From Aminobacterium mobile DSM 12262 (GTDB lineage Bacteria; Synergistota; Synergistia; Synergistales; Aminobacteriaceae): a stretch of 64,000 bases of DNA. Where the stretch lies: the NCBI RefSeq assembly GCF_000526395.1, contig NZ_JAFZ01000002.1, positions 250,501 through 314,500 on the forward strand, given 5' to 3'. How positions within the stretch are numbered: position 1 is the first letter of the stretch; every line of letters starts with the position of its first letter. The notes beneath the pieces were generated by a model that saw only the letters and a list, made by a program, of their open reading frames with translations, had not been told where the DNA came from and searched no databases. Below, in pieces: positions 1 to 64,000 of this stretch. The position numbers were made by a program, and so were the translations under genes.

Positions 1-1065
1 ACCCTTTTTAATGCCTGAAGCAACAAGATCCTTACCCTGCAGAATATCCCATTTTAAGTTCAAGACCAACAGGAACAGGGCAGAAAAACCATCAACTCTC
101 CAATCCGCATTTTCCTTCTCAAAAGCTTTCCCCACTGTTTCGAGCTGCTCTATGCCATACCCATCTTTCCTTACCTCTTCAAGAAAGTCCTCCAGATCTT
201 CTATAGTATTAATTTCTGCTGCTTGTAAAATATTATGAAGATACGTGAAGCTCTCAGCTAAATACTCTTCTGTGGGGTAATAGGCCGGGAACCCTGCCTT
301 TACTGCATTAGCAGCCCACTCTTCTGGGATTTCAAGATGTTCTTTAAAATAATCAGCTAAGGCCTGACGAGTCAACGGACGACTTTCCAGTTCTGAAGCT
401 GAAAAAGGTTCTGTCCGAACAGGCGCTACAGGTACTGCTGATTCTTTTGTTGATTCCCATAAATCTAAAAACCCCTCATCCGCCTCCTCCAAAAGAGCGC
501 TGAGACGAAGTAACTTTCTTTTCAGTTTTTTCTGAGTAAGCGAGTCAGTGGCGGTATGGCTGACTTTGGGAGCTATACTAGCCCAGGCCTCTTGAATCAC
601 TGTTCTGACTTGCACCGTGCATTTCAAATCCCGATATTGACTCCACTCACGAAGTCGTGAACGTTCAGAAGAAAGAGAGACTACATAAGAAATTGCCGGA
701 TAACCAAATCTCTCCGGATCATCTACCAAGCTAGAAGTGGTAACAGAATGAGCTAAATCCACAAGGAACTCTTGTTGAAGAATTTTTTCGACCTTGCGAA
801 CATCTTCTGGGAAATGGAGCAACACACGAATCTGAGAGAGATCAGGAAATGCGTCAAGAGAAGAAATAACATCTTCTCCTCTTCCCATTAATTCTGACAT
901 AAAGTCATCAGGATTCTTCGCCCACCCTTGAACCCCATAAACCGCCATATCGTCTTGTCTAATCAAGTCTTGAACAAGATTTTTAACACGCATTGTAAAC
1001 TCTTCATAGAGGGAAAGCTTTTCTAAATAAACCCTTCCCCATTCTTCAGCCTTCCGACCTTCCAT
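1..1065 (-). CDS. RelA/SpoT-domain protein, C-terminus cut by window edge
   Basis: The frame is open from an ATG at 1065 to the window edge (355 codons). An AGGCGGTGA ribosome binding site lies just upstream. The middle part resembles the (p)ppGpp synthetase fold: FPDLSQIRVLLHF fits the D-x-x-x-I-R strand, FGYPAISYVVSL fits the GYxSxHYVV segment, and VQVRTVIQEAWASI fits the QxRTxxxxAWA motif. In active synthetases a glutamate precedes QxRT (ExQxRT); here that position is threonine (codon at 616-618), so synthetase activity may be lost. The roughly 170 residues after the domain are not recognised. It may be a degenerate alarmone synthetase or a RelA-like nucleotide enzyme with another role. 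Domain call fairly sure, activity unsure. Confidence 0.7.
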   Translation of the reverse strand, partial: MEGRKAEEWGRVYLEKLSLYEEFTMRVKNLVQDLIRQDDMAVYGVQGWAKNPDDFMSELMGRGEDVISSLDAFPDLSQIRVLLHFPEDVRKVEKILQQEFLVDLAHSVTTSSLVDDPERFGYPAISYVVSLSSERSRLREWSQYRDLKCTVQVRTVIQEAWASIAPKVSHTATDSLTQKKLKRKLLRLSALLEEADEGFLDLWESTKESAVPVAPVRTEPFSASELESRPLTRQALADYFKEHLEIPEEWAANAVKAGFPAYYPTEEYLAESFTYLHNILQAAEINTIEDLEDFLEEVRKDGYGIEQLETVGKAFEKENADWRVDGFSALFLLVLNLKWDILQGKDLVASGIKKG

Positions 1066-1183
1066 TCATTAATCACCGCCTATTAATGATAGATCTTATC
1101 CCATCTGCACCACTGAAATACGTGGCCCCCATAGCTATTTTGTTGAGACAGAGGCCGTAAAGCCGTCTGTAGTATATATTAAA

Positions 1184-3289
1184 TCAACCTTCTTGAAAAG
1201 GATTACTCATTTTATCCCCCATATTGAGGGAATTCGCAAGAACCAATCTAAAACGAGCTATAAAAAGGTTATCAGGTGCCAACTTTCGAGCTCTCTCTAT
1301 AGCTTCCCAAGCCTCTTTGGGTCTATCTGCCTGAAAAGCCGCATGAGCTAAAAGTGAAGAATAAAAAGCTTCGTTACTCACAACTATATTTTGGGATTTT
1401 CCGCTATTTTCTACCTGCTCATTCTGCAAAGCATCCCATGCCTGACACATCATCAAGTACACCTGTCTGTCTCCTGGATTTATTTCTATAGCTCGACGTA
1501 GTGAGTCCAACCTCTTTACCTGGTTTTGAATCATAACATCTCCACCAAGGGATATCGCTTCATACGAGTAACGCACTGGAAGAAAAGTTTTAGACTTCGG
1601 GAAAGACAATGGAACCACCAGAGAAACTCCTTCCGGCTGAGAAGCTTTTTCCAGAGTAAAAAGATATTCCCAGCCAGTTCTTAAAAGCTCCTGATTTTGC
1701 TTCTGCTGACAAAGCTCTTTCATACGTTCTATAAGTACGTCACGACTATTCCTCTTCTTTTCTGCTTCTACTGAAAGAGCTACAGATTGAGGAGCAAAAA
1801 ATTTCTTAAGGTCTGACTTCCCAGAATAAACTGGCACTCTTTTCCCTCTTTCAGGGAGGGATGGCTTTGATGGAAGGAGATCGATTTCTCCCTCTTTCAT
1901 CTTTGTTACTTCATGTTCTCTTCTTTTTTCTTTTTCCTGCATTGATCTTTTCAGTTTTTCTATAGATTGAGAAAGAGCCTCTTCATCAGGATGCTTTTCA
2001 AGTAACACTTCATAAAATTCAAGAGCTTTTCCATAGTCTTCCATACTCTCAAAACAAAAAGCACGCCCTCGAAGAGCATCATCATCGTCAGGACTCAATT
2101 CCAAAATTTCTCGATAATACTGTTCTGCCTCTCTGTAATGTTGAAATAGCAAAGCCCGTTTGGCTAGTCCTTTTCTTTCTTCTATAAGAGCAGTACGTAA
2201 CTTCTCTTCTTCCATCGCTTCTTCTTTCAAAAAAAACTGTTGAATAGATGTAATCTTCTTCAGTATTTCCTCATTCTCTGGTTGTAATTGTAAGGCCTCT
2301 TGGTATAAAGGGAGGGCATTCTTGAAGTCCTCTTTATCAAAAAAGCAATGAGCCGCCCCTAGCAGAGCCTGCAGATTAGTGCGATCTCTTCGTAAAACCT
2401 CGTTATACGATTGTAATGCCTTCTCTTTCGAGTTAAGCGAGAAAAAGAGGTCTCCCAACCTAAGATAAGCTATACTATTTTCAGGATCTTGTTGTAGAAC
2501 ACGAAAATACGCATCTATAGCTTCCCCCTTGTCTCCCGCGTTCTCCAAAACTCTGCCTAACGCCAAAAGAGCCTCTATAAAATAAGGCTCTTTCTTTAAC
2601 GCCCAGTTGTAATAATTAAGAGCTCGCTCATACTGTCCGTCGTTAAAGTAGCGATTTCCGCGGTCCAACAAAACCTCGGGAGTCGTATGTGTATAATAAA
2701 AATAAGCTCCAACAGCAGTAGCGCCTAAAGCCGCTCCAATTATTGTTCTATGCCGAAAAACAAAAGCTTCGCCACGTTTTTTCTCAACAGGCTGCTTCAC
2801 AGATTCTTCTACTATCTCTAAAGGCTCACTAAAATTCTTTTCCTCGCCTTGCTCGTCTAACTGAAGTTCTTCACTAAGGACATTGTTTACTTCAGATTTT
2901 TCCCCATATATCTGATCTATCAATTCCTCAGGCTCAATATGCTCCTCTAAATTTTCAGCATATTCTAACTCCTCAGACAAGCCAGAAGTAGCCAATAAAT
3001 CCCACGCTTCAGGAAGACCCTGTCCTTCTAAAAAACTCTCAGAGAACTCTTTCCCCTCTTTTAACTCCAAAGAGAGTTCTTCCTCTACAACCTCAGCTTC
3101 CATTTCCTCTTCTTCTGCATCAGAAGCCAAAGCCACCACAGGAAGCCCCAAACTTCTCAGCTCTCTCGCAGAAACCTCGTTTTTTTCGTGACTTCTGTTT
3201 ATAGAGGCGACAAGGAGCCCCAGGTTCTTATTGGAATGCGACACTTCCATCGTTTCTTCGCGAAGCCAATCTTCCAAGCTTTTTTTCAC
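1184..3289 (-). CDS. TPR-repeat membrane-anchored protein, function unknown
   Basis: 701 residues from a GTG start. Residues about 55-170 are very acidic. One hydrophobic segment (about 182-199, IIGAALGATAVGAYFYY) probably crosses the membrane. From about 205 to 460 there are tandem tetratricopeptide repeats with the usual spacing of small and aromatic residues (for example ALNYYNWALKKEPYFIEALLALG begins one). A low-complexity charged stretch follows, and another TPR-like pair lies at about 600-690. TPRs normally serve as protein-interaction scaffolds. It starts 41 bases after the Mut7-C gene ends on the same strand, so the two are probably co-transcribed. No enzymatic motif was seen. Confidence 0.75.
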   Translation of the reverse strand: MKKSLEDWLREETMEVSHSNKNLGLLVASINRSHEKNEVSARELRSLGLPVVALASDAEEEEMEAEVVEEELSLELKEGKEFSESFLEGQGLPEAWDLLATSGLSEELEYAENLEEHIEPEELIDQIYGEKSEVNNVLSEELQLDEQGEEKNFSEPLEIVEESVKQPVEKKRGEAFVFRHRTIIGAALGATAVGAYFYYTHTTPEVLLDRGNRYFNDGQYERALNYYNWALKKEPYFIEALLALGRVLENAGDKGEAIDAYFRVLQQDPENSIAYLRLGDLFFSLNSKEKALQSYNEVLRRDRTNLQALLGAAHCFFDKEDFKNALPLYQEALQLQPENEEILKKITSIQQFFLKEEAMEEEKLRTALIEERKGLAKRALLFQHYREAEQYYREILELSPDDDDALRGRAFCFESMEDYGKALEFYEVLLEKHPDEEALSQSIEKLKRSMQEKEKRREHEVTKMKEGEIDLLPSKPSLPERGKRVPVYSGKSDLKKFFAPQSVALSVEAEKKRNSRDVLIERMKELCQQKQNQELLRTGWEYLFTLEKASQPEGVSLVVPLSFPKSKTFLPVRYSYEAISLGGDVMIQNQVKRLDSLRRAIEINPGDRQVYLMMCQAWDALQNEQVENSGKSQNIVVSNEAFYSSLLAHAAFQADRPKEAWEAIERARKLAPDNLFIARFRLVLANSLNMGDKMSNPFQEG

Positions 3290-3330
3290 CCCAAGTGCCC
3301 CTTTCTACTAATCTTCAACAAATCTCCACT

Positions 3331-4128
3331 TTACATATCATTAAAAAGTGTACCAATATTGATATTATCCTGCAATCCCAACTTACCTCTTTTCTTCAGG
3401 ATATTCATGACTCTATTTTTGATACGCTCTCGATGAGAACCAGGCCAGAATACTCGCCCACAAGAAGGGCACTGAGTAAATTCATGATAAAACATTCGAG
3501 TTAGAGGTTCCAACTGATCAAGTATGGCTTCTTTAGATACCATGCGCAATATTTTATTACAATATGTACATCTGGAAAAAGGCTGGAGCCACTGAAAAAG
3601 AGAATAGAAATCAATAACCTCCTGCAATTGTTGCCAAGGAGATTCGGTACGTACCAGGTGCCCAAAAACAACAGTTTTACGTTTCAGCAACGAACGATCT
3701 CTCGTTAAGACAATACGATCTTCTCGCAGCGCTAACTCCGCTATCTGACTGTCTTTCCACTCCTGTTCATAAGCAGTATCAAGCCCCATAAGCCGGAGCA
3801 AAGAAGCCAGCTTCCCCACATTGACATCCGCAACAAAACGTGGCATTTCGAGAGCGTCAGGGCGCAAGAACGACTTTTTTGTCACATCCATGGGGGGAGT
3901 TATAGGAAAAACATCTACGAAATCTCCTCCTATTATTATTCGGTCAAAGTCTGATAAAACTCCATTTACATAAATAGTTCCTACTTCTGTGTGGGGAACT
4001 CCACATGCTTCTATGCCATCTTTCACCGATGTGGATCGTCTAATGACATGCATCATTTGTGGTGGTTCTTTAAGGATAGGATGAAGGAAGAAATCAAGAT
4101 TCCCATAAAATGTTATCCGGATCTCCAC
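3331..4128 (-). CDS. Ubiquitin-like + Mut7-C (DUF82) RNase-domain protein
   Basis: 265 residues. The N-terminal ~80 residues (MEIRITFYGNLDFFL) look like the ThiS/MoaD-like ubiquitin fold often fused to Mut7-C. Residues ~92-175 carry the Mut7-C PIN-like nuclease core: RFVADVNVGKLASLLRLMG with its early Asp, then ALREDRIVLTRDRSLL. The C-terminus has a zinc-ribbon pattern of two CxxC pairs (CTYC, CPSC) followed by RVFWPGSHRERI, diagnostic for the family. A GTG start is chosen because an AGAGGG site precedes it by about 7 bases. The family is predicted to act on RNA, but its targets are unknown. The TPR gene follows it on the same strand, and a plus-strand promoter begins about 19 bases upstream of its start. 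Confidence 0.85.
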   Translation of the reverse strand: MEIRITFYGNLDFFLHPILKEPPQMMHVIRRSTSVKDGIEACGVPHTEVGTIYVNGVLSDFDRIIIGGDFVDVFPITPPMDVTKKSFLRPDALEMPRFVADVNVGKLASLLRLMGLDTAYEQEWKDSQIAELALREDRIVLTRDRSLLKRKTVVFGHLVRTESPWQQLQEVIDFYSLFQWLQPFSRCTYCNKILRMVSKEAILDQLEPLTRMFYHEFTQCPSCGRVFWPGSHRERIKNRVMNILKKRGKLGLQDNINIGTLFNDM

Positions 4129-4146
4129 CTCTTCACCCTCTTTCTC

Positions 4147-4175
4147 GTGTCATAAAAATATTTGTATATTATAAT
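4147..4175 (+). promoter_or_regulatory. Promoter placing the transcript start at the apgM ATG
   Basis: A GTGTCA -35-like hexamer (4147-4152), a 17-base spacer and a perfect TATAAT -10 box (4170-4175). The ATG at 4182 is where transcription would be expected to begin, and no Shine-Dalgarno sequence lies between, so the mRNA may be leaderless. Confidence 0.5.
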
Positions 4176-4181
4176 TATTTT

Positions 4182-5483
4182 ATGAGATGCATATTAGTGA
4201 TACTTGATGGACTTGGCGATAAAGGCATTCCTGCTTTAGGAGGTCACACGCCCCTTCAAGTTGCCCGGACTCCGAATCTCGATCAGATTGCGGCAGCAGG
4301 GGTATGTGGCTTATATCATAGTTGTCTTCAGGGGCAAGCTATGCCCAGCGAAATGGCCCATTTCGTCATGTTTGGTTATGACCTCGCTCAATTTCCAGGT
4401 CGAGGGTATATAGAAATGCGTGCTGAAGGTTTTCCAGTCCATTCCGGGGATGTAGCCCTTCTTTCTCGAACCTTCTCTGTGAAAAAGGAAAAAGAGATGT
4501 TCATTCTGAAGGTAGAAAAAATGAATATTGACAAAGAAACCCTGGCCCCCCTCCATAAAGCGATACGCTTCTACTGCGAAAAGGGCGTGGAAATAGAATT
4601 TATTCCCACTAAAGGGATCGCTGGACTATCTATTATGAGAGGCCCTGGATTATCTGCGGAGATTACCGATTCCAATCCTATTTACGAAAATCGCCCTATC
4701 ATGAAAGTCCTACCTCGCCAAGACGCAAAAAACCCCGCTGCAGCCAATTATACTGCAGAAATACTTAATAAATACCTTCTCTGGTCTTACAATATTCTTT
4801 CAAATCACCCCATAAATAAGGCCAGGGAAAAGGAGCATACCCCTCCTATCAACTTCATAGGCCTTCAACGGGCGGGACAACATCAACCTCTCACTCCTTT
4901 CTCTCAAAAATGGGGACTTAAGGCTCTCTGCATTGCTTCCGGAGCAATTTATTATGGCCTTTGTTCCACACTAGGCATGGATGTTTTACACGTGCAAGAT
5001 ACAGAAGACCCTGGAAAAGATTTGGAAAAGCGCCTCCGTTTAGCTTATGAAGCAAAAGGTTACGATTTTATTTATGTCCACACTAAAGCTACAGATGAAG
5101 CCGCCCATGAAAGAAAACCAGATTTGAAAATAAGAGTCATAGAAGCCCTCGATCACGCTTTTAAATTTGCAAGGGACGTCTTTATCCCCGACGAAGACGT
5201 TCTTTTAGTCGTCACTTCTGACCATTCCACTGCTAGCATAGGAAACATGATTCACTCTGGAGAAACAGTTCCCATCGTGATGAAAGGGAAATATACGCGA
5301 CGAGATAGTGTAGATACATTCGATGAAATAAGCTGTGCTCTTGGAGGTTTGGGGATTTTACGCCAACACGAACTTATGTATATGATCCTAAACCTTCTCG
5401 ATCGCGGGAAACTGGGAGGACTTATGGACTCCCCCGTAGATCAGCCCTATTATCCAGGCCCATATATCCCATTGAAAGGGTGA
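4182..5483 (+). CDS. apgM: 2,3-bisphosphoglycerate-independent phosphoglycerate mutase, archaeal type (ApgM-like)
   Basis: 434 residues from the ATG at 4182, where the conserved N-terminus MRCILVILDGLGD begins; an upstream in-frame ATG at 4110 would add 24 unrelated residues. The alkaline-phosphatase superfamily metal site is visible: DGLGD, the presumed nucleophile Ser in MPSEMAHFVMFGYD, VHTKATDEAAHE and VVTSDHSTAS. The enzyme would interconvert 3- and 2-phosphoglycerate in glycolysis or gluconeogenesis with two divalent metals. ApgM proteins usually read SD before AH; here it is SEMAH, a small deviation. The next gene follows within a few bases. It may be the only phosphoglycerate mutase of the cell, but the window cannot show that. 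Confidence 0.85.
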   Translation: MRCILVILDGLGDKGIPALGGHTPLQVARTPNLDQIAAAGVCGLYHSCLQGQAMPSEMAHFVMFGYDLAQFPGRGYIEMRAEGFPVHSGDVALLSRTFSVKKEKEMFILKVEKMNIDKETLAPLHKAIRFYCEKGVEIEFIPTKGIAGLSIMRGPGLSAEITDSNPIYENRPIMKVLPRQDAKNPAAANYTAEILNKYLLWSYNILSNHPINKAREKEHTPPINFIGLQRAGQHQPLTPFSQKWGLKALCIASGAIYYGLCSTLGMDVLHVQDTEDPGKDLEKRLRLAYEAKGYDFIYVHTKATDEAAHERKPDLKIRVIEALDHAFKFARDVFIPDEDVLLVVTSDHSTASIGNMIHSGETVPIVMKGKYTRRDSVDTFDEISCALGGLGILRQHELMYMILNLLDRGKLGGLMDSPVDQPYYPGPYIPLKG

Positions 5484-5488
5484 GTGTC

Positions 5489-6277
5489 ATGGACGAACGG
5501 ATGAAAAAAATTCTGATGGAAAAACCAGATCTAGTCAGTAAATTCCCTTCTTGGATGATCTCTCCTGAATCTCTTGAACGCATGAACAAAAATAAAAATC
5601 TTGTAATCTTGGAAATAGCTGGGCGGGATAGTTTTGCTGCTCTATTTAAATATATGGGATCTCATGACATTGATGGAATACTTCCTACCATCGCCTATAC
5701 TGGAACCGAGTTCGGCGACTGGCACTGTCTTTTTGATAATATCAAATATCTCCAAGGCCGTCTTCTTACCACTTACATTTCAATATATCCTCCAGTGCTT
5801 ATGGGGGCCCCTCGTTTATGGGCCATGCTTTGCGGAGCCACTACTGCCTTGTCGCTGTCCAGATATGGTTTTTATTCACCGTGTATAGGTTGCCATCTTT
5901 ATCTTCATGCCCTTCGAATTCCGCTGGCTCTCTCTTTGGGGAAAGTTCCTGTTATAACAGGAGAAAGGGAATCACATGACGGCGTTATTAAGATCAACCA
6001 ACTTCGAATAGCGCTTGAAGGGTATAGAGAACTATATAACACCTTTGCTCTTCCTTTGGAAATGCCTTTACAACATATTAGTCAGAATCGAGAGATAGAA
6101 AAGCTTTTAGGCATCCCTTGGGAAAGAGGAAAAAGACAACTGGACTGTGTTTTAAGCGGGAACTACGTAGATGAGGATGGAAACGTTTCTTACTCTGAAA
6201 AAGCTATCCATCGCTATCTAACCGAATTTGCCATACCAACAGTCCAAAAATGGCTTGAAGAAATTTTGAATGATTAA
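5489..6277 (+). CDS. Unknown protein, possible PP-loop ATP-binding fold
   Basis: 262 residues. The ATG at 5489 is chosen because AAAGGG lies 8 bases upstream; a GTG at 5480 overlapping the apgM stop is the alternative. NLVILEIAGRDSFAALF resembles the SGGxDSxAA loop of N-type (PP-loop) ATP pyrophosphatases such as QueC, TtcA or asparagine synthetase. IGCHLYLHALRIPLA further on has the look of the Cys/His-containing region of some members. It is translationally close to apgM, so co-expression is likely. No substrate can be assigned, and the PP-loop reading is inference from one motif. Confidence 0.6.
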   Translation: MDERMKKILMEKPDLVSKFPSWMISPESLERMNKNKNLVILEIAGRDSFAALFKYMGSHDIDGILPTIAYTGTEFGDWHCLFDNIKYLQGRLLTTYISIYPPVLMGAPRLWAMLCGATTALSLSRYGFYSPCIGCHLYLHALRIPLALSLGKVPVITGERESHDGVIKINQLRIALEGYRELYNTFALPLEMPLQHISQNREIEKLLGIPWERGKRQLDCVLSGNYVDEDGNVSYSEKAIHRYLTEFAIPTVQKWLEEILND

Positions 6278-6322
6278 AAATAAGCGTAACTGAATCATAT
6301 ACGATTCTAAAAGAATAAAAAA

Positions 6323-6350
6323 ATAGGGAATACCTTAAGGTATTCCCTAT
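6323..6350. terminator. Bidirectional intrinsic terminator
   Basis: Perfect 12-bp arms (ATAGGGAATACC) around a TTAA loop. Read on the minus strand it is followed by seven T, ending the tRNA-Leu transcript. On the plus strand a T-rich stretch follows the apgM operon. Confidence 0.85.
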
Positions 6351-6363
6351 CTCTTTTCTAAAA

Positions 6364-6450
6364 TGGTGCGGAGGGGGAGACTCGAACTCCCACAGCCTCG
6401 CGGCCACAAGGTCCTTAGCCTTGCGCGTCTACCCGTTCCGCCACCCCCGC
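6364..6450 (-). tRNA. tRNA-Leu, anticodon AAG by loop position, CCA encoded
   Basis: 87-nt class II tRNA. The acceptor stem GCGGGGG pairs with CCTCCGC with one G-U, followed by discriminator A and an encoded CCA. The anticodon stem CAAGG/CCTTG encloses the loop CTAAGGA, giving anticodon AAG (complement of 6414-6416). The long variable arm and the T arm GGGAG-TTCGAGT-CTCCC are regular. Most bacteria read CUU/CUC leucine codons with GAG; an A34 tRNA would need deamination to inosine to read CUC. It lies downstream of rplS on the same strand. Confidence 0.92.
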
Positions 6451-6467
6451 AGAACGACGGTTATTAT

Positions 6468-6484
6468 AATGGGCCTTGCCCATT
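6468..6484 (-). other. Small hairpin after rplS
   Basis: AATGGGC-CTT-GCCCATT, 7-bp arms, between the rplS stop and the tRNA-Leu. There is no T run after it on the minus strand, so it is more likely a processing or stability element than a terminator. Read-through from rplS into the tRNA is possible. Confidence 0.4.
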
Positions 6485-6510
6485 AAGTCAATACAGAGGG
6501 AGAAAAAAGC

Positions 6511-6858
6511 TTAAAATTCCCTTCTCTCCTTAATACGGGCAGCCTTTCCACTTAAATCTCTCAGGTAATATAGCTTCGCCCTACGAACCTTACCAAGACG
6601 TTTGACTTCAATCTTGTCAACGGTAGGACAATGTAAGGGGAAAATTCTTTCCACCCCGACCCCATTAGAAATTTTTCTTACGGTAAAAGTCTCGTTGACC
6701 CCACCATGTTTACGGGCAATAACAACCCCTTCAAAAACCTGAATACGCTCTCGAGCTCCTTCTGTAACTTTAACGTGGACTCGTACAGTATCTCCAGGAC
6801 GGAACTCTGGTGTTTCGCTTTTCATATATTTTTTTTCAACCAGTTTAATGGCATCCAT
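6511..6858 (-). CDS. rplS: 50S ribosomal protein L19
   Basis: 115 residues, the usual length. It has the L19 signatures [34 protein letters not shown] (in part) and the C-terminal [10 protein letters not shown]19 sits at the 30S-50S interface of the ribosome. An AAGGAGGG site precedes the ATG. It is the last gene of the rpsP-rimM-trmD-rplS cluster, with 32 bases between it and trmD, an order conserved across bacteria. Confidence 0.97.
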
Positions 6859-6890
6859 AGCTAACCCTCCTTACTCACAATAAAATGTCT

Positions 6891-8147
6891 TTATCTCCAA
6901 CCGAAGAACCTATCGAGAATAACCCCGACGGCCGTTCGGACTGAGAGGTGGTTATAATCTTCATAACCTCCAGAGAGAGGCTGTAAAACTTCTGAACATT
7001 GATCTAATACTTCATCCGGAAGACCAGAAGCTGTTCCAAAAAGGAAAAGAACCGGTTTTTGTTCTTCCAGAATAGACCTTTTCACTTCCAACCAGTGCAC
7101 CGATCCAGGAAATGTTCTGGCTGTTGTTCCAATAATAGTGGGTTTTTCACGTTCTTTGCTTACGATCCACTCAATAGCCTTCTCTAAAGTAGCGACTGTT
7201 TTCATCTCTTTAAAGGCTTCTGCTCGGCTAGGATTAAAGAGAGCACCATAACCTTCCATCCAATGGTCTGCCATAGTCTTTGCCAATTCTCGCTGGCTTT
7301 TTAATGGCGTCACAACCAAAAATTTTCGAACGCCATAGGTTTTGCAAGAACGGCCTATATCAGAGAGATCTAGCCCTGTAATAGCAGCTGTAGTCACTTC
7401 CCCTGCCCTATTGAGAACTGGATGATGAACTAATGCCAGATAAACTCCCTTTTGAAGGTACGACGTAATATTGGCTCTACTTAAAAGATCCGGGCGTCGT
7501 CGCAATGTCCTTTGTACTGCCTGGAGATCCCGCCATTTGGTTATTTCTTTTTCGTTACCTGATAGAAGCACTGGTGGAACTTTTACCCCTTTCCATTCCG
7601 ACGGACGAGTGTAGTGTGGAAAATCCAACATCCCTCTAAAAAAAGAGTCTTCTTCCACTGCTTTGTCCCGACCTACAACCCCTGGGACGAGACGGGCCAT
7701 AGAATCTATAATGGCCATAGTAGGAATTTCTCCTCCAGTCAGAACGAAATCCCCCAGAGAAACTTCAAGATCTACATACTTTTCTACAAAACGTTCGTCT
7801 ATCCCCTCATAATGGCCGCAAATAATAACAATATCTTCCCGAGAAGCGAGAGACTCTACCATTTCTTGAGTTAACATTGCCCCTTGAGGGCTCGGATATA
7901 CAACCCACGAATTCTGGCTTCGCTCTTTAGCTTTATCCAAAGCTTTTACAAGAGGCCCTGGCATTAAGACCATTCCGCCGCTTCCAAAGGAATAATCGTC
8001 AATTTGCCGATAATTGCCCAATCCATACTCTCGGAGATTAACTACATCTACCTGAATTACTCCAGATTCAATAGCTCTTCCAATAATGCTTGTAGATAAG
8101 AAATCTTGAAAAAATTCTGGGAAGGCCGTAATGATAGTAACATGCAT
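6891..8147 (-). CDS. trmD: TrmD tRNA (m1G37) methyltransferase fused to a second SPOUT-type RNA methyltransferase domain
   Basis: 418 residues from the ATG at 8147 (MHVTIITAFPEFF), which overlaps the rimM stop as TAATG; a GTG at 8156 is a poorer start. Residues 1-~240 are TrmD: the knot region shows YPSPQGAML, IICGHYEGIDERF and GDFVLTGGE, with DxxRR-type RRPDLL later. TrmD methylates G37 of tRNAs reading CNN/GNN codons to prevent frameshifting. Residues ~241-418 (from YLALVHHPVLNRAGEV) match the Methyltrn_RNA_4 family (Thermotoga TM1570-like), a SAM-dependent RNA methyltransferase of unknown target, ending in LFLFGTASGLPDEVL and NHLSVRTAVGVILDRFFG. In other lineages this domain is a separate gene beside trmD. 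Confidence 0.95.
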   Translation of the reverse strand: MHVTIITAFPEFFQDFLSTSIIGRAIESGVIQVDVVNLREYGLGNYRQIDDYSFGSGGMVLMPGPLVKALDKAKERSQNSWVVYPSPQGAMLTQEMVESLASREDIVIICGHYEGIDERFVEKYVDLEVSLGDFVLTGGEIPTMAIIDSMARLVPGVVGRDKAVEEDSFFRGMLDFPHYTRPSEWKGVKVPPVLLSGNEKEITKWRDLQAVQRTLRRRPDLLSRANITSYLQKGVYLALVHHPVLNRAGEVTTAAITGLDLSDIGRSCKTYGVRKFLVVTPLKSQRELAKTMADHWMEGYGALFNPSRAEAFKEMKTVATLEKAIEWIVSKEREKPTIIGTTARTFPGSVHWLEVKRSILEEQKPVLFLFGTASGLPDEVLDQCSEVLQPLSGGYEDYNHLSVRTAVGVILDRFFGWR

Positions 8148-8683
8148 TATTCCCACAATCCTTCTATTAACTCTATTTCCATAACCTGATTGTCAATGTC
8201 CACATTTTTAATGAATTCTGAAACTGCCGGAATATAGTGTTCTTTCCCGTCCTCATCAAGGATTACATAAACATCGACAGGGCCAGTAGCAAGCACGGAA
8301 TGAACTTTTCCAAGGTAACGGCTACTTCTCTTTTCATAGACCCGAATACCTATAAGATCGTCCACCCAATACTCTCCCTCCTCCAAAGCTATCCGCTCCT
8401 CTGGAGGGATCATGATCAAGTTGCCTTTCAAGGCTTCAGCACTTTCGCGATCTTTCAGTTCCTCGGTTAAAGCTACTACAATGCTTTTTCCTGCTATAAC
8501 TTTCAGCTCTCGAACAGTAAGAACGGTTATTTGCGTCAAATCTTCTCCGTAGACCACAAGCTCTGCCATCAATCGGAAACGCTCGGGGAAATCAGTAAGA
8601 GGAAAAATTTTAATTCCACCAGCCACTCCATGCGCCCCAACGATTTTACCAATAGCTATCAGGTCTCGGTTACTCACGCTCAT
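8147..8683 (-). CDS. rimM: 16S rRNA processing protein RimM
   Basis: 178 residues. The N-terminal barrel begins with IAIGKIVGAHGVAGGIKIFPLTDFPERF, the hallmark of RimM, and the C-terminal PRC-barrel contains YWVDDLIGIRVYE and HYIPAVSEFIKNVDI. RimM binds S19 in the 30S head and helps mature it. GAGGTGA precedes the ATG. Its stop overlaps the trmD start by one base, so the two are translationally coupled. Confidence 0.95.
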   Translation of the reverse strand: MSVSNRDLIAIGKIVGAHGVAGGIKIFPLTDFPERFRLMAELVVYGEDLTQITVLTVRELKVIAGKSIVVALTEELKDRESAEALKGNLIMIPPEERIALEEGEYWVDDLIGIRVYEKRSSRYLGKVHSVLATGPVDVYVILDEDGKEHYIPAVSEFIKNVDIDNQVMEIELIEGLWE

Positions 8684-8688
8684 TCACC

Positions 8689-8937
8689 TCAATCAGCGTC
8701 AATATCCACTTCTACCCGCTCATTAGCCTTTACAGCCGCAGCCTTAGCCACTAGGCGTATAGCGTTGATCGTTGCGCCTCGTTTCCCTATCACTCGCCCC
8801 ACATCTTCCGGTGCAACGCGTACATTGACCATTACAATACCTCGGTCATTCACCTCAGATGTAACTTCAACTTTTTCGGGCTCCGTGACAAGATGCTCCA
8901 CTATGTACTGTACAAGTTCTTTATAGCTGGGCATCAT
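8689..8937 (-). CDS. khpA: KH-domain RNA-binding protein KhpA (YlqC)
   Basis: 82 residues, essentially a single KH domain: VGRVIGKRGATINAIRLVAKAAA is the GxxG loop and following helix. KhpA binds RNA, often as a partner of KhpB/Jag, and affects cell division and translation in Firmicutes. Its ATG overlaps the rpsP stop (TAATG). A second ATG directly after could also serve. Its place between rpsP and rimM is the common bacterial order. Confidence 0.93.
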   Translation of the reverse strand: MMPSYKELVQYIVEHLVTEPEKVEVTSEVNDRGIVMVNVRVAPEDVGRVIGKRGATINAIRLVAKAAAVKANERVEVDIDAD

Positions 8938-9212
8938 TAATCAGCAGAAGTCTGTTCTGCTGCAAACTTCTCCCACACACCAGCCATTTTCAGTATTCCA
9001 CGAGCTGTATCAGAAGGAGAAGCACCGTTCTTCAGCCAATACAGAGCTTTTTCCTCATCGATCTTAATCTCCGCAGGGTCATACATAGGATTGTATGTAC
9101 CAAGAAGTTCGATGAACCTCCCATCTCTCGGAGAACGAGAGTCAGCTACTACAAGCCGATAATATGGATTTTTCTTGCGCCCAAATCGAGCTAAGCGAAT
9201 ACGAACTGCCAT
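8937..9212 (-). CDS. rpsP: 30S ribosomal protein S16
   Basis: 91 residues from the ATG at 9212 ([20 protein letters not shown]), the universal S16 start. AGGAGGTG lies about 9 bases upstream; the upstream in-frame GTG at 9224 falls inside that site and is rejected. The body [20 protein letters not shown] is typical. S16 binds 16S rRNA early in 30S assembly. It follows ffh in the operon. Confidence 0.97.
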
Positions 9213-9267
9213 AGAGTAAGACACCTCCTGTTTTCATAAAAAATAGAATTTCTATTTATACCCTTTT

Positions 9268-10620
9268 CTAAAAGGGGAATCCTCCACCACCACCGAAAAG
9301 ACCTTTCGGGAGATGGAATCCTTTTTTACCCTTTCCCATATATTTCCAAAGCTGTTTCATTTGATCATATTGCTTAAGAAGCTGGTTTACCATCTGGACA
9401 CTCGTCCCTGAACCTTCCGCAATTCGTCGACGTCGGCTCCCCTTAATAATTTGAGGATTTCGACGTTCCTCAATTGTCATAGATTGGATAATAGCTTTCG
9501 ACTGTTTAAGTCGTTTAGGGTCGAGCTCAGCATTTTTTAGGTCTTTCATTTTCCCGAAGCCGGGCAGCATATCAATAACCTTGTCGAGAGGACCGAGCTT
9601 CTCTATCTGTTCAAACTGTAAAAGCAGATCTTCCATAGTCAGCTTATCTTTTTTAAGGCTTTTAGAAATCTTTTCTACATCTTCTTGAGATGTTACTTGC
9701 TGAACTTTTTCCGCCAGCCCCATCACATCGCCCATACCCATAATGCGCTGGGCCATACGTTTAGCGTCAAAAAGCTCAAGGGCCTCTGTTCCTTCTCCTA
9801 CCCCCGCAAACTTAATAGGTACTTGTGTAGTTGCGCGAATGGCAAGAGCGGCACCTCCACGAGCATCGCCATCAAGTTTACTTAAAATAACCCCAGAGAG
9901 AGAGAGTTTCTCATGGAAACTGGAAGCCACTTTCACTGCTTCCTGACCTGTCATGGCATCTACTACCAATAAAATCTCGTGAGGTTGCACGCTGCTTTTC
10001 AGTTTGAAAAGCTCATCCATAAGCTCTTCATCTACGTGAAGACGACCTGCTGTATCTAAAATAATAACGTCGTTTAAGTGACCCTCTGCATAAGACAAAG
10101 CCTCTTTTGCTACTTTGACAACGTCTTGAGTGTTATCTTTCGGTCCATAAAATCCAACTTTACTTTGTTCTGCTAAAACCTTGAGCTGCTCTATAGCCGC
10201 AGGACGGCGAAGATCACAAGCTACCACGAGAGGGCTGTGCCCTTTCTGCAACCGCCTGGCTAATTTTACAGCACTCGTAGTCTTACCACTTCCCTGCAAA
10301 CCAACCATCATTAACAGCGTTGGTGGCTTGGGAGAAATCACTAAAGGGGCAACTTCAGAACCCATGAGATTAACAAGTTCCTCATAAACAATGGCTATAA
10401 CTTGCTGGCCTGGCGTAATAGATTCAAGAACATCTCGGCCAACACAGCGCTGGCGAATGGATTCTACTAAAGTCTTTACTACTTTATAATCCACATCAGC
10501 TTCAAGCAACGCTCGCCGCACTTCTCTCAAAGCAGCATTTACATCTTCTTCAGAAAGTTTCCCTTTCCCTTTAAGTTTGTCAAATACTGCTTCAAGACGC
10601 TCTTTCAATGCATCAAACAT
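9268..10620 (-). CDS. ffh: Signal recognition particle protein Ffh
   Basis: 450 residues with the N, G and M domains in order. GTPase motifs: GLQGSGKTTSAVKLARRL (P-loop), DTAGRLHVDEELM, and LSKLDGDARGGAAL. The M domain from about residue 300 has LPGFGKM and the helix SRRRRIAEGSGTSVQMVNQLLKQ that binds 4.5S RNA and signal sequences, ending in the usual Gly/Phe-rich tail. It directs nascent membrane proteins to FtsY and SecYEG. It is preceded by ylxM, its usual partner. Confidence 0.97.
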   Translation of the reverse strand: MFDALKERLEAVFDKLKGKGKLSEEDVNAALREVRRALLEADVDYKVVKTLVESIRQRCVGRDVLESITPGQQVIAIVYEELVNLMGSEVAPLVISPKPPTLLMMVGLQGSGKTTSAVKLARRLQKGHSPLVVACDLRRPAAIEQLKVLAEQSKVGFYGPKDNTQDVVKVAKEALSYAEGHLNDVIILDTAGRLHVDEELMDELFKLKSSVQPHEILLVVDAMTGQEAVKVASSFHEKLSLSGVILSKLDGDARGGAALAIRATTQVPIKFAGVGEGTEALELFDAKRMAQRIMGMGDVMGLAEKVQQVTSQEDVEKISKSLKKDKLTMEDLLLQFEQIEKLGPLDKVIDMLPGFGKMKDLKNAELDPKRLKQSKAIIQSMTIEERRNPQIIKGSRRRRIAEGSGTSVQMVNQLLKQYDQMKQLWKYMGKGKKGFHLPKGLFGGGGGFPF

Positions 10621-10652
10621 TGTTCAATTCCTCCCACCAAAAAGGGCGGACA

Positions 10653-10946
10653 TCATTTGTCCCAGCATCGTTCTTCCAGGCGCTGAATTCTCTTCTCGAG
10701 CTCCTCTATTCGACTGCAGATACCAAGAAGTCCTTCTAACTCACTCAGTCTAGATCGAGCTCGAGAAAGGAGATCGAAAGCTGCCTGACGGCTGGTTTCC
10801 AAGCGCTCCGCCATTTCGGAAACAGAGAGATCAGAAAACTCATGATATTCATAAGCCTCTCTCTGCTTTTCCGTAAGTAGTGGCGAATAAAGATCGTATA
10901 ATTTGTTCAAATAAACCCGTCGTTCAAGAAGATCTTCCTCATCCAT
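10653..10946 (-). CDS. ylxM: YlxM/p13 family helix-turn-helix protein (SRP operon)
   Basis: 97 residues. It resembles a sigma-factor region 4 HTH: LTEKQREAYEYHEFSDLSVSEMAERLETSRQAAFDLLSRARSRL contains the recognition-helix pattern. YlxM proteins accompany ffh in Gram-positive and related bacteria and are thought to modulate SRP, though the mechanism is not settled. AGGAGGATAATGAA precedes the ATG. It is the first gene of the operon behind a consensus promoter. Confidence 0.9.
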   Translation of the reverse strand: MDEEDLLERRVYLNKLYDLYSPLLTEKQREAYEYHEFSDLSVSEMAERLETSRQAAFDLLSRARSRLSELEGLLGICSRIEELEKRIQRLEERCWDK

Positions 10947-10974
10947 TTCATTATCCTCCTCTTAAAACAGAGCG

Positions 10975-11003
10975 ATTATACGTCGCTCCTTTATAGGTGT
11001 CAA
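10975..11003 (-). promoter_or_regulatory. Consensus promoter of the ylxM-ffh-rpsP-rplS operon
   Basis: On the minus strand TTGACA (11003-10998), a 17-base spacer and TATAAT (10980-10975): a perfect match to the housekeeping sigma consensus, as expected for a ribosomal and SRP operon. The start codon of ylxM is about 30 bases downstream. Confidence 0.9.
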
Positions 11004-11100
11004 GATCTTTTTCTTTACATAAAGTCTAGACAAAAATCCTCTTTCTTGCAATCATAGAGTTATTATTCAGTTCTATAAGGGCTTAAAAGGAGGCGTTACT

Positions 11101-11763
11101 ATGTCTGATACGAAAAATCCATTTATCGCTGCTCAAAACGCTAGCAACCGACAACTGGGGCTTAGCGCAGTAAAGGCTCTTTCATCAAAAGGGTTTAATG
11201 CCGTATTTGTCAACACCAAGGAAGAAGCTCTTGAAGAGGTTCTCAAGCTCATTCCAGAAAAAACGACAGTGGGAATTCCAGGCAGTGTGACTATTAGGCA
11301 AATTGGCGCTCTGGAAAAATTAATGGAACGCGGCTGTACTATCGCCCATCACTGGGATCCTTCTTTAACACCAGAACAAAAAAACGAAGTACTCAAGCGA
11401 GAATTCTTATCCGACTATTTTTTGACAAGCTCAAATGCCCTGACACTAGATGGAATGCTCGTCAATATAGACGGAACAGGGAACCGTGTTAGTGCCATGG
11501 CATGGGGAACAAATACCCTCATTTTCGTAGTAGGAATTAATAAAATAGCTAAAGATGTAGACAGTGCGTTGGTTCGCATACGAAATAACGCCACTCCTCC
11601 CAATGCAACGCGACTCCACATTGACACACCGTGTACACATGTAGGCCATTGCGTAAACTGCGATAGCCCTCAACGAGTATGCAGAGCTGTTCTCATTCTT
11701 GAGCGACCTACAACAGGTCGAAAAACTCACGTTATAGTGGTAGGGGAATCTCTTGGGTACTAA
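11101..11763 (+). CDS. LUD-domain protein (LutC/YkgG, DUF162-like)
   Basis: 220 residues. The LUD core is recognisable: KTTVGIPGSVTIRQIGALEKL, EFLSDYFLTSSNALTLDGMLVNIDGTGNRVSAMAWGT (in part) and FVVGINKIAKDVDSALVRI. The C-terminus has a Cys cluster (CTHVGHCVNC..QRVC) that could bind metal. LUD proteins appear in lactate-utilisation complexes and as stand-alone proteins of unknown function in anaerobes. AAAGGAGG precedes the ATG. No lactate-oxidation partners are adjacent, so its role here is open. Confidence 0.85.
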   Translation: MSDTKNPFIAAQNASNRQLGLSAVKALSSKGFNAVFVNTKEEALEEVLKLIPEKTTVGIPGSVTIRQIGALEKLMERGCTIAHHWDPSLTPEQKNEVLKREFLSDYFLTSSNALTLDGMLVNIDGTGNRVSAMAWGTNTLIFVVGINKIAKDVDSALVRIRNNATPPNATRLHIDTPCTHVGHCVNCDSPQRVCRAVLILERPTTGRKTHVIVVGESLGY

Positions 11764-11797
11764 GTACCATTTCTATATCACCCCCTCCTTTGCATAT

Positions 11798-11815
11798 GAA
11801 TGCATTAATGCATTC
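11798..11815. repeat. 18-bp perfect palindrome
   Basis: GAATGCATTAATGCATTC reads the same on both strands. It sits in the 99-base gap before the asparaginase-like gene, about 50 bases upstream of its start, a typical operator position. No regulator can be named. Confidence 0.45.
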
Positions 11816-11862
11816 TTTCTATTTCTCGTGTAAACTTAACGAACTTAAGGAGGGATGACTTA

Positions 11863-12852
11863 ATGCCCAAAAGAGGAAAGATCGCATTGGTTGTAGCTGG
11901 AGGCCAGATGAGCCTAAAGGGGGAAGAAGAAACAAGCCGCCAGTCCTCTAAAAGTGGAGAGACCATGCTTTCTTGGCTTCCAAAAGATTTGCCTTTTGAA
12001 ATCATATTAGTTGACTGGAGTCATCAACCTAGCAGTCACTACACAATGCGTATGACTACCGACCTCGTTCAGATTCTCAATAAATTGGTTGTAGATGGGA
12101 TCGACGGCATTGTAGTTTCCAGTGGTACAGACACTCTTGAAGAGATGTCATATCTTGCAGATCTTATGTGGACATATCCTCAGCCTGTTATATTTACAGC
12201 TGCTACTCGCCCGTATGAAGAGATCGGGTCTGATGCCGTGCTCAATCTCACTCAAGCTGTAATCGCTGCTTCTTCTCAAAAATGCTGGGGACTTGGAGTA
12301 CTTGTTTGTATGCAGGATCAGCTTTTTGCCGCATCAGAAATTACAGAGAGTGCAAATCATAGAAGAAATGCTTTTCTAGCACCTGATCGAGGGCCAGTAG
12401 GAGAAGTTATGGGGAAAAACATTGATATTCTTCGCCTTCATAAGAGGGGAAAGGTCTTAGCAGGCTCTTTCGCCCCCGCAAGAAACGTAGAGCTTGTTAC
12501 GTCAAGTTTAGGTGGCGGAGAGCTTGTCCTCAAGCTGCTAGCAGAAACATCTGAAAAGGATCTAGACGGATTGGTAGTAGCCGGATTTGGCGACGGCTCT
12601 GTGCCTCCGTCATGGATACCCTTTCTGCGGAAAATACTAAGAGACAATATTCCAATAGTTATTACTTCCCGTTGCATAAAGGGGAGGACCCGTCCTTCTT
12701 ACACTTTCGAAGGAAGCCTTGACCGTTTACTCGAGTTAGGGGCCTATGATGGCGGAAGCCTGAAACCTGTCCAAGCCAGATTGAAACTAGCAGTAGCTCT
12801 TGGTGCAGGATTAAAAGGAAACGATTTGCAAAAATATTTGCTTGACTTGTAA
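11863..12852 (+). CDS. Asparaginase-family protein lacking the first catalytic threonine
   Basis: 329 residues with the type I/II L-asparaginase fold: VVDGIDGIVVSSGTDTLEEM holds the conserved T-D pair of the second active-site motif, and the C-terminal domain shows GLVVAGFGDGSVPP. Family members begin with a TGGTI motif whose second Thr is the nucleophile. Here the equivalent reads VVAGGQMSLKG, so Gln replaces that Thr. Either another residue takes over or the protein does not hydrolyse asparagine. AAGGAGGG lies upstream of the ATG. It is flanked by LUD and a convergent transporter gene, separated from the latter by a strong terminator. Confidence 0.8.
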   Translation: MPKRGKIALVVAGGQMSLKGEEETSRQSSKSGETMLSWLPKDLPFEIILVDWSHQPSSHYTMRMTTDLVQILNKLVVDGIDGIVVSSGTDTLEEMSYLADLMWTYPQPVIFTAATRPYEEIGSDAVLNLTQAVIAASSQKCWGLGVLVCMQDQLFAASEITESANHRRNAFLAPDRGPVGEVMGKNIDILRLHKRGKVLAGSFAPARNVELVTSSLGGGELVLKLLAETSEKDLDGLVVAGFGDGSVPPSWIPFLRKILRDNIPIVITSRCIKGRTRPSYTFEGSLDRLLELGAYDGGSLKPVQARLKLAVALGAGLKGNDLQKYLLDL

Positions 12853-12853
12853 A

Positions 12854-12887
12854 AAAACAGCTGCCCTGGCTTCAGGGCAGCTGTTTT
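12854..12887. terminator. Bidirectional terminator between convergent genes
   Basis: 15-bp perfect arms (AAAACAGCTGCCCTG) around a GCTT loop with A and T tracts on each side. It ends both the asparaginase-like gene (plus) and the TSUP gene (minus). Confidence 0.92.
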
Positions 12888-12893
12888 ATTCTC

Positions 12894-13652
12894 TTACCGA
12901 ATCATGAACACGACATCATATATCATCTTACCGGCGGAAATAAAGACTACGACAGCTAAAATCCACCGGAGCCACTTATTCCCCTTAACGAGGCTAAATT
13001 TGGCTCCTATAAAACCACCTATCATCGTTCCCAAAGCTATCGCCACTCCAGCGCCTATCTGAACAAGTCCTCGCGAGGCAAAAAGAAGCAAACTAATGCA
13101 TGTGTAACTTAAAATAACGACAACTTTAATAGCATTAGAGTGTAAAAGGTCGTATCCGGCAAGGCCTGCTAAAGCCCAGATGAAGAAGAAACCAACACCC
13201 GCCTGAATGAAGCCACCATATACCCCTATAAAGAAAAAAACAATCTGAAGGACCCAAGGGGGAACTTTACGCTGAAACTGCCTCTCCCACATTTTAGGCT
13301 TCATTACAAGCTGAACAGCCATAATAGAGATAAGTATAGATACTACAATTCTTAACACTGCTTCATTCAACTCTAACGCTAAGAATGTTCCTGCTACAGA
13401 TCCTAAACATGCTGGAAGAACAAAAAAGAAGGCTTCCCTTAGGGTGAAAGTTTTCTCTTTATAAAACTTGCTGGAAGCCACAATATTTTGCATCAAAATT
13501 CCAATGCGGTTCGTAGCATTGGCAACACTCATGTCCATTCCTAAAAAAACAAGGAGCGGAAGGGTTAACATACTTCCGCCTCCTGCCGTCACATTTACGA
13601 AACCAGAAATTACTCCTGCTAGAAATAAAAGACATCCGCCCAATAAACTCAT
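12894..13652 (-). CDS. TauE/SafE (TSUP) family membrane transporter
   Basis: 252 residues, almost wholly hydrophobic, with about eight membrane segments. GCLLFLAGVISGFVNVTAGGGSM at the N-terminus and FFFIGVYGGFIQAGVGFFF in the second half are the internally repeated G-rich motifs of TSUP proteins. Members export or import sulfonates, sulfite or other organic anions; the substrate cannot be read from sequence. It is transcribed alone, divergently from the PPC-domain gene. Confidence 0.88.
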   Translation of the reverse strand: MSLLGGCLLFLAGVISGFVNVTAGGGSMLTLPLLVFLGMDMSVANATNRIGILMQNIVASSKFYKEKTFTLREAFFFVLPACLGSVAGTFLALELNEAVLRIVVSILISIMAVQLVMKPKMWERQFQRKVPPWVLQIVFFFIGVYGGFIQAGVGFFFIWALAGLAGYDLLHSNAIKVVVILSYTCISLLLFASRGLVQIGAGVAIALGTMIGGFIGAKFSLVKGNKWLRWILAVVVFISAGKMIYDVVFMIR

Positions 13653-13753
13653 CTTTTTTATGCTCCGATTGTAATACGAGATTTATAGTTAAAAATAATT
13701 CCAACTTCATGATACAATCAAAAAGAAACTATTTCCCACCGGGAGGTGAAGAA

Positions 13754-14179
13754 ATGAAGTATGCAGCCACTGACGAAATGATCGTTATAAGACTCACAGA
13801 TGGCGAAGAACTCCATGGATCCATCAGTTATGTCTGCAAAGAACGTGATGTAGATTCGGCAGTAATTGTATCAGCAGCAGGCATGGTGGGAAGCGTTACT
13901 TTCGGCTGGTTCAACGGACGAGAGTACGAGACAGCTTCCTATAACGAAGTACTGGAACTCTCGGCCTTAGGGGGGAATATCAGTTACAAAAAAGAAGGCA
14001 TTTACCCCCACATTCACGCTGTTCTTAGCCGCCCAGATCACACATGCCTTGCTGGGCACATCCTTCGGGCAATTACGTACCACAATTTGGAGATATGCCT
14101 CGTTCCCTTAAAAACTATTTATCTAAACAGAGAGTTCGATGAATGGTTTGAGGCACTCGCCCCTGAAAAAAGACTATAG
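13754..14179 (+). CDS. PPC/DUF296-domain protein
   Basis: 141 residues from the ATG at 13754, preceded by GGGAGGTGAAGAA; an earlier in-frame ATG at 13709 lacks a ribosome site. The plant-and-prokaryote-conserved fold is shown by VIRLTDGEELHGSI, AAGMVGSVTFGWF and the metal-ligand segment YPHIHAVLSRPDHTCLAGHI. In bacteria these trimeric proteins occur alone; in plants the domain is fused to AT-hooks. Its cellular role is unknown. Confidence 0.85.
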   Translation: MKYAATDEMIVIRLTDGEELHGSISYVCKERDVDSAVIVSAAGMVGSVTFGWFNGREYETASYNEVLELSALGGNISYKKEGIYPHIHAVLSRPDHTCLAGHILRAITYHNLEICLVPLKTIYLNREFDEWFEALAPEKRL

Positions 14180-14222
14180 CTTCAGCCAAACATGCAATAT
14201 GCAATGTTAAAGGGAAGTACTG

Positions 14223-14705
14223 CTACTTTTTTATGTCAGCCTTTTCTCCTGCTGCAATTGCCATAAGTTCCTCTGGGGAAATAGGAAAAAAGGCGTGATC
14301 AGTTCCAGCTGCAGCCCAAACTAAATCGTACTGAAAAAGATCCTCGTCAAGAAAGGCGGGGATCTTTTCTACATATCCTATCGGCGGAACCCCTCCTATT
14401 CTATATCCAGAGTAAGTATAAACAAAGTCGGGAGAAGCCATTTTAACTTTTCGAACACAAAGCCTTTGCTTTATTTTCTTCAAATCCACTTTGTTAGGGC
14501 CAGACATGAGAGCTAAAACAGGTTCTTCATCAGCTAATAAGACCAAAGTCTTCAAAATATGCTCTGCAGGAGCTCCAACTGCCTTTGCCGCGTCTTCAAC
14601 GGTAAAAATCGTCTCATGACTTATTTTTATTTCTCCCTTATAGCCATGATTATCCAAAAAAGATTTAACCCTGTCTATAGGATCAAAGTCCGCTCCAGTA
14701 GACAC
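14223..14705 (-). CDS. YbaK/EbsC-family aminoacyl-tRNA deacylase
   Basis: 160 residues, the family length. LALMSGPNKVDLKKIKQRL contains the conserved Lys of the editing pocket, followed by YRIGGVPPIGY and AAGTDHAFFPISPEELMAIA. Family members hydrolyse mischarged aminoacyl-tRNAs in trans (for example Cys- or Ala-tRNA-Pro). Its exact target is not decidable. It lies 18 bases after the LysR regulator gene on the same strand, perhaps one transcript. Confidence 0.85.
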   Translation of the reverse strand: MSTGADFDPIDRVKSFLDNHGYKGEIKISHETIFTVEDAAKAVGAPAEHILKTLVLLADEEPVLALMSGPNKVDLKKIKQRLCVRKVKMASPDFVYTYSGYRIGGVPPIGYVEKIPAFLDEDLFQYDLVWAAAGTDHAFFPISPEELMAIAAGEKADIKK

Positions 14706-14723
14706 CTGCTACACCTCCTGATT

Positions 14724-15602
14724 TTATTTATTCTCTGCCTTTTTCCGTAAAAAAGAGAGCAACAGTTCCATTGCTCGAGTAGAGATGGTGCCATAGGTAA
14801 TATAAAAAGAGCGCATTAATGCTGGGGAAAAAGGAATTGGGACCAAACGAGGATTTTTTTCCACAGCTATTTTCGATACAATCCCTCCCGCAGCTCCCGC
14901 TTCTATAGCGTTCAACACAGCGGAAACATGACCGAAACAAAGTCCAACCTCTTTTTCATCACCACCGCTGTATTCCTTGTAAGCATCTTCCCAGATTCGT
15001 CTTGTAGCTGACCCTTCTACACGCCCTACCAGGTCCAGTTCATCAAGATCTTTCATTGTGACAGTTTTTCTCCCAGCTAGGGGATGGGTTGGAGATACCA
15101 CCAACACAAGTTCGTCATTACATAATGGGCACGATTCAAAACCAGAAGAACTGCGGCTAAATCCAGTTACCGCAATATCTGTTTCTTTAGTTACCAACTT
15201 TTCTATTGCTTCTCGAGAATCAGATATAAAAACCTCAATATCAATAGCGGGATATTTCTCATGAAATTCCACTAAAAGTGGCGGCAATACAAAGTCTCCC
15301 GGAATAGAACTTGCGCTAATCGTTACTGTACCTGCCACTTCGGAAGAAGCATCTGACATTTCTCTTTTGATGTCACCTAGAGAAGAGACTGTTTTTTTAG
15401 CAAAAGCATATAAAATCTCGCCCTCCACTGTAAGTTTGGAACACTTCTGTCCCCTAACAAAAATTTTGATGCCAAGTTCCTTTTCAAGTCTAGCGATATG
15501 CTTACTTACGGCTGGTTGGGATATTCCAAGAGAAGCTGCTGCCCCTGAAATACTTCCTTTTTCAAGAATCTCTACAAGGCTTTCAAGCTGTCTAAAATCC
15601 AC
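14724..15602 (-). CDS. LysR-family transcriptional regulator
   Basis: 292 residues from a GTG at 15602: AAAGGAG lies about 9 bases upstream and the product then begins MDFRQLESLVEILEKGSI, the usual LysR opening. Longer in-frame starts at 15623 and 15650 are less likely. The winged-helix part shows GAAASLGISQPAVSKHIARLEKELG. The C-terminal effector domain (from ~90) is of the periplasmic-binding type. The effector and targets are unknown; the YbaK gene downstream or the divergent XRE gene are candidates. Confidence 0.88.
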   Translation of the reverse strand: MDFRQLESLVEILEKGSISGAAASLGISQPAVSKHIARLEKELGIKIFVRGQKCSKLTVEGEILYAFAKKTVSSLGDIKREMSDASSEVAGTVTISASSIPGDFVLPPLLVEFHEKYPAIDIEVFISDSREAIEKLVTKETDIAVTGFSRSSSGFESCPLCNDELVLVVSPTHPLAGRKTVTMKDLDELDLVGRVEGSATRRIWEDAYKEYSGGDEKEVGLCFGHVSAVLNAIEAGAAGGIVSKIAVEKNPRLVPIPFSPALMRSFYITYGTISTRAMELLLSFLRKKAENK

Positions 15603-15731
15603 GTCTCCAATCTCCTTTCTCATGTATCTAGCCGTAGCTATAAGATGCACTCTTTCTTTTTAGCTTTCCTGTAGTATCATTCAGCAGGTAAATTCAGTCA
15701 AGTAAGGGAATCGTCCAACATTTTCCACTAC

Positions 15732-15760
15732 TTGTAATCACGGTTTTTATTATATATATT
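15732..15760 (+). promoter_or_regulatory. Promoter for the XRE regulator gene
   Basis: TTGTAA (15732-15737), 17-base spacer, TATATT (15755-15760). It lies 35 bases before the start of the XRE gene. Confidence 0.65.
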
Positions 15761-15795
15761 ATACGACTACAATACCGATTGGAGGTTTTTACTCT

Positions 15796-16164
15796 ATGAG
15801 TTTAGGAACGCGTATTAAAACTTTAAGAAAGGCCGCACATCTAACACAACAGGCCCTCGCCGATAAAACTGACGTGAGTCGAATTTATATTCAAGCTCTT
15901 GAGAGCAATAGAAGACTCCCATCGATGAAACTTCTAGGACGACTTGCTCAAGCTCTCGCCGTAGAGGTGACGGATCTTGTTAAAGCAAGCCCCACCGATG
16001 ATTCTGGGAGAATACATCTCGAAGAAGTACTAGAAAACCACGAGAATCTGGAGATTTGGTACAAAAGCAAACAACTCGATCAGAAGGAACTTCTTTTTAT
16101 ACGAGGACTAATAGATACTGCTATTTCATTTTGGGCAAAAAAAGAAGTTACAGAAGAAGCGTGA
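15796..16164 (+). CDS. XRE-family helix-turn-helix regulator
   Basis: 122 residues. The first 65 form a Cro/CI-type HTH: RIKTLRKAAHLTQQALADKTDVSRIYIQALESNRRLPS shows the two helices. The C-terminal 55 residues are unassigned and probably mediate dimerisation. TTGGAGG precedes the ATG. The radical SAM gene follows after 10 bases, so the two likely form an operon, which may be autoregulated. Confidence 0.85.
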   Translation: MSLGTRIKTLRKAAHLTQQALADKTDVSRIYIQALESNRRLPSMKLLGRLAQALAVEVTDLVKASPTDDSGRIHLEEVLENHENLEIWYKSKQLDQKELLFIRGLIDTAISFWAKKEVTEEA

Positions 16165-16174
16165 TTTTTAAAAA

Positions 16175-17125
16175 ATGAAGCGGCGTGCAGTGTTTCTTCC
16201 CATGAAAAATTGCCCCCATCGCTGTGTCTATTGCGATCAGGGGGCTATAACTGGAGAGCATTCCTATCCCTCGCCAGACCATGTCCGCTCTCTTTTAGGG
16301 ACAGAAGACTCTGCTGTAGAACTTTGTTATTTTGGAGGAAGTTTTACATGCCAGCCACAATATATACAAGAGCAATATTTAGAAGTAATTAAAGATGCCC
16401 CTTGTGGAAGCATCGTAAGATTTTCCACTCACCCTCTATGTATGAATAGAGACCTCCTTAACTGGTTAAAGAAATACCCTATCTCTATGATAGAGTTAGG
16501 AATATCCTCTCTTGACAACCATGTTTTGGACCACTGCAATAGAGGTTATAGAGCACAAGAAGCTCTTCTCGCCCTTTCCATGATTCAAGATACAGGCATT
16601 TCCGCTTGCGCACAAATGATGATTGGACTCCCCGACCAAAGCATACAAAGCAGTATAGAAGATTTACAAAAATTGGCTTTTCTCAAAGGGCCCAAAGATA
16701 TGACCCTTCGAATTTATCCTTGTTTAGTATTGAAAAATACTCGCCTTGAAATAAAAATGAGAGAGGGTAAATATACCCCTCTCTCATTTTCCAAAGCAGT
16801 ACTATGGGCTGGAACCCTCTTATTCCATGCTTTAAAATTGGGCTTTCACGTACAACGAATAGGTTTACAGGAGACAGGAAGCCTAAATGATGCCGTAATA
16901 GCTGGTCCTCATCATCCTTCCTTTGGGGAATTTGCTAAAAGTGTATCTTTAGTTTTGACGTTGCTAAAGAACTCTCCTTATGGGCCTTGGGGTCTTGGCA
17001 AAAAAAATATCTCTCTCCTTAAAGGACACCATAACTTTGGTTTGAACTTATTGGCAGAAAAGACACGATTAACTCCAGAAGACGCTTGGTCTCGTGTCTA
17101 CATATGGGACAGAGCCCCATACTAA
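16175..17125 (+). CDS. Elp3-like radical SAM protein
   Basis: 316 residues. KNCPHRCVYCDQG gives the CxxxCxxC cluster that binds the SAM-cleaving 4Fe-4S centre, followed by VELCYFGGSFTC (the GGE-like strand) and AQMMIGLPDQSI. The overall pattern resembles the radical SAM half of Elp3-type proteins, without the GNAT acetyltransferase domain. Substrate is unknown, possibly tRNA or a cofactor precursor. No clear Shine-Dalgarno precedes the ATG, so translation may be coupled to the XRE gene. Confidence 0.8.
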   Translation: MKRRAVFLPMKNCPHRCVYCDQGAITGEHSYPSPDHVRSLLGTEDSAVELCYFGGSFTCQPQYIQEQYLEVIKDAPCGSIVRFSTHPLCMNRDLLNWLKKYPISMIELGISSLDNHVLDHCNRGYRAQEALLALSMIQDTGISACAQMMIGLPDQSIQSSIEDLQKLAFLKGPKDMTLRIYPCLVLKNTRLEIKMREGKYTPLSFSKAVLWAGTLLFHALKLGFHVQRIGLQETGSLNDAVIAGPHHPSFGEFAKSVSLVLTLLKNSPYGPWGLGKKNISLLKGHHNFGLNLLAEKTRLTPEDAWSRVYIWDRAPY

Positions 17126-17138
17126 CTTTTGTTCAATA

Positions 17139-17167
17139 TTGACTAAAGCAAACCTATGAAATAAACT
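17139..17167 (+). promoter_or_regulatory. Promoter for the RpiR-family gene
   Basis: TTGACT (17139-17144), 17-base spacer, TAAACT (17162-17167), about 58 bases before the ATG. The -10 is a moderate match. Confidence 0.45.
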
Positions 17168-17224
17168 CTAGTACACAAGCCCAATTTCTGGCATGATGGT
17201 TAAGGTCCATGGAGGTGTTGTTTA

Positions 17225-18091
17225 ATGTCAGATATCCAGCTTTTGGAACTATTGAGACAAAAAGTCGATGGGATGCCGAATAAAGCTCGTAGAGTTGTAG
17301 AATATATTCTCGCCAATTCTAGAGAAGCTGCTTTTCTCTCCATTGGAGAAGTTGCAGGGAAACTTGATGTATCGAAAGCTCAGCTCGTGCGTGTTTCAAG
17401 GATGCTCGGGTTTGATGGTTATGCCGCATTGAAAGACGCTCTTAAAGAAACCGTACTGCAACAAGTGAACCCTTCAGCCATGCTCTCTCGTATTATGAAC
17501 GGCCACAAAAATTTGCCACAAGAAATATATCGGCTAGAGCACGCTAACATCGATGACACATGGAACAGGATACGGGCTGAGGAGGTAGAAAAATTTTGTA
17601 CTATGATACTCCACGCTAAAACCATTTTTAGCGTGGGATGGGGAATATCTGCTCTTGTAGCAGAATCCCTCTATACTCGCCTTCTTGAACTCAGTCTGAA
17701 AGGGGTTCTTATGAAAAGAGGATCAATGGCTCTTATAGAACAAGCTCGGGCCGTTGAAGAAGGCGATGTTCTCATTGTATGTGAACTTCCTAGCTACGTT
17801 ATTGAGGTAACAGACACTGTTAAGTTCGCTTCCGAAAAAAAATCTCATATCATCACCATTACAGACAGCCCGGCTGCTCCCGTTTGTAAATTCGCCGACG
17901 TATCTTTTTTTGCCAGTGATATGAGCCCCACCTTCGGAAGCTCTATTATCGGTCCTCTTTTTCTCATTCATATACTAACGTCTATACTAGCAGTCAACAT
18001 GGGAGAAGAGGGGGAAAAAGCTCTCAAAAAACAGGCTGAGGGACTTCATGACGAAAGAGTTTACTATCCGACCTACGAGTTACGATATTAA
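17225..18091 (+). CDS. MurR/RpiR-family regulator with SIS domain
   Basis: 288 residues. The N-terminal ~77 are the HTH_6 domain (ANSREAAFLSIGEVAGKLDVSKAQLVRVSRML in outline). Residues ~115-260 form a sugar-isomerase (SIS) domain: ILHAKTIFSVGWGISALVAE, then GDVLIVCELPSYVIEV. Such regulators usually sense phosphorylated sugars. GGAGGTG precedes the ATG. No sugar genes are adjacent, so the regulated pathway is not evident. Its 3' end overlaps the convergent metallo-hydrolase by 4 bases. Confidence 0.88.
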   Translation: MSDIQLLELLRQKVDGMPNKARRVVEYILANSREAAFLSIGEVAGKLDVSKAQLVRVSRMLGFDGYAALKDALKETVLQQVNPSAMLSRIMNGHKNLPQEIYRLEHANIDDTWNRIRAEEVEKFCTMILHAKTIFSVGWGISALVAESLYTRLLELSLKGVLMKRGSMALIEQARAVEEGDVLIVCELPSYVIEVTDTVKFASEKKSHIITITDSPAAPVCKFADVSFFASDMSPTFGSSIIGPLFLIHILTSILAVNMGEEGEKALKKQAEGLHDERVYYPTYELRY

Positions 18092-18786
18092 CATTTCGCT
18101 CTCAATCGAAGCTCTTCTCCGGGCTTGAGCACTTTTACGTCTGTCGACACTGTAATATGAGCCGTAAAGTCTGAAGGATCGGCCTGAATCAGGTCAAAAG
18201 TGTTGTAATGAATAGGTACTGCCATCGCAGGTTGGATAATATCCACTGCTTTCGCAGCATCTAATGGGTCCATTACAAAATTACCCCCTATAGGAAGTAA
18301 AGCTATGTCTATTTTTTCGTCTTTCAACAGATGCATCTCCATAGATAAGCCGGTGTCTCCTGCATGGTATATTTTATTCCCCTCTATTTCTATAAGGAAA
18401 CCACAGGGATTTCCTCCGGGAATCATAGCGCCGGAAGGAAGAGTTATATCAGAGCCATGAAGAGCTGGAACTAACTTTACCCTGCCAAAAGGAAAAGTAA
18501 ATCTTCCGCCTATATGCATTGAATGACAGGATATTCCTCGGTTCCCCAGATAATTTGAAATTTCAAAATTCGTAATTACAGTTGATTTGAAACGATGACA
18601 AATCTCTTCCGTATCACCTAAATGATCTCCATGGCCATGAGTGACAAAGACATAATGGATTTGGGGCAAGTCATCTAGAGTCAACGCTGCCTGCGGGTTC
18701 CCCGATATGAAGGGGTCAATAATTAAATTGTATTCTTCACCCAGAATCAAAAAAGCAGCATGGCCTAAAAAACGAAGTCGTACCAT
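18088..18786 (-). CDS. UPF0173-type metal-dependent hydrolase (metallo-beta-lactamase fold)
   Basis: 232 residues. VRLRFLGHAAFLI opens the fold. The metal motif HGHGDHLGD, the later HAGDTGLSMEMHLL and PIHYNTFD supply the remaining ligands. The UPF0173 group (YtkL-like) is soluble and its substrate is unknown; related proteins are RNA or phosphodiester hydrolases. It overlaps the RpiR gene tail-to-tail. Confidence 0.88.
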   Translation of the reverse strand: MVRLRFLGHAAFLILGEEYNLIIDPFISGNPQAALTLDDLPQIHYVFVTHGHGDHLGDTEEICHRFKSTVITNFEISNYLGNRGISCHSMHIGGRFTFPFGRVKLVPALHGSDITLPSGAMIPGGNPCGFLIEIEGNKIYHAGDTGLSMEMHLLKDEKIDIALLPIGGNFVMDPLDAAKAVDIIQPAMAVPIHYNTFDLIQADPSDFTAHITVSTDVKVLKPGEELRLRAKC

Positions 18787-18863
18787 TTTTACATCATCTC
18801 CTTTCGCTCTGCATGGATGCAGCTAAATCTTTCCGCGTGCCTCTCCAACAGAGCTGTATAAAC

Positions 18864-18897
18864 AAAAGGCCGGAGCATTCGTACTCCGGCCTTTTTT
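18864..18897 (-). terminator. Terminator of the hisS-aspS operon
   Basis: 12-bp arms AAAAGGCCGGAG / CTCCGGCCTTTT with an 8-base loop, directly after the aspS stop. T tracts on both strands suggest it can act in both directions. Confidence 0.88.
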
Positions 18898-18901
18898 AAC
18901 C

Positions 18902-20716
18902 CTATTCCTGGTCTTCGCTATCAGCCAGGCTCTCTATTTTCAGTTCATCAAGCTGCTCAGGGCTTACATCTGACGGAGCGCCCGACATAAGACATTGAGC
19001 CTTTTGTGTTTTCGGGAAAGCCATAACTTCTCGTATAGAAGAGGCTCCGCAAAGAAGCATTACAAGACGGTCTAAACCAAAAGCAAGTCCTCCATGAGGA
19101 GGTGTTCCAAAGCTCAAAGCATCAAGAAGGAACCCAAAACGCTTACGAGCCTCTTCCGGAGTGAAAGCCAAGCATCCAAAAACCTTCTCCTGAACTTGAG
19201 GGTCATGAATTCGTATAGATCCACCGCCTACTTCATTTCCGTTAAGGACGCAGTCATACGCACGGGATCGCACATTTGCAGGGTCTGTATCCATCAAGGG
19301 TATATCTTCCATCACTGGAGACGTAAAGGGATGATGTACAGCTACCCAACGATGCTCTTCCTCGTCTTTTTCAAAGAGAGGGAAGTGTATAACCCAAAGG
19401 AATTCCCACGCATCTTTTTGTACAAGATCACGTTCTTTGGCCAAATCCAAGCGAAGTTGGCCTAATACTGTAGAAGTGACCACTCTATCGCAATCTGCCA
19501 AAACAAAAAGAGCATCTCCCTCTTTTAAGTCACCTTTCTCCACAAGAGCCTGCTGCAGTTCCGCGGAAAGGAATTTCACAAGAGGCCCCTTTAATTGTCC
19601 CTCCTTAAGCTGGAAACAAGCAAGCCCGGCTGCTCCTAATTTCTTTGCTCTCTCTTCTATCTCAGAAACACTCTTTCTTGAAAGAGCCGCTCCGCCAGGC
19701 AACGGCAATCCCTTAACATATCCGCCCTTAGTTAAAATATTTTTAAAGGGTGCAAAATCACTTTGTTCAAAAACACTGCCAAGATCGTGGATTTCGAAAG
19801 GAATTCGTAAATCCGGCTTATCGCTGCCAAATCGATCCATAGCTTCCCAATAATCTATCCTTCGGAAAGGGGTAGGGATATGGATACCTAACATCTCTTG
19901 AAACAACCCTGCCATATATTCTTCTATAAGGGCATAAACATCTTCTTCCGTGATGAAACTCATTTCCATATCGATCTGAGTAAATTCAGGTTGCCTATCT
20001 GCCCGTAAATCCTCATCTCGGAAACATTTAACTATCTGATAATATCTATCGAAACCACTTACCATCAGAATCTGTTTGAATATTTGAGGGGACTGAGGCA
20101 AAGCATAAAAGGTCCCCGGGTTAACACGGCTGGGCACAAGGTAATCTCTTGCCCCTTCAGGAGTCGATTTAGTCAGCATTGGTGTTTCTATATCTACAAA
20201 TCGATGACTCCAAAGAAATGTTCGAGTATATTGGATAATTTTATCCCTCATTCTAAGGTTACGTTGCATCTTATCTCGTCTTAAATCGAGATAACGATAA
20301 TGTAAACGAAGATTTTCATCTACCTTGTCTGTAGCCTCAGAAACTTCAAAAGGCAAAGGAGCAGCAGGAGATAGAAGAAGGAAGTCTTCCACTGCTATTT
20401 CTATTTGACCGGTCTTCATTGAGAGATTTTCTGTTCCCTCTGGCCTCTTTTGAACCCTTCCTCGAACGCCAACAACAAATTCACTACGTAGAGCCTTCGC
20501 TCGCTCGTGCACTTGAGGGACTAGCTCTGGATTAAAAACAACCTGTACAACTCCTGTATAATCCCAAAGCTCTATAAAAATCAGGCCGCCTAAATCTCTG
20601 CGGCGCCGAACCCATCCATTTAAAATTACTGGTTTTTCTACCTCTTCAAGGCCAAGGGTACCACAGAAATGAGTCCGTTTCCAAAAACCATCAAAGTGAT
20701 CCGACCTGCTACTCAT
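18902..20716 (-). CDS. aspS: Aspartyl-tRNA synthetase
   Basis: 604 residues, the bacterial length. The N-terminal OB fold (residues ~20-115) binds the anticodon: VILNGWVRRRRDLGGLIFIE. Class II motifs follow: RFVDIETPMLTKSTPEGARDY (motif 1/2 region), FRDEDLRADRQPEFTQIDME, and GLAFGLDRLVMLL (motif 3). The insertion (GAD) domain lies between ~290 and 420. It may be discriminating or may also charge tRNA-Asn; sequence reading alone does not decide. It sits 33 bases after hisS, the usual pair. Confidence 0.97.
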   Translation of the reverse strand: MSSRSDHFDGFWKRTHFCGTLGLEEVEKPVILNGWVRRRRDLGGLIFIELWDYTGVVQVVFNPELVPQVHERAKALRSEFVVGVRGRVQKRPEGTENLSMKTGQIEIAVEDFLLLSPAAPLPFEVSEATDKVDENLRLHYRYLDLRRDKMQRNLRMRDKIIQYTRTFLWSHRFVDIETPMLTKSTPEGARDYLVPSRVNPGTFYALPQSPQIFKQILMVSGFDRYYQIVKCFRDEDLRADRQPEFTQIDMEMSFITEEDVYALIEEYMAGLFQEMLGIHIPTPFRRIDYWEAMDRFGSDKPDLRIPFEIHDLGSVFEQSDFAPFKNILTKGGYVKGLPLPGGAALSRKSVSEIEERAKKLGAAGLACFQLKEGQLKGPLVKFLSAELQQALVEKGDLKEGDALFVLADCDRVVTSTVLGQLRLDLAKERDLVQKDAWEFLWVIHFPLFEKDEEEHRWVAVHHPFTSPVMEDIPLMDTDPANVRSRAYDCVLNGNEVGGGSIRIHDPQVQEKVFGCLAFTPEEARKRFGFLLDALSFGTPPHGGLAFGLDRLVMLLCGASSIREVMAFPKTQKAQCLMSGAPSDVSPEQLDELKIESLADSEDQE

Positions 20717-20749
20717 TCTATTACCTCCAACGCATGCAAAATTGCTTTT

Positions 20750-22018
20750 TTATCGTTTTATTTTTTCCTGTATGTATGCAAGAACTGCACTTTGATCGAC
20801 CTCTACTTGCTCGCCTGATTTGAGGTCCTTTACATTCACTACACCTTTCTCTAATTCATTTCCACCAAGAATGCAGGCAAAAGAGGCCTCTGATGACGCT
20901 GCCGATTTGAACTGTGCTTTCATTCCTCGTTCAAGATAATCCATATCGGCAGAGAACCCTGCGTGACGCAACTCAGAAACAAGCTTCTGAAGTTCAAAAC
21001 GAGACTCCATATCAAGGCCGATGGCATATACATCCAAAGACGGACTCGAACCGAAAGAACACCCCTGCTCTTCCATCACGAGAATAATACGATCAAGCCC
21101 TGCGGCAAAACCTACCCCAGGAGTAGCTGCGCCACCTATGGTTTCGGCCAAATTATCATATCGACCTCCACCACACACAGCATTCTGCGCGCCAAGAGCC
21201 CCAGAAAGAATTTCATAAGCCGTCTTTGTATAGTAATCTAATCCTCTTACTAAACGCTTATCTATATGGTAGTGAGCACCAATTCTATCAAGCCCTTGCA
21301 AGACTGCGTCAAAATGCTCACGACACTCATCACATAAGCTCGAATAGATATCTGGCGCACCTTCTGTTATCTCCTTACACCCGGCCTCCTTACAGTCTAA
21401 AATACGGAGAGGATTGCGCTCAAACCTATTTTGACAGGTTTTACAGAGCTTATCCATTCGGGGAGCAAAGTACTCTTTTAGCCGCTCTCTATAAACAGGA
21501 CGACATTCAGGACACCCCACAGAGTTTATTACTACTTCCAAGTTCTGCAACTCTAGGCGATGGAAAAGCTCAAGAGAAAGACCGATGACCTCAACATCAA
21601 CCATAGGATTGGAGGCGCCAAGGCTCTCAAAGTCCAGTTGCCAAAACTGACGGTATCGTCCTTTCTGTGGTCTCTCATATCGAAACATCGGGCCAGCACA
21701 CCATAGTTTTACCGGCTGAATAGTGCCGTTCATATTATGTTCCAAATAACAACGGACCATAGAAGCCGTAGCTTCTGGACGAAGCGTTAAACTTCTGCCT
21801 CCGCGGTCTTCAAAAGTGTACATTTCTTTCTCTACCACGTCCGTCGCTTCTCCAATACCACGGGCAAAAAGGTCTGTTTGTTCAAAAATTGGCAGATGAA
21901 CCTCAGAGTAGCTAAAATTCCTGGCCACCTCAGATGCTGTTTTCAAGACATATGCCCATTTCCACGATTCTTCAGGGAGTATATCCCTCACACCTCTCGG
22001 TGCCTTTATATCTGTCAT
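20750..22018 (-). CDS. hisS: Histidyl-tRNA synthetase
   Basis: 422 residues. It begins DIKAPRGVRDILPEE, the HisRS signature. Class II motifs include TLRPEATASMVRCYLEH, FRYERPQKGRYRQFWQLDFE, and the histidine-A motif RLVRGLDYYTKTAYEI, with GVGFAAGLDRIILVM as motif 3. The C-terminal ~95 residues bind the anticodon. A Cys-rich insertion (CPECRP, CKTCQNR, CKEAGC, CDEC) around 168-235 looks zinc-binding, as in many bacterial HisRS. AGGAGGTAGG precedes the ATG. Confidence 0.97.
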   Translation of the reverse strand: MTDIKAPRGVRDILPEESWKWAYVLKTASEVARNFSYSEVHLPIFEQTDLFARGIGEATDVVEKEMYTFEDRGGRSLTLRPEATASMVRCYLEHNMNGTIQPVKLWCAGPMFRYERPQKGRYRQFWQLDFESLGASNPMVDVEVIGLSLELFHRLELQNLEVVINSVGCPECRPVYRERLKEYFAPRMDKLCKTCQNRFERNPLRILDCKEAGCKEITEGAPDIYSSLCDECREHFDAVLQGLDRIGAHYHIDKRLVRGLDYYTKTAYEILSGALGAQNAVCGGGRYDNLAETIGGAATPGVGFAAGLDRIILVMEEQGCSFGSSPSLDVYAIGLDMESRFELQKLVSELRHAGFSADMDYLERGMKAQFKSAASSEASFACILGGNELEKGVVNVKDLKSGEQVEVDQSAVLAYIQEKIKR

Positions 22019-22150
22019 AAAGCCTACCTCCTATTTATGAGGAATAGTGTATATATCAAATATCAATTGTAAGCGTTATGTAGTTTTATACATTATGCAG
22101 GTAAGTATAAACACTCACTGCAAATTTCTCCAGTGGGAAAATAAGGGGGG

Positions 22151-22190
22151 CAAAAAAGAAAAGCGCAACGGCCTTATTCTGCCGTTACGC
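22151..22190 (-). terminator. Terminator after spoVS
   Basis: On the minus strand, arms GCGTAACGGC / GCCGTTGCGC (one mismatch) with an 8-base loop, followed by TTTTCTTTTTT. It ends spoVS before hisS. Confidence 0.85.
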
Positions 22191-22223
22191 CTGTCTGTTT
22201 CCTACGGCACATAAAACAAAAAA

Positions 22224-22484
22224 CTATCGAGATTCAAGCTGGAATTTGATAGCTGTCCTTTCTTCGTCATCAATCTCAATTTTCGCAAAAGCAGGAATAC
22301 AGATTAAATCAATCCCATTAGGAGCTACATACCCCCTTGCAATGGCAATCGATTTCACCGACTGGTTCACTGCGCCAGCTCCAACAGCTTGGACCTCTAC
22401 CGCCCCCTTCTCGCGAAGAACAGCTGCTATGGCTCCTGCTACGGACTTGGGCTGCGATTTTGCAGAGACTTTGAGAACTTCCAT
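22224..22484 (-). CDS. spoVS: SpoVS-family protein
   Basis: 86 residues, almost the whole being one SpoVS (Alba-like) domain: MEVLKVSAKSQPKSVAGAIA at the start and KSIAIARGYVAPNGIDLICIP in the middle. In Bacillus SpoVS affects sporulation and septation, but the family is widespread in non-sporulating bacteria, where it may bind nucleic acid or regulate. GGGAGGTCG precedes the ATG. It is monocistronic between terminators. An inverted repeat GTTTC-N7-GAAAC lies in its upstream region (about 22557-22573). Confidence 0.93.
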   Translation of the reverse strand: MEVLKVSAKSQPKSVAGAIAAVLREKGAVEVQAVGAGAVNQSVKSIAIARGYVAPNGIDLICIPAFAKIEIDDEERTAIKFQLESR

Positions 22485-22661
22485 AAAATTCGACCTCCCT
22501 TGATAAGCGCCGCAAGAATATAGTAAAGTGCTTGTTCTTTTGCTTAAAATACAAAAGTTTCACTATTTGAAACAAGTATAGTAGCATTGTAAGTCTTTTG
22601 GCAAGTGTTTAGCAACAAGAAAGATGAAATTTAATCAATAGTTTCATTAACTATTATTTTT

Positions 22662-23276
22662 TTATAATCCTCTTTTTCTCCGCAGAAGGCGATTTTGATC
22701 CACAAATCTAGGATATGGCAAATGATAAACTTTCCCCTCATCAGGATCTATGAGATGAATAGAAAGTAAACCATTAAGATATATTTCCCTGCCAACACAT
22801 TCTGGCATGTATTGGTCGTGCCCGAAAAGATTTAATGCACCACTGCTCCGAGGTAACCCCTTATAATCATGGCTGAGATTGAAGTGTAATCCTTTAAGAG
22901 TCACCTTACCACTCCATTTTACCGTCTCACTACGTTTAAAAACCTTTTTTACATTCTCTCCATTATCATGATTCCCTAACACTATAATAACATCTCGTTC
23001 TCCATCCTCTTCCAGAATAGGGGCTAGAGAGTATAATTTCTGGCAATACTGTGGTAAAGAGAAAGGATATAAGCCAAGTTTTATTTCATCCGCCAAATCT
23101 CCTGTATGAATCACAGCACGAGGGTTAAAGAATTTAATAAGCCTCTTAAGAACAGGATAGAACGATGATGGGGTATCGGAAACATGCAAAAAAGCTCTAT
23201 TCTTCAGATGCGTTAAATCATCAGGAATATAGAGCATATCAAACAGCTGAAAAACAATTTTTTTCCATGTTCCCAT
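22662..23276 (-). CDS. Calcineurin-like metallophosphoesterase
   Basis: 204 residues from the ATG at 23276 with AGAGG about 8 bases upstream; a longer in-frame start at 23285 overlaps that site. The metal motifs are in order: HVSDT (usually DxH, here H-x-S-D), HTGDL, VLGNHDNGE, and LFGHD near the end where GHxH is usual. The spacing fits small cytosolic phosphodiesterases. The altered first and last motifs may change metal use. The substrate is unknown. Divergent from tex. Confidence 0.8.
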   Translation of the reverse strand: MGTWKKIVFQLFDMLYIPDDLTHLKNRAFLHVSDTPSSFYPVLKRLIKFFNPRAVIHTGDLADEIKLGLYPFSLPQYCQKLYSLAPILEEDGERDVIIVLGNHDNGENVKKVFKRSETVKWSGKVTLKGLHFNLSHDYKGLPRSSGALNLFGHDQYMPECVGREIYLNGLLSIHLIDPDEGKVYHLPYPRFVDQNRLLRRKRGL

Positions 23277-23384
23277 ACACATCACCTCTAGACTATTTGA
23301 AATTTTACCACTTTTATACCAAATTGTAACTAGGAAAACATGGTACCATACAAAGAGTTAGCAGAGTATAGGAGGAACAAGAAG

Positions 23385-25580
23385 ATGTCGGCATCAACTT
23401 CAAATACGGCGTTTCCCATAGCAAAAGAACTGGATATTTCTGTATCTCAAGTAGAAGCTGTCAGCTTTCTTTTAGACGAAGGTTGTACTATTCCTTTCAT
23501 CGCCCGATATAGGAAAGAAGCGACAGGCAGCCTTGACGAAGTCATGATAGTTCGCATTCGAGATAAAAAGAACGAGCTTATGGAAATGGAGAAACGTCGA
23601 ACGTCTATCCTAAAATCTCTTTCTGAACGAGAGCTGCTGACGGAAGAACTTAAAACAGCTATCTTGGGGGCTCCCAATCTTATAGTTCTCGAAGACATCT
23701 ACCTTCAATATCGTCCTAAGAGAAGGACACGTGCCAGCATCGCCACAGAGAAAGGCTTGGCTCCTCTCGCTGAAAAAATCCTGAAACAAGAGGGAGGAGT
23801 TCCCTTTTCTTATAGCCAGGATTACGTTGATCCAGAGAAGGGCATCAACTCCGTTGACGAAGTCCTACAAGGGGCTATGGACATTCTGGCCGAAAAAATA
23901 AGTGAAGATAGGGCGACACGTTCGTGCATCCGCCGCATTTTTGTAAGAGAAGGTATAGTTGTATCATCTGTAGCAAAAGGGATGGAAGAAAAGGGGATAA
24001 AATACCAAAACTATTTCGAATGGAAGGAAAAAGCGCTTGCCGCTCCATCCCATCGTATTTTAGCCTTATTCAGAGGGGAAAAAGAAAGGTACTTAACTCT
24101 ACGAATACGCCCAGAAGATGACCGTTGCTTACGGGAGATAAAAAAACACTTCGTACGCTCTCAAAATGAGGAAAGTAAAATTGTTGAAAAAGCAGTAGAG
24201 GATGGGTATAAACGGCTTCTTGCCCCCTCTATGGAAACAGAACTGAGAAATGCCCTTAAAAAAAAGGCTGATGAACAGGCTATTACCGTTTTCGCTCAGA
24301 ATATCAGAGAAGTACTCATGGCCCCTCCTCTCGGACATAAGAATATTCTCGCTATCGATCCCGGATTTCGGACTGGATGCAAAGTTGTGTGCCTTGACCG
24401 TCAAGGAAAGCTTGTTCACACAGAGACAATATTTCCTCACCCCCCACAGAAACGGGAAGAAGAATCTGCTCAAAAGGTCCTAGATATGATGAAACGTTTC
24501 TCTATTGAGGCCATTGCAATCGGGAATGGAACCGCAGGAAGAGAAACAGAGAGTTTCATACAAAACATATCTTTTCCGAAGAAACCAATTATTGCAATGG
24601 TCAACGAAAGTGGAGCCTCTGTATATTCAGCCTCTGAAATTGCAAGACTGGAGTTTCCCGACTATGATGTAACAGTACGAGGAGCTATCTCTATAGGACG
24701 ACGCTTAATGGATCCGTTATCTGAACTTATCAAAATAGATCCTCGCTCTTTAGGCGTCGGGCAATATCAGCATGACGTAGACCCCAAAGCATTGAAGCAG
24801 GCTCTTGACGATGTGGTAGCCAGCTGTGTTAATGCTGTTGGAGTGGACGTTAACACTGCAAGTAAGGAACTTCTTACTTTTGTTTCTGGAGTAGGCTCTC
24901 AACTCGCAGAAAATATTGTACGATATCGAGAAGAAAACGGCTTATACCAAACAAGAGAAGATCTGAAAAAAGTCCCTCGTTTAGGCCCTAAGGCTTTTGA
25001 ACAAAGTGCGGGCTTTCTTCGTATCCCTGAAGGGAACAACCCTCTTGACGCGAGTGCCGTTCATCCAGAAAATTATGGACTCGTAGAAAAAATAGCTCAA
25101 GATTTGGAGACTACTATCCATGCGCTCATAACAGACAACAAACTTCGCAAAAATATATGCTTAGATCGGTACGTTACAGGGGAAATTGGGCTCCCAACTT
25201 TACAAGATATAATGGCTGAACTTGAAAAGCCCGGGCGTGACCCACGCCAAAAGTTTGACAGCTTTGTTTTTGCTGAAGATATAACGGATATATCGCATCT
25301 ACGAAAAGGGATGATTTTACCGGGGATTATTACAAATGTCACGGCTTTTGGAGCATTTGTGGATATTGGCATCCATCAAGATGGGCTTATCCATATAAGT
25401 GCCCTTTCCGATCATTTTATAAAATTTCCCCAGCAAGTTGTTTCTCCAGGCCAACGGGTTGAAGTTATGGTGATAGCACTTGATATAGAGAGGAAAAGAA
25501 TCTCTCTATCCATGAAAAAAAGTGACTTGATAAGGCAGGTGGAGCCCCATCCATGGAACGAGCAAGGGAAAAAGCCTTAA
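23385..25580 (+). CDS. tex: Tex-family RNA-binding transcription accessory protein
   Basis: 731 residues from the ATG at 23385, preceded by AGGAGG at 8-9 bases; the in-frame ATG at 23340 lacks a site. The order is Tex N-terminal helical domain (IPFIARYRKEATGSLDE), a YqgF/RuvC-like domain (KNILAIDPGFRTGCKVV), helix-hairpin-helix (VDVNTASKELLTFVSGVG), and a C-terminal S1 domain (GMILPGIITNVTAFGAFVDIG). Tex binds nucleic acid and associates with the transcription machinery. Its last 28 bases overlap the start of the HD-GYP sensor gene. Confidence 0.95.
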   Translation: MSASTSNTAFPIAKELDISVSQVEAVSFLLDEGCTIPFIARYRKEATGSLDEVMIVRIRDKKNELMEMEKRRTSILKSLSERELLTEELKTAILGAPNLIVLEDIYLQYRPKRRTRASIATEKGLAPLAEKILKQEGGVPFSYSQDYVDPEKGINSVDEVLQGAMDILAEKISEDRATRSCIRRIFVREGIVVSSVAKGMEEKGIKYQNYFEWKEKALAAPSHRILALFRGEKERYLTLRIRPEDDRCLREIKKHFVRSQNEESKIVEKAVEDGYKRLLAPSMETELRNALKKKADEQAITVFAQNIREVLMAPPLGHKNILAIDPGFRTGCKVVCLDRQGKLVHTETIFPHPPQKREEESAQKVLDMMKRFSIEAIAIGNGTAGRETESFIQNISFPKKPIIAMVNESGASVYSASEIARLEFPDYDVTVRGAISIGRRLMDPLSELIKIDPRSLGVGQYQHDVDPKALKQALDDVVASCVNAVGVDVNTASKELLTFVSGVGSQLAENIVRYREENGLYQTREDLKKVPRLGPKAFEQSAGFLRIPEGNNPLDASAVHPENYGLVEKIAQDLETTIHALITDNKLRKNICLDRYVTGEIGLPTLQDIMAELEKPGRDPRQKFDSFVFAEDITDISHLRKGMILPGIITNVTAFGAFVDIGIHQDGLIHISALSDHFIKFPQQVVSPGQRVEVMVIALDIERKRISLSMKKSDLIRQVEPHPWNEQGKKP

Positions 25581-28189
25581 AAAGAGCAGGGATATGTTTC
25601 TTTTGTATTTGTTCTCTTGTGTTGTGCCCTTTCGGCGTCTTTTCTAGAGAAAATGAGGGTGGAGTTCCTATTTTAATTCTCGACTCTTACCATAAGGGAT
25701 ACCCTTGGACCGACAGTGTTATCAAGGGTATCCTAACCTCGCTTCATAATGCCTCAATTAAAACAACACCCTACATAGAGTACATGGATTCCCGACGGCT
25801 ATCTTCTCAAAAGCTCTATCCTTCTTTAAGCAAACTTTACCCCATAAAATATTCTCAAACTCCTCTCGCAGCTATTGTGTGTTCTGGTGATGAAGCTTTC
25901 AATTTTCTTTCTCTTTATGGACCAAAGATTTTCCCCGGCATACCCATAGTCTTTACAGGGATTCGAAATATAAAATCACCTATCCAGCAACCCCTTTTGA
26001 GGAATTACACCGGTACAGCTCAACATACACCTTTTTTAGCAATGGTGGATGTTATTATGCGGTTACATCCTACCGTCAAAAAAATTATTGTCATTGGGGA
26101 TACAACAACGGCGGGAGAAAAAGATGTTCAACAGCTCAAAGAAATTTTAACGAGGCAAAAAGATTATATCGAGTCTTTATTTCTTATCTCCCCTACCTTT
26201 GAATTATTAAAAAATGCTCTTTCAGAAGAAAGCAAAAGTACAGTTATTATCATTACGTCTTATTTTCTAAACATCCAGGGAGAAAACTGTGCGCTACAGG
26301 AAGGAATAAATATTATCCGTTCTATGGGGGATTTTCCTATTTACTCTCATTTAGACGGAGTCCCTTTGCTTAATGGAGTTCTCGGAGGCCCTATCAATCA
26401 TGGAGAAGAGTTCGGCCATACAGCTGCAAAGATGGTGCTACAAATTCTTTCTGGACGGGCCGTTAAGGATATTCCCATTCGAGAATCTCAACGAATACAT
26501 TGGCTTTTTAACTATCGCGAGATAAAAAAGTTCGGCATCTCCACATCGCAACTCCCCAGCAACAGTACTATAGTGAATGATCCTTTAGAGGAAATTAAGG
26601 AACATTACCATTTCATCGTAGCTAACCTTCTTGTTATAGCTACATTAGGTACTTTGAGCATTCTCCTTTTCAGTAAAATTATGCACCGCCACCATGTTAA
26701 TGCCGCTCTTATGGAGAACAAAGAATCTCTTAGCGGACTTATAGAAGGGGCACCTGAAGGAATCGTTCTTTTAAATGGGGAAGGATATATATCAAGAGTC
26801 AATAAGGAATTTTGCAAAATGTTTAATTATAAGGAGGGCTCTATTCAAGGGGAAAATCTCGCTCAATATATCTCAACATCTGAAGAACGAGTACAGAAAA
26901 CATCTGAGCTCGTAAAATTATCCCTAAATAAACGTTTCAAAAACATAGAGCGGTTCCAGAATAAAAAGGACGGAACTCCTCTGCCTGTTTCTATGAGTGG
27001 ATTTCCTGTGGAGAGATTGAGTGGGGAAAAAGAAGCTTTTTTACTTTTTCAAGATCTAACCCGTAAAAAAGCGCAGGAAAGGGCTTTGGCCTTACAATTT
27101 CACCTGGAATCTCTCCTCTCCACCGTTTCTTCCCAACTTGTTCTTTCCAGGGATTTTGAAAATGCTATACAAAATGCCCTTCAGGAAATAGGGAAACGTT
27201 TAGGTTTGTTAGGATGTGGATTATATCAAAGTAAAATAGAGGCTCCAAACGTATTTCACATTGGGAAAAAGTGGTTCTCTCCTATTTATGAGGGAACGCC
27301 CTCGGATTTTTTTACATTTTCTTTTAAAGAAGAACACATTAAATATATAAAAAAAGAGATCCCTGTCACTTTTCCAATAGAGAATAGTTTTCTCTCCGGC
27401 CTAAATGCTACTGCCCTCCCTTTCAAAACAAGAGAGAACAGAAATGGGGTTCTTATGCTTCTCTATCAAGAAACAACTCACACGTGGGCTTCTATTAACA
27501 CTTCTGTTCTCGAAGTGCTTGCAAGCACCATCGGAGAAACATATAAAAAGAAAGAAACACAAGATGAATTGCTCCATACTATCTCCAGATTGAGAGAGAC
27601 ATTTCAATCTACTATTGCTACTATCGGCCATATTATAGAAATGAAAGACCATACCACTTCCGGCCATCAAGGACGAGTCGCTCAACTGAGTCTTGCTATA
27701 GCAAAGAGAATGGGATGTTCTTCCATTATCCAAGAAGCAGTCTATAATACGTCCCTCGTTCACGATTTGGGGAAATTGTATATCCCGAGCGAAATTCTTA
27801 CAAAACCAGAAAAGCTCTCCTCGCTAGAATATCAAATCGTTCAACAGCACCCTCGATTTGGTTTTGATGTGCTGAAACAAGTTCATTTCCCATGGCCTGT
27901 AGCTGAAATAGTCCTTCAACATCACGAAAGGCTGGATGGATCTGGTTACCCTGAGGGACTAAAAAACAGCCAAATACTGTTAGAGGCAAAGATTATTGCA
28001 GTGGCGGATGTGGTGGAAGCTATGACATCCCCTCGTCCTCACAGAGGTCCCTACGCTATAGAAAAGGCTTTAGACGAAATCGACAGAGGAGCTGGACATC
28101 TTTATGACCCCTCTGTCGTATCATGCTGCGTAAACTTATTTAGAGAAGAGCACTTTGAATTTTCCAACTCTAGATCTTCTCCCTTGTAA
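25553..28189 (+). CDS. Membrane sensor with ABC_sub_bind-like, PAS and HD-GYP domains
   Basis: 878 residues. An N-terminal signal/anchor (GICFFCICSLVLCPFGVFS) is followed by a periplasmic region of about 320 residues resembling the ABC_sub_bind solute-binding fold (VPILILDSYHKGYPWTDSV). A transmembrane helix lies near 350-372, a PAS domain near 385-500, a GAF-like region to about 660, then an HD-GYP output domain: HDLGKLYIPSEIL and HHERLDGSGYPEGL. HD-GYP domains degrade cyclic di-GMP. The ATG lies inside the 3' end of tex with AGGTGGAG upstream, so the two are coupled. The sensed molecule is unknown. Confidence 0.85.
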   Translation: MERAREKALKRAGICFFCICSLVLCPFGVFSRENEGGVPILILDSYHKGYPWTDSVIKGILTSLHNASIKTTPYIEYMDSRRLSSQKLYPSLSKLYPIKYSQTPLAAIVCSGDEAFNFLSLYGPKIFPGIPIVFTGIRNIKSPIQQPLLRNYTGTAQHTPFLAMVDVIMRLHPTVKKIIVIGDTTTAGEKDVQQLKEILTRQKDYIESLFLISPTFELLKNALSEESKSTVIIITSYFLNIQGENCALQEGINIIRSMGDFPIYSHLDGVPLLNGVLGGPINHGEEFGHTAAKMVLQILSGRAVKDIPIRESQRIHWLFNYREIKKFGISTSQLPSNSTIVNDPLEEIKEHYHFIVANLLVIATLGTLSILLFSKIMHRHHVNAALMENKESLSGLIEGAPEGIVLLNGEGYISRVNKEFCKMFNYKEGSIQGENLAQYISTSEERVQKTSELVKLSLNKRFKNIERFQNKKDGTPLPVSMSGFPVERLSGEKEAFLLFQDLTRKKAQERALALQFHLESLLSTVSSQLVLSRDFENAIQNALQEIGKRLGLLGCGLYQSKIEAPNVFHIGKKWFSPIYEGTPSDFFTFSFKEEHIKYIKKEIPVTFPIENSFLSGLNATALPFKTRENRNGVLMLLYQETTHTWASINTSVLEVLASTIGETYKKKETQDELLHTISRLRETFQSTIATIGHIIEMKDHTTSGHQGRVAQLSLAIAKRMGCSSIIQEAVYNTSLVHDLGKLYIPSEILTKPEKLSSLEYQIVQQHPRFGFDVLKQVHFPWPVAEIVLQHHERLDGSGYPEGLKNSQILLEAKIIAVADVVEAMTSPRPHRGPYAIEKALDEIDRGAGHLYDPSVVSCCVNLFREEHFEFSNSRSSPL

Positions 28190-28198
28190 TAAAAACGC

Positions 28199-28666
28199 TT
28201 AAAGCTTTGTATATGCTTCTAATGCTTTGGAGGGTATAGAGCCTTTTGTCGAATCCATCCACTGCAACTCTTCAAAGCTAACGTCTGCTCCAAAAAGATG
28301 GTTCCCTCCTGTATCGTAATGACGAGCTGCTTTAATAGCATATTTTTTCTCTGCAGAATTAAAAACATAATCATATTCACTAAAATACAAGGTTTGAGCT
28401 TTAGCTTCCTCCAAACCAGCTTCTGCTACTAACGCCTCCACCATCTGTTTCTTTCCAGCCGCCGCTGCATAATAAACTCTTACTGTAGTGAGAGGCATTG
28501 AATCAAGCTCATCAACCTTTACCATATACCACCTCAGCTTGTTCTCATCTGCACCTAAATCTACTCGAACATCCCGAGGCTCCGCAAATATAGGTTGACT
28601 CGCCACAATTAATATAGCCAAACAAAAGACAAACATACCCCAAAAAACCTTTTCTTTTCGCGTCAC
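28199..28666 (-). CDS. Exported protein of unknown function
   Basis: 155 residues with a clear signal peptide (FWGMFVFCLAILIVASQPIFA) and probable cleavage after AEP. The mature part is small, rich in Ala, Tyr and Lys, without recognised motifs or a lipobox. A GGAGGGGTAAGGAG-type site precedes the ATG. It lies between two HD-GYP genes but no functional link can be shown. Confidence 0.65.
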   Translation of the reverse strand: MTRKEKVFWGMFVFCLAILIVASQPIFAEPRDVRVDLGADENKLRWYMVKVDELDSMPLTTVRVYYAAAAGKKQMVEALVAEAGLEEAKAQTLYFSEYDYVFNSAEKKYAIKAARHYDTGGNHLFGADVSFEELQWMDSTKGSIPSKALEAYTKL

Positions 28667-28756
28667 TCCTTACCCCTCCTTTCTAGTTCTATTCTGCCAT
28701 GCATTTATAAACCAGAATCTCATGAAAAACAACCGTATTTCTCGCGATGCCTACTT

Positions 28757-30121
28757 TTATTCGATCGTTATATTAAACCCCTTTTTCTTGAAAAGGCAGA
28801 CACAAGCATCTACTACTTGAGGATCTAAAGCCGAACCCTTTAACCGATCCAACTCCTCTAGAGCTTCTGTTAAACCAAGAGCTGGTCTATATGGCCGATG
28901 AGAGCACATTGCTTCCACTATATCTGCTACCCCTATGATACGGGCAGACAACAATATTTCATCTCCCTTTAAACCTCGAGGATACCCAGAACCATCGAGA
29001 CGTTCATGATGCTGATACACAGTCTCTGCCAAGGGCCAAGGGAACTCTATGCGGCTAAGAATAATGTATCCTGCTTCTGCATGGGTTTGAACAAGATTAT
29101 ATTCCACCTCGTTCAAAGGACCTGGTTTACTTAAAATCTCCGAGGGAATCTCTACCTCTCCTATATCATGTATTAAAGCAGCTTTCTCTATATTTCCAAT
29201 CTCCTCATCAGGCAACCCCAATTCTTCCGCTATAGCACGAGAGAGAATCGCTACCCTCTTTTGATGCCCCAAAGTTAAAGGATTTTTCTTCTCCGCTATA
29301 AGCGCCATAACTCCTATAGTCTGCTCCCAAGCCCGTAAAACTTTACTGAAATTTTGCGAGGCGGCAAGCTCTACCTCTTTTCGAAAGGAGACATCAGATA
29401 TTGTGCCTTGGAGGTAAATGATTTTCCCCTTCTTATCTCGCAATACTGTCGTACGTGCATCCACCCAGATGTTCTTCCCGTCTCTCGTTACAATGCGATA
29501 TTCCAGAGAAAATTCCTCATCCCCAGCTTCTTCGTGTTTCTGAACCTGCTGAAGTATCCTTTGACGATCTTCCTCTTTAATGATGGAGAGGAAAGGACCT
29601 TTCTCTCCTTTAATCTCCACCGGAGTATACCCCCACTGGCTTATATTCTCAGAAACATACTCTACGGGCCAACCTTCCTCTGCTTTCCAACGAAACAAAA
29701 CTACGGAGCTTTCTTTCACCACGGTCATAGCATAATATAATTGTTCATCTCTATCATGTTCACGTGTTAAATCGTGAAAAACTAAGAATGCACTCTCCAC
29801 ATCTTTGCCTGAAAAAAAAGGAACCACAGAGAACTCACAAGGGAAGAAAGTTCCATCCTTGCGGACACACTGCACAATAGTTCTCGCAAATTCATCTCCT
29901 CTATTGATGCTTCGAGCTATAGAGACCGCTCGTCTCTTAAAAAAATCTGGAACTACAATGTCGATAACATTTTGGTCTAAAAGCTCATGCGTAGCATACT
30001 GAAAAAGCTTCAAAAAAGCTTCATTGGCACGCTGTATTGCCCCCAGCGCATTCACTAGCACTATAGCATCCTCAATATTATCAAAGAGATTGTTTAAAAG
30101 AGCCTTCTCACGATCCATCAT
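28757..30121 (-). CDS. PAS-PAS-HD-GYP signalling protein
   Basis: 454 residues without membrane segments. The first PAS (residues ~8-125) contains DNIEDAIVLVNALGAIQRANEAF. The second PAS with a PAC motif (~135-255) contains EYRIVTRDGKNIWVDARTTVLRD. HD-GYP from ~265 shows HDIGEVEIPSEIL and HHERLDGSGYPRGL, the ligands of the di-iron site of cyclic di-GMP phosphodiesterases. It probably breaks down cyclic di-GMP in response to a cytosolic cue. Its HD-GYP part is closely similar to that of the protein at 25553-28189, suggesting a duplicated output module. Confidence 0.88.
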   Translation of the reverse strand: MMDREKALLNNLFDNIEDAIVLVNALGAIQRANEAFLKLFQYATHELLDQNVIDIVVPDFFKRRAVSIARSINRGDEFARTIVQCVRKDGTFFPCEFSVVPFFSGKDVESAFLVFHDLTREHDRDEQLYYAMTVVKESSVVLFRWKAEEGWPVEYVSENISQWGYTPVEIKGEKGPFLSIIKEEDRQRILQQVQKHEEAGDEEFSLEYRIVTRDGKNIWVDARTTVLRDKKGKIIYLQGTISDVSFRKEVELAASQNFSKVLRAWEQTIGVMALIAEKKNPLTLGHQKRVAILSRAIAEELGLPDEEIGNIEKAALIHDIGEVEIPSEILSKPGPLNEVEYNLVQTHAEAGYIILSRIEFPWPLAETVYQHHERLDGSGYPRGLKGDEILLSARIIGVADIVEAMCSHRPYRPALGLTEALEELDRLKGSALDPQVVDACVCLFKKKGFNITIE

Positions 30122-30424
30122 GTAATTAACCAGTACCTCTCTAGATAAATTGGAAGCTTTCGCTCAAAGAGAAAATATGTACAGCATCTCTATAATTACA
30201 ATAACGGGTCCAAATCTTATTAAATAGTATAACATTACCCTGGAATGATGCCTCATTAGGAACTCCCAGAAAAAACATACATAGCGCTAAATAGCGCGAT
30301 AAAGTCGTTAGCTGTTTGGTTTTCGCTCTTACTAGACAGCTTACAATTTTGCCTTTATAAAATGAAATATGGTTTTGTTCTGACAGTTCAAAAACAAGAC
30401 GCTCATTAGGGAAGGGGTCTCTTT
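30122..30424. other. Divergent intergenic region, no gene seen
   Basis: AT-rich gap between the divergent HD-GYP and RNA-methyltransferase genes. It must hold both promoters, but none stands out. A short direct repeat ATAGCGC appears twice near 30279-30298. GGGAAGGGG near 30410 is the ribosome site of the following gene. Confidence 0.4.
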
Positions 30425-31636
30425 ATGCAAGAAAACATACCAAAGGGCTGCAATTCTTTATGTCGTGCCTGCGCTCACAGAAATATAACAAGCGAAGAAA
30501 GTGCAGAACAAAAGATGGCATGGCTAGCCCATGCGCTATCTCCTTGGGGAAAGGAGCTACGCTCCATCAAAACTCCCCTAGCTCAAGAGCGATGGGGATA
30601 TCGAGAGAAAGTAAGTCTTTTAACCCAATGGAGTCAAGAAGCTCGATGGCAAATAGGAATGATAGCTTGCAAGCATTTTGTCAATCTCCAGACATGTCCT
30701 ATACACTCGGAACGGGTTCGTAAAATGATTCTTTGGATTTCAGAATCAATACCTACTCCAGAAATATTTTCTCTATCTTTATATGCACAGACAGGAAAAC
30801 AGGCAACTCTTATTCTAAAAACAAATGTAAAACCCGATCTTTGCTGGTTAGTCGAACACGAAAAATATCTTTCTCAAACAGGAATTGAGGGGCTTTGGCT
30901 TCATCTTCATCCTTCCGCTGGTCGTCGCCTTTTCGGGAAAAGAAATTGGCATCTTCTGTGGGGTAAACCTCGATCATATAATGAAATGGGCCTAATATAT
31001 GGCCCCACAGCCTTCCAACAACTTATTCCCAATCTTTATATACAATCTCTTCGAGAGGCCCAGGATTTCCTGACGCCTCAAAAAAATGATAGTATTATAG
31101 ATTTATACTGTGGAAGTGGAGCAAGTCTTAGGCTATGGACAATTTTCGGGGCTCGAACTATAGGCGTAGAAATATCAGCAGAAGCTGTAGAAAACGCCTC
31201 TATAAACGCTCCTCTTGCTCAGATCTTAAGAGGAACATGTTCCCTTCGCATTCCTCAACTCAACGAATGGGCAAAAAACACGCCCCTTCAACACCGATTA
31301 GCCTATGTCAATCCTCCTCGTGTAGGATTAGAACCAGACGTTAGGCATTGGCTCGCTACGGAATATCGCCCTCTGCGCCTCGCTTATCTTTCTTGCAATG
31401 CTGGCACTTTAGCACGAGATCTCGCTTTTTTTGAAGGAAACGGGTATTTCGTAGAACACATCACACCCTATGATTTTTTCCCCAATACATACCATGTAGA
31501 AACCCTTACCCTTCTTCAAAGAAAAGGAGAATGTCCATACTTTCATCTCGGGCTAAACAAATTTCATTATGAAACATGCTCGTCTTCCCTTGTTATCAAG
31601 AAAGTCTGCTTTTCAAAAACAACTTTATCAGTTTAA
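30425..31636 (+). CDS. TrmA/RlmC/RlmD-type RNA (uracil-C5) methyltransferase
   Basis: 403 residues. CNSLCRACAHR near the N-terminus and a later Cys (residue ~85, ACKHF) could form the 4Fe-4S cluster of the RlmD group. The SAM site is IIDLYCGSGASLRLWTIFGARTIGVEI (in part). The catalytic region reads YVNPPRVGLEPDV and YLSCNAGTLARDLAFF, holding the nucleophilic Cys (family: SCNPxTLARD). It would make m5U in 23S rRNA or tRNA; which site is not decidable. Its last 41 bases overlap the convergent P-type ATPase gene. Confidence 0.85.
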   Translation: MQENIPKGCNSLCRACAHRNITSEESAEQKMAWLAHALSPWGKELRSIKTPLAQERWGYREKVSLLTQWSQEARWQIGMIACKHFVNLQTCPIHSERVRKMILWISESIPTPEIFSLSLYAQTGKQATLILKTNVKPDLCWLVEHEKYLSQTGIEGLWLHLHPSAGRRLFGKRNWHLLWGKPRSYNEMGLIYGPTAFQQLIPNLYIQSLREAQDFLTPQKNDSIIDLYCGSGASLRLWTIFGARTIGVEISAEAVENASINAPLAQILRGTCSLRIPQLNEWAKNTPLQHRLAYVNPPRVGLEPDVRHWLATEYRPLRLAYLSCNAGTLARDLAFFEGNGYFVEHITPYDFFPNTYHVETLTLLQRKGECPYFHLGLNKFHYETCSSSLVIKKVCFSKTTLSV

Positions 31637-34154
31637 ACCACATTAAACTGAGCAAAGGCAACAAAAAGGTGATAACTCCATCCATAAAATCCAAAGAAGA
31701 GAAGTGAAAAATCTGGCGAAAAATCGGGATGGACATAGTAGAGATAAGCATTAAAGAAGCTCCTGCTACCACTAGCCAAAAAGCCTTATTAGGGATTTTG
31801 AAAATAGTTAACGTCCCTTGTGTCCATGATCTATTGGTCATAATAAGACCTAAATTAGAGAGAACCAAAACAGCAAAAGTGATAGTTCGTGTCTTTTCTG
31901 GAGAAAATCCTGCGAAGACACAAGCTATGAGAACTCCAAGTGCAAGGGCAAGGACACCCAGCCCCTGCAACACGGCTAAAGTTACAGTTGCTCTATCAAA
32001 AAGAGGCTTCAAAGGATTTCGAGGCTTTCGATCCATAATATTTTCTTCCTCCTGCTCTGCCTCAAATACTACTGAACAGGCCGGATCAATAATCAATTCC
32101 AAAAATACTATGTGAACAGGAAATAAGACTAACGGCCATTCCTTAAAGAAAACAGGGATCAGTGACAAGCCAGCAATGGGAACATGGACAGCCACGACAA
32201 AAGCCAAAGCTTTTCGAATATTATCAAAAATACGCCGCCCCATTCGCACAGCTTTTACAATAGAAGAAAAATCATCATCCACTAACACGAGGGCTGCCGA
32301 TTCTCGAGCGACATCAGTACCACGTCCACCCATGGCTATGCCAATATGAGCACTTTTAAGAGCCGGGGCATCATTGACTCCGTCCCCTGTCATAGCTGTG
32401 ACCTCACCGTTTGATTTAAGAGCCTCTACGATTCTTAATTTTTGTTCTGGAACAACTCTGGCAAAAATATTGACAGAACGTATTTTTTCTTTCAACACTT
32501 GGTCAGTCATATTTTCCAGCTCTGGGCCAATGATAACAGCATCTGGATTGCGTAGTCCAATAGTCCGGGCTATATTTTTAGCCGTGCCAGGATAGTCTCC
32601 AGTAATCATGATAGTACGAATTCCTGCAGAGTAACAGCTCTGAATTGAAGCAGCTACATCCTCACGGACTGGATCAAGAAGGCCTACAAGTCCGACAAAT
32701 TCAAAATAGAAATCATGCTGAATATCTGGAAGCTTTTCCTTCTGAAATTGGGCTTTTGCAACTCCAAGAACTCGCAGCCCCTCATCGGCCATCTTCTCTA
32801 CCCACTTCTCTACCTGTGCCTTTGCATTCTCATCCATATGACACAAATCTACTATGGCTTCAGGAGCTCCTTTAGCTGCTATCTCCCAACTTAATCTATC
32901 TGGTGAATGCCATACATTCGACATGGCCAGCAACTCTGGCGAGAGAGGATATTCTCTTACAAGCGCCCAGTTGGCATGAAGGTGCTCTGTCCCTTCCAAT
33001 AACTTCTCTCCAGAACGCAAAATAGCTTTCTCCATGGGATCAAAGGGATCTTTTTGGCTGGCCAACATGGCATATTCCAGTAAAGCATGATATGTTTCAG
33101 GGAATGGATCATCGTCCTGTTCCGGCCCCCAGCACTCCCCTACAACACATAATTTTCCTATGGACATTTTATTTTGTGTGAGGGTTCCAGTTTTATCTAC
33201 ACAAAGAACAGAAGCTGCGCCAAGAGTTTCAACTGCTGGAACTCGTCGAGTAAGCACGCCTTTCTGAGAAATTCGCCAGGCTCCCAAGGCCAAAAAAATC
33301 GTGAGGACCACTGGAAATTCCTCCGGAAGGGTAGCCATGGCTAATGCAATTCCTGCAAGAATAGCCTCTAACCAGTTTCCTCGAAGCATCCCGTATACAA
33401 CGACAAGGACGGAACAAAAGATCAATCCGAGAATGGAGAAATCCTTAACTATTCGGCTTGTTTCTTTTTGTAATAATGTGTCTTCTTCTTTTACAGACTG
33501 GAGGGCCTTGCCGATTGTGCCCATTTCTGTATTGATACCAATGCCTGTAACTTCAGCTACACCTTGTCCCTTGACAACCAAGGAACCTGAATAAAGAAAG
33601 GGTAGATCGTCTCCACCTGGGCGACCTGTTTCCAAATGGCCGTCCCACGGTTTTTTACGAACTGGAACAGACTCTCCTGTAAGCATAGATTCATCTACGG
33701 AAAGATTAACACCTGCAATGAGCCTCGCATCGGCAGGAACACGATCTCCCTCCGAAACTACTATGACATCACCTCGTACTACTTCTCGGCCAGGTATTCT
33801 CTTTTGCTCACCTTCCCGCATAACAAGAGCTCTCGGGCTAGAAAGATCTCGTAAGGCTTCAAGAGCTCGTTCTGTTTTTCGTTCTTGATAGATGGTAATG
33901 CTCATAACTGCAAAAACAAAAAACAGCAATAATGCCGCCTCACGCTTTTCTCCCAAGAGAAGATAAAGAATTCCACAAGCGACAAGGAGCAAAAACATCG
34001 GCTCTTTACCCACTTCTATAACTATGTGAAGGAAACTTTTATGTGCGGTGGAAGGGAGTTCGTTAAAACCTTCTATTTTCTGACGGTGATCTACTTCTGA
34101 TTCAGATAAGCCCTGGATTTGAGCTGCTTGAAACAGGTCTTTAATTTCAGTCAT
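31596..34154 (-). CDS. P-type cation-transporting ATPase, riboswitch-controlled
   Basis: 852 residues in the P2-type (SERCA/PMCA-like) order: N-terminal cation-ATPase domain, actuator domain with MLTGESVPV, transmembrane M4 with TLPEEFPVVLT, phosphorylation site VLCVDKTGTLTQNK, hinge TGDGVNDAPALKSAHIGIAMG, and four C-terminal helices. Calcium pumps have PEGLP at M4; PEEFP here marks a different subgroup. A NiCo/czcD riboswitch precedes it, so the cargo is probably Fe2+, Co2+ or Ni2+ exported from the cytosol. AGGAG lies 6 bases before the ATG. Confidence 0.9.
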   Translation of the reverse strand: MTEIKDLFQAAQIQGLSESEVDHRQKIEGFNELPSTAHKSFLHIVIEVGKEPMFLLLVACGILYLLLGEKREAALLLFFVFAVMSITIYQERKTERALEALRDLSSPRALVMREGEQKRIPGREVVRGDVIVVSEGDRVPADARLIAGVNLSVDESMLTGESVPVRKKPWDGHLETGRPGGDDLPFLYSGSLVVKGQGVAEVTGIGINTEMGTIGKALQSVKEEDTLLQKETSRIVKDFSILGLIFCSVLVVVYGMLRGNWLEAILAGIALAMATLPEEFPVVLTIFLALGAWRISQKGVLTRRVPAVETLGAASVLCVDKTGTLTQNKMSIGKLCVVGECWGPEQDDDPFPETYHALLEYAMLASQKDPFDPMEKAILRSGEKLLEGTEHLHANWALVREYPLSPELLAMSNVWHSPDRLSWEIAAKGAPEAIVDLCHMDENAKAQVEKWVEKMADEGLRVLGVAKAQFQKEKLPDIQHDFYFEFVGLVGLLDPVREDVAASIQSCYSAGIRTIMITGDYPGTAKNIARTIGLRNPDAVIIGPELENMTDQVLKEKIRSVNIFARVVPEQKLRIVEALKSNGEVTAMTGDGVNDAPALKSAHIGIAMGGRGTDVARESAALVLVDDDFSSIVKAVRMGRRIFDNIRKALAFVVAVHVPIAGLSLIPVFFKEWPLVLFPVHIVFLELIIDPACSVVFEAEQEEENIMDRKPRNPLKPLFDRATVTLAVLQGLGVLALALGVLIACVFAGFSPEKTRTITFAVLVLSNLGLIMTNRSWTQGTLTIFKIPNKAFWLVVAGASLMLISTMSIPIFRQIFHFSSLDFMDGVITFLLPLLSLMWFKLIKLFLKSRLS

Positions 34155-34249
34155 ATTTTTCTCCTCGCTTCCTCACAAAGACAGGATTCTTGCCAGATTT
34201 GCACGGGAAGTGGGTATAACAACTTCCGCCCCAAAAACGTCAGCATACG

Positions 34250-34296
34250 AAAAACCCCCGCTAGGACATAAGATCTATATCTACGTCCCGCGGGGG
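34250..34296 (-). terminator. Expression-platform terminator of the NiCo riboswitch
   Basis: On the minus strand CCCCCGC pairs with GCGGGGG, with an additional inner stem GGACGTAGAT..TTATGTCC (imperfect), followed by TTTTT. The 5' arm overlaps the conserved 3' segment of the aptamer (CGCGGGAC), so ligand binding and terminator formation should exclude each other. Confidence 0.85.
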
Positions 34297-34362
34297 AATA
34301 AATGTTCCCGCTGCCTCATGAAGGCCCAGCTGCACCTTTTATTATATAAAGGCCGCCTGTTC
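34285..34362 (-). ncRNA. NiCo (czcD) riboswitch aptamer
   Basis: On the minus strand the segment shows the conserved core of the NiCo motif in order: ACAGGC, a variable hairpin, GCAGCTGGGC, a short hairpin CTTCATGAGG, CAGCGGG, a hairpin, then CCCGCGGGAC. These align with my recollection of the Clostridial NiCo aptamer (AGCAGGC, GCAGCCGGGC, GGCAACAG, CUGUGGGAC). The class was described as Ni2+/Co2+ responsive and later as Fe2+ responsive. It directly precedes a cation-efflux ATPase and carries a terminator, so it should turn expression on when metal is high. Confidence 0.88.
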
Positions 34363-34375
34363 ACCATTTTGTGGA

Positions 34376-34405
34376 ATTATACAGTAAGATAAGAAGCAAA
34401 GTCAA
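34376..34405 (-). promoter_or_regulatory. Promoter of the NiCo riboswitch-ATPase transcript
   Basis: On the minus strand TTGACT (34405-34400), 18-base spacer, TATAAT (34381-34376). Transcription would begin about 34369, just before the aptamer. Confidence 0.85.
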
Positions 34406-34441
34406 TAAAGGTGATACTTAATCATAATGACAGACGACGGT

Positions 34442-34469
34442 TACATACACCTAGTGCAACGGGCTCATT
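34442..34469. repeat. 28-nt direct repeat, copy A
   Basis: Shares 24 of 28 bases with the copy at 35962-35989 (TACATACAC-x-TAGT-x-CAACG-x-GC-x-CATT). It lies about 20 bases past the stop of the C45-family gene. Function unknown. Confidence 0.6.
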
Positions 34470-34486
34470 TTCAAGATCTGGTACCA

Positions 34487-35869
34487 TTATTGGTTCATAG
34501 AGAGCACCAAGTTGACCATTTGAAGGAAGTTATCATTCATATCTTTTGTTGCATCTTCTCCCTTTTTGACTTTTTCCCTCACGGTATAAATAAATTTTCT
34601 CCATTCGTCATTGACCCCAGCCTCGTAGAATTCGTTATATTTAAAGTTTCCCCTTTGAGCTTCATAAACTGTTCCATCAACGAGAGCTTTAGGTGTAGCG
34701 TTTGCCCCCATCAGGAAAGGAATAGAATATCCGTAGGCTGGTAATGTTACAAAAATAGTCGTCAAAGCTTCTGGGTTTTCGGGATCAATTAAAATCGTGG
34801 CGCTCGACTGTGCTCGGGCAAAATTCCACAAGGCAGAGTGTTTTGAAACCTTGGGTGAATTAACTAATTCAATAGTTATATTCCCATAGTTTGTGACAAG
34901 GGCATCTTCAGGCGAACCATAATCATTTTCCCTAGAGACAGTGAAATATATCCCCTCATATTCATCCCCTGCATATACAAGGGGAGGACTCTCTCTTTCT
35001 TCTATAATCTTATAGCAATTATCCGCTATCTGAAGAATTTTCCCTCTTGCATCAACAAACAAATAATTAGTCCCTAACTTTCCACTGGCAATATATCCCT
35101 TCTCTGCAAAAGAATGGAGAACTTCTTTTGCTTCGTCAATGTTTTTACAGTGCTCAGCGATATAACGGGGAATGTAGTGATTCATAAATCCGTCATATTT
35201 AGGAGGATCAACGTAGGGTAGCTCTCCCTCGTAAGGACCAACATAACATTCTTTATGTTGCCACTGGGCTGGGACATCTGCGCCTCCTGCAAGACCTTTC
35301 TCGTTAACAAAAAACGACACTCCTGTATCTGCAGTACCCATTTCTCCGAAAAACTTATACGGTTTTTTATCACCTGGAGGCACTTTTGTTATTTTCTTAA
35401 GATAGGCTGATTGTAGATCTACAGCGGTTTCCCTCGTTTTATGAAAAATAATCTGTCCATCCCTTGTTGCCGGTGGAGCAACTGCAAATGAAGTACATCC
35501 TACTCCTTCATAAAAAAGGGCTAAATCCCTGTATCTTCCAAAAGTGAAAGCAATGTAAAGCTCCCGATCTATTCCAACCTTATCAGCAATAGCGTTAAGC
35601 TCATCGATCCAATAAGAACAATTAATCTTCTTGGAAAGGTCTATTGAAAGCTTCGCGAATTGCCTTAGCTGGTCTTCTTTACCCTCAGCTCGTGACATAA
35701 ATGTATTGTATGCCCTTAAAATAGAATCTCGGTTGACTTCTCCCCACATTGCCCCTACTTCAGCTGCTGATCCTTGCAAAAAAATCACTTCATCTGAAGG
35801 GACTGCAGCAAAAGCAGAAGTACTAAAAAGAACCGTTATAGTCGTCATTAACACTATTAAACGCTTCAT
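34487..35869 (-). CDS. Secreted C45-family (acyl-CoA:6-APA acyltransferase-like) Ntn hydrolase
   Basis: 460 residues from the ATG at 35869 with AAAGGAGG 8 bases upstream; the longer in-frame start at 35941 reads through that site. A signal peptide (MKRLIVLMTTITVLFSTSAFA) comes first. The probable autoproteolytic nucleophile is the Cys in YEGVGCTSFAVAPP, followed by GQIIFHKTRE, as in C45/linear amide C-N hydrolases. If correct, the precursor is cut before this Cys and the mature enzyme hydrolyses an amide or acyl bond outside the cytoplasm. It lies 138 bases beyond the catabolic operon on the same strand. Confidence 0.78.
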   Translation of the reverse strand: MKRLIVLMTTITVLFSTSAFAAVPSDEVIFLQGSAAEVGAMWGEVNRDSILRAYNTFMSRAEGKEDQLRQFAKLSIDLSKKINCSYWIDELNAIADKVGIDRELYIAFTFGRYRDLALFYEGVGCTSFAVAPPATRDGQIIFHKTRETAVDLQSAYLKKITKVPPGDKKPYKFFGEMGTADTGVSFFVNEKGLAGGADVPAQWQHKECYVGPYEGELPYVDPPKYDGFMNHYIPRYIAEHCKNIDEAKEVLHSFAEKGYIASGKLGTNYLFVDARGKILQIADNCYKIIEERESPPLVYAGDEYEGIYFTVSRENDYGSPEDALVTNYGNITIELVNSPKVSKHSALWNFARAQSSATILIDPENPEALTTIFVTLPAYGYSIPFLMGANATPKALVDGTVYEAQRGNFKYNEFYEAGVNDEWRKFIYTVREKVKKGEDATKDMNDNFLQMVNLVLSMNQ

Positions 35870-35961
35870 TTTAATGCCTCCTTTTGATAAGAATGGAGGA
35901 GTCTTTACCTCCTTCATTCTTAAAAAAATAGAGCACCCCAAAAACTCTTTCTTCTACTTGC

Positions 35962-35989
35962 TACATACACTTAGTACAACGTGCACATT
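35962..35989. repeat. 28-nt direct repeat, copy B
   Basis: Partner of 34442-34469, 1520 bases apart. It lies about 19 bases past the stop of the isocitrate-lyase-family gene. Together the two copies bracket the C45-family gene. Confidence 0.6.
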
Positions 35990-36007
35990 CCACTCTATAA
36001 AATCTTG

Positions 36008-36892
36008 TTAGGATTGAGGTAAGTACTGATTTTCCAACTCTCTGAAAATATTAAAACCTACGAGTTCTTTAAAATCTTTAAAGGGTGCCACTAAATCATT
36101 TCGCCCTTCTGCTATTTTATCCCCGCTTATCGCTTCAAGGTATGTTGTCATTCCCTTAATAGCTGCAAATAACGGACCGACAGGAATACTGACTCGACCA
36201 ACTTTCATCTTTTTCAAAGTTTCAATGGGGATAAGGGGGGTTTTTCCTCCACTCACTGCATCGAATAAGTTGATACTAATTGGGGCTTTTACTTCATCAA
36301 TAATTTTTTGAATTTGCTCTTTTGATTGTGGAGCCTCAACAAAAATTAAATCAGCTCCTGCATCTGCATAAGCATTAGCTCTTTTTATAGCCTCATCAAC
36401 TCCAGCTACAGCAATAGCATCTGTACGAGCATTAATAACGAAGTCGGGATCCAGTTCATTTTTCGCAGCGACACAAGCTTCGATCTTCAGAACCATTTCT
36501 TCCTTAGAAATAATCTGTTTCCCTTCAAGGTGCCCACATCGCTTAGGGAAAAGTTGATCTTCAATATTCATACCAGCAGCACCAATACGGATCAATTCTT
36601 TCGTCACGTACATGGCGTTAATACTACTTCCAAACCCCGTATCGGCATCAGCCATAATAGGTATATCCACCGCATTCACTATATTTTTGGTAAAACTCAA
36701 CATTTCCCCGAAAGAAAGAAATGCCATATCAGGCAAACCAAGCCACGTGGCAGATAGCCCAAAACCACTCACTTGAAGAGCTTCAAAACCAGCCTTTTCT
36801 ATAAGTTTTGCAGAAATGGCATCATGGGCTCCTGGACAAACAAGTGCTCTTCTTTCAAAAATCATTTTTTTAAGACTGGTTGTTTTTCTCAA
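36008..36892 (-). CDS. Isocitrate lyase/PEP mutase superfamily lyase (methylisocitrate or dimethylmalate lyase-like)
   Basis: 294 residues from a TTG at 36892, chosen because GGGGG lies 8 bases upstream; an ATG at 36907 is the alternative. The barrel shows CPGAHDAISAKLIEKAGFEAL, MADADTGFG (metal-binding Asp), and PKRCGHLEGKQII, the loop with the catalytic Cys that separates lyases from PEP mutases. Known relatives cleave 2-methylisocitrate (PrpB) or 2,3-dimethylmalate, releasing pyruvate or succinate and a short acid. It overlaps the end of the TRAP permease gene and is the last gene of the operon, fitting the final C-C cleavage step. Confidence 0.85.
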   Translation of the reverse strand: MRKTTSLKKMIFERRALVCPGAHDAISAKLIEKAGFEALQVSGFGLSATWLGLPDMAFLSFGEMLSFTKNIVNAVDIPIMADADTGFGSSINAMYVTKELIRIGAAGMNIEDQLFPKRCGHLEGKQIISKEEMVLKIEACVAAKNELDPDFVINARTDAIAVAGVDEAIKRANAYADAGADLIFVEAPQSKEQIQKIIDEVKAPISINLFDAVSGGKTPLIPIETLKKMKVGRVSIPVGPLFAAIKGMTTYLEAISGDKIAEGRNDLVAPFKDFKELVGFNIFRELENQYLPQS

Positions 36893-38804
36893 TGTTAATT
36901 CCCCCATCAATAAGAATACGTTCTCGCTTTAAAAGTGCCCTGTTCCATATAAAAGCCACAACCACTGCTATTCCACCAGCTATAGAAACTCCAACGTTTG
37001 GGAATAGGAGCAAAATACCACCTGCTAAAAAAAGAACTCGGCTCATTAAAGCTACAACGCCCTTTCCAAACCCGAAAAAACCATACGCTATTGCTATAGA
37101 ACCCACAAAACCAGTAACTCCATGACATAAAATAGAAGGGAGCGGTCCTCTGCCCACAAGAGATGGATTGAGCGCAAAAAAATAAGGCAGTATAAACGCT
37201 ACAGCTCCAAGTTTAATGGCATTAAGCCCAGTCTTTACCCAGTCCCCCTTAGAAATACTGGCTGCAGCAACAGCTGCGGTACAGGTAGGAGGAGTTACCC
37301 CTCCTAAGATCGCCCAATAAATAAAGAAGAGATGAGCAGCAACCTCATCAATGCCAATTTTCAACAACGGAGGAACGAGAATAGAGACAGAAAGGACGTA
37401 AGTAGGAACTACCGGTAGGGATGTACCTAAAATAAACGGAACAATTGTAGCAACAAGAAGAGCTATAAAAATATTGGATCCTCCATGCTTTAATATCAAG
37501 CCACTTACTTTAGGAGCTATGCCAGTAATTCCAATGAGGTTCACCAACACACTGACGGAGACAAGAATTGGAACAATTCTTGCTACATCGGCTCCACCCT
37601 CAGCAAGCGCCGATAAAATTTTTTGGGGTGTTTCTTTGATTTTCCCTTTCGTAAAATCACATATGGCCAATATTATTATGGTAGAGATACTCGCGTAAAA
37701 ACCCGCCTTAAGAAGAGGCTGTCCCACTGTTATAAGATAAAGAAGAATAACGGTGGGGATAATAAGTCCCGCCATCCGCTCAAAAGTAAGGACATCTTTC
37801 CACTTAGGAATTTCCTCTTCAGGGACGGCAGAGAGCCCCCTCCGCTTCGTCTGAAAATGAACACCGCTGAATACGCCCGTATAAAAGAGGAAGCATGGTA
37901 GTATGGCGTAACCTATGATCTTCATATAAGAGATATTCAGGAATTCAGCCATCATAAAAGCCGTAATACTCATAATTGGAGGAGTAATGCCTCCTCCGGA
38001 AGAGGCTATGGCTTCTACCGCTCCTGCAAATTCAGGGCGATATCCAAGGCGCTTCATAAGCGGAATAGTATAGCTTCCTGTAACCATAACATTTGCTACA
38101 GAACTGCCCGAAATGCTTCCAAAAAGGGCACTTGAGACTACCGCCGCCTTCGCCGGTCCTCCAACAAAACGGCCTGTAAGAGCTAGCGCTAAATCAATAA
38201 AGGTTTTACCTCCTCCTGTAGCAGACAGTAATGATCCGAAGATAATAAACATAGCTATAAAGGTAGCGGACATACCGGTGACACTACCGAACAACCCGAG
38301 GGGAGAAAAATATATAGAGTTCATAATAAACTCAAAGGACAATCCTCGTATCTTCCAAATTCCTCCTAAATGAGGAGCTACGTATATATAGAGGAAAAGC
38401 AAAGTGACAATAATAGGAATAGCTGGTCCTACAGTTCGACGGGCAGCTTCTAAAACAATAATCATAAGTGCTGTTCCTAAAACAAGATCGAACGTTGTGG
38501 CTCCGCCAGGATTCATGTAAATTCCAAGAGCTTTACTTATGGCATTTATACATGCAATAGCAATAATTGCGATAAGGAATATATCCCAAAGATATGAACG
38601 ATCATTATTGTTCTCCTCCCCTTGACGGAAAGGGCAGTGGAGTAACGCTATGGAAACCCCGAGGGCAACATGAAGAGCCCTCACTTGTATATCGAGTAAG
38701 TGCTGAAAAAACATGGGAACAATCAATTGCGTGAGAGAAAAAATAATACCGCTCCAGAACAAAATCTTATCTACGTGTTTTTTGAAAAAGTTTTGTAAAT
38801 CCAC
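36870..38804 (-). CDS. TRAP transporter permease, fused small and large subunits (TAXI type)
   Basis: 644 residues with many hydrophobic segments. The N-terminal ~160 residues correspond to the small DctQ-like part (4TM), the rest to the 12TM DctM-like part, with GSISGSSVANVMVTGSYTIPLMKRLGYRPEFAGAVEAIASSGGGITPP (in outline) diagnostic of the fused family. It imports an organic acid using a sodium or proton gradient together with the TAXI binding protein upstream. A GTG start follows AAGGGGGG. An inverted repeat between it and the binding-protein gene may lower its expression. Confidence 0.93.
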   Translation of the reverse strand: MDLQNFFKKHVDKILFWSGIIFSLTQLIVPMFFQHLLDIQVRALHVALGVSIALLHCPFRQGEENNNDRSYLWDIFLIAIIAIACINAISKALGIYMNPGGATTFDLVLGTALMIIVLEAARRTVGPAIPIIVTLLFLYIYVAPHLGGIWKIRGLSFEFIMNSIYFSPLGLFGSVTGMSATFIAMFIIFGSLLSATGGGKTFIDLALALTGRFVGGPAKAAVVSSALFGSISGSSVANVMVTGSYTIPLMKRLGYRPEFAGAVEAIASSGGGITPPIMSITAFMMAEFLNISYMKIIGYAILPCFLFYTGVFSGVHFQTKRRGLSAVPEEEIPKWKDVLTFERMAGLIIPTVILLYLITVGQPLLKAGFYASISTIIILAICDFTKGKIKETPQKILSALAEGGADVARIVPILVSVSVLVNLIGITGIAPKVSGLILKHGGSNIFIALLVATIVPFILGTSLPVVPTYVLSVSILVPPLLKIGIDEVAAHLFFIYWAILGGVTPPTCTAAVAAASISKGDWVKTGLNAIKLGAVAFILPYFFALNPSLVGRGPLPSILCHGVTGFVGSIAIAYGFFGFGKGVVALMSRVLFLAGGILLLFPNVGVSIAGGIAVVVAFIWNRALLKRERILIDGGINIEKNNQS

Positions 38805-38847
38805 CCTGTTCTACCCCCCTTGTTAACTTACTCTTTTCGAGGGTGCG

Positions 38848-38872
38848 GGAGGTAGGAAAAAATCCTACCTCC
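38848..38872. other. Intra-operon hairpin between TAXI and permease genes
   Basis: GGAGGTAGGA-AAAAA-TCCTACCTCC, perfect 10-bp arms. On the minus strand no T run follows, so it probably stabilises the upstream binding-protein message rather than ending transcription. Confidence 0.55.
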
Positions 38873-38891
38873 ATTTTTACTATAGGATTTT

Positions 38892-39911
38892 TTACTTATA
38901 CTCTGGTGGAATAAAATATTCTGGCACTTCTATACCTTTCTCTTTCGCATAACGAATGAGTCCGGCATGGGCAGGAATAAAGGCATCCTCTGGCGCATAT
39001 TTAAAGTAGTCTGCCACAGGATCCCATCCTTTTACAGGAGAGTAAGCTGCCGCCACTTCTTCAAAACCTTCCATATAGGATTTAATAATGTTATAAGCCA
39101 CCTCTTCAGACATATCCGCAGTAGCTACAGCCCCTGCTATAGGACACTCTTCCCATATAGGGCCTACATCGGGAAGTTGAGAGATAGTTCCTTTTTCAGT
39201 CTTTAAAAAGCTCATGCTGGGAATCTTTTCCCGTATTTTTTTCACATCTTCTTCTGAATATCCAATAACTGTTAATGGGTTCGTAATATTGACTTCTATC
39301 AGGGAAGCATCCATAGAATTTAACCCACTGGATTTCTGAAGCCCTACTATACGCCCTTCTTTCAGCGCATTTACTGCGTCTCCATACGCCATGGGCATAA
39401 GATTAATTTTCGTGCCCAAAATATCGTTATACTGCATAATGTAAGAAGCAGAAGCAGATCCTGGGATGCCTGGACAAAATCTCTTCCCTGCAAAATCCCC
39501 AAAAGATTTTATGCCAGCATCTTTTCTTACATAGAGACGATCGGCAAATACATTTCTCAAAAAGAGCCATCGAACGTTTGTATAAGGTTTTTCACCTTCA
39601 AAAGCTCCCTTGCCTTCATAAAGCTGAAGAGTAGATGGCAAATCGATACAGAGAGCAAAGTCAAAGACTCCATCGCGTACCTTTTTAAGATTATCTATAC
39701 CGGCGCCACTCTCAACTACCGTTACGTTAAGCCCTACATTGGCCTTATTAATTACGTTGGCAGTAGCTACGCACCATGCGTAAACACCAGAGGCAGAAGA
39801 GGTACTTCCCATGTTCAAACTGGTCTCGCTCCCATATCCTGCGCCAACGATCCCGAAAGAGAAGATCACCAGCAGACATAACACAAATAACACTTTCCAA
39901 TTTTTCTGCAT
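38892..39911 (-). CDS. TAXI-family TRAP solute-binding protein
   Basis: 339 residues with a signal peptide (WKVLFVLCLLVIFSFGIVGAG). The mature protein begins with LNMGSTSSASGVYAWCVATANVINK, the G-T/S-x-S-G-x-Y motif of TAXI proteins, and contains FAGKRFCPGIPGSASASYI. It captures the transported acid in the periplasm and hands it to the fused permease. TAXI ligands are poorly known (glutamate and 2-oxoglutarate are among those described). GGGGGAACC precedes the ATG. A 140-base gap separates it from the LeuD-like gene. Confidence 0.93.
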   Translation of the reverse strand: MQKNWKVLFVLCLLVIFSFGIVGAGYGSETSLNMGSTSSASGVYAWCVATANVINKANVGLNVTVVESGAGIDNLKKVRDGVFDFALCIDLPSTLQLYEGKGAFEGEKPYTNVRWLFLRNVFADRLYVRKDAGIKSFGDFAGKRFCPGIPGSASASYIMQYNDILGTKINLMPMAYGDAVNALKEGRIVGLQKSSGLNSMDASLIEVNITNPLTVIGYSEEDVKKIREKIPSMSFLKTEKGTISQLPDVGPIWEECPIAGAVATADMSEEVAYNIIKSYMEGFEEVAAAYSPVKGWDPVADYFKYAPEDAFIPAHAGLIRYAKEKGIEVPEYFIPPEYK

Positions 39912-40051
39912 TGTGGTTCCCCCTTTTTTTACTTTGGTCGTTTCATTCCAAAGATCTTGTTCTCCTAAATACGATCTAAGGAAAAGCCCGGGCCTTTTTT
40001 GTTTTTTAGTAACGAGTAGCCTTTCATCCCCCCCTTTTTAAGGTTCTGCTA

Positions 40052-40555
40052 TCACTCCGCTACAGGTAACGTAAAGGTTTTGTTCTTTTTCAGATAGGGC
40101 GTTAGGCCTCCTTCAGAAAGAATGCTAATCATTATTTCTGGAAGAGATTCCATATGGATTTGTTGGTTTGTTGTGAGGTTATAAATCTTCTGTGAGGATA
40201 AGTCTATTTCCAATAAATCTTGATCTTGTATCTTATCAGTATTACAAATAAGAGCTGGGAGGCCTAAATTAATAGCATTTCTAAAAAATATACGCGCAAA
40301 AGATTTCGCTAAAATGGCACCAACTTTTGCATACTTCAGAGCAAGGACTGCCTGTTCCCGTGAAGAGCCACAACCAAAATTCAAGCCTGCCACCACGTAA
40401 TCTCCTGGCTCCATTTTTTTATAAAATCCCGGAGAAATATCTTCAAAGACATGCTCTGCTAAAAAATTGTAATCGAGAGTTTTTGTATACTTCCCAGCTA
40501 TAATGTAATCTGTATTTATATTGTCATCAAATTTATGAGCTTTTCCTTGAACCAT
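40052..40555 (-). CDS. Aconitase-family hydratase, small (swivel) subunit, LeuD-like
   Basis: 167 residues, matching the LeuD/DmdB length. GKAHKFDDNINTDYIIAGKY opens the swivel domain, and GLNFGCGSSREQAVLALKYA is the substrate-binding loop with Arg. With the large subunit it would form a heterodimeric dehydratase/hydratase. The family covers 3-isopropylmalate, homoaconitate, citraconate/2-methylmalate and 2,3-dimethylmaleate. No leuA or leuB is nearby, and the neighbours point to breakdown, not leucine synthesis. Confidence 0.9.
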   Translation of the reverse strand: MVQGKAHKFDDNINTDYIIAGKYTKTLDYNFLAEHVFEDISPGFYKKMEPGDYVVAGLNFGCGSSREQAVLALKYAKVGAILAKSFARIFFRNAINLGLPALICNTDKIQDQDLLEIDLSSQKIYNLTTNQQIHMESLPEIMISILSEGGLTPYLKKNKTFTLPVAE

Positions 40556-40571
40556 AAAATTCCCCCCCTAT

Positions 40572-41834
40572 TCATTCTAAAAACTGTCGAGGGTCAGTAA
40601 TACGTCCCTTTACCGCCGAGGCAGCACAAGTAGCAGGGGAGGCCAGATAAATATTAGCTTTATTATTCCCCATACGGCCCTTAAAATTTCTGTTAGCTGT
40701 AGAGAGTACCACTTCTCCATCGCTAGGAACTCCTAAATGAGTGCCAGGGCACGGGCCACACCCTGGAGGAATAATAACGGCGCCGGCCTGAACAAGAGTT
40801 TCTATAATCCCTTCCTGCAAGGCTGAAACTAAAACATGGCGAGATGCTGGCGCTACAAGTAAGCGGCAACGAGGATGTACTCTTTTATCTCTCAATATAG
40901 CCGCAGCAATTCTAAGATCTTCTAATCTACCGTTCGTACACGTACCTACAAAAACTTGATGGATTTCCGTTCCCGCAAGTTCTTCTACAGGGCATACGTT
41001 ATCAACCGCATGTGGAGATGCTATCTGAGGAACAATAGAGTCTGCTGCTATTTCTATAGTATTCTTATACTCAACATTATCATCATCGAAGACAGGAGAA
41101 TAGTTTTTTTGAGTTCTTTCTGCCAAGTATGCCTCTGTTTTCTCGTCACACTCCATAATCCCCACTTTCGCCCCGCACTCAATTGCCATATTGCACAAGG
41201 TGAGCCTTTGAGAAACATCCATTGCATTAATAGTTTCCCCAGCGAAATGGAGCGCCAGATAGTCTGCTCCATCTGACCCCAGTCGGCCTATAGTATAAAG
41301 TATCAGATCTTTAGCGTACGTCCCCTGGGCCATGGATCCATAATAAGAAATTTTGAGAGTTTCAGGGACCTTCATCCATAGCTGTCCTGTGAGCATCACT
41401 CCACTCATATCTGTAGAACCTATTCCAAACGCAATGGCATTCACAGCACCATAAGTACAGGTATGAGAATCACAACCTACTACTATTTCCCCCGGAGTAA
41501 CAAGGCCCTGCTCTACCATAAGCTGATGGCATATTCCCTCTCCGCCTTCAAAAAGACGTACTTCTTGTTCTTCGGCAAAATAGCGCATCATCGCATGAAG
41601 AAAACTTACCTGTTCATTGGGACAAGGTACGGCATGATCAAGAACAAGAACGAACCTCGATGGATCCCATATTTTCTTCTCTCCATATTCGAGAAATGCC
41701 TGTATGGCCCGAGGGGCCGTGCTATCATGAGCCATAGCCATATCTACGTTCACGATAGCAAAGTCCCCCGCCCGCACGTCCTGACCGCAATGAGAAGATA
41801 TAATTTTTTCAACAATAGTTCTCCCTTTGGTCAT
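40572..41834 (-). CDS. Aconitase-family hydratase, large (Fe-S) subunit, LeuC-like
   Basis: 420 residues, as in the prokaryotic LeuC/HacA/DmdA group. The cluster ligands are visible: HTCTYGAVNAIAFGIGSTDM supplies one Cys, VFVGTCTNGRLEDL is nearby, and PPGCGPCPGTHLG gives the C-x-x-C pair. STANRNFKGRMGN contains the substrate-binding arginines. It ends 16 bases before the small-subunit gene. In this operon a reversible hydration of a branched unsaturated di- or tricarboxylate is the most likely role; the exact substrate is inference. Confidence 0.92.
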   Translation of the reverse strand: MTKGRTIVEKIISSHCGQDVRAGDFAIVNVDMAMAHDSTAPRAIQAFLEYGEKKIWDPSRFVLVLDHAVPCPNEQVSFLHAMMRYFAEEQEVRLFEGGEGICHQLMVEQGLVTPGEIVVGCDSHTCTYGAVNAIAFGIGSTDMSGVMLTGQLWMKVPETLKISYYGSMAQGTYAKDLILYTIGRLGSDGADYLALHFAGETINAMDVSQRLTLCNMAIECGAKVGIMECDEKTEAYLAERTQKNYSPVFDDDNVEYKNTIEIAADSIVPQIASPHAVDNVCPVEELAGTEIHQVFVGTCTNGRLEDLRIAAAILRDKRVHPRCRLLVAPASRHVLVSALQEGIIETLVQAGAVIIPPGCGPCPGTHLGVPSDGEVVLSTANRNFKGRMGNNKANIYLASPATCAASAVKGRITDPRQFLE

Positions 41835-41862
41835 ATTTATGCTCCCACCTTCATTGCTACGA

Positions 41863-43254
41863 TTACGTATCTCTTCTTAACAAAGCGGTGAGGTGTCTGA
41901 TGTTTTCTACTTCTTCCAGATTCAAAACAGTGTCAGCTATTTTCTTTCTTCGCTCTTCGTCTTCAAATACTCGACCTGCCAGAGAATTAAATTTCCAAAG
42001 AAGTTCTTCTTTCGAGAAAGGATTAAGCGGATGCCCCTTGGGATACTCATTTTTTAGATGGAATGTCTGACCGTTATTCAAATCAATCTCAACGGTAATG
42101 GTATAACGAAGCTCTCGAGGAAGATTCTCTATATCAGGATTGGTATAAACTTCCACTTTTCTCGCTAAATCAAGAATTTTAGGATCCTGTATTTTTTCTT
42201 CTGTGAACTGCTCTACAAAGGCGTTGCCTTCAAGAAACGTGACAGCACACACATACGGATGGCTCAACTGTGCCGATACAACACTCGTTATCTCATCTGC
42301 AGGAACAGAATATTTGTGAGTGATAGACGTGGTTCCTACCCTAATTTTCTTTATATCTTCAGATTTTATCTCAGGATGGTCCGCTCTGAATTTTCGCAAG
42401 GCATCTATAGTTGTATGCTTGCTTCGGCAGGTCGAGTAAAACTTCAGCCCAATACCCAGTAACTCCCAACGACTGCCAAGTTCCCCAGCTGTACGCTCTA
42501 TATCGTATACATCATCTGTGAAACAATTATAGAATCCACCAAACTTATTTTCAAAAACATCTTCAATACCGGTAAAACCTTCTTTTGCAAGGAGACCTCC
42601 CAAGATAGCTCCCTCAGAAGATTTAGAAGGTACAATTCGTTTGGCCATAGAGGCGAACTGAACAGCCTGAAGTCCACTTGACCAATTGCCTGTAATTCCC
42701 ATTGCATGAACCATTTGTTCTTTAGAGAGCCCCAACATTTTGCCTACCCCAGCGGCAGAACCGAAAGGACAACATGAGCCCGTATTATTAAAACCTTGGT
42801 GGGCCAATTCAGTGCCAATAGGAGCAGCTATTCGACAAGCAACTTCAAAAGCTAGAACAGCAGATGTAAGAAAATCTTTGCCAGAAACATTGCCTAAAGT
42901 TTCCGCGAAAGCGGTAATACATCCAAGAACTCCGGTGGCAACATGTATAATGCCATCAGTATGAGTATCATCAAGTTCGAAAGAGTTGATAGCAGCGCCA
43001 TTGAGCATCATAGCTGCTGTTACAGATGTTTTTTGGCTGGTCCCCCATATAGAGGCTTCCTGTCTATCCGTTCTCTCTAGAAGAACATCTCTATAAATCT
43101 TCATCCAAGGCGTAGTGGAGCCGAAAAGCCCGCAACCGTAAGCATCAAGAAGTACGTTTTTAAGATGGAACACAACTTCTTGAGGGATATCCTCGTACTT
43201 AAGGTTCACTATAAACTGAGAAAGACTATCGTTAATTCTGTCTGCCGTGGCCAT
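41863..43254 (-). CDS. MmgE/PrpD family protein, paralog 1
   Basis: 463 residues. The all-helical MmgE/PrpD fold is indicated by VFHLKNVLLDAYGCGLFGS, LNGAAINSFELDDTHTDGIIHVATGVLGCITAFAE (in outline) and FYSTCRSKHTTIDALRKFRADHP, the substrate-pocket region. Characterised relatives include 2-methylcitrate dehydratase, cis-aconitate decarboxylase and iminodisuccinate epimerase, all acting on short polycarboxylates. AAAGGAGGAG precedes the ATG. One of three paralogs in the operon, which implies several related reactions or a multi-subunit enzyme. Confidence 0.92.
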   Translation of the reverse strand: MATADRINDSLSQFIVNLKYEDIPQEVVFHLKNVLLDAYGCGLFGSTTPWMKIYRDVLLERTDRQEASIWGTSQKTSVTAAMMLNGAAINSFELDDTHTDGIIHVATGVLGCITAFAETLGNVSGKDFLTSAVLAFEVACRIAAPIGTELAHQGFNNTGSCCPFGSAAGVGKMLGLSKEQMVHAMGITGNWSSGLQAVQFASMAKRIVPSKSSEGAILGGLLAKEGFTGIEDVFENKFGGFYNCFTDDVYDIERTAGELGSRWELLGIGLKFYSTCRSKHTTIDALRKFRADHPEIKSEDIKKIRVGTTSITHKYSVPADEITSVVSAQLSHPYVCAVTFLEGNAFVEQFTEEKIQDPKILDLARKVEVYTNPDIENLPRELRYTITVEIDLNNGQTFHLKNEYPKGHPLNPFSKEELLWKFNSLAGRVFEDEERRKKIADTVLNLEEVENIRHLTALLRRDT

Positions 43255-43281
43255 CTAATGCTCTCCTCCTTTTCTGGTTCC

Positions 43282-44655
43282 CTAATATGACAGCATTTTG
43301 GTAAGATCCACTATTGGTTTTTCTGTTGGGTCTCCACTCATAACCCAGTTCATAACCTTGTCTGCTTTCTCACCAGAAAAAATATTATGTGTAACTTCTT
43401 TAAATTTTTCCCGTAGATCTTCGTCAGACATGGGATTTAATGGGTCTCCCTTGGCGTAATCTACAGTGGAACTCCATATTTGACCGTCTTTATTTCTGAT
43501 TTCCACGATAGTGGTGCGCTTTTCAGGATAAGAGGCTTGAATCACAGGATCTTCCTCTATAACTATTTTTTGGGCTAAAGCTTTGATACGATCATCTTTA
43601 ATGTTTTCTTCCGTATATTCCTGAAGCCCAGCTTTCCCCCTCACTAACATGGAACCTATGCCATACTGTATGCTCAACCGAGCGTGAAGCACTGTCTGAT
43701 AGTCTGGGATATCGGAACCCTGTTTAGCATTTTGGTGGGTTCGAACCCGTATGCTCTCTATATCTTCGAGCGTAACAACATGCTCATTCTGAATATTCTG
43801 TACGGCTTCGACAGCATAATGGACGTAACGACAGGAACAATAAGGCTTGAAATAAATTTTCTGGAATTCCCACTCTTTTCCTAAATTTCGATCTACTATT
43901 TCAGGGGTAAAGGCATGAGAGAAACAATGGGCAAACCCTAAACGCCCTTCTAGAATTTCTTGAGGGCCTGTAAAGCCTTTTCGGGCCAGATATGCTGCGA
44001 AAATTCCATTCCTCGCAGCATTTCCAGGATGAAGGTGTTTTACAAAAGATCCGTCAATTTCGTATTGGTTAATGCCAGAAGCCAAACTTCCCACAATTCC
44101 CATTGCAGAAATTAACTCTTCAAGAGAGAGCCCCAACAGCTTAGAGCTTACCACTGTAGTTCCAAAGGTTCCCACAGTTCCTGTCGGATGAAAACCCTTT
44201 AAATAATGAGAAGGGTTTACGGACGTTCCTATACGTAAAGAGACCTCGTACCCTAAAGCCAGGGCTAACAGAATATTTGCAAGGCTAGCATTACATTGTT
44301 CCCCCAATGCTAAAGCAGTGGGGATCATAGAAGCCCCTGGGTGATAGGTAGCATATTTAGATCCGTCGTCAAGTTCAAGAGCATGAGCTGCAACCCCATT
44401 AGCCAAAGCTGCATAAGATGCCTCCAATTTTTGAGATGCCCCAATTACTGTGGCATTTCCTGCTGTTCCATGTTCTTTAACAAAGTCTTGAATAACTTTT
44501 GCTGAATCAGCTAAGGCCGCCCCAGCAATAATGACCCCAATCGTATCTAAGAGACATCGTTTAGCCTGGTGAATAACGGCTTCTGGAAGATCACCGTAAG
44601 AAGCCGTTATAGCAAACTTCGCAAGTTCTCTGGAAAGAGTAGTCTTACTCTCCAT
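43282..44655 (-). CDS. MmgE/PrpD family protein, paralog 2
   Basis: 457 residues from the ATG at 44655, which lies 9 bases after GGAGG and overlaps the DUF4387 stop by 11 bases; the longer in-frame start at 44718 would run through that gene. Family segments are AKRCLLDTIGVIIAGAAL, ANGVAAHALELDDGSKYATYHPGASMI (in outline), GFHPTGTVGTFGTTVVSSKLLG, and FKPYCSCRYVHYAVEAVQNI. It is more similar to paralog 3 than to paralog 1 around HPGASM/HPAVAI and GFHPTGT/GFHSTGT. The substrate is unknown. Confidence 0.92.
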   Translation of the reverse strand: MESKTTLSRELAKFAITASYGDLPEAVIHQAKRCLLDTIGVIIAGAALADSAKVIQDFVKEHGTAGNATVIGASQKLEASYAALANGVAAHALELDDGSKYATYHPGASMIPTALALGEQCNASLANILLALALGYEVSLRIGTSVNPSHYLKGFHPTGTVGTFGTTVVSSKLLGLSLEELISAMGIVGSLASGINQYEIDGSFVKHLHPGNAARNGIFAAYLARKGFTGPQEILEGRLGFAHCFSHAFTPEIVDRNLGKEWEFQKIYFKPYCSCRYVHYAVEAVQNIQNEHVVTLEDIESIRVRTHQNAKQGSDIPDYQTVLHARLSIQYGIGSMLVRGKAGLQEYTEENIKDDRIKALAQKIVIEEDPVIQASYPEKRTTIVEIRNKDGQIWSSTVDYAKGDPLNPMSDEDLREKFKEVTHNIFSGEKADKVMNWVMSGDPTEKPIVDLTKMLSY

Positions 44656-44974
44656 CCCATGGAACCTCCAAAGAGAAAAGCGGGGCGTATTGCTGACAAC
44701 CGTATACATCCGTTTCACTGGGCCCGCCGCTCGCTATAGATCTTCGTATATTGGCCTTGATCCCCATACCCGGATCAAAGAACATGAAGTCTAAAACTTT
44801 GTCTTTTGGGATATCATAAGCCTGAGCTATAGCTTCCTGAGTAATAACTCCACTTTTTTTCACTTTTTCATATACTGAACGGTCGTCAAAAATAATTTCC
44901 AGGGTAATCATGAAACTCCCGGCATTCTTGCTCCTCACCGTTCGTGCCAAATTACATATATTTTTTGTTTTCAT
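44645..44974 (-). CDS. DUF4387-family protein, AtuA partner
   Basis: 109 residues. IRSKNAGSF-like opening (CNLARTVRSKNAGSFMITLEIIF) and VYGCQQYAPLF near the end are what I recall of DUF4387, a small protein encoded next to, or fused to, AtuA-family proteins. It probably forms a complex with the AtuA-like product. Its ATG overlaps the stop of the preceding MmgE/PrpD gene (ATGA), with GGGAGG upstream. No catalytic motif was recognised. Confidence 0.8.
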   Translation of the reverse strand: MKTKNICNLARTVRSKNAGSFMITLEIIFDDRSVYEKVKKSGVITQEAIAQAYDIPKDKVLDFMFFDPGMGIKANIRRSIASGGPSETDVYGCQQYAPLFSLEVPWDGE

Positions 44975-46371
44975 GAGTGAAACCTCCCGAAGTGGTTAAC
45001 TATTTCCCCATAGGAGACTTCGTCCTGGGGCTTTTTCACACAAAGCTCCCATAGCCCATTAAAAAACTCTTGGGGATAGTAGGGACCTACCATACCGGCC
45101 AGTTTTTCCACTAAATCTTCATCTGTAACTGGATTTTCAGGTTCGCCCTTAGCTACTGGAATCCCTTTTTCAAACTGTCGACCATCATGAAGAGTAATGT
45201 TTATCCATGCTCCTCGTTCTTCTGGATAGATTCGATTCATCTCTTCATCTTCTTCTATGCGCACTTTAAGAGCTGTTTCTCTCAAAACAGGATCAGCCAA
45301 TGTTTTTGCATCATAATCTTGCAACGTTACATTTCCACGCTCAAGAGCTATAGCCACGGAGAAAGGAAGGCTAAACATGGCTTCTTCAAACGTATGAGGA
45401 ACAAAAATCTTTCCCACTTCAGCAATACCTAAAGCATAGGTTTTAACATGAATAGACTTTACGTCTTCAACGGACAACCCCAGTCTTTTCTTCCCTTCTC
45501 TAGCAAGATCTACAGCTGCGTGACAATGACGGCACGTGGGATAGAGCTTCGTATAGGTGTACATAATTTCCCATCGTTTCCCTAAAGCTCCCAGAAGAGC
45601 CTCTTCTGAAAACTCGTTGTTACACATGGCTTTTAACCACCCATGCTCGCCTTCAAAAAGAGTGCGAGGACCTTTGGCACCTCGATCTACTAAATCTGCT
45701 GCTAATACTCCGCCCAAAGCAGCTTTCCCTGGCTGAAGAGGTTTTATACCGGGATGATCGTGAAGCATTTCTTGTAAGCCAGCACTCTGTAATCCTCCAA
45801 GAGATACGGAGTAAGCAAAACGTTGGGCATCGAAATTTTTAAGGTATGCGCATGCGGCTGCTGCTCCGAGGGCGCCACATGTACCTGTAGAGTGAAACCC
45901 TCGCTTGAGATGAGAAGGATTAATAGCTCTTGCTGCTCTCAGCATCACATCGTAACCAATAATGATAGCCTCTAGAAGCTTCGTAAAGGAAGCGTTATCT
46001 CTTTCAGACATGGCGAGAACTGCAGGAATTATGGCTACTGCTGGATGGCACGTTCCCCACCTATGCCCATCATCTAGCTCTATGGAATGACCTAACACAC
46101 CCAAAGCTAAAGCTGCATGCATAGCTGGGACTTGATTCCCGTGGCAAAGGATAGTAGCTTCCCTCGCTCCACCTATATGGTGGAGATACGATGCACACTG
46201 TGACTGAAAAGTACCCGTCTGAAATCCCACGGCAACTTCAGAGAGAAAATCCACAAGTACACGCCGAGCCTTATTTATTACCTCAGGAGTCATACAATGT
46301 TTCCCTTTTTCTACATAAAACCGGCTCAGTTGGGAAAGATAGGTCTGATCCAAGGCAATATCGCCTATCAT
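44971..46371 (-). CDS. MmgE/PrpD family protein, paralog 3
   Basis: 466 residues. LALGVLGHSIELDDGHRWGTCHPAVAIIPAVLA (in outline), RGFHSTGTCGALGAAAACAYL and YTKLYPTCRHCHAAVDLAREG mark the family. Its ATG overlaps the AtuA stop by 4 bases and its stop overlaps DUF4387 by 4, so the three are translationally coupled, suggesting stoichiometric production. Function within the polycarboxylate-modifying family is unassigned. Confidence 0.92.
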   Translation of the reverse strand: MIGDIALDQTYLSQLSRFYVEKGKHCMTPEVINKARRVLVDFLSEVAVGFQTGTFQSQCASYLHHIGGAREATILCHGNQVPAMHAALALGVLGHSIELDDGHRWGTCHPAVAIIPAVLAMSERDNASFTKLLEAIIIGYDVMLRAARAINPSHLKRGFHSTGTCGALGAAAACAYLKNFDAQRFAYSVSLGGLQSAGLQEMLHDHPGIKPLQPGKAALGGVLAADLVDRGAKGPRTLFEGEHGWLKAMCNNEFSEEALLGALGKRWEIMYTYTKLYPTCRHCHAAVDLAREGKKRLGLSVEDVKSIHVKTYALGIAEVGKIFVPHTFEEAMFSLPFSVAIALERGNVTLQDYDAKTLADPVLRETALKVRIEEDEEMNRIYPEERGAWINITLHDGRQFEKGIPVAKGEPENPVTDEDLVEKLAGMVGPYYPQEFFNGLWELCVKKPQDEVSYGEIVNHFGRFHS

Positions 46372-47759
46372 TTGTTTTTTCCCACCATCTCAAAGTGATA
46401 ACGGAAAATTTTGTTATCAAGGGGATCTTCCAGAGCTAAAAGATGATCAATAGTCCAGCGATAACACTTATTTTGAGGGAAGAGAGGTTCATCGGTAAGA
46501 AGGGCTACAGAGCCACCGGAAGAATTCATCTGTCCAGGGTAACTCATGTAAAAGAAACGGAATTTAGCACACTTAGCTACTGTAGTAGCCAGTTCTAAAT
46601 CCTGAGAAATAACTTCAATAAAAACTCCCAATTCATGGGACTGGGTTTTTATCACAGGCTCATATTCTTTCATTACCGCATTACGACCAAAGACGTGGAA
46701 GAACAGCTGATAATCCTTATCTCTAGATGGGCCGATAATATGAGAAACTTTTTTTCTCGTATCTTCTATGATCATATCAATATGTTCTATAGCTCGAGGA
46801 TCGCGAATACCAACAAAGTGATACACCCTATGTCCAGCCTCTCCAGCTCCCTCTAGTTTCACCTTATAGGAGCCATCAGGAGATGGAGCAAACTTGCTTC
46901 CAGAAACCTTAGCGATTCTATCTGTCACAGTTTCATATACGCTCTCATGCATATCGAGAATTCCACCGGGTAATCCTTGTACAAAAGGATTGGTACGTTC
47001 GTACATAGAGTGAGCCGCAAGACTATGAGGGGTCGCTCTTTGTTTCGGGTGCATAGGTTCAATAGTGAAATGGTCATGATGAACGGTAGCAATAATAGAT
47101 TCTTTTACCATTTGAGGCCAACAGACTAGAGAGGCACATTCTGCTGCTTTCCCCATATGAAGGCTAATTCCCTTATGAAACCCCTTAAAAATAGGATATG
47201 CGGCCAATACAGCGTCATCACAGGCTCGTCCTGCAATAATCACATCTGCGCCCTGTTCCAAGGCATAAAGAAACTGTTCGACCCCCATACTAGCAGTCAC
47301 GTTTGTTGTTTGATCGATAACTTCTTTTGTAAGGGGAAAATCTGCTTCAAGGGGTTCTGTTTCGCCTCGTTCAACTCGTCTTAAAAGCTCTTCCTTATCA
47401 ACTTGGGAATAAATGAGAGCCATTTTGAAAGGTTTTAAGCTGTGGTCCTTCGCAATGTCACGAATAAGGTTTCCATACAAATCTACAGTCCGATCAGTTC
47501 CTGTAGTACTGCATGACCCTACAATCATTGGTACGTTTTTCTTCCTAGACTCCACAAGCATAACTTCAAGGTCATGTCTTTCCCACTCAATTGGATTATG
47601 CGGTTTATCCGCTCCTAAAAAAGTAGGTCCGGCATCAGCAGTTCCAGCATCAGCGGCAAAACAATCAATATGATGTTTCACCCCTTCGTAAAAAGATTCC
47701 TCCTCAATAATGTTGTCTCCTAAGTTACCAGTAGACACGAGAAGTGAACATTTCTCCAC
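46368..47759 (-). CDS. AtuA-family (DUF1446) protein, first gene of the operon
   Basis: 463 residues from a GTG with GGAGGG 8 bases upstream. FAADAGTADAGPTFLG and VPMIVGSCSTTGTDRTVDLY match the conserved blocks of the AtuA/acyclic-terpene-utilisation family, followed by MALIYSQVDKEELLRR and the central GADVIIAGRACDDAVLA. AtuA is needed for citronellol/geranate use in Pseudomonas, but its reaction is not established. Here no terpene genes accompany it; instead it heads a polycarboxylate operon with DUF4387. It lies 22 bases downstream of the NrpR-type operator. Confidence 0.85.
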   Translation of the reverse strand: MEKCSLLVSTGNLGDNIIEEESFYEGVKHHIDCFAADAGTADAGPTFLGADKPHNPIEWERHDLEVMLVESRKKNVPMIVGSCSTTGTDRTVDLYGNLIRDIAKDHSLKPFKMALIYSQVDKEELLRRVERGETEPLEADFPLTKEVIDQTTNVTASMGVEQFLYALEQGADVIIAGRACDDAVLAAYPIFKGFHKGISLHMGKAAECASLVCWPQMVKESIIATVHHDHFTIEPMHPKQRATPHSLAAHSMYERTNPFVQGLPGGILDMHESVYETVTDRIAKVSGSKFAPSPDGSYKVKLEGAGEAGHRVYHFVGIRDPRAIEHIDMIIEDTRKKVSHIIGPSRDKDYQLFFHVFGRNAVMKEYEPVIKTQSHELGVFIEVISQDLELATTVAKCAKFRFFYMSYPGQMNSSGGSVALLTDEPLFPQNKCYRWTIDHLLALEDPLDNKIFRYHFEMVGKNK

Positions 47760-47779
47760 AACATTCCCTCCTCTTTTTT

Positions 47780-47795
47780 CGGAAATTGATTTCCG
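47780..47795. promoter_or_regulatory. NrpR-type operator, exact GGAA-N6-TTCC
   Basis: CGGAAATTGATTTCCG: a 6-bp inverted repeat with a 4-base centre containing GGAA-N6-TTCC, the operator consensus known for methanogen NrpR. It lies at the expected transcription start of the AtuA operon, where bound repressor would block transcription. Confidence 0.7.
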
Positions 47796-47804
47796 TTTTG
47801 TTAT

Positions 47805-47833
47805 AGGTTAATATATTAATACGATTTTGTCAA
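47805..47833 (-). promoter_or_regulatory. Promoter of the AtuA-PrpD-aconitase-TRAP operon
   Basis: On the minus strand a perfect TTGACA (47833-47828) with TAACCT (47810-47805) at 17 bases; TATAAC (47805-47800) at 22 bases is an alternative -10. The weak -10 would suit a regulated promoter. Confidence 0.6.
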
Positions 47834-47860
47834 CCTAGTATTATTTGAATAAAACACCCT

Positions 47861-47896
47861 ATAAAACCTTTTAAAAACCTCTTTAAAAGGTTTTAT
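47861..47896. repeat. 36-bp palindrome with AAACCTTTTAAA arms
   Basis: Perfect 15-bp arms ATAAAACCTTTTAAA and its complement around AACCTC, between the two divergent promoters. A third copy of AAACCTTTTAAA lies at 47975-47986. It could be an operator for a second regulator or a cruciform-forming sequence. Confidence 0.65.
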
Positions 47897-47949
47897 TACG
47901 CTATAAACAAAATAAATAGAAATATTATATGCTATTTCTATTTATTTAT

Positions 47950-47965
47950 CGGACAAACGCTTCCG
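47950..47965. promoter_or_regulatory. Second NrpR-type operator, one mismatch
   Basis: CGGACAAACGCTTCCG matches CGGAA-N6-TTCCG except for C in place of A. It lies 24 bases before the -10 of the nrpR-like gene, consistent with autoregulation. Confidence 0.55.
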
Positions 47966-47974
47966 AAAATTTTT

Positions 47975-47994
47975 AAACCTTTTAAACGTATAAT
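47975..47994 (+). promoter_or_regulatory. -10 region of the nrpR-like gene with third AAACCTTTTAAA copy
   Basis: TATAAT at 47989-47994 is a perfect -10 box; no good -35 is seen. The AAACCTTTTAAA copy (47975-47986) occupies the spacer, where a bound protein could control the promoter. Confidence 0.5.
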
Positions 47995-48030
47995 TATAAA
48001 TATAAACATTTTATGGAAGGAGTTTTTTTC

Positions 48031-49047
48031 ATGATTTCCAATGAAAGGTATCCATCTACAGTAATAGAAATTCTTAGAATCCTCTATTTTTCAGAGGGAC
48101 TTCAACCATCCAGCGTTATCCGTTCTCAATTGGAAGAACGAGGATTTGAGCTCGACTCTAGAACTGTTCGCTATCATCTTTCCAATATGGAAGACGATGA
48201 ACTGATAAAACGGAAAGGAAATAGAGGCGCTTTACTTACTGAAAAGGGGACAAAGGAAGCGAAGATGCTCTTTGTTTTCGATAGGATTGGGACTCCTTCT
48301 TTCGAGACAGAAAAGCTCTCTTCTCAATATTCTTACGATAAAAAGAAAAAGAAGGGACGTATCGTAGTGAATTGTCTGCTTTTGGAACAAAATAAAGTAA
48401 AAAAAGCCTTGACAGAACTTCGAAAAGTTATAAAAAACGATGTTTTTGTTTCGCCGCTCGTTGGGCTTATTGCAGAGCCAAGGCAAATTTGGAATTGTGA
48501 TATTTCTCAAGATTATGTTGGACTCGTATGTGTCTCTTCCAGAAACTACGACATTATCCTTCAAAAAATGGGCATTTATATTGAAACGACGGCCACAGGT
48601 TTATATCGTCTTGAAAATCAATCCCCTCGTGGCTTTACCGAAATTATATCGCATACAGGAACAACCCTGAGCCCTGGGGAAATACTTATCCGCGGGAAAT
48701 ACACATCTGTAAGCCAATTGACAGAAAAAGGGAATGGTCTGGTAACCGCCGCAATTAAAACATTTCCGTCTTTTTTGTATAAAGAGCTTCAAGCTGCACT
48801 GGAAGATCTTGACCCTTCTATTTTCTCAGGCCTTCTTTACCATAGCGGACTTATCCCTCCCTCATATCGCATTAGCTCAAGGGATCGGAATAAAGGATTC
48901 ATGGTCATTTATGGCGGAGCCAACCTCTTTGCGCCTCTTATAGAGAAGGGCATTACTACCGACCTTTCCATTGCCAGCGGTTTATACGAGGCTGAAAAAT
49001 TAACTACTATAGAGACACTATTCGAATCTCTACCTAAATATATCTAA
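48031..49047 (+). CDS. NrpR-like (DUF128) transcriptional regulator
   Basis: 338 residues from the ATG at 48031, which follows GGAAGGAG by 8 bases; an ATG at 48013 lacks a site. Residues ~5-70 form a winged helix (EILRILYFSEGLQPSS, SRTVRYHLSNMEDDELIKR). The remainder is a DUF128/NrpR regulatory domain; ISHTGTTLSPGEILIRGKYT and GLVTAAIKTFPS correspond to its most conserved block. In methanogenic archaea NrpR represses nitrogen genes and is released by 2-oxoglutarate. Here one DUF128 domain is seen and the neighbours are organic-acid genes, so the effector may be a related dicarboxylate. Confidence 0.85.
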   Translation: MISNERYPSTVIEILRILYFSEGLQPSSVIRSQLEERGFELDSRTVRYHLSNMEDDELIKRKGNRGALLTEKGTKEAKMLFVFDRIGTPSFETEKLSSQYSYDKKKKKGRIVVNCLLLEQNKVKKALTELRKVIKNDVFVSPLVGLIAEPRQIWNCDISQDYVGLVCVSSRNYDIILQKMGIYIETTATGLYRLENQSPRGFTEIISHTGTTLSPGEILIRGKYTSVSQLTEKGNGLVTAAIKTFPSFLYKELQAALEDLDPSIFSGLLYHSGLIPPSYRISSRDRNKGFMVIYGGANLFAPLIEKGITTDLSIASGLYEAEKLTTIETLFESLPKYI

Positions 49048-49053
49048 CTTTTG

Positions 49054-49112
49054 ATACGCCGTCTGGCATCTGGTACCTCGTATGAAGGAGCGCACTCAAC
49101 CAGACGGCGTAT
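49054..49112. other. Long-loop stem between convergent genes
   Basis: Perfect 13-bp arms ATACGCCGTCTGG / CCAGACGGCGTAT with a 33-base loop between the nrpR-like and GNAT genes. No T tract follows on either strand, so it is not a standard terminator, though its place suggests transcript ends. Confidence 0.6.
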
Positions 49113-49115
49113 ACG

Positions 49116-49556
49116 CTACCGAGGCAATTCTATATAAAAGCTGAGGCCATGTTCCTGAAAACCCAACTTCCGGTAAAGGTCGTGAGCTTCTTCTCTCTTG
49201 ATATTGCTAGAAAGAGTTAACTTATAACATCCCTTTTCCATAGCCAATTCCATGGCTCTTTTCATAATCATAGTACCGATCCCTCTATGACGATAATCTT
49301 TATCTACCACTACATTTCCAACTACAGCAAAAGGCGATCCGCTATGTCCTAAATTCTCTGCTACTAAGAGACTAAAAACACCGACTACATACTTATGATC
49401 ATCAAGAGCAACAAAAAACTTGTAATAAGAGTACTGTTCCATTTTGTACCAAATATGTTTTGCTTCTTCAAAGGATATGTAAGATTCGGAATCCAGCTCT
49501 TTTAAAAGATCCAATATCCGGCCAAGATCCTGAGTCACCGCTTCTCGTATAACCAT
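49116..49556 (-). CDS. GNAT-family N-acetyltransferase
   Basis: 146 residues, the length of a single GNAT domain. VVGNVVVDKDYRHRGIGTMIMKRAMELAMEKGCYKLTL (in outline) contains the acetyl-CoA loop R-x-x-G-I-G. NIKREEAHDLYRKLGFQEHG is the C-terminal motif. It transfers an acetyl group to an unknown amine. It is preceded by two small hairpins and the HAD-Nudix gene on the same strand. Confidence 0.9.
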   Translation of the reverse strand: MVIREAVTQDLGRILDLLKELDSESYISFEEAKHIWYKMEQYSYYKFFVALDDHKYVVGVFSLLVAENLGHSGSPFAVVGNVVVDKDYRHRGIGTMIMKRAMELAMEKGCYKLTLSSNIKREEAHDLYRKLGFQEHGLSFYIELPR

Positions 49557-49577
49557 CTCTGCCCCTCCTCTTCCTAT

Positions 49578-49616
49578 CCTCTTTTACGTAAAGAGGTCTT
49601 TCGTACTATACGAAAG
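49578..49616. other. Two tandem small hairpins
   Basis: CCTCTTT-TACGT-AAAGAGG (49578-49596) is followed at once by CTTTCGTA-CTA-TACGAAAG (49598-49616), both perfect. They lie in the 97-base gap between the HAD-Nudix stop and the GNAT start and may be a weak terminator or processing site. Confidence 0.5.
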
Positions 49617-49653
49617 AACCACCAACGGTCCCCCGCTTTAAAACTTTTTAGTT

Positions 49654-50883
49654 TTAGCGAATAAAAGAATTTCTACTTTTTATTAAGGCATCTTTTAACC
49701 ACTGGGGGTGCATCGGCATTAAATCTGAAGGCAATTCCTGGGGGCTAAAAAAGTTTACATCTAGGGTTTCAACCCCTCTTCTTTTTATGTGCCCCCCTAT
49801 TAATTCACACTCAAAACAGATGGTTATAAAGTGAGACGTACACTTATTTGGATAGCATATAATTTGTGAGAAAGGATCTGAATAAACACCAATAAGCCGC
49901 TTTACTCGCACCCTCAGCCCTGTCTCTTCCAATATTTCTCGAACAATGGCCTGGTCCACCCTTTCTGCGGGTTCTACATGTCCTGAAGGAATGCCCCATA
50001 GTTCATTATCAGCTCTTCTCATTAAAAGAACTCGTCCTTGATCATCAAAAACTATGCCTGCTACTCCTGGTTCCACTTTTTCTGGCCAAGGAAAAGAAGG
50101 TAAAGACCACTTTTTTATAAGCACCTGAGGGTTAAAAAGATCTATAAGAGAGTGAATACGAGCATCAGCATTTCTAAAGTCTTTTTCAAAGGGGAAAGGC
50201 ATGTGATCCCCCATAAGAATAGCAGAAATTCCAGCTTGATGAGCCCCTAAAATGTCTACTTCAGGGCTATCTCCTATCATCACAACTCGATCAGAAGATA
50301 CCGTCTGCATCGCTTCGTAAAACATAGGCGGATAAGGTTTACCAATGACAACAGGATTTTGTCCACAAGCGACTCGTAATGCTTCTACCACAGCTCCTAC
50401 AGCCGCAAGAGGACCATACGCAGAGGGAAATGTTTTATCTACATTAGTAGCCACAAAAAGAGCGCCGTTACGAATAGCAAGAGCTGCCCTCCTTAATTCC
50501 CTCAACGTAATAGCGTCTCCCCAACCAGTCACAACTGCGTCACAAGGTAATTGATCCACTATGCTTATTCCTGCCTGTTCTATCTCCTTTTTTAAAGGCT
50601 CATCGCCTAATACCCATACTTTAGAAACTCCCTTCTTTGCTAAAAAACGTGCAGTAGCCCAACCAGAAGTCACTATTTCTCTCTCATCAGCCTCAATACC
50701 CATTCTGTTCAAACGTTGAGCGATAAAGTTTCTCCCCGTGGGATTGTTCGTCAGGAATCGAACAGACTTGCCTATTTTTCTTAACCTATCTAGGGCTTCT
50801 ATGGCACCATATGTCGGTTCTCTACTAATATAAACGACTCCGTCAAGATCCAAAAAGAATACGTCAAACAATTCAGCAATCAT
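49654..50883 (-). CDS. HAD-IIA phosphatase fused to a Nudix hydrolase
   Basis: 409 residues. Residues 1-~255 form a NagD-like HAD-IIA phosphatase: FFLDLDGVVYISREP (nucleophile Asp), FLTNNPTGR, and VVMIGDSPEVDILGAHQAGI. Residues ~270-409 form a Nudix domain with the box GHVEPAERVDQAIVREILEETGLRV (G-x5-E-x7-REUxEExGU pattern). One half would remove phosphate from a small phospho-compound, the other would split a nucleoside diphosphate derivative, so the fusion could process one substrate in two steps. The substrate is unknown. Confidence 0.9.
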   Translation of the reverse strand: MIAELFDVFFLDLDGVVYISREPTYGAIEALDRLRKIGKSVRFLTNNPTGRNFIAQRLNRMGIEADEREIVTSGWATARFLAKKGVSKVWVLGDEPLKKEIEQAGISIVDQLPCDAVVTGWGDAITLRELRRAALAIRNGALFVATNVDKTFPSAYGPLAAVGAVVEALRVACGQNPVVIGKPYPPMFYEAMQTVSSDRVVMIGDSPEVDILGAHQAGISAILMGDHMPFPFEKDFRNADARIHSLIDLFNPQVLIKKWSLPSFPWPEKVEPGVAGIVFDDQGRVLLMRRADNELWGIPSGHVEPAERVDQAIVREILEETGLRVRVKRLIGVYSDPFSQIICYPNKCTSHFITICFECELIGGHIKRRGVETLDVNFFSPQELPSDLMPMHPQWLKDALIKSRNSFIR

Positions 50884-50966
50884 ATTTCATCCTCCCAATA
50901 TATGCCTTACATTGCGCGTTATCATCTTTATTGTATGTCTCTTCTCACCTCATAAAGATCGTTTCT

Positions 50967-51557
50967 TCATCTGAGATGTTTATGAGGGTGAACTCCCATA
51001 GTGAGGGCATGTATACCCTCCACATAGTGAATAAACGTTATATATGCCTCTACAAACTCACGGCCAGCTTCTAGAGAATTTTCAGCGTGACCTTTTAACT
51101 CCCACGCTCGATGAAACTTTTCTTCTATAGCCCGTTTCACGTGGTCTGGCATACGTGTTGAAAGTTGAGACACATCTCCCGTATCAAGGGCTTCATCTGC
51201 TAATCGAATCACAGGTGGAACTGTATCACTTGACTTTAACCCTTCGTATGGTTCTCCCTCAGAAGCTCTATGAATTCTCACTAAAGTCTCGAAAAAAAAT
51301 CTCTCAGCTACCTCTTTAGCATCCATCCCCAAGGTTGAGACTTTCCGAGCAAGTTCAAAGGCTTTTCGAACTTCCTCTTCATCATCGTGCCGAACCCATT
51401 TCAATGCATGCAAAACATTTCCATCGGCCAAAGCCTTTCGAGCTGCCTGTACTACAGGACCATCTAACGTGTCACAATGGGCTTCCACTCTACGGGTTTT
51501 CAACAAAAGAGTAGTAACAACACCTACACCGATAATAACTACCAAACTTATGCTCAT
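50967..51557 (-). CDS. DUF6448-like membrane-anchored protein
   Basis: 196 residues with one N-terminal membrane segment (ISLVVIIGVGVVTTLLL). The rest includes EAHCDTLDGPVVQAARKAL, RFFFETLVRIHRASEGEPYEGLK and several His-rich spots (HYVEGIH, HPHKHLR at the end). I recall these blocks from DUF6448 proteins, whose function is unknown. The conserved His, Cys and Asp suggest a metal or cofactor site. No clear operon partner. Confidence 0.65.
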   Translation of the reverse strand: MSISLVVIIGVGVVTTLLLKTRRVEAHCDTLDGPVVQAARKALADGNVLHALKWVRHDDEEEVRKAFELARKVSTLGMDAKEVAERFFFETLVRIHRASEGEPYEGLKSSDTVPPVIRLADEALDTGDVSQLSTRMPDHVKRAIEEKFHRAWELKGHAENSLEAGREFVEAYITFIHYVEGIHALTMGVHPHKHLR

Positions 51558-51651
51558 ATTCCTCTCCTCCTCATTTTTTATTTATATTATTTACTACTAG
51601 ATAGTCACCACTAAGAGAAGCCACCATCTCGATACGCTTAAGGTACTCCAG

Positions 51652-53745
51652 TCAAGGAGAAAGATATACAATATAGGCCTTTCCATCGGAAAAGAAGGGA
51701 TCTCCTATAAAATTTTTACCTAAAACTGGGTCGACAAGTTGTATTTTCTTAAACTGGCTAACATGCCCATAATCCTGAAGGTTTTGAAAAAGATATTCTC
51801 TTTCTGAGTCAATATTAGGTTCTATATGATGAGTAATGCCCCATTTAATGCCACTGTCAAAACTAGCTGTTCCTACAAATAAAAAGTTACCTTCCTTCGA
51901 CACGTAACCTGTATTCCAAAAACGAGCATGGTGTCTTCTACGAACACTTCTCTTTTCTGTAGGTTTTTGAAAACCTAAATCATTAACATCCTCATTCCAG
52001 AAAGATGGGGTCATTGGAGCTGTATCATATTCAGAATTAGAGAGTGCTGACCAAGCCACACGATATAAAGAAATAAAATTAACCTTATCGGCAACAAACC
52101 AACCAGCATCTCTGAAAATAGTTATTAAATGTTGAGGATCTTCAACATACAATATAAAGCTAATAGGCTCCTGCCGCCCCCCCGTTATTGTCTCACTCCA
52201 ACAAGGGAAAGAATCGCTCGTGAAAAAAGGCGCTTCTTCAAAATGCATCACTTTTGGAGCTTGCAAAGGCGTTTTTAAAATAGTTATTTTTGAAGGATAA
52301 TAAAAGAATCCCATTAATACATAAAACACGATGAAAAAGAGACCGCTGAGGCAGGAATAACGTTTAGCGTGTTTAGAAAAATGTTTTTTCAATTTTTGAC
52401 TTCCTGCCGAAATTTGCTCTAAAAAACCCACTGAAATAATCAACCACATTAAACCGATTAAATACCCACCATAAACATCGCTTGCATAATGTACTCCAAA
52501 ATAAAGACGGCTAAAACCGATTGCTAAAACAACAAGAAGTGCTCCAGAAAAAATATCTACTTTCTTTTTCCATTCATGGGTAATCCGTATTAACGCGTAG
52601 GCTACAAAACCATAAAGAGCTACAGCTGAAGAAGCGTGGCCACTTGGAAAAGAGAAAGAATGCTCCAGATACATAGCAACATCTGGCCTTGGACGATGGA
52701 AAGCCATTTTGCCTAATGTAGTAAAAAGTTGACTTCCAGCTAAGGTCAACCATAAAGGCAAGATAAAGTTGTTCTTCCCCCAAAACCATGCAATCAGACT
52801 TAAAGTAAAAGCCAAACTTATTACTATAAAAGCATTGCCTAGTAGGGTAATCCAAAAGAAAATACGACTTAAAAAGGGATGACGAAGCAAGGTAACAAAA
52901 TGTGCTATACGGATATCGGCGGCAAAAACAGGCTCTGAAGTAACAACGTCTTCAATAATGCCGAGTAAAAGGATCACTATGTAGAAAAACGAAATGGAAA
53001 GAACGGTAAGCGGCAATCCACTAAAAACTCGTCGATCAAAACGCCTCTGTATAAAACTTAAAAGATGGGGATGATTTTCGACGAACTGCTCTATCTCAGG
53101 GTTCTTCCTTATGGCATTCGCCGCAGCTATCCTTATATCTTTTAAAAACCTCAATATATATTCACCATATAGCAGCATAAATTTTTTTACCATATGAAAC
53201 AAAAAGAAAAGGAGGCAAAAACCACCAATCCAAAACCATATAGAAGTACCCCAAACTTCTACTATCTGCCAAACTCTTCCTATCATTACACCACCATAAA
53301 GGGAGCTTCCCGCCCATAAAAAAGTCCCTATAAAATCCCATAGCAAAAAAAGGACTGGTGGCATTTTTTTAAACCCGGCGATAAAAGAAATAAATATGCC
53401 TTTAGGAACCATAAATCTAGATAAGAGAAGTGCTTTTTTTCTGTTATTTTCAAAAGATAAGCGGTTTTTCTGATAAAGAGAACGCACAACAAGAAAACGT
53501 TTCCTCACAATATCTTTCTCTGAAAGTCTTCCCCATAAAAAGCTAACACTGTCACCCATCAGAGCACCCAGCAAGGCACAAACAAAAAGAGCATGGAAAT
53601 TTGAACTCCACCTTGAAGCAAAAAAACCAACGAGACCTAAAATAACTGTTCCTGGGAAAAATAAGCCCATAAAAGTAAAGTCGTCTAAAAAAGAGACAAG
53701 TACAATAAAACCATTAAGTAGAATAGAGTAATGGTTCATAAGCAT
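51652..53745 (-). CDS. DedA-PAP2-LssY_C fusion membrane protein
   Basis: 697 residues in three parts. Residues ~1-210: DedA/SNARE-associated domain with FFPGTVILGLVGFFASR and SRFMVPKGIFISFIAGFKKM. Residues ~230-440: PAP2 phosphatase with KMAFHRPRPD, FSFPSGHASSA and SRLYFGVHYASDVYGG, the three active-site motifs. Residues ~480-697: soluble LssY C-terminal-like domain. DedA proteins move lipids such as undecaprenyl phosphate across the membrane and PAP2 removes lipid phosphate, so the fusion may recycle a lipid carrier. AAAAGGAGG precedes the ATG. Confidence 0.9.
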   Translation of the reverse strand: MLMNHYSILLNGFIVLVSFLDDFTFMGLFFPGTVILGLVGFFASRWSSNFHALFVCALLGALMGDSVSFLWGRLSEKDIVRKRFLVVRSLYQKNRLSFENNRKKALLLSRFMVPKGIFISFIAGFKKMPPVLFLLWDFIGTFLWAGSSLYGGVMIGRVWQIVEVWGTSIWFWIGGFCLLFFLFHMVKKFMLLYGEYILRFLKDIRIAAANAIRKNPEIEQFVENHPHLLSFIQRRFDRRVFSGLPLTVLSISFFYIVILLLGIIEDVVTSEPVFAADIRIAHFVTLLRHPFLSRIFFWITLLGNAFIVISLAFTLSLIAWFWGKNNFILPLWLTLAGSQLFTTLGKMAFHRPRPDVAMYLEHSFSFPSGHASSAVALYGFVAYALIRITHEWKKKVDIFSGALLVVLAIGFSRLYFGVHYASDVYGGYLIGLMWLIISVGFLEQISAGSQKLKKHFSKHAKRYSCLSGLFFIVFYVLMGFFYYPSKITILKTPLQAPKVMHFEEAPFFTSDSFPCWSETITGGRQEPISFILYVEDPQHLITIFRDAGWFVADKVNFISLYRVAWSALSNSEYDTAPMTPSFWNEDVNDLGFQKPTEKRSVRRRHHARFWNTGYVSKEGNFLFVGTASFDSGIKWGITHHIEPNIDSEREYLFQNLQDYGHVSQFKKIQLVDPVLGKNFIGDPFFSDGKAYIVYLSP

Positions 53746-53763
53746 AAAAAGCCTCCTTTTTAT

Positions 53764-54888
53764 TCATATGCCTTCTCCCAAGATATAGTCGACTATATAA
53801 GAAGCTGCATGAGGGTAAGATATAGTTCCAGCCCGCCCTCGCATATCTTCTAATCTAAAAGGTTGGTCATAAAGTTCTTCTACTATATCCGCCACCTCTT
53901 CCTCTGTTTTAGCCAATATTCCAGCTCTCTGTTGTTCTATATAATTGGCATTTTCGGTTTCTTGATAAGGGATGGGATCAAACATCAATATAGGAACTTT
54001 TTTGACTAAGGCTTCACTAATTGTAAGCCCTCCTGGCTTTGTCAAAATAAGGTGAGCAACAGACAAAAAATCATTCATATTATCCACAAAACCGTATTTT
54101 TTTAAGGAAATTTTTTCGCTCGAGTTAAAGTGTTCTAACTTTCCAAGGAGATCTTTATTTCTACCAGCTATAAGAATAAGATTCATTTCCATATTCGAAC
54201 GAAACAACTTTTCAAGTATTCGTGTAACATGAATATCGGGGATAGCGCTCATTACAAAGAGCAAGGTAAAACGGGATTGGGGCAGACATAGATTCTTCCA
54301 AATATTTTTTTTTGTCACTTCGGTTAGAAATTTTTGTTCTATAGGTATGCCTGTCTTTAAAATCCGTTCGTTCTCTACACCAAGAGATAAAAGACCTTTT
54401 TCTACTACAGAACTGGCTACAAAATATTTTTCTACACCTTCATTGCACCACATTTTATGGAAGCCATAATCCGTAACCACCACGTAGAGTTTCCCTTTAT
54501 ATACTCCATTTTTTTTAAGGTTAGATAAGACATTGGCAGGGAAAAAATGAGTGCATATAGCAGTCATTGAAGGATTATCCCGCATATACTGAACAAATCC
54601 CTCCACATTAAGCATACTCATATAATCAATAAATTGAACAACGTTGCTGTCCCCTCTAGATTGATCAGTAAGTCGAAATACTCCCTTCAAAGCAAGGTGA
54701 GCATGCTCGCTTATAATATCGTACCCGCTGCTGTAGACCCATTTAAAGAACCTATTTGAAAAGACAAGAATATCGGTAAGTACATTCGAAACGTGCCTCT
54801 CATCAAAAACTTCTCGTAAAGCGACGGCAGCCGCTTTATGCCCAGCTCCAGCATAAACATAAAACAAACCTACTGGCCTTATGGACAT
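53764..54888 (-). CDS. MGDG synthase/UgtP-like glycosyltransferase (GT28)
   Basis: 374 residues from the ATG at 54888 with GGGGGAG 8 bases upstream; the earlier in-frame start at 54933 is rejected. LFYVYAGAGHKAAAVALREVF is the N-terminal glycosyl-acceptor loop of the MGDG-synthase/UgtP family, and LILTKPGGLTISEALVKKVPIL is the nucleotide-sugar site. Such enzymes put sugar on diacylglycerol or a related lipid at the membrane. It ends 18 bases before the DedA-PAP2-LssY gene, which fits a joint role in envelope lipids. Confidence 0.88.
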   Translation of the reverse strand: MSIRPVGLFYVYAGAGHKAAAVALREVFDERHVSNVLTDILVFSNRFFKWVYSSGYDIISEHAHLALKGVFRLTDQSRGDSNVVQFIDYMSMLNVEGFVQYMRDNPSMTAICTHFFPANVLSNLKKNGVYKGKLYVVVTDYGFHKMWCNEGVEKYFVASSVVEKGLLSLGVENERILKTGIPIEQKFLTEVTKKNIWKNLCLPQSRFTLLFVMSAIPDIHVTRILEKLFRSNMEMNLILIAGRNKDLLGKLEHFNSSEKISLKKYGFVDNMNDFLSVAHLILTKPGGLTISEALVKKVPILMFDPIPYQETENANYIEQQRAGILAKTEEEVADIVEELYDQPFRLEDMRGRAGTISYPHAASYIVDYILGEGI

Positions 54889-55113
54889 ATATAAAACTCC
54901 CCCTCTCCTTCCTCTTCTCTCTTCTACCCCCAAATATCCCCCCGAAGACTTTCTGCTTTTTATTGACGAGAGAAAAAACTAAAAATACAATAACAAAAAG
55001 TCTGATTTTTTTCATGAAACCACGGTCGCATAAATCTTTTATAAAATAATTCTCTGTTATCTATCATTTAGATTTCTTGAACAAAAGGGGAGGCAAAGGA
55101 GGAAAAGCTGCAA
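54889..55113. other. Divergent intergenic region, no gene seen
   Basis: AT-rich gap between the glycosyltransferase (minus) and the small exported protein (plus). No confident promoter pair or operator was found. AAAGGAGG near 55095 serves the plus-strand gene. Confidence 0.4.
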
Positions 55114-55461
55114 ATGAAAAAGATTGTTCAGTTTATCATATTTTCGATTTTTTTGATGTGGGCACCTTCTATTATTTTTGCTCACCCACCACAAAGCATT
55201 ATTTTGGAATGGGATGATGTAAATAAAACACTCTTAGTATATGTAACTCACTTCGTAGATAATCCTCAACGCCATTTTATTAAAAAAATTCGTATTGAGG
55301 TAGAAGGGAAACTTCTAGAGGAAAGAACGTATACCGATCAAAAAGAGTTCGGCGGACAAAAAGATATTTTTAAAATAGATTCTACGTTAACCCCCAAAAA
55401 GATAACAGTAATTGTAGAGTGCAACCTCTTCGGGTCTATGAGGAAAGACTTGGAGCTATAA
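55114..55461 (+). CDS. Small exported protein, SoxY/desulfoferrodoxin-like beta fold
   Basis: 115 residues with a signal peptide (VQFIIFSIFLMWAPSIIFA). The mature part, HPPQSIILEWDDVNKTLLV..VTHFVDNPQRHFIKKI, follows the pattern seen in SoxY-like and superoxide-reductase-like Ig domains: an early His-Pro-Pro, a central V-x-H and a P-x-x-H-x-I. The metal-binding set of true superoxide reductases is incomplete, so it is probably a structural relative. Function unknown. It is separate from the transporter operon that follows. Confidence 0.65.
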   Translation: MKKIVQFIIFSIFLMWAPSIIFAHPPQSIILEWDDVNKTLLVYVTHFVDNPQRHFIKKIRIEVEGKLLEERTYTDQKEFGGQKDIFKIDSTLTPKKITVIVECNLFGSMRKDLEL

Positions 55462-55516
55462 ATTTATAGCTTACAAGCCAACCTTTTCCCTTTTCTATTT
55501 CTATTAAACTTTAGTA

Positions 55517-55545
55517 TTGATTTCACAAGAACTCAATGGTAATAT
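55517..55545 (+). promoter_or_regulatory. Promoter of the ABC importer operon
   Basis: TTGATT (55517-55522), 17-base spacer, TAATAT (55540-55545). The binding-protein start codon lies about 60 bases past the expected transcription start. Confidence 0.6.
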
Positions 55546-55612
55546 TCAATAGTGCATGCACATGATAAAAAGTAATAAGATTTATTCCATTATTAGGGAG
55601 GTTGGCTATCCT

Positions 55613-56743
55613 ATGAAATTACGTTCTTTAAAAGCACACGGCGTGTGCTTGTCATCCTTTGTTTTTGTAATTGCCCTATTTGTTTTTTTTATGAACGTCC
55701 CTCTTTATGCTGCAGCAGAAGTCCCTATTATTCACTTTGCATGGGATTTTGATCTTCATGCGGGAGCTCTTCTTGTGGCTACAGCTCGAGGAGAAGCTTT
55801 TAAAGATAGTGGCGTTTATTTGAAACCTCTTGTAGAAAAACAGCAATATGAACTTTATAGTAACGGGGAAAAACTAGCACTTCTTGAAATGGTGGTAACA
55901 AAGGGGAGCTCTGAATCAGCTGTTCTACTCGGTCAGAAAAGAATCGATTGCTGCGTCAACTCTATAACAGGAATGATGTTTGCCCGCGATCAGGGAACGC
56001 CCGTACAAATTTTATGTCCAATTCACGTAGATGGGATTGGTCTTGTTTTCCCCCCAAAGACAGATTTTTACGGATGGGATGCTGTAGAAAAATATATTAA
56101 GGAATCGAAAACTCCAGTTCGCTTAGGGTATCATTCTCCTGCCAGTGCCCCACGCGTTGTTCTCGAAACAGCCTTGAAGAGAGCTGGTTTGAAAGTGACA
56201 GAAAATCCGAATGATTTTGATGCTGAAGTTTTACTTGTAGATCTAAAAGGGTCAAGAAATTTATTGCCAGCTTTTACAGGAAGTCAGGTAGATGGATGGG
56301 TCGGTCCGTCTCACTATCCTGAAACAGCAGAGGTTCAAGGAATAGGAAAGATTGTGTTGAACCTAAAAGACTTTCCTCCACAAGGTCAGTGGTACGATTT
56401 CCCCTGTTGTACGCTCGCCGCACGGGAGGACTCTATTAAAGCGCATCCAGAAATCTACCAGGCACTGACACAACTCCTCCACAACAGTGCCAATTGGGCT
56501 ATGGAAAACAGAAGAGAAGCTGCAAAAATAAATGCTGATATTATTGGTATTCCACAAGAAGCTGTAGAAGCAGCTACCATTGTGTTCACAACCACTCCTA
56601 CAGAGAAATGGATGGAAGGGGTTAAATTGTACGTAGACGTATTAAACGATCTCGGCAAGTTTAATGGCGAAATGAAGGGTAAAGATTTTAATGATATACG
56701 GAATTTTTTCTTTGACTTTAGCTTTATTAACAAAGTGAAATAA
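55613..56743 (+). CDS. ABC transporter substrate-binding protein (SsuA/NMT1-like)
   Basis: 376 residues from the ATG at 55613 with AGGGAGGT upstream; the longer in-frame start at 55556 reads through it. A signal peptide (FVFVIALFVFFMNVPLYA) is followed by a type II periplasmic-binding fold resembling SsuA/TauA/NMT1: IIHFAWDFDLHAGALLVATARGEAF and VLLGQKRIDCCVNSITGMM. Ligands of this family include sulfonates, taurine, nitrate and pyrimidine precursors; none can be chosen here. An inverted repeat after the stop may reduce expression of the following genes. Confidence 0.88.
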   Translation: MKLRSLKAHGVCLSSFVFVIALFVFFMNVPLYAAAEVPIIHFAWDFDLHAGALLVATARGEAFKDSGVYLKPLVEKQQYELYSNGEKLALLEMVVTKGSSESAVLLGQKRIDCCVNSITGMMFARDQGTPVQILCPIHVDGIGLVFPPKTDFYGWDAVEKYIKESKTPVRLGYHSPASAPRVVLETALKRAGLKVTENPNDFDAEVLLVDLKGSRNLLPAFTGSQVDGWVGPSHYPETAEVQGIGKIVLNLKDFPPQGQWYDFPCCTLAAREDSIKAHPEIYQALTQLLHNSANWAMENRREAAKINADIIGIPQEAVEAATIVFTTTPTEKWMEGVKLYVDVLNDLGKFNGEMKGKDFNDIRNFFFDFSFINKVK

Positions 56744-56744
56744 A

Positions 56745-56773
56745 AGAATGAGGGGGGGATCCCCCCTCATTCT
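56745..56773 (+). terminator. Intra-operon hairpin after the binding-protein gene
   Basis: AGAATGAGGGGGG and its complement, 13-bp perfect arms around GAT. No long T tract follows (CAAGAAAAAAC), so it probably stabilises the upstream message and attenuates read-through to the permease. Confidence 0.65.
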
Positions 56774-56797
56774 CAAGAAAAAACAGGAGTGATTGAA

Positions 56798-57634
56798 ATG
56801 AAAAAATTCGCCATCAAAACCGGATTTTCTCTTATTTTACCCTTCTCAGTCTTGCTCATGTGGGGACTCCTTGCTAATAATGTTGCTAATCCCATGATTC
56901 TTCCATCATCGACGGATGTTTTAAAACAATTTCTCGCTCCTGAAGAAAGCCTTATAGGTCTTGGCTCTCTAATGACAAATATTGCGGTTAGCCTTATTCG
57001 TGTATTCCTTGGATATATAACTGCAGTATTCATAGCTCTTCCCCTTGGCATTCTTATGGGATACAACAACAAAGTATACTATTTTTTTAATTCATTTATA
57101 GGCCTCTTCCGTCCAGTCCCACCTATAGCTTGGGTCCCTTTAATTTTGGCTTGGCTTGGATTATCCAGCTTCGCTACTCTTTTTGGTGTTCGACAGGGTC
57201 CTTGGTACGTGTATCTCAGTAATTTTAAATTATCCATGGTCTATATTATTTTTCTGGGAGCTTTCTTCCCCATTATTACTAGTGCTATCCATGCTGTAAA
57301 AAACGTTCCCCAAACCTATATTGATTCTGCCCGCGTACTCGGTGCCGGGAAAACAGATATTTTTAAGAAGGTTCTTCTTCCTGGAGCTGCTCCTACTTTA
57401 ATGAACGGCATGAGAACCGGGTTAGGTTCTGCTTGGAGTTGTCTCGTTTCCGCCGAAATGTTACCCGGAAGCTTGTCTGGCGTGGGATATCTTATAACTC
57501 ACGCATATGAGCTTGCTCGTGTCGACATCGTCATTACAGGTATGATTTGCATTGGCGTTATTGGCGCCCTGCTCGATCTTGGATTTAGATATATGGAAGA
57601 AAAGAGATTTGCTTGGCAGCATGTAGCTAAATAG
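56798..57634 (+). CDS. ABC transporter permease (SsuC/TauC-like)
   Basis: 278 residues from the ATG at 56798 (AGGAG 9 bases upstream; a GTG at 56789 overlaps the site). About six membrane segments. The EAA loop reads SARVLGAGKTDIFKKVLLPGAAPTL, the contact site for the ATPase. PFSVLLMWGLLANNVANPMILPS is the typical start of the family. It forms the channel for the solute bound by the protein upstream and is followed 10 bases later by the ATPase gene. Confidence 0.93.
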   Translation: MKKFAIKTGFSLILPFSVLLMWGLLANNVANPMILPSSTDVLKQFLAPEESLIGLGSLMTNIAVSLIRVFLGYITAVFIALPLGILMGYNNKVYYFFNSFIGLFRPVPPIAWVPLILAWLGLSSFATLFGVRQGPWYVYLSNFKLSMVYIIFLGAFFPIITSAIHAVKNVPQTYIDSARVLGAGKTDIFKKVLLPGAAPTLMNGMRTGLGSAWSCLVSAEMLPGSLSGVGYLITHAYELARVDIVITGMICIGVIGALLDLGFRYMEEKRFAWQHVAK

Positions 57635-57643
57635 GAGAGAATT

Positions 57644-58408
57644 ATGATACCAATTATCCACGTAAGAAATCTCAGAAAAACATTTTCTACGAGTCAGAGC
57701 GAAAAAATATGTGCACTTGTAGATATTAACCTCGAAATACAGAAAAATGATTTTGTCTGTATAGTAGGCCCATCTGGATGTGGCAAATCCACACTGTTGC
57801 GCATTATAGCTGGCCTAGAAAAAGCAACTTCCGGAGAAGTCTCTTACCAAGGGGAGTTAATCTCATGTCCAGGAAGAGAGCGTGGGATGGTTTTTCAGGA
57901 ATACTCACTTTTCCCCTGGCGTAATATACTCGATAATATCGGCCTTGGTTTGGAATTTGCAGGAAAATCCACTGAAGAAAAACAGCAGAAAAGTATGGAG
58001 TACCTTAAACTTGTGGGACTTGAGAAATTTGGGAAAGCTTTCCCCCATGAGCTTTCTGGAGGGATGCGCCAAAGAGCCGCTATAGCGCGGGCTCTGGCTA
58101 ATGATCCTGAAGTGCTCCTTATGGATGAACCCTTTGGAGCATTAGATGCTCATACGAGAATTTTGCTTCAACAAGAACTCCTTCGCATATGGGAAGCTCA
58201 TAAAAAAACAATTCTTTTTGTAACTCACAGCGTAGATGAAGCAGTGTTTCTTTCCGATAAAATTGTTCTCATGAGTGCCAGGCCAGGTGAAATAAAAAGA
58301 ATTATAAACATAAATATACCAAGGCCTCGAAAGCGATCTGACCCTACTTTCGGAACTCTCACATATGAAATTCTCAATATGTTGAACAAGGAAATAGTTT
58401 TACAGTAA
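57644..58408 (+). CDS. ABC transporter ATP-binding protein (SsuB/TauB-like)
   Basis: 254 residues. Walker A GPSGCGKSTLLR, Q-loop MVFQEYSLFPWRN, signature LSGGMRQRAAIARAL, Walker B LLMDEPFGALD and switch His in FVTHSVDEAV are all intact. It powers import through the adjacent permease. AGGAGAGAATT precedes the ATG. The last gene of the three-gene importer operon, followed by a shared terminator. Confidence 0.96.
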   Translation: MIPIIHVRNLRKTFSTSQSEKICALVDINLEIQKNDFVCIVGPSGCGKSTLLRIIAGLEKATSGEVSYQGELISCPGRERGMVFQEYSLFPWRNILDNIGLGLEFAGKSTEEKQQKSMEYLKLVGLEKFGKAFPHELSGGMRQRAAIARALANDPEVLLMDEPFGALDAHTRILLQQELLRIWEAHKKTILFVTHSVDEAVFLSDKIVLMSARPGEIKRIININIPRPRKRSDPTFGTLTYEILNMLNKEIVLQ

Positions 58409-58428
58409 CGCCTCATGATCTCCCCTTC

Positions 58429-58462
58429 AGATAAGCCACTCTATCCCCAGAGCGGCTTATCT
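58429..58462. terminator. Terminator between convergent operons
   Basis: AGATAAGCC-A-CTCT / AGAG-C-GGCTTATCT with one internal mismatch and a short loop, followed by TATTTAT. It ends the ABC operon and overlaps the last base of the NlpC/P60 gene. Confidence 0.75.
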
Positions 58463-59844
58463 TATTTATCACCTAAAATAACAAAATGAGATACCCTTTC
58501 TCCTATTCTCGTCTCTATAAGCTCTCCTTTTTCACTTTTTATTCTTGGGTTTAAGGGAGTAATAACAGCCCTTCCCACAATATGCGAATATTCTTTCCCT
58601 TCCTCTAAAAAGCGAAATCTCCAGACGTTGTGCAGGAAAACAGGCATGCCATAATACTCTCCAATGTAAAGCATAACATGCCCTGGCATAGTCGCTAAAG
58701 TACGAAAAGGAATGCCCTCTTCTTTTATTCGCTTTTCCTTTAGACATACTGAAAGATTTTGTACATCTATTTTTTGCCCTATTTGCCCCTGAGCTTTTGA
58801 ATTTCTTGGAAGCCAAATGCCAAATACTGTAAAAAAATCTCGAGTCGTGGCACTGCAATCTCGTTTTAAATTTAATCCGCCCCACCCATAAGACTCCCCT
58901 ATAAATTGAGACGCAATAAAAGCGGCGTTCCATTTTGTCATGGGAAAAGGTTTGGCAACAGCAGCTTTTTTATCTAAAGACACGCTCCTGAAAAGAGCAT
59001 TTCCCCCGCTTCCTCGAATGGCTATTAATACCTCGTAGCAATCTGCCAAAGTTCTGTCTCGGGAAATAGGCAATATAGTTCCCACTTTAGACAGAGCATA
59101 AAAAACTCCTTCACTATCGAGAAGAGGAACATTATCTTTCACTACTACACATAAACTATGTTTTTTCCATTCCTCAATCTGAGCCTCTGAAATCCAAGCC
59201 AAACGACGTATATCCATCCATCCAGAAGCAGTGGAGGCATTAACGAAAGCCCACATGCCATCTTTTGAGATATGAGAGACAAAAAGGGGTTCTCCTGGTT
59301 GAACAGTAGAGTTTTGAAGGTAGTCGAAGGGATACCCTTCTCCAGGCTCATCGAAAGAATAAAAAAGAGGATCCTGTGTAGGGAAAACTCGCAGGTCCGC
59401 CTCTTCCACACTTATGGCCTTACGATTGAGAGTACCAAAAGATTCAATAGAAGCATTATCATGCTGAACTCCAAACCATTCCCTTGATCGAGGCTGCCGA
59501 TTTTCCCCAAAAACTTTTCTTCTGGAAAAAGCCCGAAATCCCCAAAGCAGCAAATCTACACCCCCGACAGGTTTATCTTGGGACCATGGAGCGAAAAATT
59601 TCTCATCAAAATAACGGTTACATGCCATTTGTTTTTCTTCACTTATAAGGCGCTCTGAATAATCCCTAGAAATAGTACAAAAAGGGCTCTGACTCATAAA
59701 TTCTAGGCCAGAAACATTTTTATCTGCTCCGCTAGCTTCTGCTGAGCAAACAATAAGAAAAGCAAAAATAAAAAGAGACACGACACAAAAGAGCACAATA
59801 AAAAGGGGGGGTAACTTGTTAATAGACACATATAATTTATTCAT
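58462..59844 (-). CDS. NlpC/P60 cell-wall hydrolase with SH3-like domains
   Basis: 460 residues with an N-terminal signal/anchor (FIVLFCVVSLFIFAFLIV). The middle has SH3b-like modules (GWMDIRRLAWISEAQIEEW). The C-terminal NlpC/P60 domain shows YGWGGLNLKRDCSATTRDFF with the catalytic Cys, PGHVMLYIGEYYG with the catalytic His, and VFLHNVWRF. This arrangement matches the SH3b-NlpC/P60 dipeptidyl peptidases that cut gamma-D-Glu to diamino acid bonds in peptidoglycan or its fragments. It is monocistronic, facing the ABC operon. Confidence 0.9.
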   Translation of the reverse strand: MNKLYVSINKLPPLFIVLFCVVSLFIFAFLIVCSAEASGADKNVSGLEFMSQSPFCTISRDYSERLISEEKQMACNRYFDEKFFAPWSQDKPVGGVDLLLWGFRAFSRRKVFGENRQPRSREWFGVQHDNASIESFGTLNRKAISVEEADLRVFPTQDPLFYSFDEPGEGYPFDYLQNSTVQPGEPLFVSHISKDGMWAFVNASTASGWMDIRRLAWISEAQIEEWKKHSLCVVVKDNVPLLDSEGVFYALSKVGTILPISRDRTLADCYEVLIAIRGSGGNALFRSVSLDKKAAVAKPFPMTKWNAAFIASQFIGESYGWGGLNLKRDCSATTRDFFTVFGIWLPRNSKAQGQIGQKIDVQNLSVCLKEKRIKEEGIPFRTLATMPGHVMLYIGEYYGMPVFLHNVWRFRFLEEGKEYSHIVGRAVITPLNPRIKSEKGELIETRIGERVSHFVILGDK

Positions 59845-59954
59845 CAGTTTTGGTCAACTCCTTCTCTCCCTTTGAAAGGATTAGCAACGTCGTTAAAATA
59901 TTTTTTATCATACTATCTCACTCTACAGACTGTTTGTGTGTGATAAAAGTCTAT

Positions 59955-59983
59955 TTGACTTCTATAATTTTCCATGATATAAG
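59955..59983 (+). promoter_or_regulatory. Promoter of the leader peptide-paaK transcript
   Basis: TTGACT (59955-59960), exactly 17 bases, TATAAG (59978-59983). Transcription would begin near 59990, 33 bases before the leader ATG. Confidence 0.8.
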
Positions 59984-60022
59984 TTTTAACAATATTCAGC
60001 TAGTTTGGAGGATCTAATCAAG

Positions 60023-60112
60023 ATGTTGAAATTGCAAAAGATTGCTTCTTCTAACTGCTTTTTGGGATATTATTACGCCAGCGTGGGACCCTACTGGAGG
60101 GCCGACGCCTAG
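60023..60112 (+). CDS. Tyr-rich leader peptide upstream of the aryl-CoA ligase
   Basis: 29 codons from the ATG at 60023, with TTTGGAGG 12 bases upstream, to TAG at 60110. Three Tyr codons in a row occupy 60068-60076, and Tyr-Trp at 60092-60097 follows. A strong terminator begins 19 bases past the stop codon. Segment 60086-60097 (GGACCCTACTGG) can pair imperfectly with 60129-60136 (CCAGGGCC), which contains the 5' arm of the terminator. This is the layout of ribosome-mediated attenuation sensing charged tRNA-Tyr, perhaps also tRNA-Trp. Confidence 0.72.
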   Translation: MLKLQKIASSNCFLGYYYASVGPYWRADA

Positions 60113-60130
60113 AGCGTGTTGGCTTTTACC

Positions 60131-60172
60131 AGGGCCGGGTTCCCTACTCATAGGGAGCTTGGCCCTTTTTTT
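60131..60172 (+). terminator. Attenuator terminator before paaK
   Basis: AGGGCC / GGCCCT outer stem and TCCCTA / TAGGGA inner stem around CTCA, followed by seven T. It lies between the leader peptide and the aryl-CoA ligase gene, so the ligase is expressed only when termination is avoided. Confidence 0.88.
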
Positions 60173-60207
60173 ATGCTTTTAACTACAAGAAAAGGTGGAG
60201 ATAACAA

Positions 60208-61455
60208 ATGGATGATATTAAGGAACAAGTCTTGCAGCAACTTCAACGCGTAGTACAAAGGGTCTGGGATTCTAATAGCTTATATAGGCGCAAAATGGAA
60301 GAATTAAATATTCTTCCAGAAGACATTAGATCTATGGACGATTTTAAAAAACTCCCCCTTACCACGAAACAGGATTTACGAGACTCCTACCCTCTCGGCA
60401 TGCTAGCACGTCCCAAAGAACAGGTTGTAAGACTTCACGCTTCTTCAGGCACTACAGGAAAACCTACCTTCGTTCCTTACACTCAAAAAGATATAGACAT
60501 GTGGAGAAAATGCATGGCAGAACGTCTAGAAACAGCTGGCGTAAGATCTAGCGATGTATTCCAAATTATTCTCGGTTACGGCCTATTTACCGGGGCTCTC
60601 GGTTTTCATTATGGAGCAGAGCAATTAGGTGCCATGGTTATTCCTTCTGGTGGAGGTTTTACAGATAGACAACTCCTCCTCATGGAAGATGCTGGAACCA
60701 CTGTCTTTACTAGCACCCCGTCCTATGCTCTCTACTTAGCAGAGCGTATAGAGAAAGAAAATCTTCGAGCTCGTCTTCGCCTGAGATTAGCCATTCTCGG
60801 GGGAGAAGCTTGGACTGAAGATTTAGGAGAGCAGATAGAGAATATGTTAGGGGTTACTGTTATAAACTCTTATGGACTATCTGAAATTATGGGGCCTGGA
60901 GTAGCGATGGAATGTCCCGAAAAACAAGGCATGCACTTTAATGAACAGCATTTTTATATAGAAACTATAGACCCCAAGAGAGGCACCCCTCTTCCTGATG
61001 GAGATTTAGGCGAGATGGTTGTTACGACCTTGACTAAAGAAGCTTTCCCCCTTGTTCGGTATCGCACAAGAGACCTTTCGTCGCTGCGCACGGAGCCTTG
61101 TCCATGCGGACAAAAAGGGAAACGCATCAATCGTGTCGCTGGAAGAAATGACGACATGCTCATTATTCGCGGCGTAAATATTTTTCCTTCTCAAGTAGAA
61201 GTGGCTCTCGCCCATGTAGGGGGGATTACTCTTCACTACCGCATTGAAGTCTGTGACCGTAATGGTATGCCCGATCTAACAGTTGTTTGTGAATCCCAAA
61301 ACATTCTTGCTGAAACAGAAAAGAAACTCTTAATGGAACAGGCTATTTGCGTTCTGAAAGAGAACCTAGGCATTCGAGTAAACGTACGAATAGAAGATCC
61401 CGAAGCCCTTGGCAGACATGAAGGGAAAGCTCTTCGAGTGCTTCACGTGGCTTAA
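60208..61455 (+). CDS. paaK: Phenylacetate-CoA ligase family protein (PaaK-like)
   Basis: 415 residues. The AMP-forming acyl-CoA synthetase motifs are HASSGTTGKPTFVPYT (P-loop), NSYGLSEIMGPGVAMEC (A5) and RTRDLS..GRNDDMLIIRGVNIFPSQVE (A7-A8). The length and opening YRRKMEELNILPEDI fit the PaaK/IorAB-associated aryl-CoA ligases. It would make or use phenylacetyl-, 4-hydroxyphenylacetyl- or indoleacetyl-CoA. In anaerobes the enzyme can work in aromatic amino acid breakdown, yielding ATP, or in the reverse salvage direction with IorAB. The Tyr/Trp attenuator upstream favours the salvage role. A 43-residue gene follows. Confidence 0.9.
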   Translation: MDDIKEQVLQQLQRVVQRVWDSNSLYRRKMEELNILPEDIRSMDDFKKLPLTTKQDLRDSYPLGMLARPKEQVVRLHASSGTTGKPTFVPYTQKDIDMWRKCMAERLETAGVRSSDVFQIILGYGLFTGALGFHYGAEQLGAMVIPSGGGFTDRQLLLMEDAGTTVFTSTPSYALYLAERIEKENLRARLRLRLAILGGEAWTEDLGEQIENMLGVTVINSYGLSEIMGPGVAMECPEKQGMHFNEQHFYIETIDPKRGTPLPDGDLGEMVVTTLTKEAFPLVRYRTRDLSSLRTEPCPCGQKGKRINRVAGRNDDMLIIRGVNIFPSQVEVALAHVGGITLHYRIEVCDRNGMPDLTVVCESQNILAETEKKLLMEQAICVLKENLGIRVNVRIEDPEALGRHEGKALRVLHVA

Positions 61456-61490
61456 TGTTAGAAACAGAAAATACAAAGGAGATAACTATC

Positions 61491-61622
61491 ATGGCGAAAT
61501 CAAATGAAAAAAAAGCTTCTCTGACTAGAATAGACAAAAGATACGATCCCAAGGAAAATGAATTTGATTTTGAGGGACTTTCCTTCGCCTATCGAGAGGT
61601 TTTAAAGAATGAGCAACGATAG
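61491..61622 (+). CDS. Small 43-residue protein downstream of paaK
   Basis: ATG at 61491 after ACAAAGGAG at good spacing, 35 bases past paaK, ending at TAG 61620-61622. The product is strongly charged (MAKSNEKKASLTRIDKRY opening, then FDFEGLSFAYREVLKNEQR) with no membrane segment. A terminator follows directly, so it belongs to the paaK transcript. Not recognised; it could be a small partner or regulator of the ligase. Confidence 0.65.
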   Translation: MAKSNEKKASLTRIDKRYDPKENEFDFEGLSFAYREVLKNEQR

Positions 61623-61640
61623 CGTTTATGGTTATAAAAG

Positions 61641-61684
61641 GCCGCTCGAAATGAACGATCTAACGAGATCCTTTCGAGCGGTCT
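61641..61684 (+). terminator. Terminator of the paaK operon
   Basis: GCCGCTCGAAA and TTTCGAGCGGT pair (11 bp, one G-T), with a 20-base loop holding GATC inverted repeats. A short T-rich stretch follows. It lies just after the small 43-residue gene. Confidence 0.7.
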
Positions 61685-61752
61685 TACCACTGTTCTTCTT
61701 CAAACAGAAACACGCATCTGCTCTAATTCATCACTATACAGTACGGTTATTT

Positions 61753-62295
61753 TTAGCCCTTCACCGACGCTCCTAACGAAAAGGCCTCGTTTAAGGCATC
61801 CTGATTTTGAGCAACAGGCAACAACTCGGAACAAGCCCCAACGACCCCACCAAAATCCATTTCTAGCCAATCACAAATATCAACATACATTTTCTCAACA
61901 AGTTCTGGACCTAAATTAGGTAACTCCCCCCCATAAGTCATAACAAGAAAGATTTTTTTACCTTTAAGTTTCTCATAATCCGCTGCATACAAGCGGTCCA
62001 TAAATAACTTCAACTGGGCCGAGATATTCCACCAATAGATAGGTGTAGCTAAAACAAGAACATCTGCCTCATATACTTTGGAATACAAGGAGCTCATATC
62101 ATCATCAATAACACAAGGGGCACCTTGCTTTCGCTTACAGGCATTACATGCTGTACATGGAGCTATATGTAAATCGTGAAGAAAAACAGTCTCCGCTACA
62201 ACTTTTTTTGAAGCGGCTCCCTCTACAAACTTCTCCAATAACGCTGCTGTGTTTCCCTTTCTTCTAGGACTTCCTAACAGAGCAAGTATTTTCAT
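61753..62295 (-). CDS. Iron-sulfur flavoprotein-like NADPH-dependent FMN reductase
   Basis: 180 residues with a flavodoxin-like fold: LLGSPRRKGNTAALLEKF binds the FMN phosphate, TPIYWWNISAQLKLFMDR is the second FMN loop. CTACNACKRKQGAPC has the compact Cys motif of the Isf family (C-x2-C-x2-C-x4-7-C), so a 4Fe-4S cluster is possible. It would carry electrons to an unknown acceptor, perhaps oxygen or peroxide. An AGGTGATAAGTA site precedes the ATG. It separates the paaK and trpB units but runs on the opposite strand. Confidence 0.88.
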   Translation of the reverse strand: MKILALLGSPRRKGNTAALLEKFVEGAASKKVVAETVFLHDLHIAPCTACNACKRKQGAPCVIDDDMSSLYSKVYEADVLVLATPIYWWNISAQLKLFMDRLYAADYEKLKGKKIFLVMTYGGELPNLGPELVEKMYVDICDWLEMDFGGVVGACSELLPVAQNQDALNEAFSLGASVKG

Positions 62296-62345
62296 TACTT
62301 ATCACCTCCATAGAAACACTTAAAAAAGTATATCATTTAGGGCCC

Positions 62346-62375
62346 TTGACAGAACACTAAGGATATTGCTATGGT
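62346..62375 (+). promoter_or_regulatory. Promoter of the trpL-trpB transcript
   Basis: Perfect TTGACA (62346-62351), 18-base spacer, TATGGT (62370-62375). The predicted transcription start is at or next to the leader ATG at 62382, so the leader peptide may be translated from a leaderless mRNA. Confidence 0.75.
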
Positions 62376-62381
62376 ATCTCC

Positions 62382-62450
62382 ATGAAAAAAACAATGAAAC
62401 ATCTCAGAGATTTTAATTCTATCAATAAGTTCTGGTGGTGGCGCTGTTAG
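62382..62450 (+). CDS. trpL: trp leader peptide with Trp-Trp-Trp
   Basis: 22 codons, MKKTMKHLRDFNSINKFW then WWRC, ending at TAG 62448-62450. Three successive Trp codons (62433-62441) lie just before the stop. A hairpin GGCGCT-GTT-AGCGCC (62440-62454) overlaps the end of the ORF. The antiterminator segment CCGCAG (62456-62461) lies where a ribosome at the stop codon would cover it but one stalled on the Trp codons would not. This is the classical layout of tryptophan attenuation. A second ATG at 62394 is an alternative start. Confidence 0.88.
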   Translation: MKKTMKHLRDFNSINKFWWWRC

Positions 62451-62455
62451 CGCCG

Positions 62456-62517
62456 CCGCAGGTATGGCCTGATTTTTCAGGGGCTGCGGGGCAAAAAACC
62501 GCAGCCCCTTTTCTTTT
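62456..62517 (+). terminator. trp attenuator: antiterminator and first terminator
   Basis: Segment 2 CCGCAG (62456-62461) is complementary to CTGCGG (62484-62489). The terminator pairs GGGGCTGCGG (62480-62489) with CCGCAGCCCC (62499-62508), followed by TTTTCTTTT. The two pairings exclude each other. Confidence 0.9.
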
Positions 62518-62549
62518 GATCTATCGCTATCTTTTACAGAGTTCGAAGA

Positions 62550-62588
62550 AAGGGGCTTCTTCCCAAAAAGGAAGAGGTCCCTTTTTTT
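62550..62588 (+). terminator. Second terminator before trpB
   Basis: A 14-bp stem (AAGGGGCTTCTTCC with GGAAGAGGTCCCTT, two G-U) with a six-base loop, followed by TTTTT, 13 bases before the trpB ribosome site. Its 5' flank and arm AAGAAAGGGGCT (62546-62557) can pair with AGCCCCTTTTCTT (62503-62515) of the first terminator, 12 bp with one T bulge. Confidence 0.85.
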
Positions 62589-62613
62589 ATATAAAACAAG
62601 GGAGGTATTGTTC

Positions 62614-63789
62614 ATGAAACAGAATAAGAAAGGATTCTTTGGAGAATATGGTGGTAGTTTTGTGTCGGAAGCATTGCAATCTCGCCTCAATGAGCTGGAA
62701 AAAGCTTATGAGGACGCCCGTCATGATCAATCTTTTGCCGAAGAATTTACAACGACTTTAAAAGAATATGTGGGGAGGCCATCGGCTCTTACAGAGTGTA
62801 AAAATATATCAAAATACTTTGGGGGAGGACGACTATTTCTGAAACGAGAAGATCTCAATCACACTGGCGCCCACAAAATAAATAATGCGTTAGGACAAGC
62901 TCTTCTAGCTAAACGTATGGGGAAAAAGGAACTCATAGCAGAGACAGGTGCTGGAATGCACGGCACAGCCAGTGCCACCGTAGCGGCTCTTATGGGAATG
63001 AAGTGCACTGTATATATGGGAGCTCTTGATGTAGCTCGCCAAGCCCCGAATGTAGCCCGTATGAAAGTATTAGGAACAGAAATTATAGCTGTAGAGGAAG
63101 GACAGAAAGCTCTTAAAGAAGCCGTTGATGCAGCTCTGAAAGCTTTTGCAGAACGACCTGAAACTTTCTATTTGTTAGGTTCAGCTGTAGGACCTCATCC
63201 TTATCCTACTATGGTTCATGATTTTCAAAGTATTATCGGTAAAGAGGCAAGACAACAATTTCTGGACCGCGAAGGTACATTACCAAACTATGCTTTGGCC
63301 TGTGTAGGTGGTGGAAGTAACGCTATTGGTCTTTTTGCAGGTTTTCTCAACGACTCGGACGTGAAGTTGTTCGGAGTGGAACCAGCCGGGAAGGGGTTGG
63401 CCTCTGGGGAGCATGCAGCTACATTGTCTGTAGGGAAACCATCTATTATTCATGGGTTCAAGAGTTACGTACTTACAAAAGAAAACGGGGAACCAGCCAA
63501 TGTATACTCTATATCAGCAGGGCTTGATTATCCTGGCGTTGGCCCAGAACACGCCTATTTGAAAGACAGCGGTCGGGTAAACTATGTGTCTGTCACAGAT
63601 CAAGAAGCCATTGATGCCTTTAAACTGCTCTGCCAAAAAGAAGGGATCATCCCCGCTCTTGAAAGCTCTCATGCGTTAGCCTACGCTTTTAAACTACTTC
63701 CCAAACTTACCCGGAGGGAAAGTATCCTCGTCAATCTTTCTGGGCGAGGAGACAAAGATATGGATGCGATCCTTCCTCTTCTTAAATGA
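62614..63789 (+). CDS. trpB: Tryptophan synthase beta chain
   Basis: 391 residues from the ATG at 62614, after GGGAGG at 8 bases; an in-frame TTG at 62608 is rejected. KKGFFGEYGGSFVSEAL is the TrpB1 opening, HTGAHKINNALGQALLAKRMGK carries the PLP lysine, ETGAGMHGTASATVAALMGM follows, and CVGGGSNAIGLF binds the PLP phosphate. It condenses indole and serine to tryptophan. No trpA or other trp gene is adjacent, so it may use free indole or a distant alpha subunit. Attenuation by two terminators controls it. Confidence 0.97.
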   Translation: MKQNKKGFFGEYGGSFVSEALQSRLNELEKAYEDARHDQSFAEEFTTTLKEYVGRPSALTECKNISKYFGGGRLFLKREDLNHTGAHKINNALGQALLAKRMGKKELIAETGAGMHGTASATVAALMGMKCTVYMGALDVARQAPNVARMKVLGTEIIAVEEGQKALKEAVDAALKAFAERPETFYLLGSAVGPHPYPTMVHDFQSIIGKEARQQFLDREGTLPNYALACVGGGSNAIGLFAGFLNDSDVKLFGVEPAGKGLASGEHAATLSVGKPSIIHGFKSYVLTKENGEPANVYSISAGLDYPGVGPEHAYLKDSGRVNYVSVTDQEAIDAFKLLCQKEGIIPALESSHALAYAFKLLPKLTRRESILVNLSGRGDKDMDAILPLLK

Positions 63790-63799
63790 AAGAAACTTT

Positions 63800-63836
63800 A
63801 ACGGCACGTTCTCGCATTATGAACGTGCCGTTTTCT
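63800..63836 (+). terminator. Terminator after trpB
   Basis: AACGGCACGTTC / GAACGTGCCGTT, 12-bp perfect arms with a 9-base loop, followed by TTTT. It overlaps the 3' end of the partial minus-strand gene. Confidence 0.88.
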
Positions 63837-64000
63837 CATTTATAAAGCGAGAAGAAAGAGTACGAAGCCACGTCATCATATGTTGAAAAAGTCTGCTTCG
63901 ATACTGCTCCGGCAAAGAAATAATACGAAACCATCTTGTTATAATAAGGTCCGTAGCAACCTCTTCCAAACGTCCATCTAATAATTCCTCCTCTACTGCC
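63817..64000 (-). CDS. Partial gene, C-terminal 60 residues, unknown
   Basis: An open minus-strand frame runs in from the window edge to TAA at 63819-63817. The visible peptide begins AVEEELLDGRLEEVATDL and contains WFRIISLPEQYRSRLFQHMM, which has normal protein composition, whereas the other frames do not look coding. Its stop lies inside the trpB terminator hairpin. No family was recognised, and too little is seen to assign a function. Confidence 0.55.
   Translation of the reverse strand, partial: AVEEELLDGRLEEVATDLIITRWFRIISLPEQYRSRLFQHMMTWLRTLSSRFINEKTARS

Follow-up and report, generated by a model that had tools for sequence, protein, structure and literature searches.

Ten genes on the minus strand of the window (the whole 64,000-nt stretch of DNA analysed) encode an AtuA-family/DUF4387 pair, three MmgE/PrpD proteins, a LeuCD-like hydro-lyase, a TAXI-TRAP transporter, and an isocitrate lyase (ICL)-superfamily C-C lyase (Table 1). 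Profile searches recovered every gene of the originally predicted single-strand operon at its coordinates and backed each family assignment; both family domains were present in each of the three MmgE/PrpD proteins. Overlaps of 4 nt join cmlA to prpD1 and prpD1 to cmlB, and trap and the lyase gene overlap by about 38 nt, with gaps of 16 to 28 nt before prpD3, leuC, and leuD, 140 nt before taxi, and 87 nt before trap. The start of prpD2 is most likely the ATG at 44655, and that of the lyase gene is likely the ATG at 36907. Beyond the limits first drawn for the operon lie a divergent NrpR-like regulator gene with a putative operator on one side and a C45-family hydrolase gene on the other.

Table 1. 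Coordinates of the operon and its flanking features
Feature	Position	Strand	Evidence
NrpR-like transcriptional regulator (HTH_12 + NRD), divergent	48013..49047	+	PF01995, 171 bits; PF08461
Putative NrpR-type operator GGAAATTGATTTCC (GGAAN6TTCC), 21 nt before cmlA start codon	47781..47794	.	Consensus from PMC2723118
cmlA-like (AtuA family), predicted large subunit of citramalate-lyase-type enzyme	46368..47759	-	PF07287, 61 bits; 9ERQ/9EVF
PrpD1, MmgE/PrpD one-base type, predicted hydratase/dehydratase feeding lyase	44971..46371	-	PF03972 + PF19305
cmlB-like (DUF4387), predicted small subunit of same lyase as cmlA-like	44645..44974	-	PF14330, 123 bits
PrpD2, MmgE/PrpD two-base type, predicted substituted succinate/malate epimerase	43282..44718	-	IDS epimerase match; His + Tyr bases
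PrpD3, diverged MmgE/PrpD, Asn in place of two carboxylate-binding His	41863..43254	-	
LeuC/DmdA-type hydro-lyase large subunit (Fe-S)	40572..41834	-	TIGR02086, TIGR01343, NF001614 above cut-off
LeuD/DmdB-type small subunit	40052..40555	-	TIGR02087 'LeuD/DmdB', 195 bits, above cut-off
TAXI-family TRAP solute-binding protein, signal peptide	38892..39911	-	TIGR02122, 115 bits, above cut-off
Fused TRAP permease	36870..38804	-	TIGR02123, 530 bits, above cut-off
PEP-mutase/ICL-superfamily C-C lyase, petal-death-protein/dimethylmalate-lyase-like, loop KRCGH	36008..36910	-	PF13714
C45-family (AAT) autoproteolytic hydrolase, signal peptide, downstream of lyase	34487..35941	-	PF03417

The regulator has the NRD domain, winged helix, and GGAAN6TTCC operator that define NrpR, and nrpR-like orthologs were found at nearly all operon loci. 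The motif stood upstream of 19 of 22 operon copies (3.2 expected from shuffles); it was missing at L061 and L062, where no nrpR was found, and at L056, where nrpR is present. The NrpR-like protein would repress the operon at this site (a direction of regulation that we infer), and the pathway's substrate or one of its intermediates probably lifts the repression. The C45 hydrolase scored 81 bits against NF040521, slightly under the cut-off of 85, and a PDB search returned no relative. Its gene follows the lyase gene in genomes G000, G002, G005, G006, and G018 and adjoins it at loci L015, L016, L017, and L019, a linkage restricted to the host's own family. Only distant relatives of the TAXI protein have known structures, and no close relative of known ligand was available to name a substrate.

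Enzyme families and catalytic residues

The sole PDB relative of the cmlA-like product was CmlA of 9ERQ/9EVF ("citramalate lyase CmlA/CmlB"; E, 1.4e-77), and that of the cmlB-like product was CmlB (9ERQ_B; E, 6e-23). The AtuA and DUF4387 genes are paired, flanking prpD1, and the invariant residues of the two-subunit lyase family are all present; 30 residues were invariant in all relatives compared. In the tree, the operon CmlA formed its own clade (16 rows, 100/100), set apart from a six-row citramalate clade that holds 9ERQ and glm/mal- or fumarase-linked proteins, and 51 fixed differences separate it from true CmlA. The separate clade and fixed differences suggest that the operon enzyme probably acts on a substrate other than citramalate, and given the 51 positions, even its reaction type could differ. 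No paper on CmlAB was found in the open literature, and the citramalate-lyase name used here rests on the PDB titles. The AtuA-DUF4387 pair is thus, as judged from these matches, a putative citramalate-lyase-type enzyme and not a pair without any function lead, and the operon would therefore hold two C-C lyases needing no CoA, not one. For such pairs outside glutamate fermentation, currently annotated as 'acyclic terpene utilization', this offers a testable function.

Most of the MmgE/PrpD family, which counts some 50,000 homologs in GTDB, is uncharacterised, and the substrates of all its characterised enzymes have a common 1,4-dicarboxylate backbone (PMC12290011). In the alignment, PrpD1, PrpD2, and PrpD3 had different catalytic residue sets, each fully fixed among orthologs. 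The epimerase-type set (His85, Asp/Glu88, His99, Tyr145, His150, Lys198, and Lys266 in 2HP0 numbering) was complete in every PrpD2 ortholog; the best PDB match of PrpD2 was IDS epimerase (E, 3e-52), and its His and Tyr bases, fixed in orthologs, align with H99/Y145 of 2HP0, the Tyr being residue 172 of PrpD2. PrpD1 (22 of 183 genomes) lacks the Tyr; its residues, H,E,H,Leu,H,K,K, are invariant across some 20 genomes. PrpD3 (21 of 183) lacks the Tyr and two His. The closest match of PrpD3 was cis-aconitate decarboxylase; that it is truly this enzyme is disfavoured, since Asn replaces two carboxylate-binding His in all orthologs. Against the methylcitrate dehydratase models, whose cut-offs are 458 to 950 bits, all three proteins scored 26 to 64 bits. 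The trio falls into three ancient orthologous groups, each with a catalytic set of its own and predicted to be non-interchangeable, and separate reactions are predicted for three subfamilies of a largely uncharacterised family.

The LeuC-like protein, the only aconitase-superfamily gene product of genome G000, scored below the cut-off of the LEU2 equivalog model, and the LeuCD-like pair did not reach the LEU2/leuD equivalog cut-offs. In a search that covered the aconitase superfamily, a role in leucine biosynthesis is disfavoured by these scores, the operon setting, and the single gene of that superfamily. The recognition loop of the LeuD-like subunit, GKYTKT, is invariant within the operon group; in the literature this loop sets specificity, but no match to GKYTKT was found there. 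The top PDB match of the lyase was petal death protein (1zlp), a 2-alkylmalate lyase, followed by 2-methylisocitrate lyase, with 2,3-dimethylmalate lyase (3fa3) also matched; its score fell under the cut-off for the methylisocitrate lyase (prpB) equivalog. The K-K/R-C-G-H catalytic loop of the ICL/PEP-mutase superfamily reads KRCGH in all Synergistota lyase orthologs read. Nicotinate fermentation in Eubacterium barkeri ends with the dimethylmaleate hydratase DmdAB and dimethylmalate lyase, and the likeness of the LeuCD-like pair and the lyase to these enzymes, originally proposed, is borne out by TIGR02087 and the PDB matches as a family resemblance.

Distribution and modularity

Of 59 Synergistales genera, 10 carry the gene set, as do metagenome-assembled genomes (MAGs) of Armatimonadota and GBS-1. 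Recurrence across ten or more genera of one order and in MAGs of other phyla argues for more than chance assembly; the genes thus do co-occur elsewhere, the point on which the original prediction could have failed. Cultured carriers are A. colombiense (full operon) and Acetomicrobium hydrogeniformans. A smaller core was present in an Atribacteria MAG, with orthologous TAXI (55%) and TRAP (60%) proteins and no LeuCD or lyase genes near CmlAB; its incomplete contig (locus L061) also carries a GlmL-like gene. PrpD1 sits between cmlA and cmlB at every fully covered locus, this reduced one included, which suggests that CmlAB and PrpD1 probably act first on the imported substrate. The G001 locus lacks leuCD and the lyase gene and keeps all else, with lyase and LeuC paralogs elsewhere in the genome, an arrangement that marks leuCD and the lyase as a separable second module. 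Genes for CmlAB, LeuCD-like, and ICL-family lyase proteins are clustered again in a betaproteobacterium and a haloarchaeon (Halomarina), one of them with MmgE/PrpD. The LeuCD genes of Haloferax and Peribacillus have other neighbours, a CoA-transferase gene and an HMG-CoA-lyase-like gene, which fits a LeuCD product that is a hydroxy diacid destined for cleavage.

Candidate pathway and comparison with known systems

The backbone common to all enzyme families of the operon is a C4 1,4-dicarboxylate, and the 'tricarboxylic' option of the original prediction was not specifically supported. We favour, at a probability of roughly 60%, a catabolic (fermentative) operon whose products import a branched acid with this backbone and then cleave it by CoA-free hydratase, epimerase, and lyase reactions; the most likely candidate substrate, going by enzyme families, would be a 2,3-substituted succinate, malate, or fumarate of C5 to C8. 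The acid would enter by the TAXI-TRAP transporter, PrpD1 would form the required 2-hydroxy acid by hydration or dehydration, PrpD2 would epimerise one stereocentre, and PrpD3 would catalyse another step, an isomerisation or a decarboxylation. The hydroxy acid would be split by the CmlA/CmlB-type enzyme, in a retro-aldol/Claisen reaction free of CoA, to yield a short alkanoate together with a 2-oxo acid, a step modelled on citramalate lyase (citramalate to pyruvate and acetate), whose CoA-free chemistry is presumed for the operon clade. LeuC/LeuD would hydrate the cis-unsaturated diacid that is left. The malate derivative so formed would likewise be cleaved by the ICL-family lyase, in the manner of dimethylmalate lyase, yielding propionate or a similar acid along with pyruvate, which would join ordinary fermentation. 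The order of steps is our inference, and two successive cleavages are not required; the lyases could work in parallel on two stereoisomers.

Known routes were compared across 17 operon-bearing genomes. No PrpF-family (methylitaconate isomerase family) protein and no glutamate mutase subunit E was found in any of them, and citrate synthase was missing from 15, the window's own included, with partial matches only in the other two; genome G000 has no citrate synthase, PrpF, glutamate mutase, or second aconitase-superfamily gene. With PrpF missing, nicotinate fermentation was not supported, in keeping with the originally noted absence of its earlier genes. Methylaspartate-type glutamate fermentation, with CmlAB as its last step, is suggested by gene context for the AtuA/DUF4387 pairs of E. 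coli and Prevotella, but is rejected here as extremely improbable, given the missing mutase, the lack of class I fumarase and methylaspartate ammonia-lyase in the operon, and the separate CmlA clade. Catabolism of citrate, aconitate, methylcitrate, or isocitrate, in which PrpD dehydrates, LeuCD rehydrates, and a methylisocitrate-lyase-like enzyme cleaves, would parallel the methylcitrate cycle in its order of PrpD, aconitase-type hydratase, and PrpB-like lyase and would suit the resemblance of PrpD3 to cis-aconitate decarboxylase. We regard it as quite improbable, and the methylcitrate cycle itself as rejected, because PrpD and lyase scores lie far below or under their cut-offs and most carriers lack citrate synthase; pure cultures of A. 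colombiense, a carrier of the whole operon, leave citrate, fumarate, malate, and succinate unused (PMC3035294).

Two further readings stay within branched diacids, and both are unlikely. Citraconate, mesaconate, itaconate, or citramalate isomers might be imported and, through PrpD and LeuCD, all end up as citramalate or 3-methylmalate, of which CmlAB would split the (S)-form and the ICL-family lyase the (R)-form to pyruvate and acetate. Such a C5 route would draw on the name given to 9ERQ/9EVF, on the hydratases present for both alkene geometries, and on opposite stereo-preferences that would account for both lyases, but the operon CmlA falls outside the 9ERQ clade, the class I fumarase accompanying that clade is missing, and the epimerase-type PrpD2 has no role, the citramalate stereocentre bearing no hydrogen. 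Alternatively, the substrate may be a 2,3-dialkylmaleate or its malate, hydrated by LeuCD for the lyase to cleave to pyruvate and an alkanoate, with the PrpD proteins as isomerases; candidates would be dimethylmaleate from the nicotinate fermentation of other organisms, or methyl-alkylmaleates from tetrapyrrole breakdown. The LeuD/DmdB subfamily of LeuD, the petal-death-protein match of the lyase, and the good sense of an epimerase for 2,3-disubstituted acids speak for it, and the secreted C45 hydrolase and the amidohydrolase/isochorismatase genes of the Halomarina cluster would suit an amide or imide precursor. It leaves CmlAB, PrpD1, and PrpD3 partly unexplained, however, while the Atribacteria core lacks LeuCD and the lyase near CmlAB and the C45 linkage is confined to one family.

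Returning to the favoured branched-acid operon, no described pathway with such a gene set was found in the open literature, as originally stated. The family assignments upheld a single catabolic operon that combines genes for uptake, a hydratase, and C-C cleavage, as well as the DmdAB/lyase likeness; a lone C-C lyase and interchangeable PrpD proteins were not upheld. That it is an undescribed CoA-free fermentation of a branched acid, with two unrelated C-C lyases, three functionally distinct PrpD proteins, and PrpD3 as a new catalytic type, in Synergistota, Armatimonadota, Atribacterota, and a hot-spring lineage, is a tentative proposal, somewhat short of an even chance. If true, the branched acid may be abundant yet unrecognised in the environment, a carbon source so far overlooked in anaerobic digesters, in oil reservoirs, and at hot springs. 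The operator, regulator, and binding protein give a genetic handle for finding it, and the cultured carriers permit direct testing.

The AtuA-DUF4387 pair has the two-subunit make-up of citramalate lyase CmlA/CmlB (9ERQ/9EVF), but goes with a PrpD hydratase, whereas the citramalate lyase of methylaspartate fermentation goes with class I fumarase. With the end of the E. barkeri nicotinate route the operon shares, by family assignment, a LeuD/DmdB-type hydratase followed by an ICL-superfamily lyase; the operon lacks the other nicotinate genes and has CmlAB and three PrpD proteins in addition. The 2-methylcitrate cycle (PrpC, PrpD, AcnB/AcnD, and PrpB) uses the same dehydratase family, an aconitase-type hydratase, and a PrpB-like lyase, yet most operon carriers lack citrate/methylcitrate synthase and the parts score far under the equivalog cut-offs. 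In the itaconate/methylsuccinate cluster of Pseudomonas and Cupriavidus, the MmgE/PrpD protein is methylsuccinate isomerase, whose substrate is a branched diacid with a C4 backbone (PMC12290011), and it has the same His/Tyr two-base set as PrpD2; that pathway uses a CoA transferase, an acyl-CoA dehydrogenase, and citramalyl-CoA lyase, whereas the operon is without any CoA enzyme. The regulator shares with the NrpR regulon of methanogens its NRD and winged-helix repressor and the GGAAN6TTCC operator (PMC2723118), but here it is bacterial and stands beside a catabolic operon, and its ligand need not be 2-oxoglutarate.

Operon layout and regulation

All ten minus-strand genes of the original prediction were found, in the order cmlA (AtuA family), prpD1 (MmgE/PrpD), cmlB (DUF4387), prpD2, prpD3, leuC, leuD, taxi (TRAP binding protein), trap (fused permease), and lyase (ICL superfamily), and each family call was backed by Pfam and NCBIfam. 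Most genes overlap or lie ≤30 nt apart; larger gaps occur 5' of taxi (140 nt) and of the permease (87 nt), the latter holding a 10-bp hairpin (reported by the scan on the plus strand). The limits first proposed for the operon held for the ten genes, but the unit extends past them on both sides. A divergent NrpR-like regulator (HTH_12 and NRD domains) lies upstream, and in several genomes of the host's family a predicted secreted C45/AAT-family hydrolase, encoded on the operon's strand, lies downstream.

The NrpR consensus operator, GGAAN6TTCC (PMC2723118), was located 21 nt 5' of cmlA. With ≤1 mismatch, it was present within 300 nt around the cmlA start in 19 of 22 loci (shuffles, 3.2; maximum, 8), and as an exact match in 8 (shuffles, 0.15), counts that are not independent, as the loci are related. 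It was not found near the cmlA start in L061 (an Atribacteria MAG) and L062, in neither of which an nrpR gene was found, or in L056 (nrpR present). Split Acetomicrobium loci carry it also 5' of leuC.

Features of the window
Feature	Position	Strand	Remarks
P-type ATPase	31596-34154	-	Downstream of the NiCo riboswitch; best models calcium-type (PMR1/SERCA), not heavy-metal type; may export Co/Ni
NiCo (nickel/cobalt) riboswitch	34281-34374	-	48.1 bits (gathering, 37)
Ten-gene operon	36008-47759	-	
GGAAN6TTCC operator	47781-47794		
DedA/VTT + PAP2 + LssY_C fusion	51652-53745	-	Possible envelope lipid pair with the adjoining glycosyltransferase
MGDG-synthase-like glycosyltransferase	53764-54933	-	
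NMT1-like ABC transporter (binding protein, permease, ATPase)	55556-58408	+	
TrpB (tryptophan synthase beta)	62608-63789	+	573 bits; window's edge

Conservation and recurrence of the gene set

Co-occurrence, proposed earlier as a check, was surveyed across the order and other phyla, and the genes do occur together elsewhere. Among 183 genomes of the order (59 genera), single-copy orthologs (≥60% identity) of PrpD1 were detected in 22 and of PrpD3 in 21, spread over 10 genera and in the same genomes, bar one fragmented assembly. The ten-gene order with nrpR opposite is retained in Aminobacterium and several related genera, and likewise in Thermovirga and unclassified Synergistales; Acetomicrobium has the set in two divergent halves, still adjacent, and one genome (G001) retains everything except leuCD and lyase. 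The MAG "bacterium GBS-1" has the ordered set as far as the permease, where the locus stops, an Armatimonadetes MAG has it nearly complete (transporter absent from its short contig), and a "Ca. Atribacteria" MAG has a reduced core (permease, TAXI, cmlA, prpD1, and cmlB); two or three MAG contigs are possibly misbinned, so claims for other phyla carry less weight than claims for Synergistota. That the operon genes have been rearranged yet kept together argues strongly for a joint function.

Beside the Atribacteria core lie a 1,216-amino-acid protein (L061:1883-5533), whose C-terminal domain is GlmL-like (B12-mutase reactivase) and whose 695-residue N-terminus has no assignment, and an MTTB-like methyltransferase (L061:12416-13873).

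Two recurrences are independent: a Variovorax plasmid groups CmlAB and a LeuCD-like pair with an ICL-family lyase and an RraA protein within about 12 kb, and a haloarchaeal plasmid (Halomarina sp. BND7, L073) combines CmlAB and LeuCD with an ICL-family lyase and two MmgE/PrpD proteins within about 20 kb. The Halomarina genes belong to an archaeal catabolic cluster of ~30 kb (L073:1-40000) with two LeuCD pairs, one ICL-family lyase, two MmgE/PrpD proteins, an LLM monooxygenase, amidohydrolases, and isochorismatase-family hydrolases, which looks like a route for degrading a nitrogen-containing ring to a branched diacid.

Enzymes, candidate substrates, and proposed route

PrpD1 to PrpD3 share only 23 to 31% identity. 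Residues that hold the 1,4-dicarboxylate or act as bases in the MmgE/PrpD family (PMC12290011), mapped by alignment to IDS epimerase (2HP0), were fixed without exception in about 20 genomes as H,E,H,L,H,K,K (PrpD1), H,E,H,Y,H,K,K (PrpD2), and N,E,H,A,N,K,K (PrpD3). By this mapping, PrpD2 has both epimerase-type bases and PrpD1 one, and PrpD3 is predicted to be of a different type, with two substrate-binding histidines lost. Three old, separately kept groups argue for what are probably three different steps.

LeuC, the sole aconitase-superfamily gene of the genome, and LeuD exceeded cutoffs for broad IPMI/homoaconitase/DmdB models, not for leucine equivalogs. The LeuD specificity loop GKYTKT occurs in all operon copies covering it and in one stand-alone lyase-leuD-leuC cluster. 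The lyase carries KRCGH, the loop of true C-C lyases; its nearest matches are petal death protein and methylisocitrate lyase, and dimethylmalate lyase also matched. Its close paralogs elsewhere in the order adjoin TAXI-TRAP or Tct transporters, RraA-like aldolases, or LeuC, so lyase and LeuCD form a separable module. In Haloferax and Peribacillus, LeuCD instead neighbors a CoA-transferase and an HMG-CoA-lyase-like gene, which suggests that LeuCD provides a hydroxy diacid that is then cleaved, whether or not CoA takes part.

Lyase paralogs (62 to 65%) at L040, L041, L044, and L045, with an RraA-like aldolase, a DUF1932 dehydrogenase, and TctABC or TAXI-TRAP, are further uncharacterized dicarboxylate clusters in Synergistota.

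Three known routes were contradicted by gene content in 17 operon carriers: glutamate fermentation (glutamate mutase E, 0/17), the nicotinate pathway as written (PrpF, 0/17), and the methylcitrate cycle (no citrate synthase in 15, partial matches only in two). None of citrate, fumarate, malate, and succinate was used by Aminobacterium colombiense in pure culture (PMC3035294); together with the absent genes, this disfavors common C4/C6 acids as the operon's substrate.

Judged by family, all operon enzymes would act on a C4 dicarboxylate backbone with no need of CoA or ATP, and the gene set includes no redox enzyme. On the best reading, after uptake of the acid, PrpD1 and PrpD2 would add or remove water and epimerize, CmlAB would perform a CoA-free cleavage, and LeuCD with the lyase would serve as a second hydratase-lyase module, giving pyruvate and short alkanoates; the two cleavages may be sequential or act on different stereoisomers. 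CmlAB acting first is favored, because CmlAB with PrpD1 is the smallest core and LeuCD with the lyase the losable part.

Comparison of CmlAB with citramalate lyase

The only relatives of known structure are the chains named citramalate lyase subunits CmlA (for AtuA; E value, 1.4e-77) and CmlB (for DUF4387; E value, 6e-23) in PDB entries 9ERQ and 9EVF. An Escherichia coli plasmid protein is 91% identical to the 9ERQ chain, and its gene lies between methylaspartate ammonia-lyase and a symporter with class I fumarase; the Prevotella genes are arranged similarly. PMC4682846 noted a DUF1446 gene without a known function at this position of the methylaspartate cluster, as well as the unsolved fate of (S)-citramalate; 9ERQ/9EVF, matching the E. 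coli and Prevotella pairs (L074/L077), appear to answer both points. Second, distant AtuA/DUF4387 pairs adjoin M20 peptidases in two Synergistaceae loci (L014 and L025), the former also near a class I fumarase and a DcuC-type carrier.

In the AtuA tree, 16 operon proteins formed a separate, fully supported clade and 9ERQ fell in another (six rows), several branches outside these clades being long and of unsure placement. Thirty residues were invariant across all AtuA proteins compared, and at 51 positions the two clades had different fixed residues; among these are C180 and D182, which adjoin the invariant GR--D motif. Given this separate clade and the 51 fixed differences, the operon CmlAB is predicted to be a citramalate-lyase-type enzyme and is not to be named citramalate lyase, as its CmlA stands outside the clade of citramalate lyase proper.

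Follow-up and report, generated by a model that had tools for sequence, protein, structure and literature searches.

Predicted tyrosine-dependent attenuation of an aryl-acetate-CoA ligase in Synergistota, and leader codons as a probable label of ligase specificity

Enteric attenuators of the trp, pheA, his and ilv type place a short leader ORF with cognate codons ahead of a strand shared by an antiterminator and a terminator, followed by a T tract and the cognate biosynthetic gene. The locus described here, from Aminobacterium mobile DSM 12262 (Synergistota), resembles them in all these parts, but it precedes a gene for an aryl-acetate-CoA ligase and not one of the chorismate pathway, the antiterminator holds the leader stop codon in its apical loop, and the architecture appears to recur with the codon run changed among Tyr, Phe and branched-chain amino acids. 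The second point of comparison is the salvage of aryl acids in rumen anaerobes and methanogens, in which an aryl acetate is converted to its CoA ester and then through IorAB to the aromatic amino acid; that rumen anaerobes make phenylalanine from phenylacetate is a classic finding, reportedly of Allison in 1965 (listed in PMC7356843). In those systems we know of no attenuator that answers to a particular amino acid and acts on the ligase, whereas here the ligase step is predicted to be the regulated one. A survey of five genomes, including that of Thermovirga lienii, described, at shikimate genes, two uORF candidates that contain Phe and Tyr codons (PMC6429828), a finding akin to ours but distinct from it. 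They share with our leader the aromatic-codon upstream ORF and the structured RNA, and one of the surveyed genomes is that of a synergistete; the main text contains no mention of phenylacetate-CoA ligases or of a paralogue code. Finally, PaaK1 and PaaK2 of Burkholderia cenocepacia (2y27, 2y4o; PMC4498308) belong to the same protein family as the ligase and match it over the full length, but are catabolic enzymes.

The window, i.e. the whole stretch of 64,000 nucleotides analysed (contig NZ_JAFZ01000002.1, positions 250,501 to 314,500), carries the leader and its ligase gene as follows:

59955-59983, + strand: promoter, TTGACT (-35, 59955-59960), 17-nt spacer and TATAAG (-10, 59978-59983), with TG just 5' of the -10
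60007-60011, + strand: Shine-Dalgarno sequence GGAGG of the leader ORF, located by script
60023-60112, + strand: leader peptide ORF of 29 codons, MLKLQKIASSNCFLGYYYASVGPYWRADA and stop, read directly and kept in relatives
60068-60076, + strand: putative regulatory Tyr codons TAT TAT TAC in the leader ORF, with Tyr at the same place in orthologous leaders
60085-60143, + strand: antiterminator, in which 60085-60091 pairs with 60137-60143; its 5' arm starts at about 60081-60085 and pairs with GGGTTCCC at 60137-60144
60131-60172, + strand: intrinsic terminator, 16-bp stem (60131-60166), 4-nt loop and T tract (60166-60172)
60208-61455, + strand: PaaK-like AMP-forming aryl-acetate-CoA ligase, 415 aa, predicted from profile matches and a residue fingerprint to be a 4-hydroxyphenylacetate-CoA ligase
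61455-61622, + strand: conserved small ORF directly 3' of the ligase gene, with counterparts in L003, L004, L006, L008, L059 and L060

The promoter, leader ORF, Tyr run and hairpins are all present at these positions, which bears out the original prediction of a good promoter, a 29-codon ORF with YYY, and a competing pairing with a strong terminator ahead of a PaaK-like gene. None of 200 dinucleotide shuffles folds as well as the 206-nt leader (z -4.1), and the terminator fold and the long antiterminator hairpin are mutually exclusive structures. In a fold of the transcript cut short of the 3' terminator arm, the antiterminator encloses a hairpin whose apical loop contains the leader stop codon. 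The predicted element therefore combines a leader ORF with its ribosome binding site, a conserved run of cognate codons, and exclusive antiterminator and terminator structures, as expected of an attenuator.

To follow the leader beyond this genome, relatives were found by a search with the window ligase. The leader ORF, aromatic run, antiterminator, stop-codon hairpin, terminator and promoter also occur 5' of orthologues from the same genus, from another genus of the same family and from several other families, with leader peptides such as MFLDVIASSNCFFEYYYASEGPHWRASA, MSLVIISSSNCFFEYYYAGEGPLWRASA, ...VFSYYYASVGPGPGADA, ...FYFYYFTGVGPPQRFDA, ...RYYFTGVGPPRWADA and MTRSLFTNGYYYVYGSAGSPGDRSGA. 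The promoter form and spacing recur as well (TTGAC-17/18-TATA 5' of the leader in 19 of the 21 relatives scanned, 15 of them with TATAAA or TATAAG). Judged from these comparisons, recurrence of the leader across relatives is more than chance. Tyr codons were kept in every orthologous leader read, whereas the Trp codon that follows the run is missing in L005, L006, L009, L011, L060 and others. Since it is not conserved, the leader, originally proposed to sense Tyr and Trp, is better regarded as Tyr-sensing, possibly with Phe; Trp sensing by the paaK leader through its YW codon was rejected.

Antiterminator pairing was assessed in an alignment of ten leaders, in which 91% of the cells in its helices are paired and the covariation score exceeds that of each of 500 shuffles and of every slid control. 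The antiterminator was scored because RNAalifold on the terminator alone gave almost nothing, its arms being shifted in the alignment. Of 48 leaders measured, related ones not being independent, 44 have their best antiterminator duplex starting 2-8 nt past the matched aromatic run, a spacing that would suit a ribosome which stalls on the run and leaves the arm free. Taken leader by leader, duplex energies are strong in some cases, often not beyond composition-shuffled controls, and weak for several Phe leaders and two of the three Trp leaders; the argument from arm release thus draws on position more than on strength. No Rfam family matches the leader, and no T-box, the RNA that the original prediction had named as the competing possibility, was found in it, either at the gathering score or with E relaxed to 5. 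The leader gave no match in a plasmid collection, a scan of genome contigs returned only one distant locus, and a leader of this kind is absent from the DVU1553-like homologues (L022-L026).

We consider it highly probable that this leader mediates ribosome-dependent attenuation in response to Tyr starvation, and that the gene it controls encodes a 4-hydroxyphenylacetate-CoA ligase feeding IorAB-dependent reductive carboxylation to Tyr, i.e. a salvage route. The attenuator would be read out by Tyr-tRNA, and perhaps by Phe-tRNA too. With charged Tyr-tRNA plentiful, the ribosome would reach the leader stop codon and disrupt the antiterminator, because the stop codon lies in its apical loop, so that formation of the terminator would keep the ligase off. 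Under Tyr shortage, the ribosome would presumably stall on the three Tyr codons and the antiterminator arm, which starts about 5-9 nt past the last of them, would stay free to pair with the terminator 5' arm, allowing read-through into the ligase gene under starvation. The ligase may then form 4-hydroxyphenylacetyl-CoA as its likely product, IorAB would carboxylate it reductively to 4-hydroxyphenylpyruvate if flux runs in that direction, and transamination would yield Tyr.

Genomes with two such ligases carry, ahead of the second, a leader with a Phe run or a Phe-rich stretch (SFFFFFTGAGP, RFFFFFSAGP, RFFFTGVGP, VFSFTNAGP), and a third ligase, present in four genomes of one genus, is preceded by a Trp leader, GRWWW[FY]. 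Tandem copies in family f4 have leaders with VT[RQ]FSF (Phe) and with VAVYSY or VYSYYY (Tyr). On a tree of 77 ligases, the Tyr-leader ligases fall into two separate clades, one with 19 members (SH-aLRT 99) and the other, inside the Phe-leader part, with 5 (SH-aLRT 100), and the Trp-leader ligases form one clade (SH-aLRT 100). The Y/F/W leader states need 3 changes on this tree, and all five label groups together need 8 changes compared to a shuffled mean of 38.9 (0 of 200 shuffles as low). By this reconstruction the leader residue follows the ligase clade for three amino acids, and the second Tyr-leader clade is a natural replicate, independent of the first.

The two Tyr/Phe contrasts were then compared column by column. 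Exactly 2 of 415 columns separate Tyr-leader from Phe-leader ligases completely in each contrast and have one identical Tyr-side residue, T168 and S221, which occur together in 24 of 24 Tyr-leader ligases and in 0 of 22 Phe-leader ligases (A/C at 168, I/V at 221); the label-swapped control in the second contrast gave 0 columns. The Tyr-leader fingerprint also includes L/T122, A/S130 and F133, the Phe-leader fingerprint Y/F122, G130 and mostly L/I/V/M133, and the Trp-leader fingerprint P122 and W127. Among the specificity positions of adenylation domains, S221 would fall at 322, immediately ahead of the YGxxE motif, and T168 at 278, which precedes the PSY/PPT stretch; S221 would then presumably equal Ile236 of PaaK1. 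The aryl pockets of PaaK are mainly non-polar, and substrate specificity is correlated with their extent and polarity (PMC9516798). Ser239 of 2-hydroxyisobutyryl-CoA ligase was considered as support for position 221 and set aside, as the alignment apparently puts it at G198.

The window ligase has L122, A130, T168 and S221, the Tyr type. At 122, 130 and 221 its L, A and S stand against Y/F, G and I in the catabolic PaaK1/PaaK2, whose letters the Phe-leader ligases share and the Tyr-leader ligases do not. It scores 462.1 bits against the PaaK equivalog TIGR02155, below the curated cut-off of 646.3, and is therefore treated as a relative and not filed as PaaK. We think it probable that leader codons in Synergistota are a readable label of ligase specificity, with Tyr, Phe and Trp attenuators on 4-hydroxyphenylacetate, phenylacetate and indoleacetate ligases that carry matching fingerprints (the Tyr one reached twice, independently), in one architecture re-coded across salvage, uptake and branched-chain genes.

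A refinement of this explanation, and not its opposite, is that the window's genus has a general aryl-acetate ligase for salvage of both Phe and Tyr, with a leader that senses both. The window genome and its two congeners (G000-G002) have only one such ligase each, and their leaders combine CF or CFF with YYY; several leaders carry Phe beside Tyr (FYFYYF, in G043; FFEYYY), so that Tyr/Phe discrimination may be loose. We nevertheless regard a general ligase as possible but rather unlikely, as the conserved codons closest to the antiterminator are Tyr and the Tyr-type fingerprint is unlike that of known phenylacetate ligases.

Two distant PaaK-like genes deserve separate mention. One (L020 447-542, G008:C113) is preceded by a Met leader, MMMCMM, with a terminator, which could mean salvage of 3-methylthiopropionate to Met; the three closest relatives of L020 have no leader, and the case is for that reason kept as an anecdote. 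The other, in G019, has a permease-looking sequence just 5' of it.

If the ligase serves salvage, the surrounding metabolism matters. The window genome is 99.7% complete, and chorismate synthase, prephenate dehydratase and prephenate dehydrogenase (PF01264, PF00800, PF02153) gave no hit over cut-off in it, nor in its two congeners, G007 and G057, while each of the three was detected in 14 of 14 control genomes. IorA is encoded with an adjoining IorB-like ORF (G000:C1, about 619144-621542). The expectation that the genome would lack shikimate genes and have iorAB thus held for chorismate synthase and the terminal Tyr/Phe genes, and the predicted gene complement, with ligase and IorAB together and no de novo route found, is that expected for salvage. 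The original reading, salvage with IorAB rather than breakdown, also gains support from the paralogues with Phe and Trp leaders and from leaderless PaaK-like homologues that lie directly behind iorB in family f4 and genus g15. IorAB can run either way, which counts against the salvage reading. Some Tyr-leader genomes (G043, G047, G052) retain the shikimate pathway, and salvage there would be a supplement.

Degradation of phenylacetate is the best-known role of the PaaK family (PMC4498308, PMC8388817), and amino acids are fermented by members of the Synergistota, so the attenuator could be real and the ligase nonetheless catabolic or fermentative, using aromatic acids for energy or carbon with Tyr control incidental. 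This appears improbable: attenuation would turn the gene on at low Tyr, the opposite of what breakdown needs, and the leader residue tracks the ligase clade for three amino acids. As candidate sinks, aerobic phenylacetate breakdown (PaaA) and a benzoyl-CoA reductase subunit were sought in 7 genomes, none was above cut-off, and both routes were rejected.

In further support of the main reading, trpB, 2 kb downstream, has a putative attenuator of its own:

62382-62450, + strand: second leader ORF, MKKTMKHLRDFNSINKFWWWRC and stop, with Trp-Trp-Trp, the putative Trp attenuator of trpB, kept in both congeners (L003, L004)
62479-62513, + strand: terminator hairpin of the trpB leader with the first residues of its T tract, from the fold
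62608-63789, + strand: trpB, tryptophan synthase beta, likely start ATG 62614 (TIGR00263, 573 bits, cut-off 392)

As no chorismate synthase was found, trpB is probably there for indole salvage. The small ORF at 61455-61622 is of a type of about 45-55 aa (...DFEGL..AY...) that follows the ligase gene in many relatives, and it has no family match. Upstream of the ligase, at 55556-58408, the window encodes an ABC transporter (NMT1/SsuA-like binding protein, permease and ATPase), and a NiCo riboswitch (34281-34374, - strand, 48 bits) lies upstream of a P-type cation ATPase gene.

A covariance model built from the leader RNA (R1) recovers paaK leaders and others. Two more were found in the window genome, L168 (G000:C1:955609-955718) and L169 (G000:C1:291690-291794), with Phe/Tyr/Trp-rich leaders (FFYFYF; FFFFAFWY) that precede membrane proteins of 400-410 aa; these have no confident Pfam family and are perhaps aromatic amino acid transporters. 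In other genomes, leaders rich in Ile, Leu and Val (L175, L176, L179, L181, L182, L183) precede threonine-dehydratase-like, leuC-like and ilvC-like genes, named from translated sequence only. One predicted attenuator architecture is thus re-coded for different amino acids, and its other recognisable targets are biosynthetic, which supports an anabolic role of the ligase. That the conserved element is instead a riboswitch or T-box RNA with an accidental peptide, as its strong structure and conserved stop-codon hairpin might suggest, is very unlikely, since a ligand-binding RNA would not predict a run that changes with the paralogue (Y, F or W; I/L/V before ilvC-like) on a constant RNA architecture, and Rfam, T-box included, gave no match.

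Ribosome-mediated attenuation itself is of a known kind. In the literature searched we found no description of attenuation of a phenylacetate-CoA ligase, and a ligase family whose leader codons apparently name the product amino acid, with convergent ligase residues, appears new to us. The sequence of an aryl-CoA ligase rarely tells whether the enzyme builds or breaks, or which acid it uses. The leader suggests both, as its Tyr, Phe or Trp codons would name the product and control by starvation would indicate the anabolic direction. It points to a testable way in which anaerobes that lack the shikimate pathway could obtain aromatic amino acids, and such a leader code would explain why the ligase paralogues exist. 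Attenuator codons may thus offer a general means of assigning substrates to paralogous enzymes.
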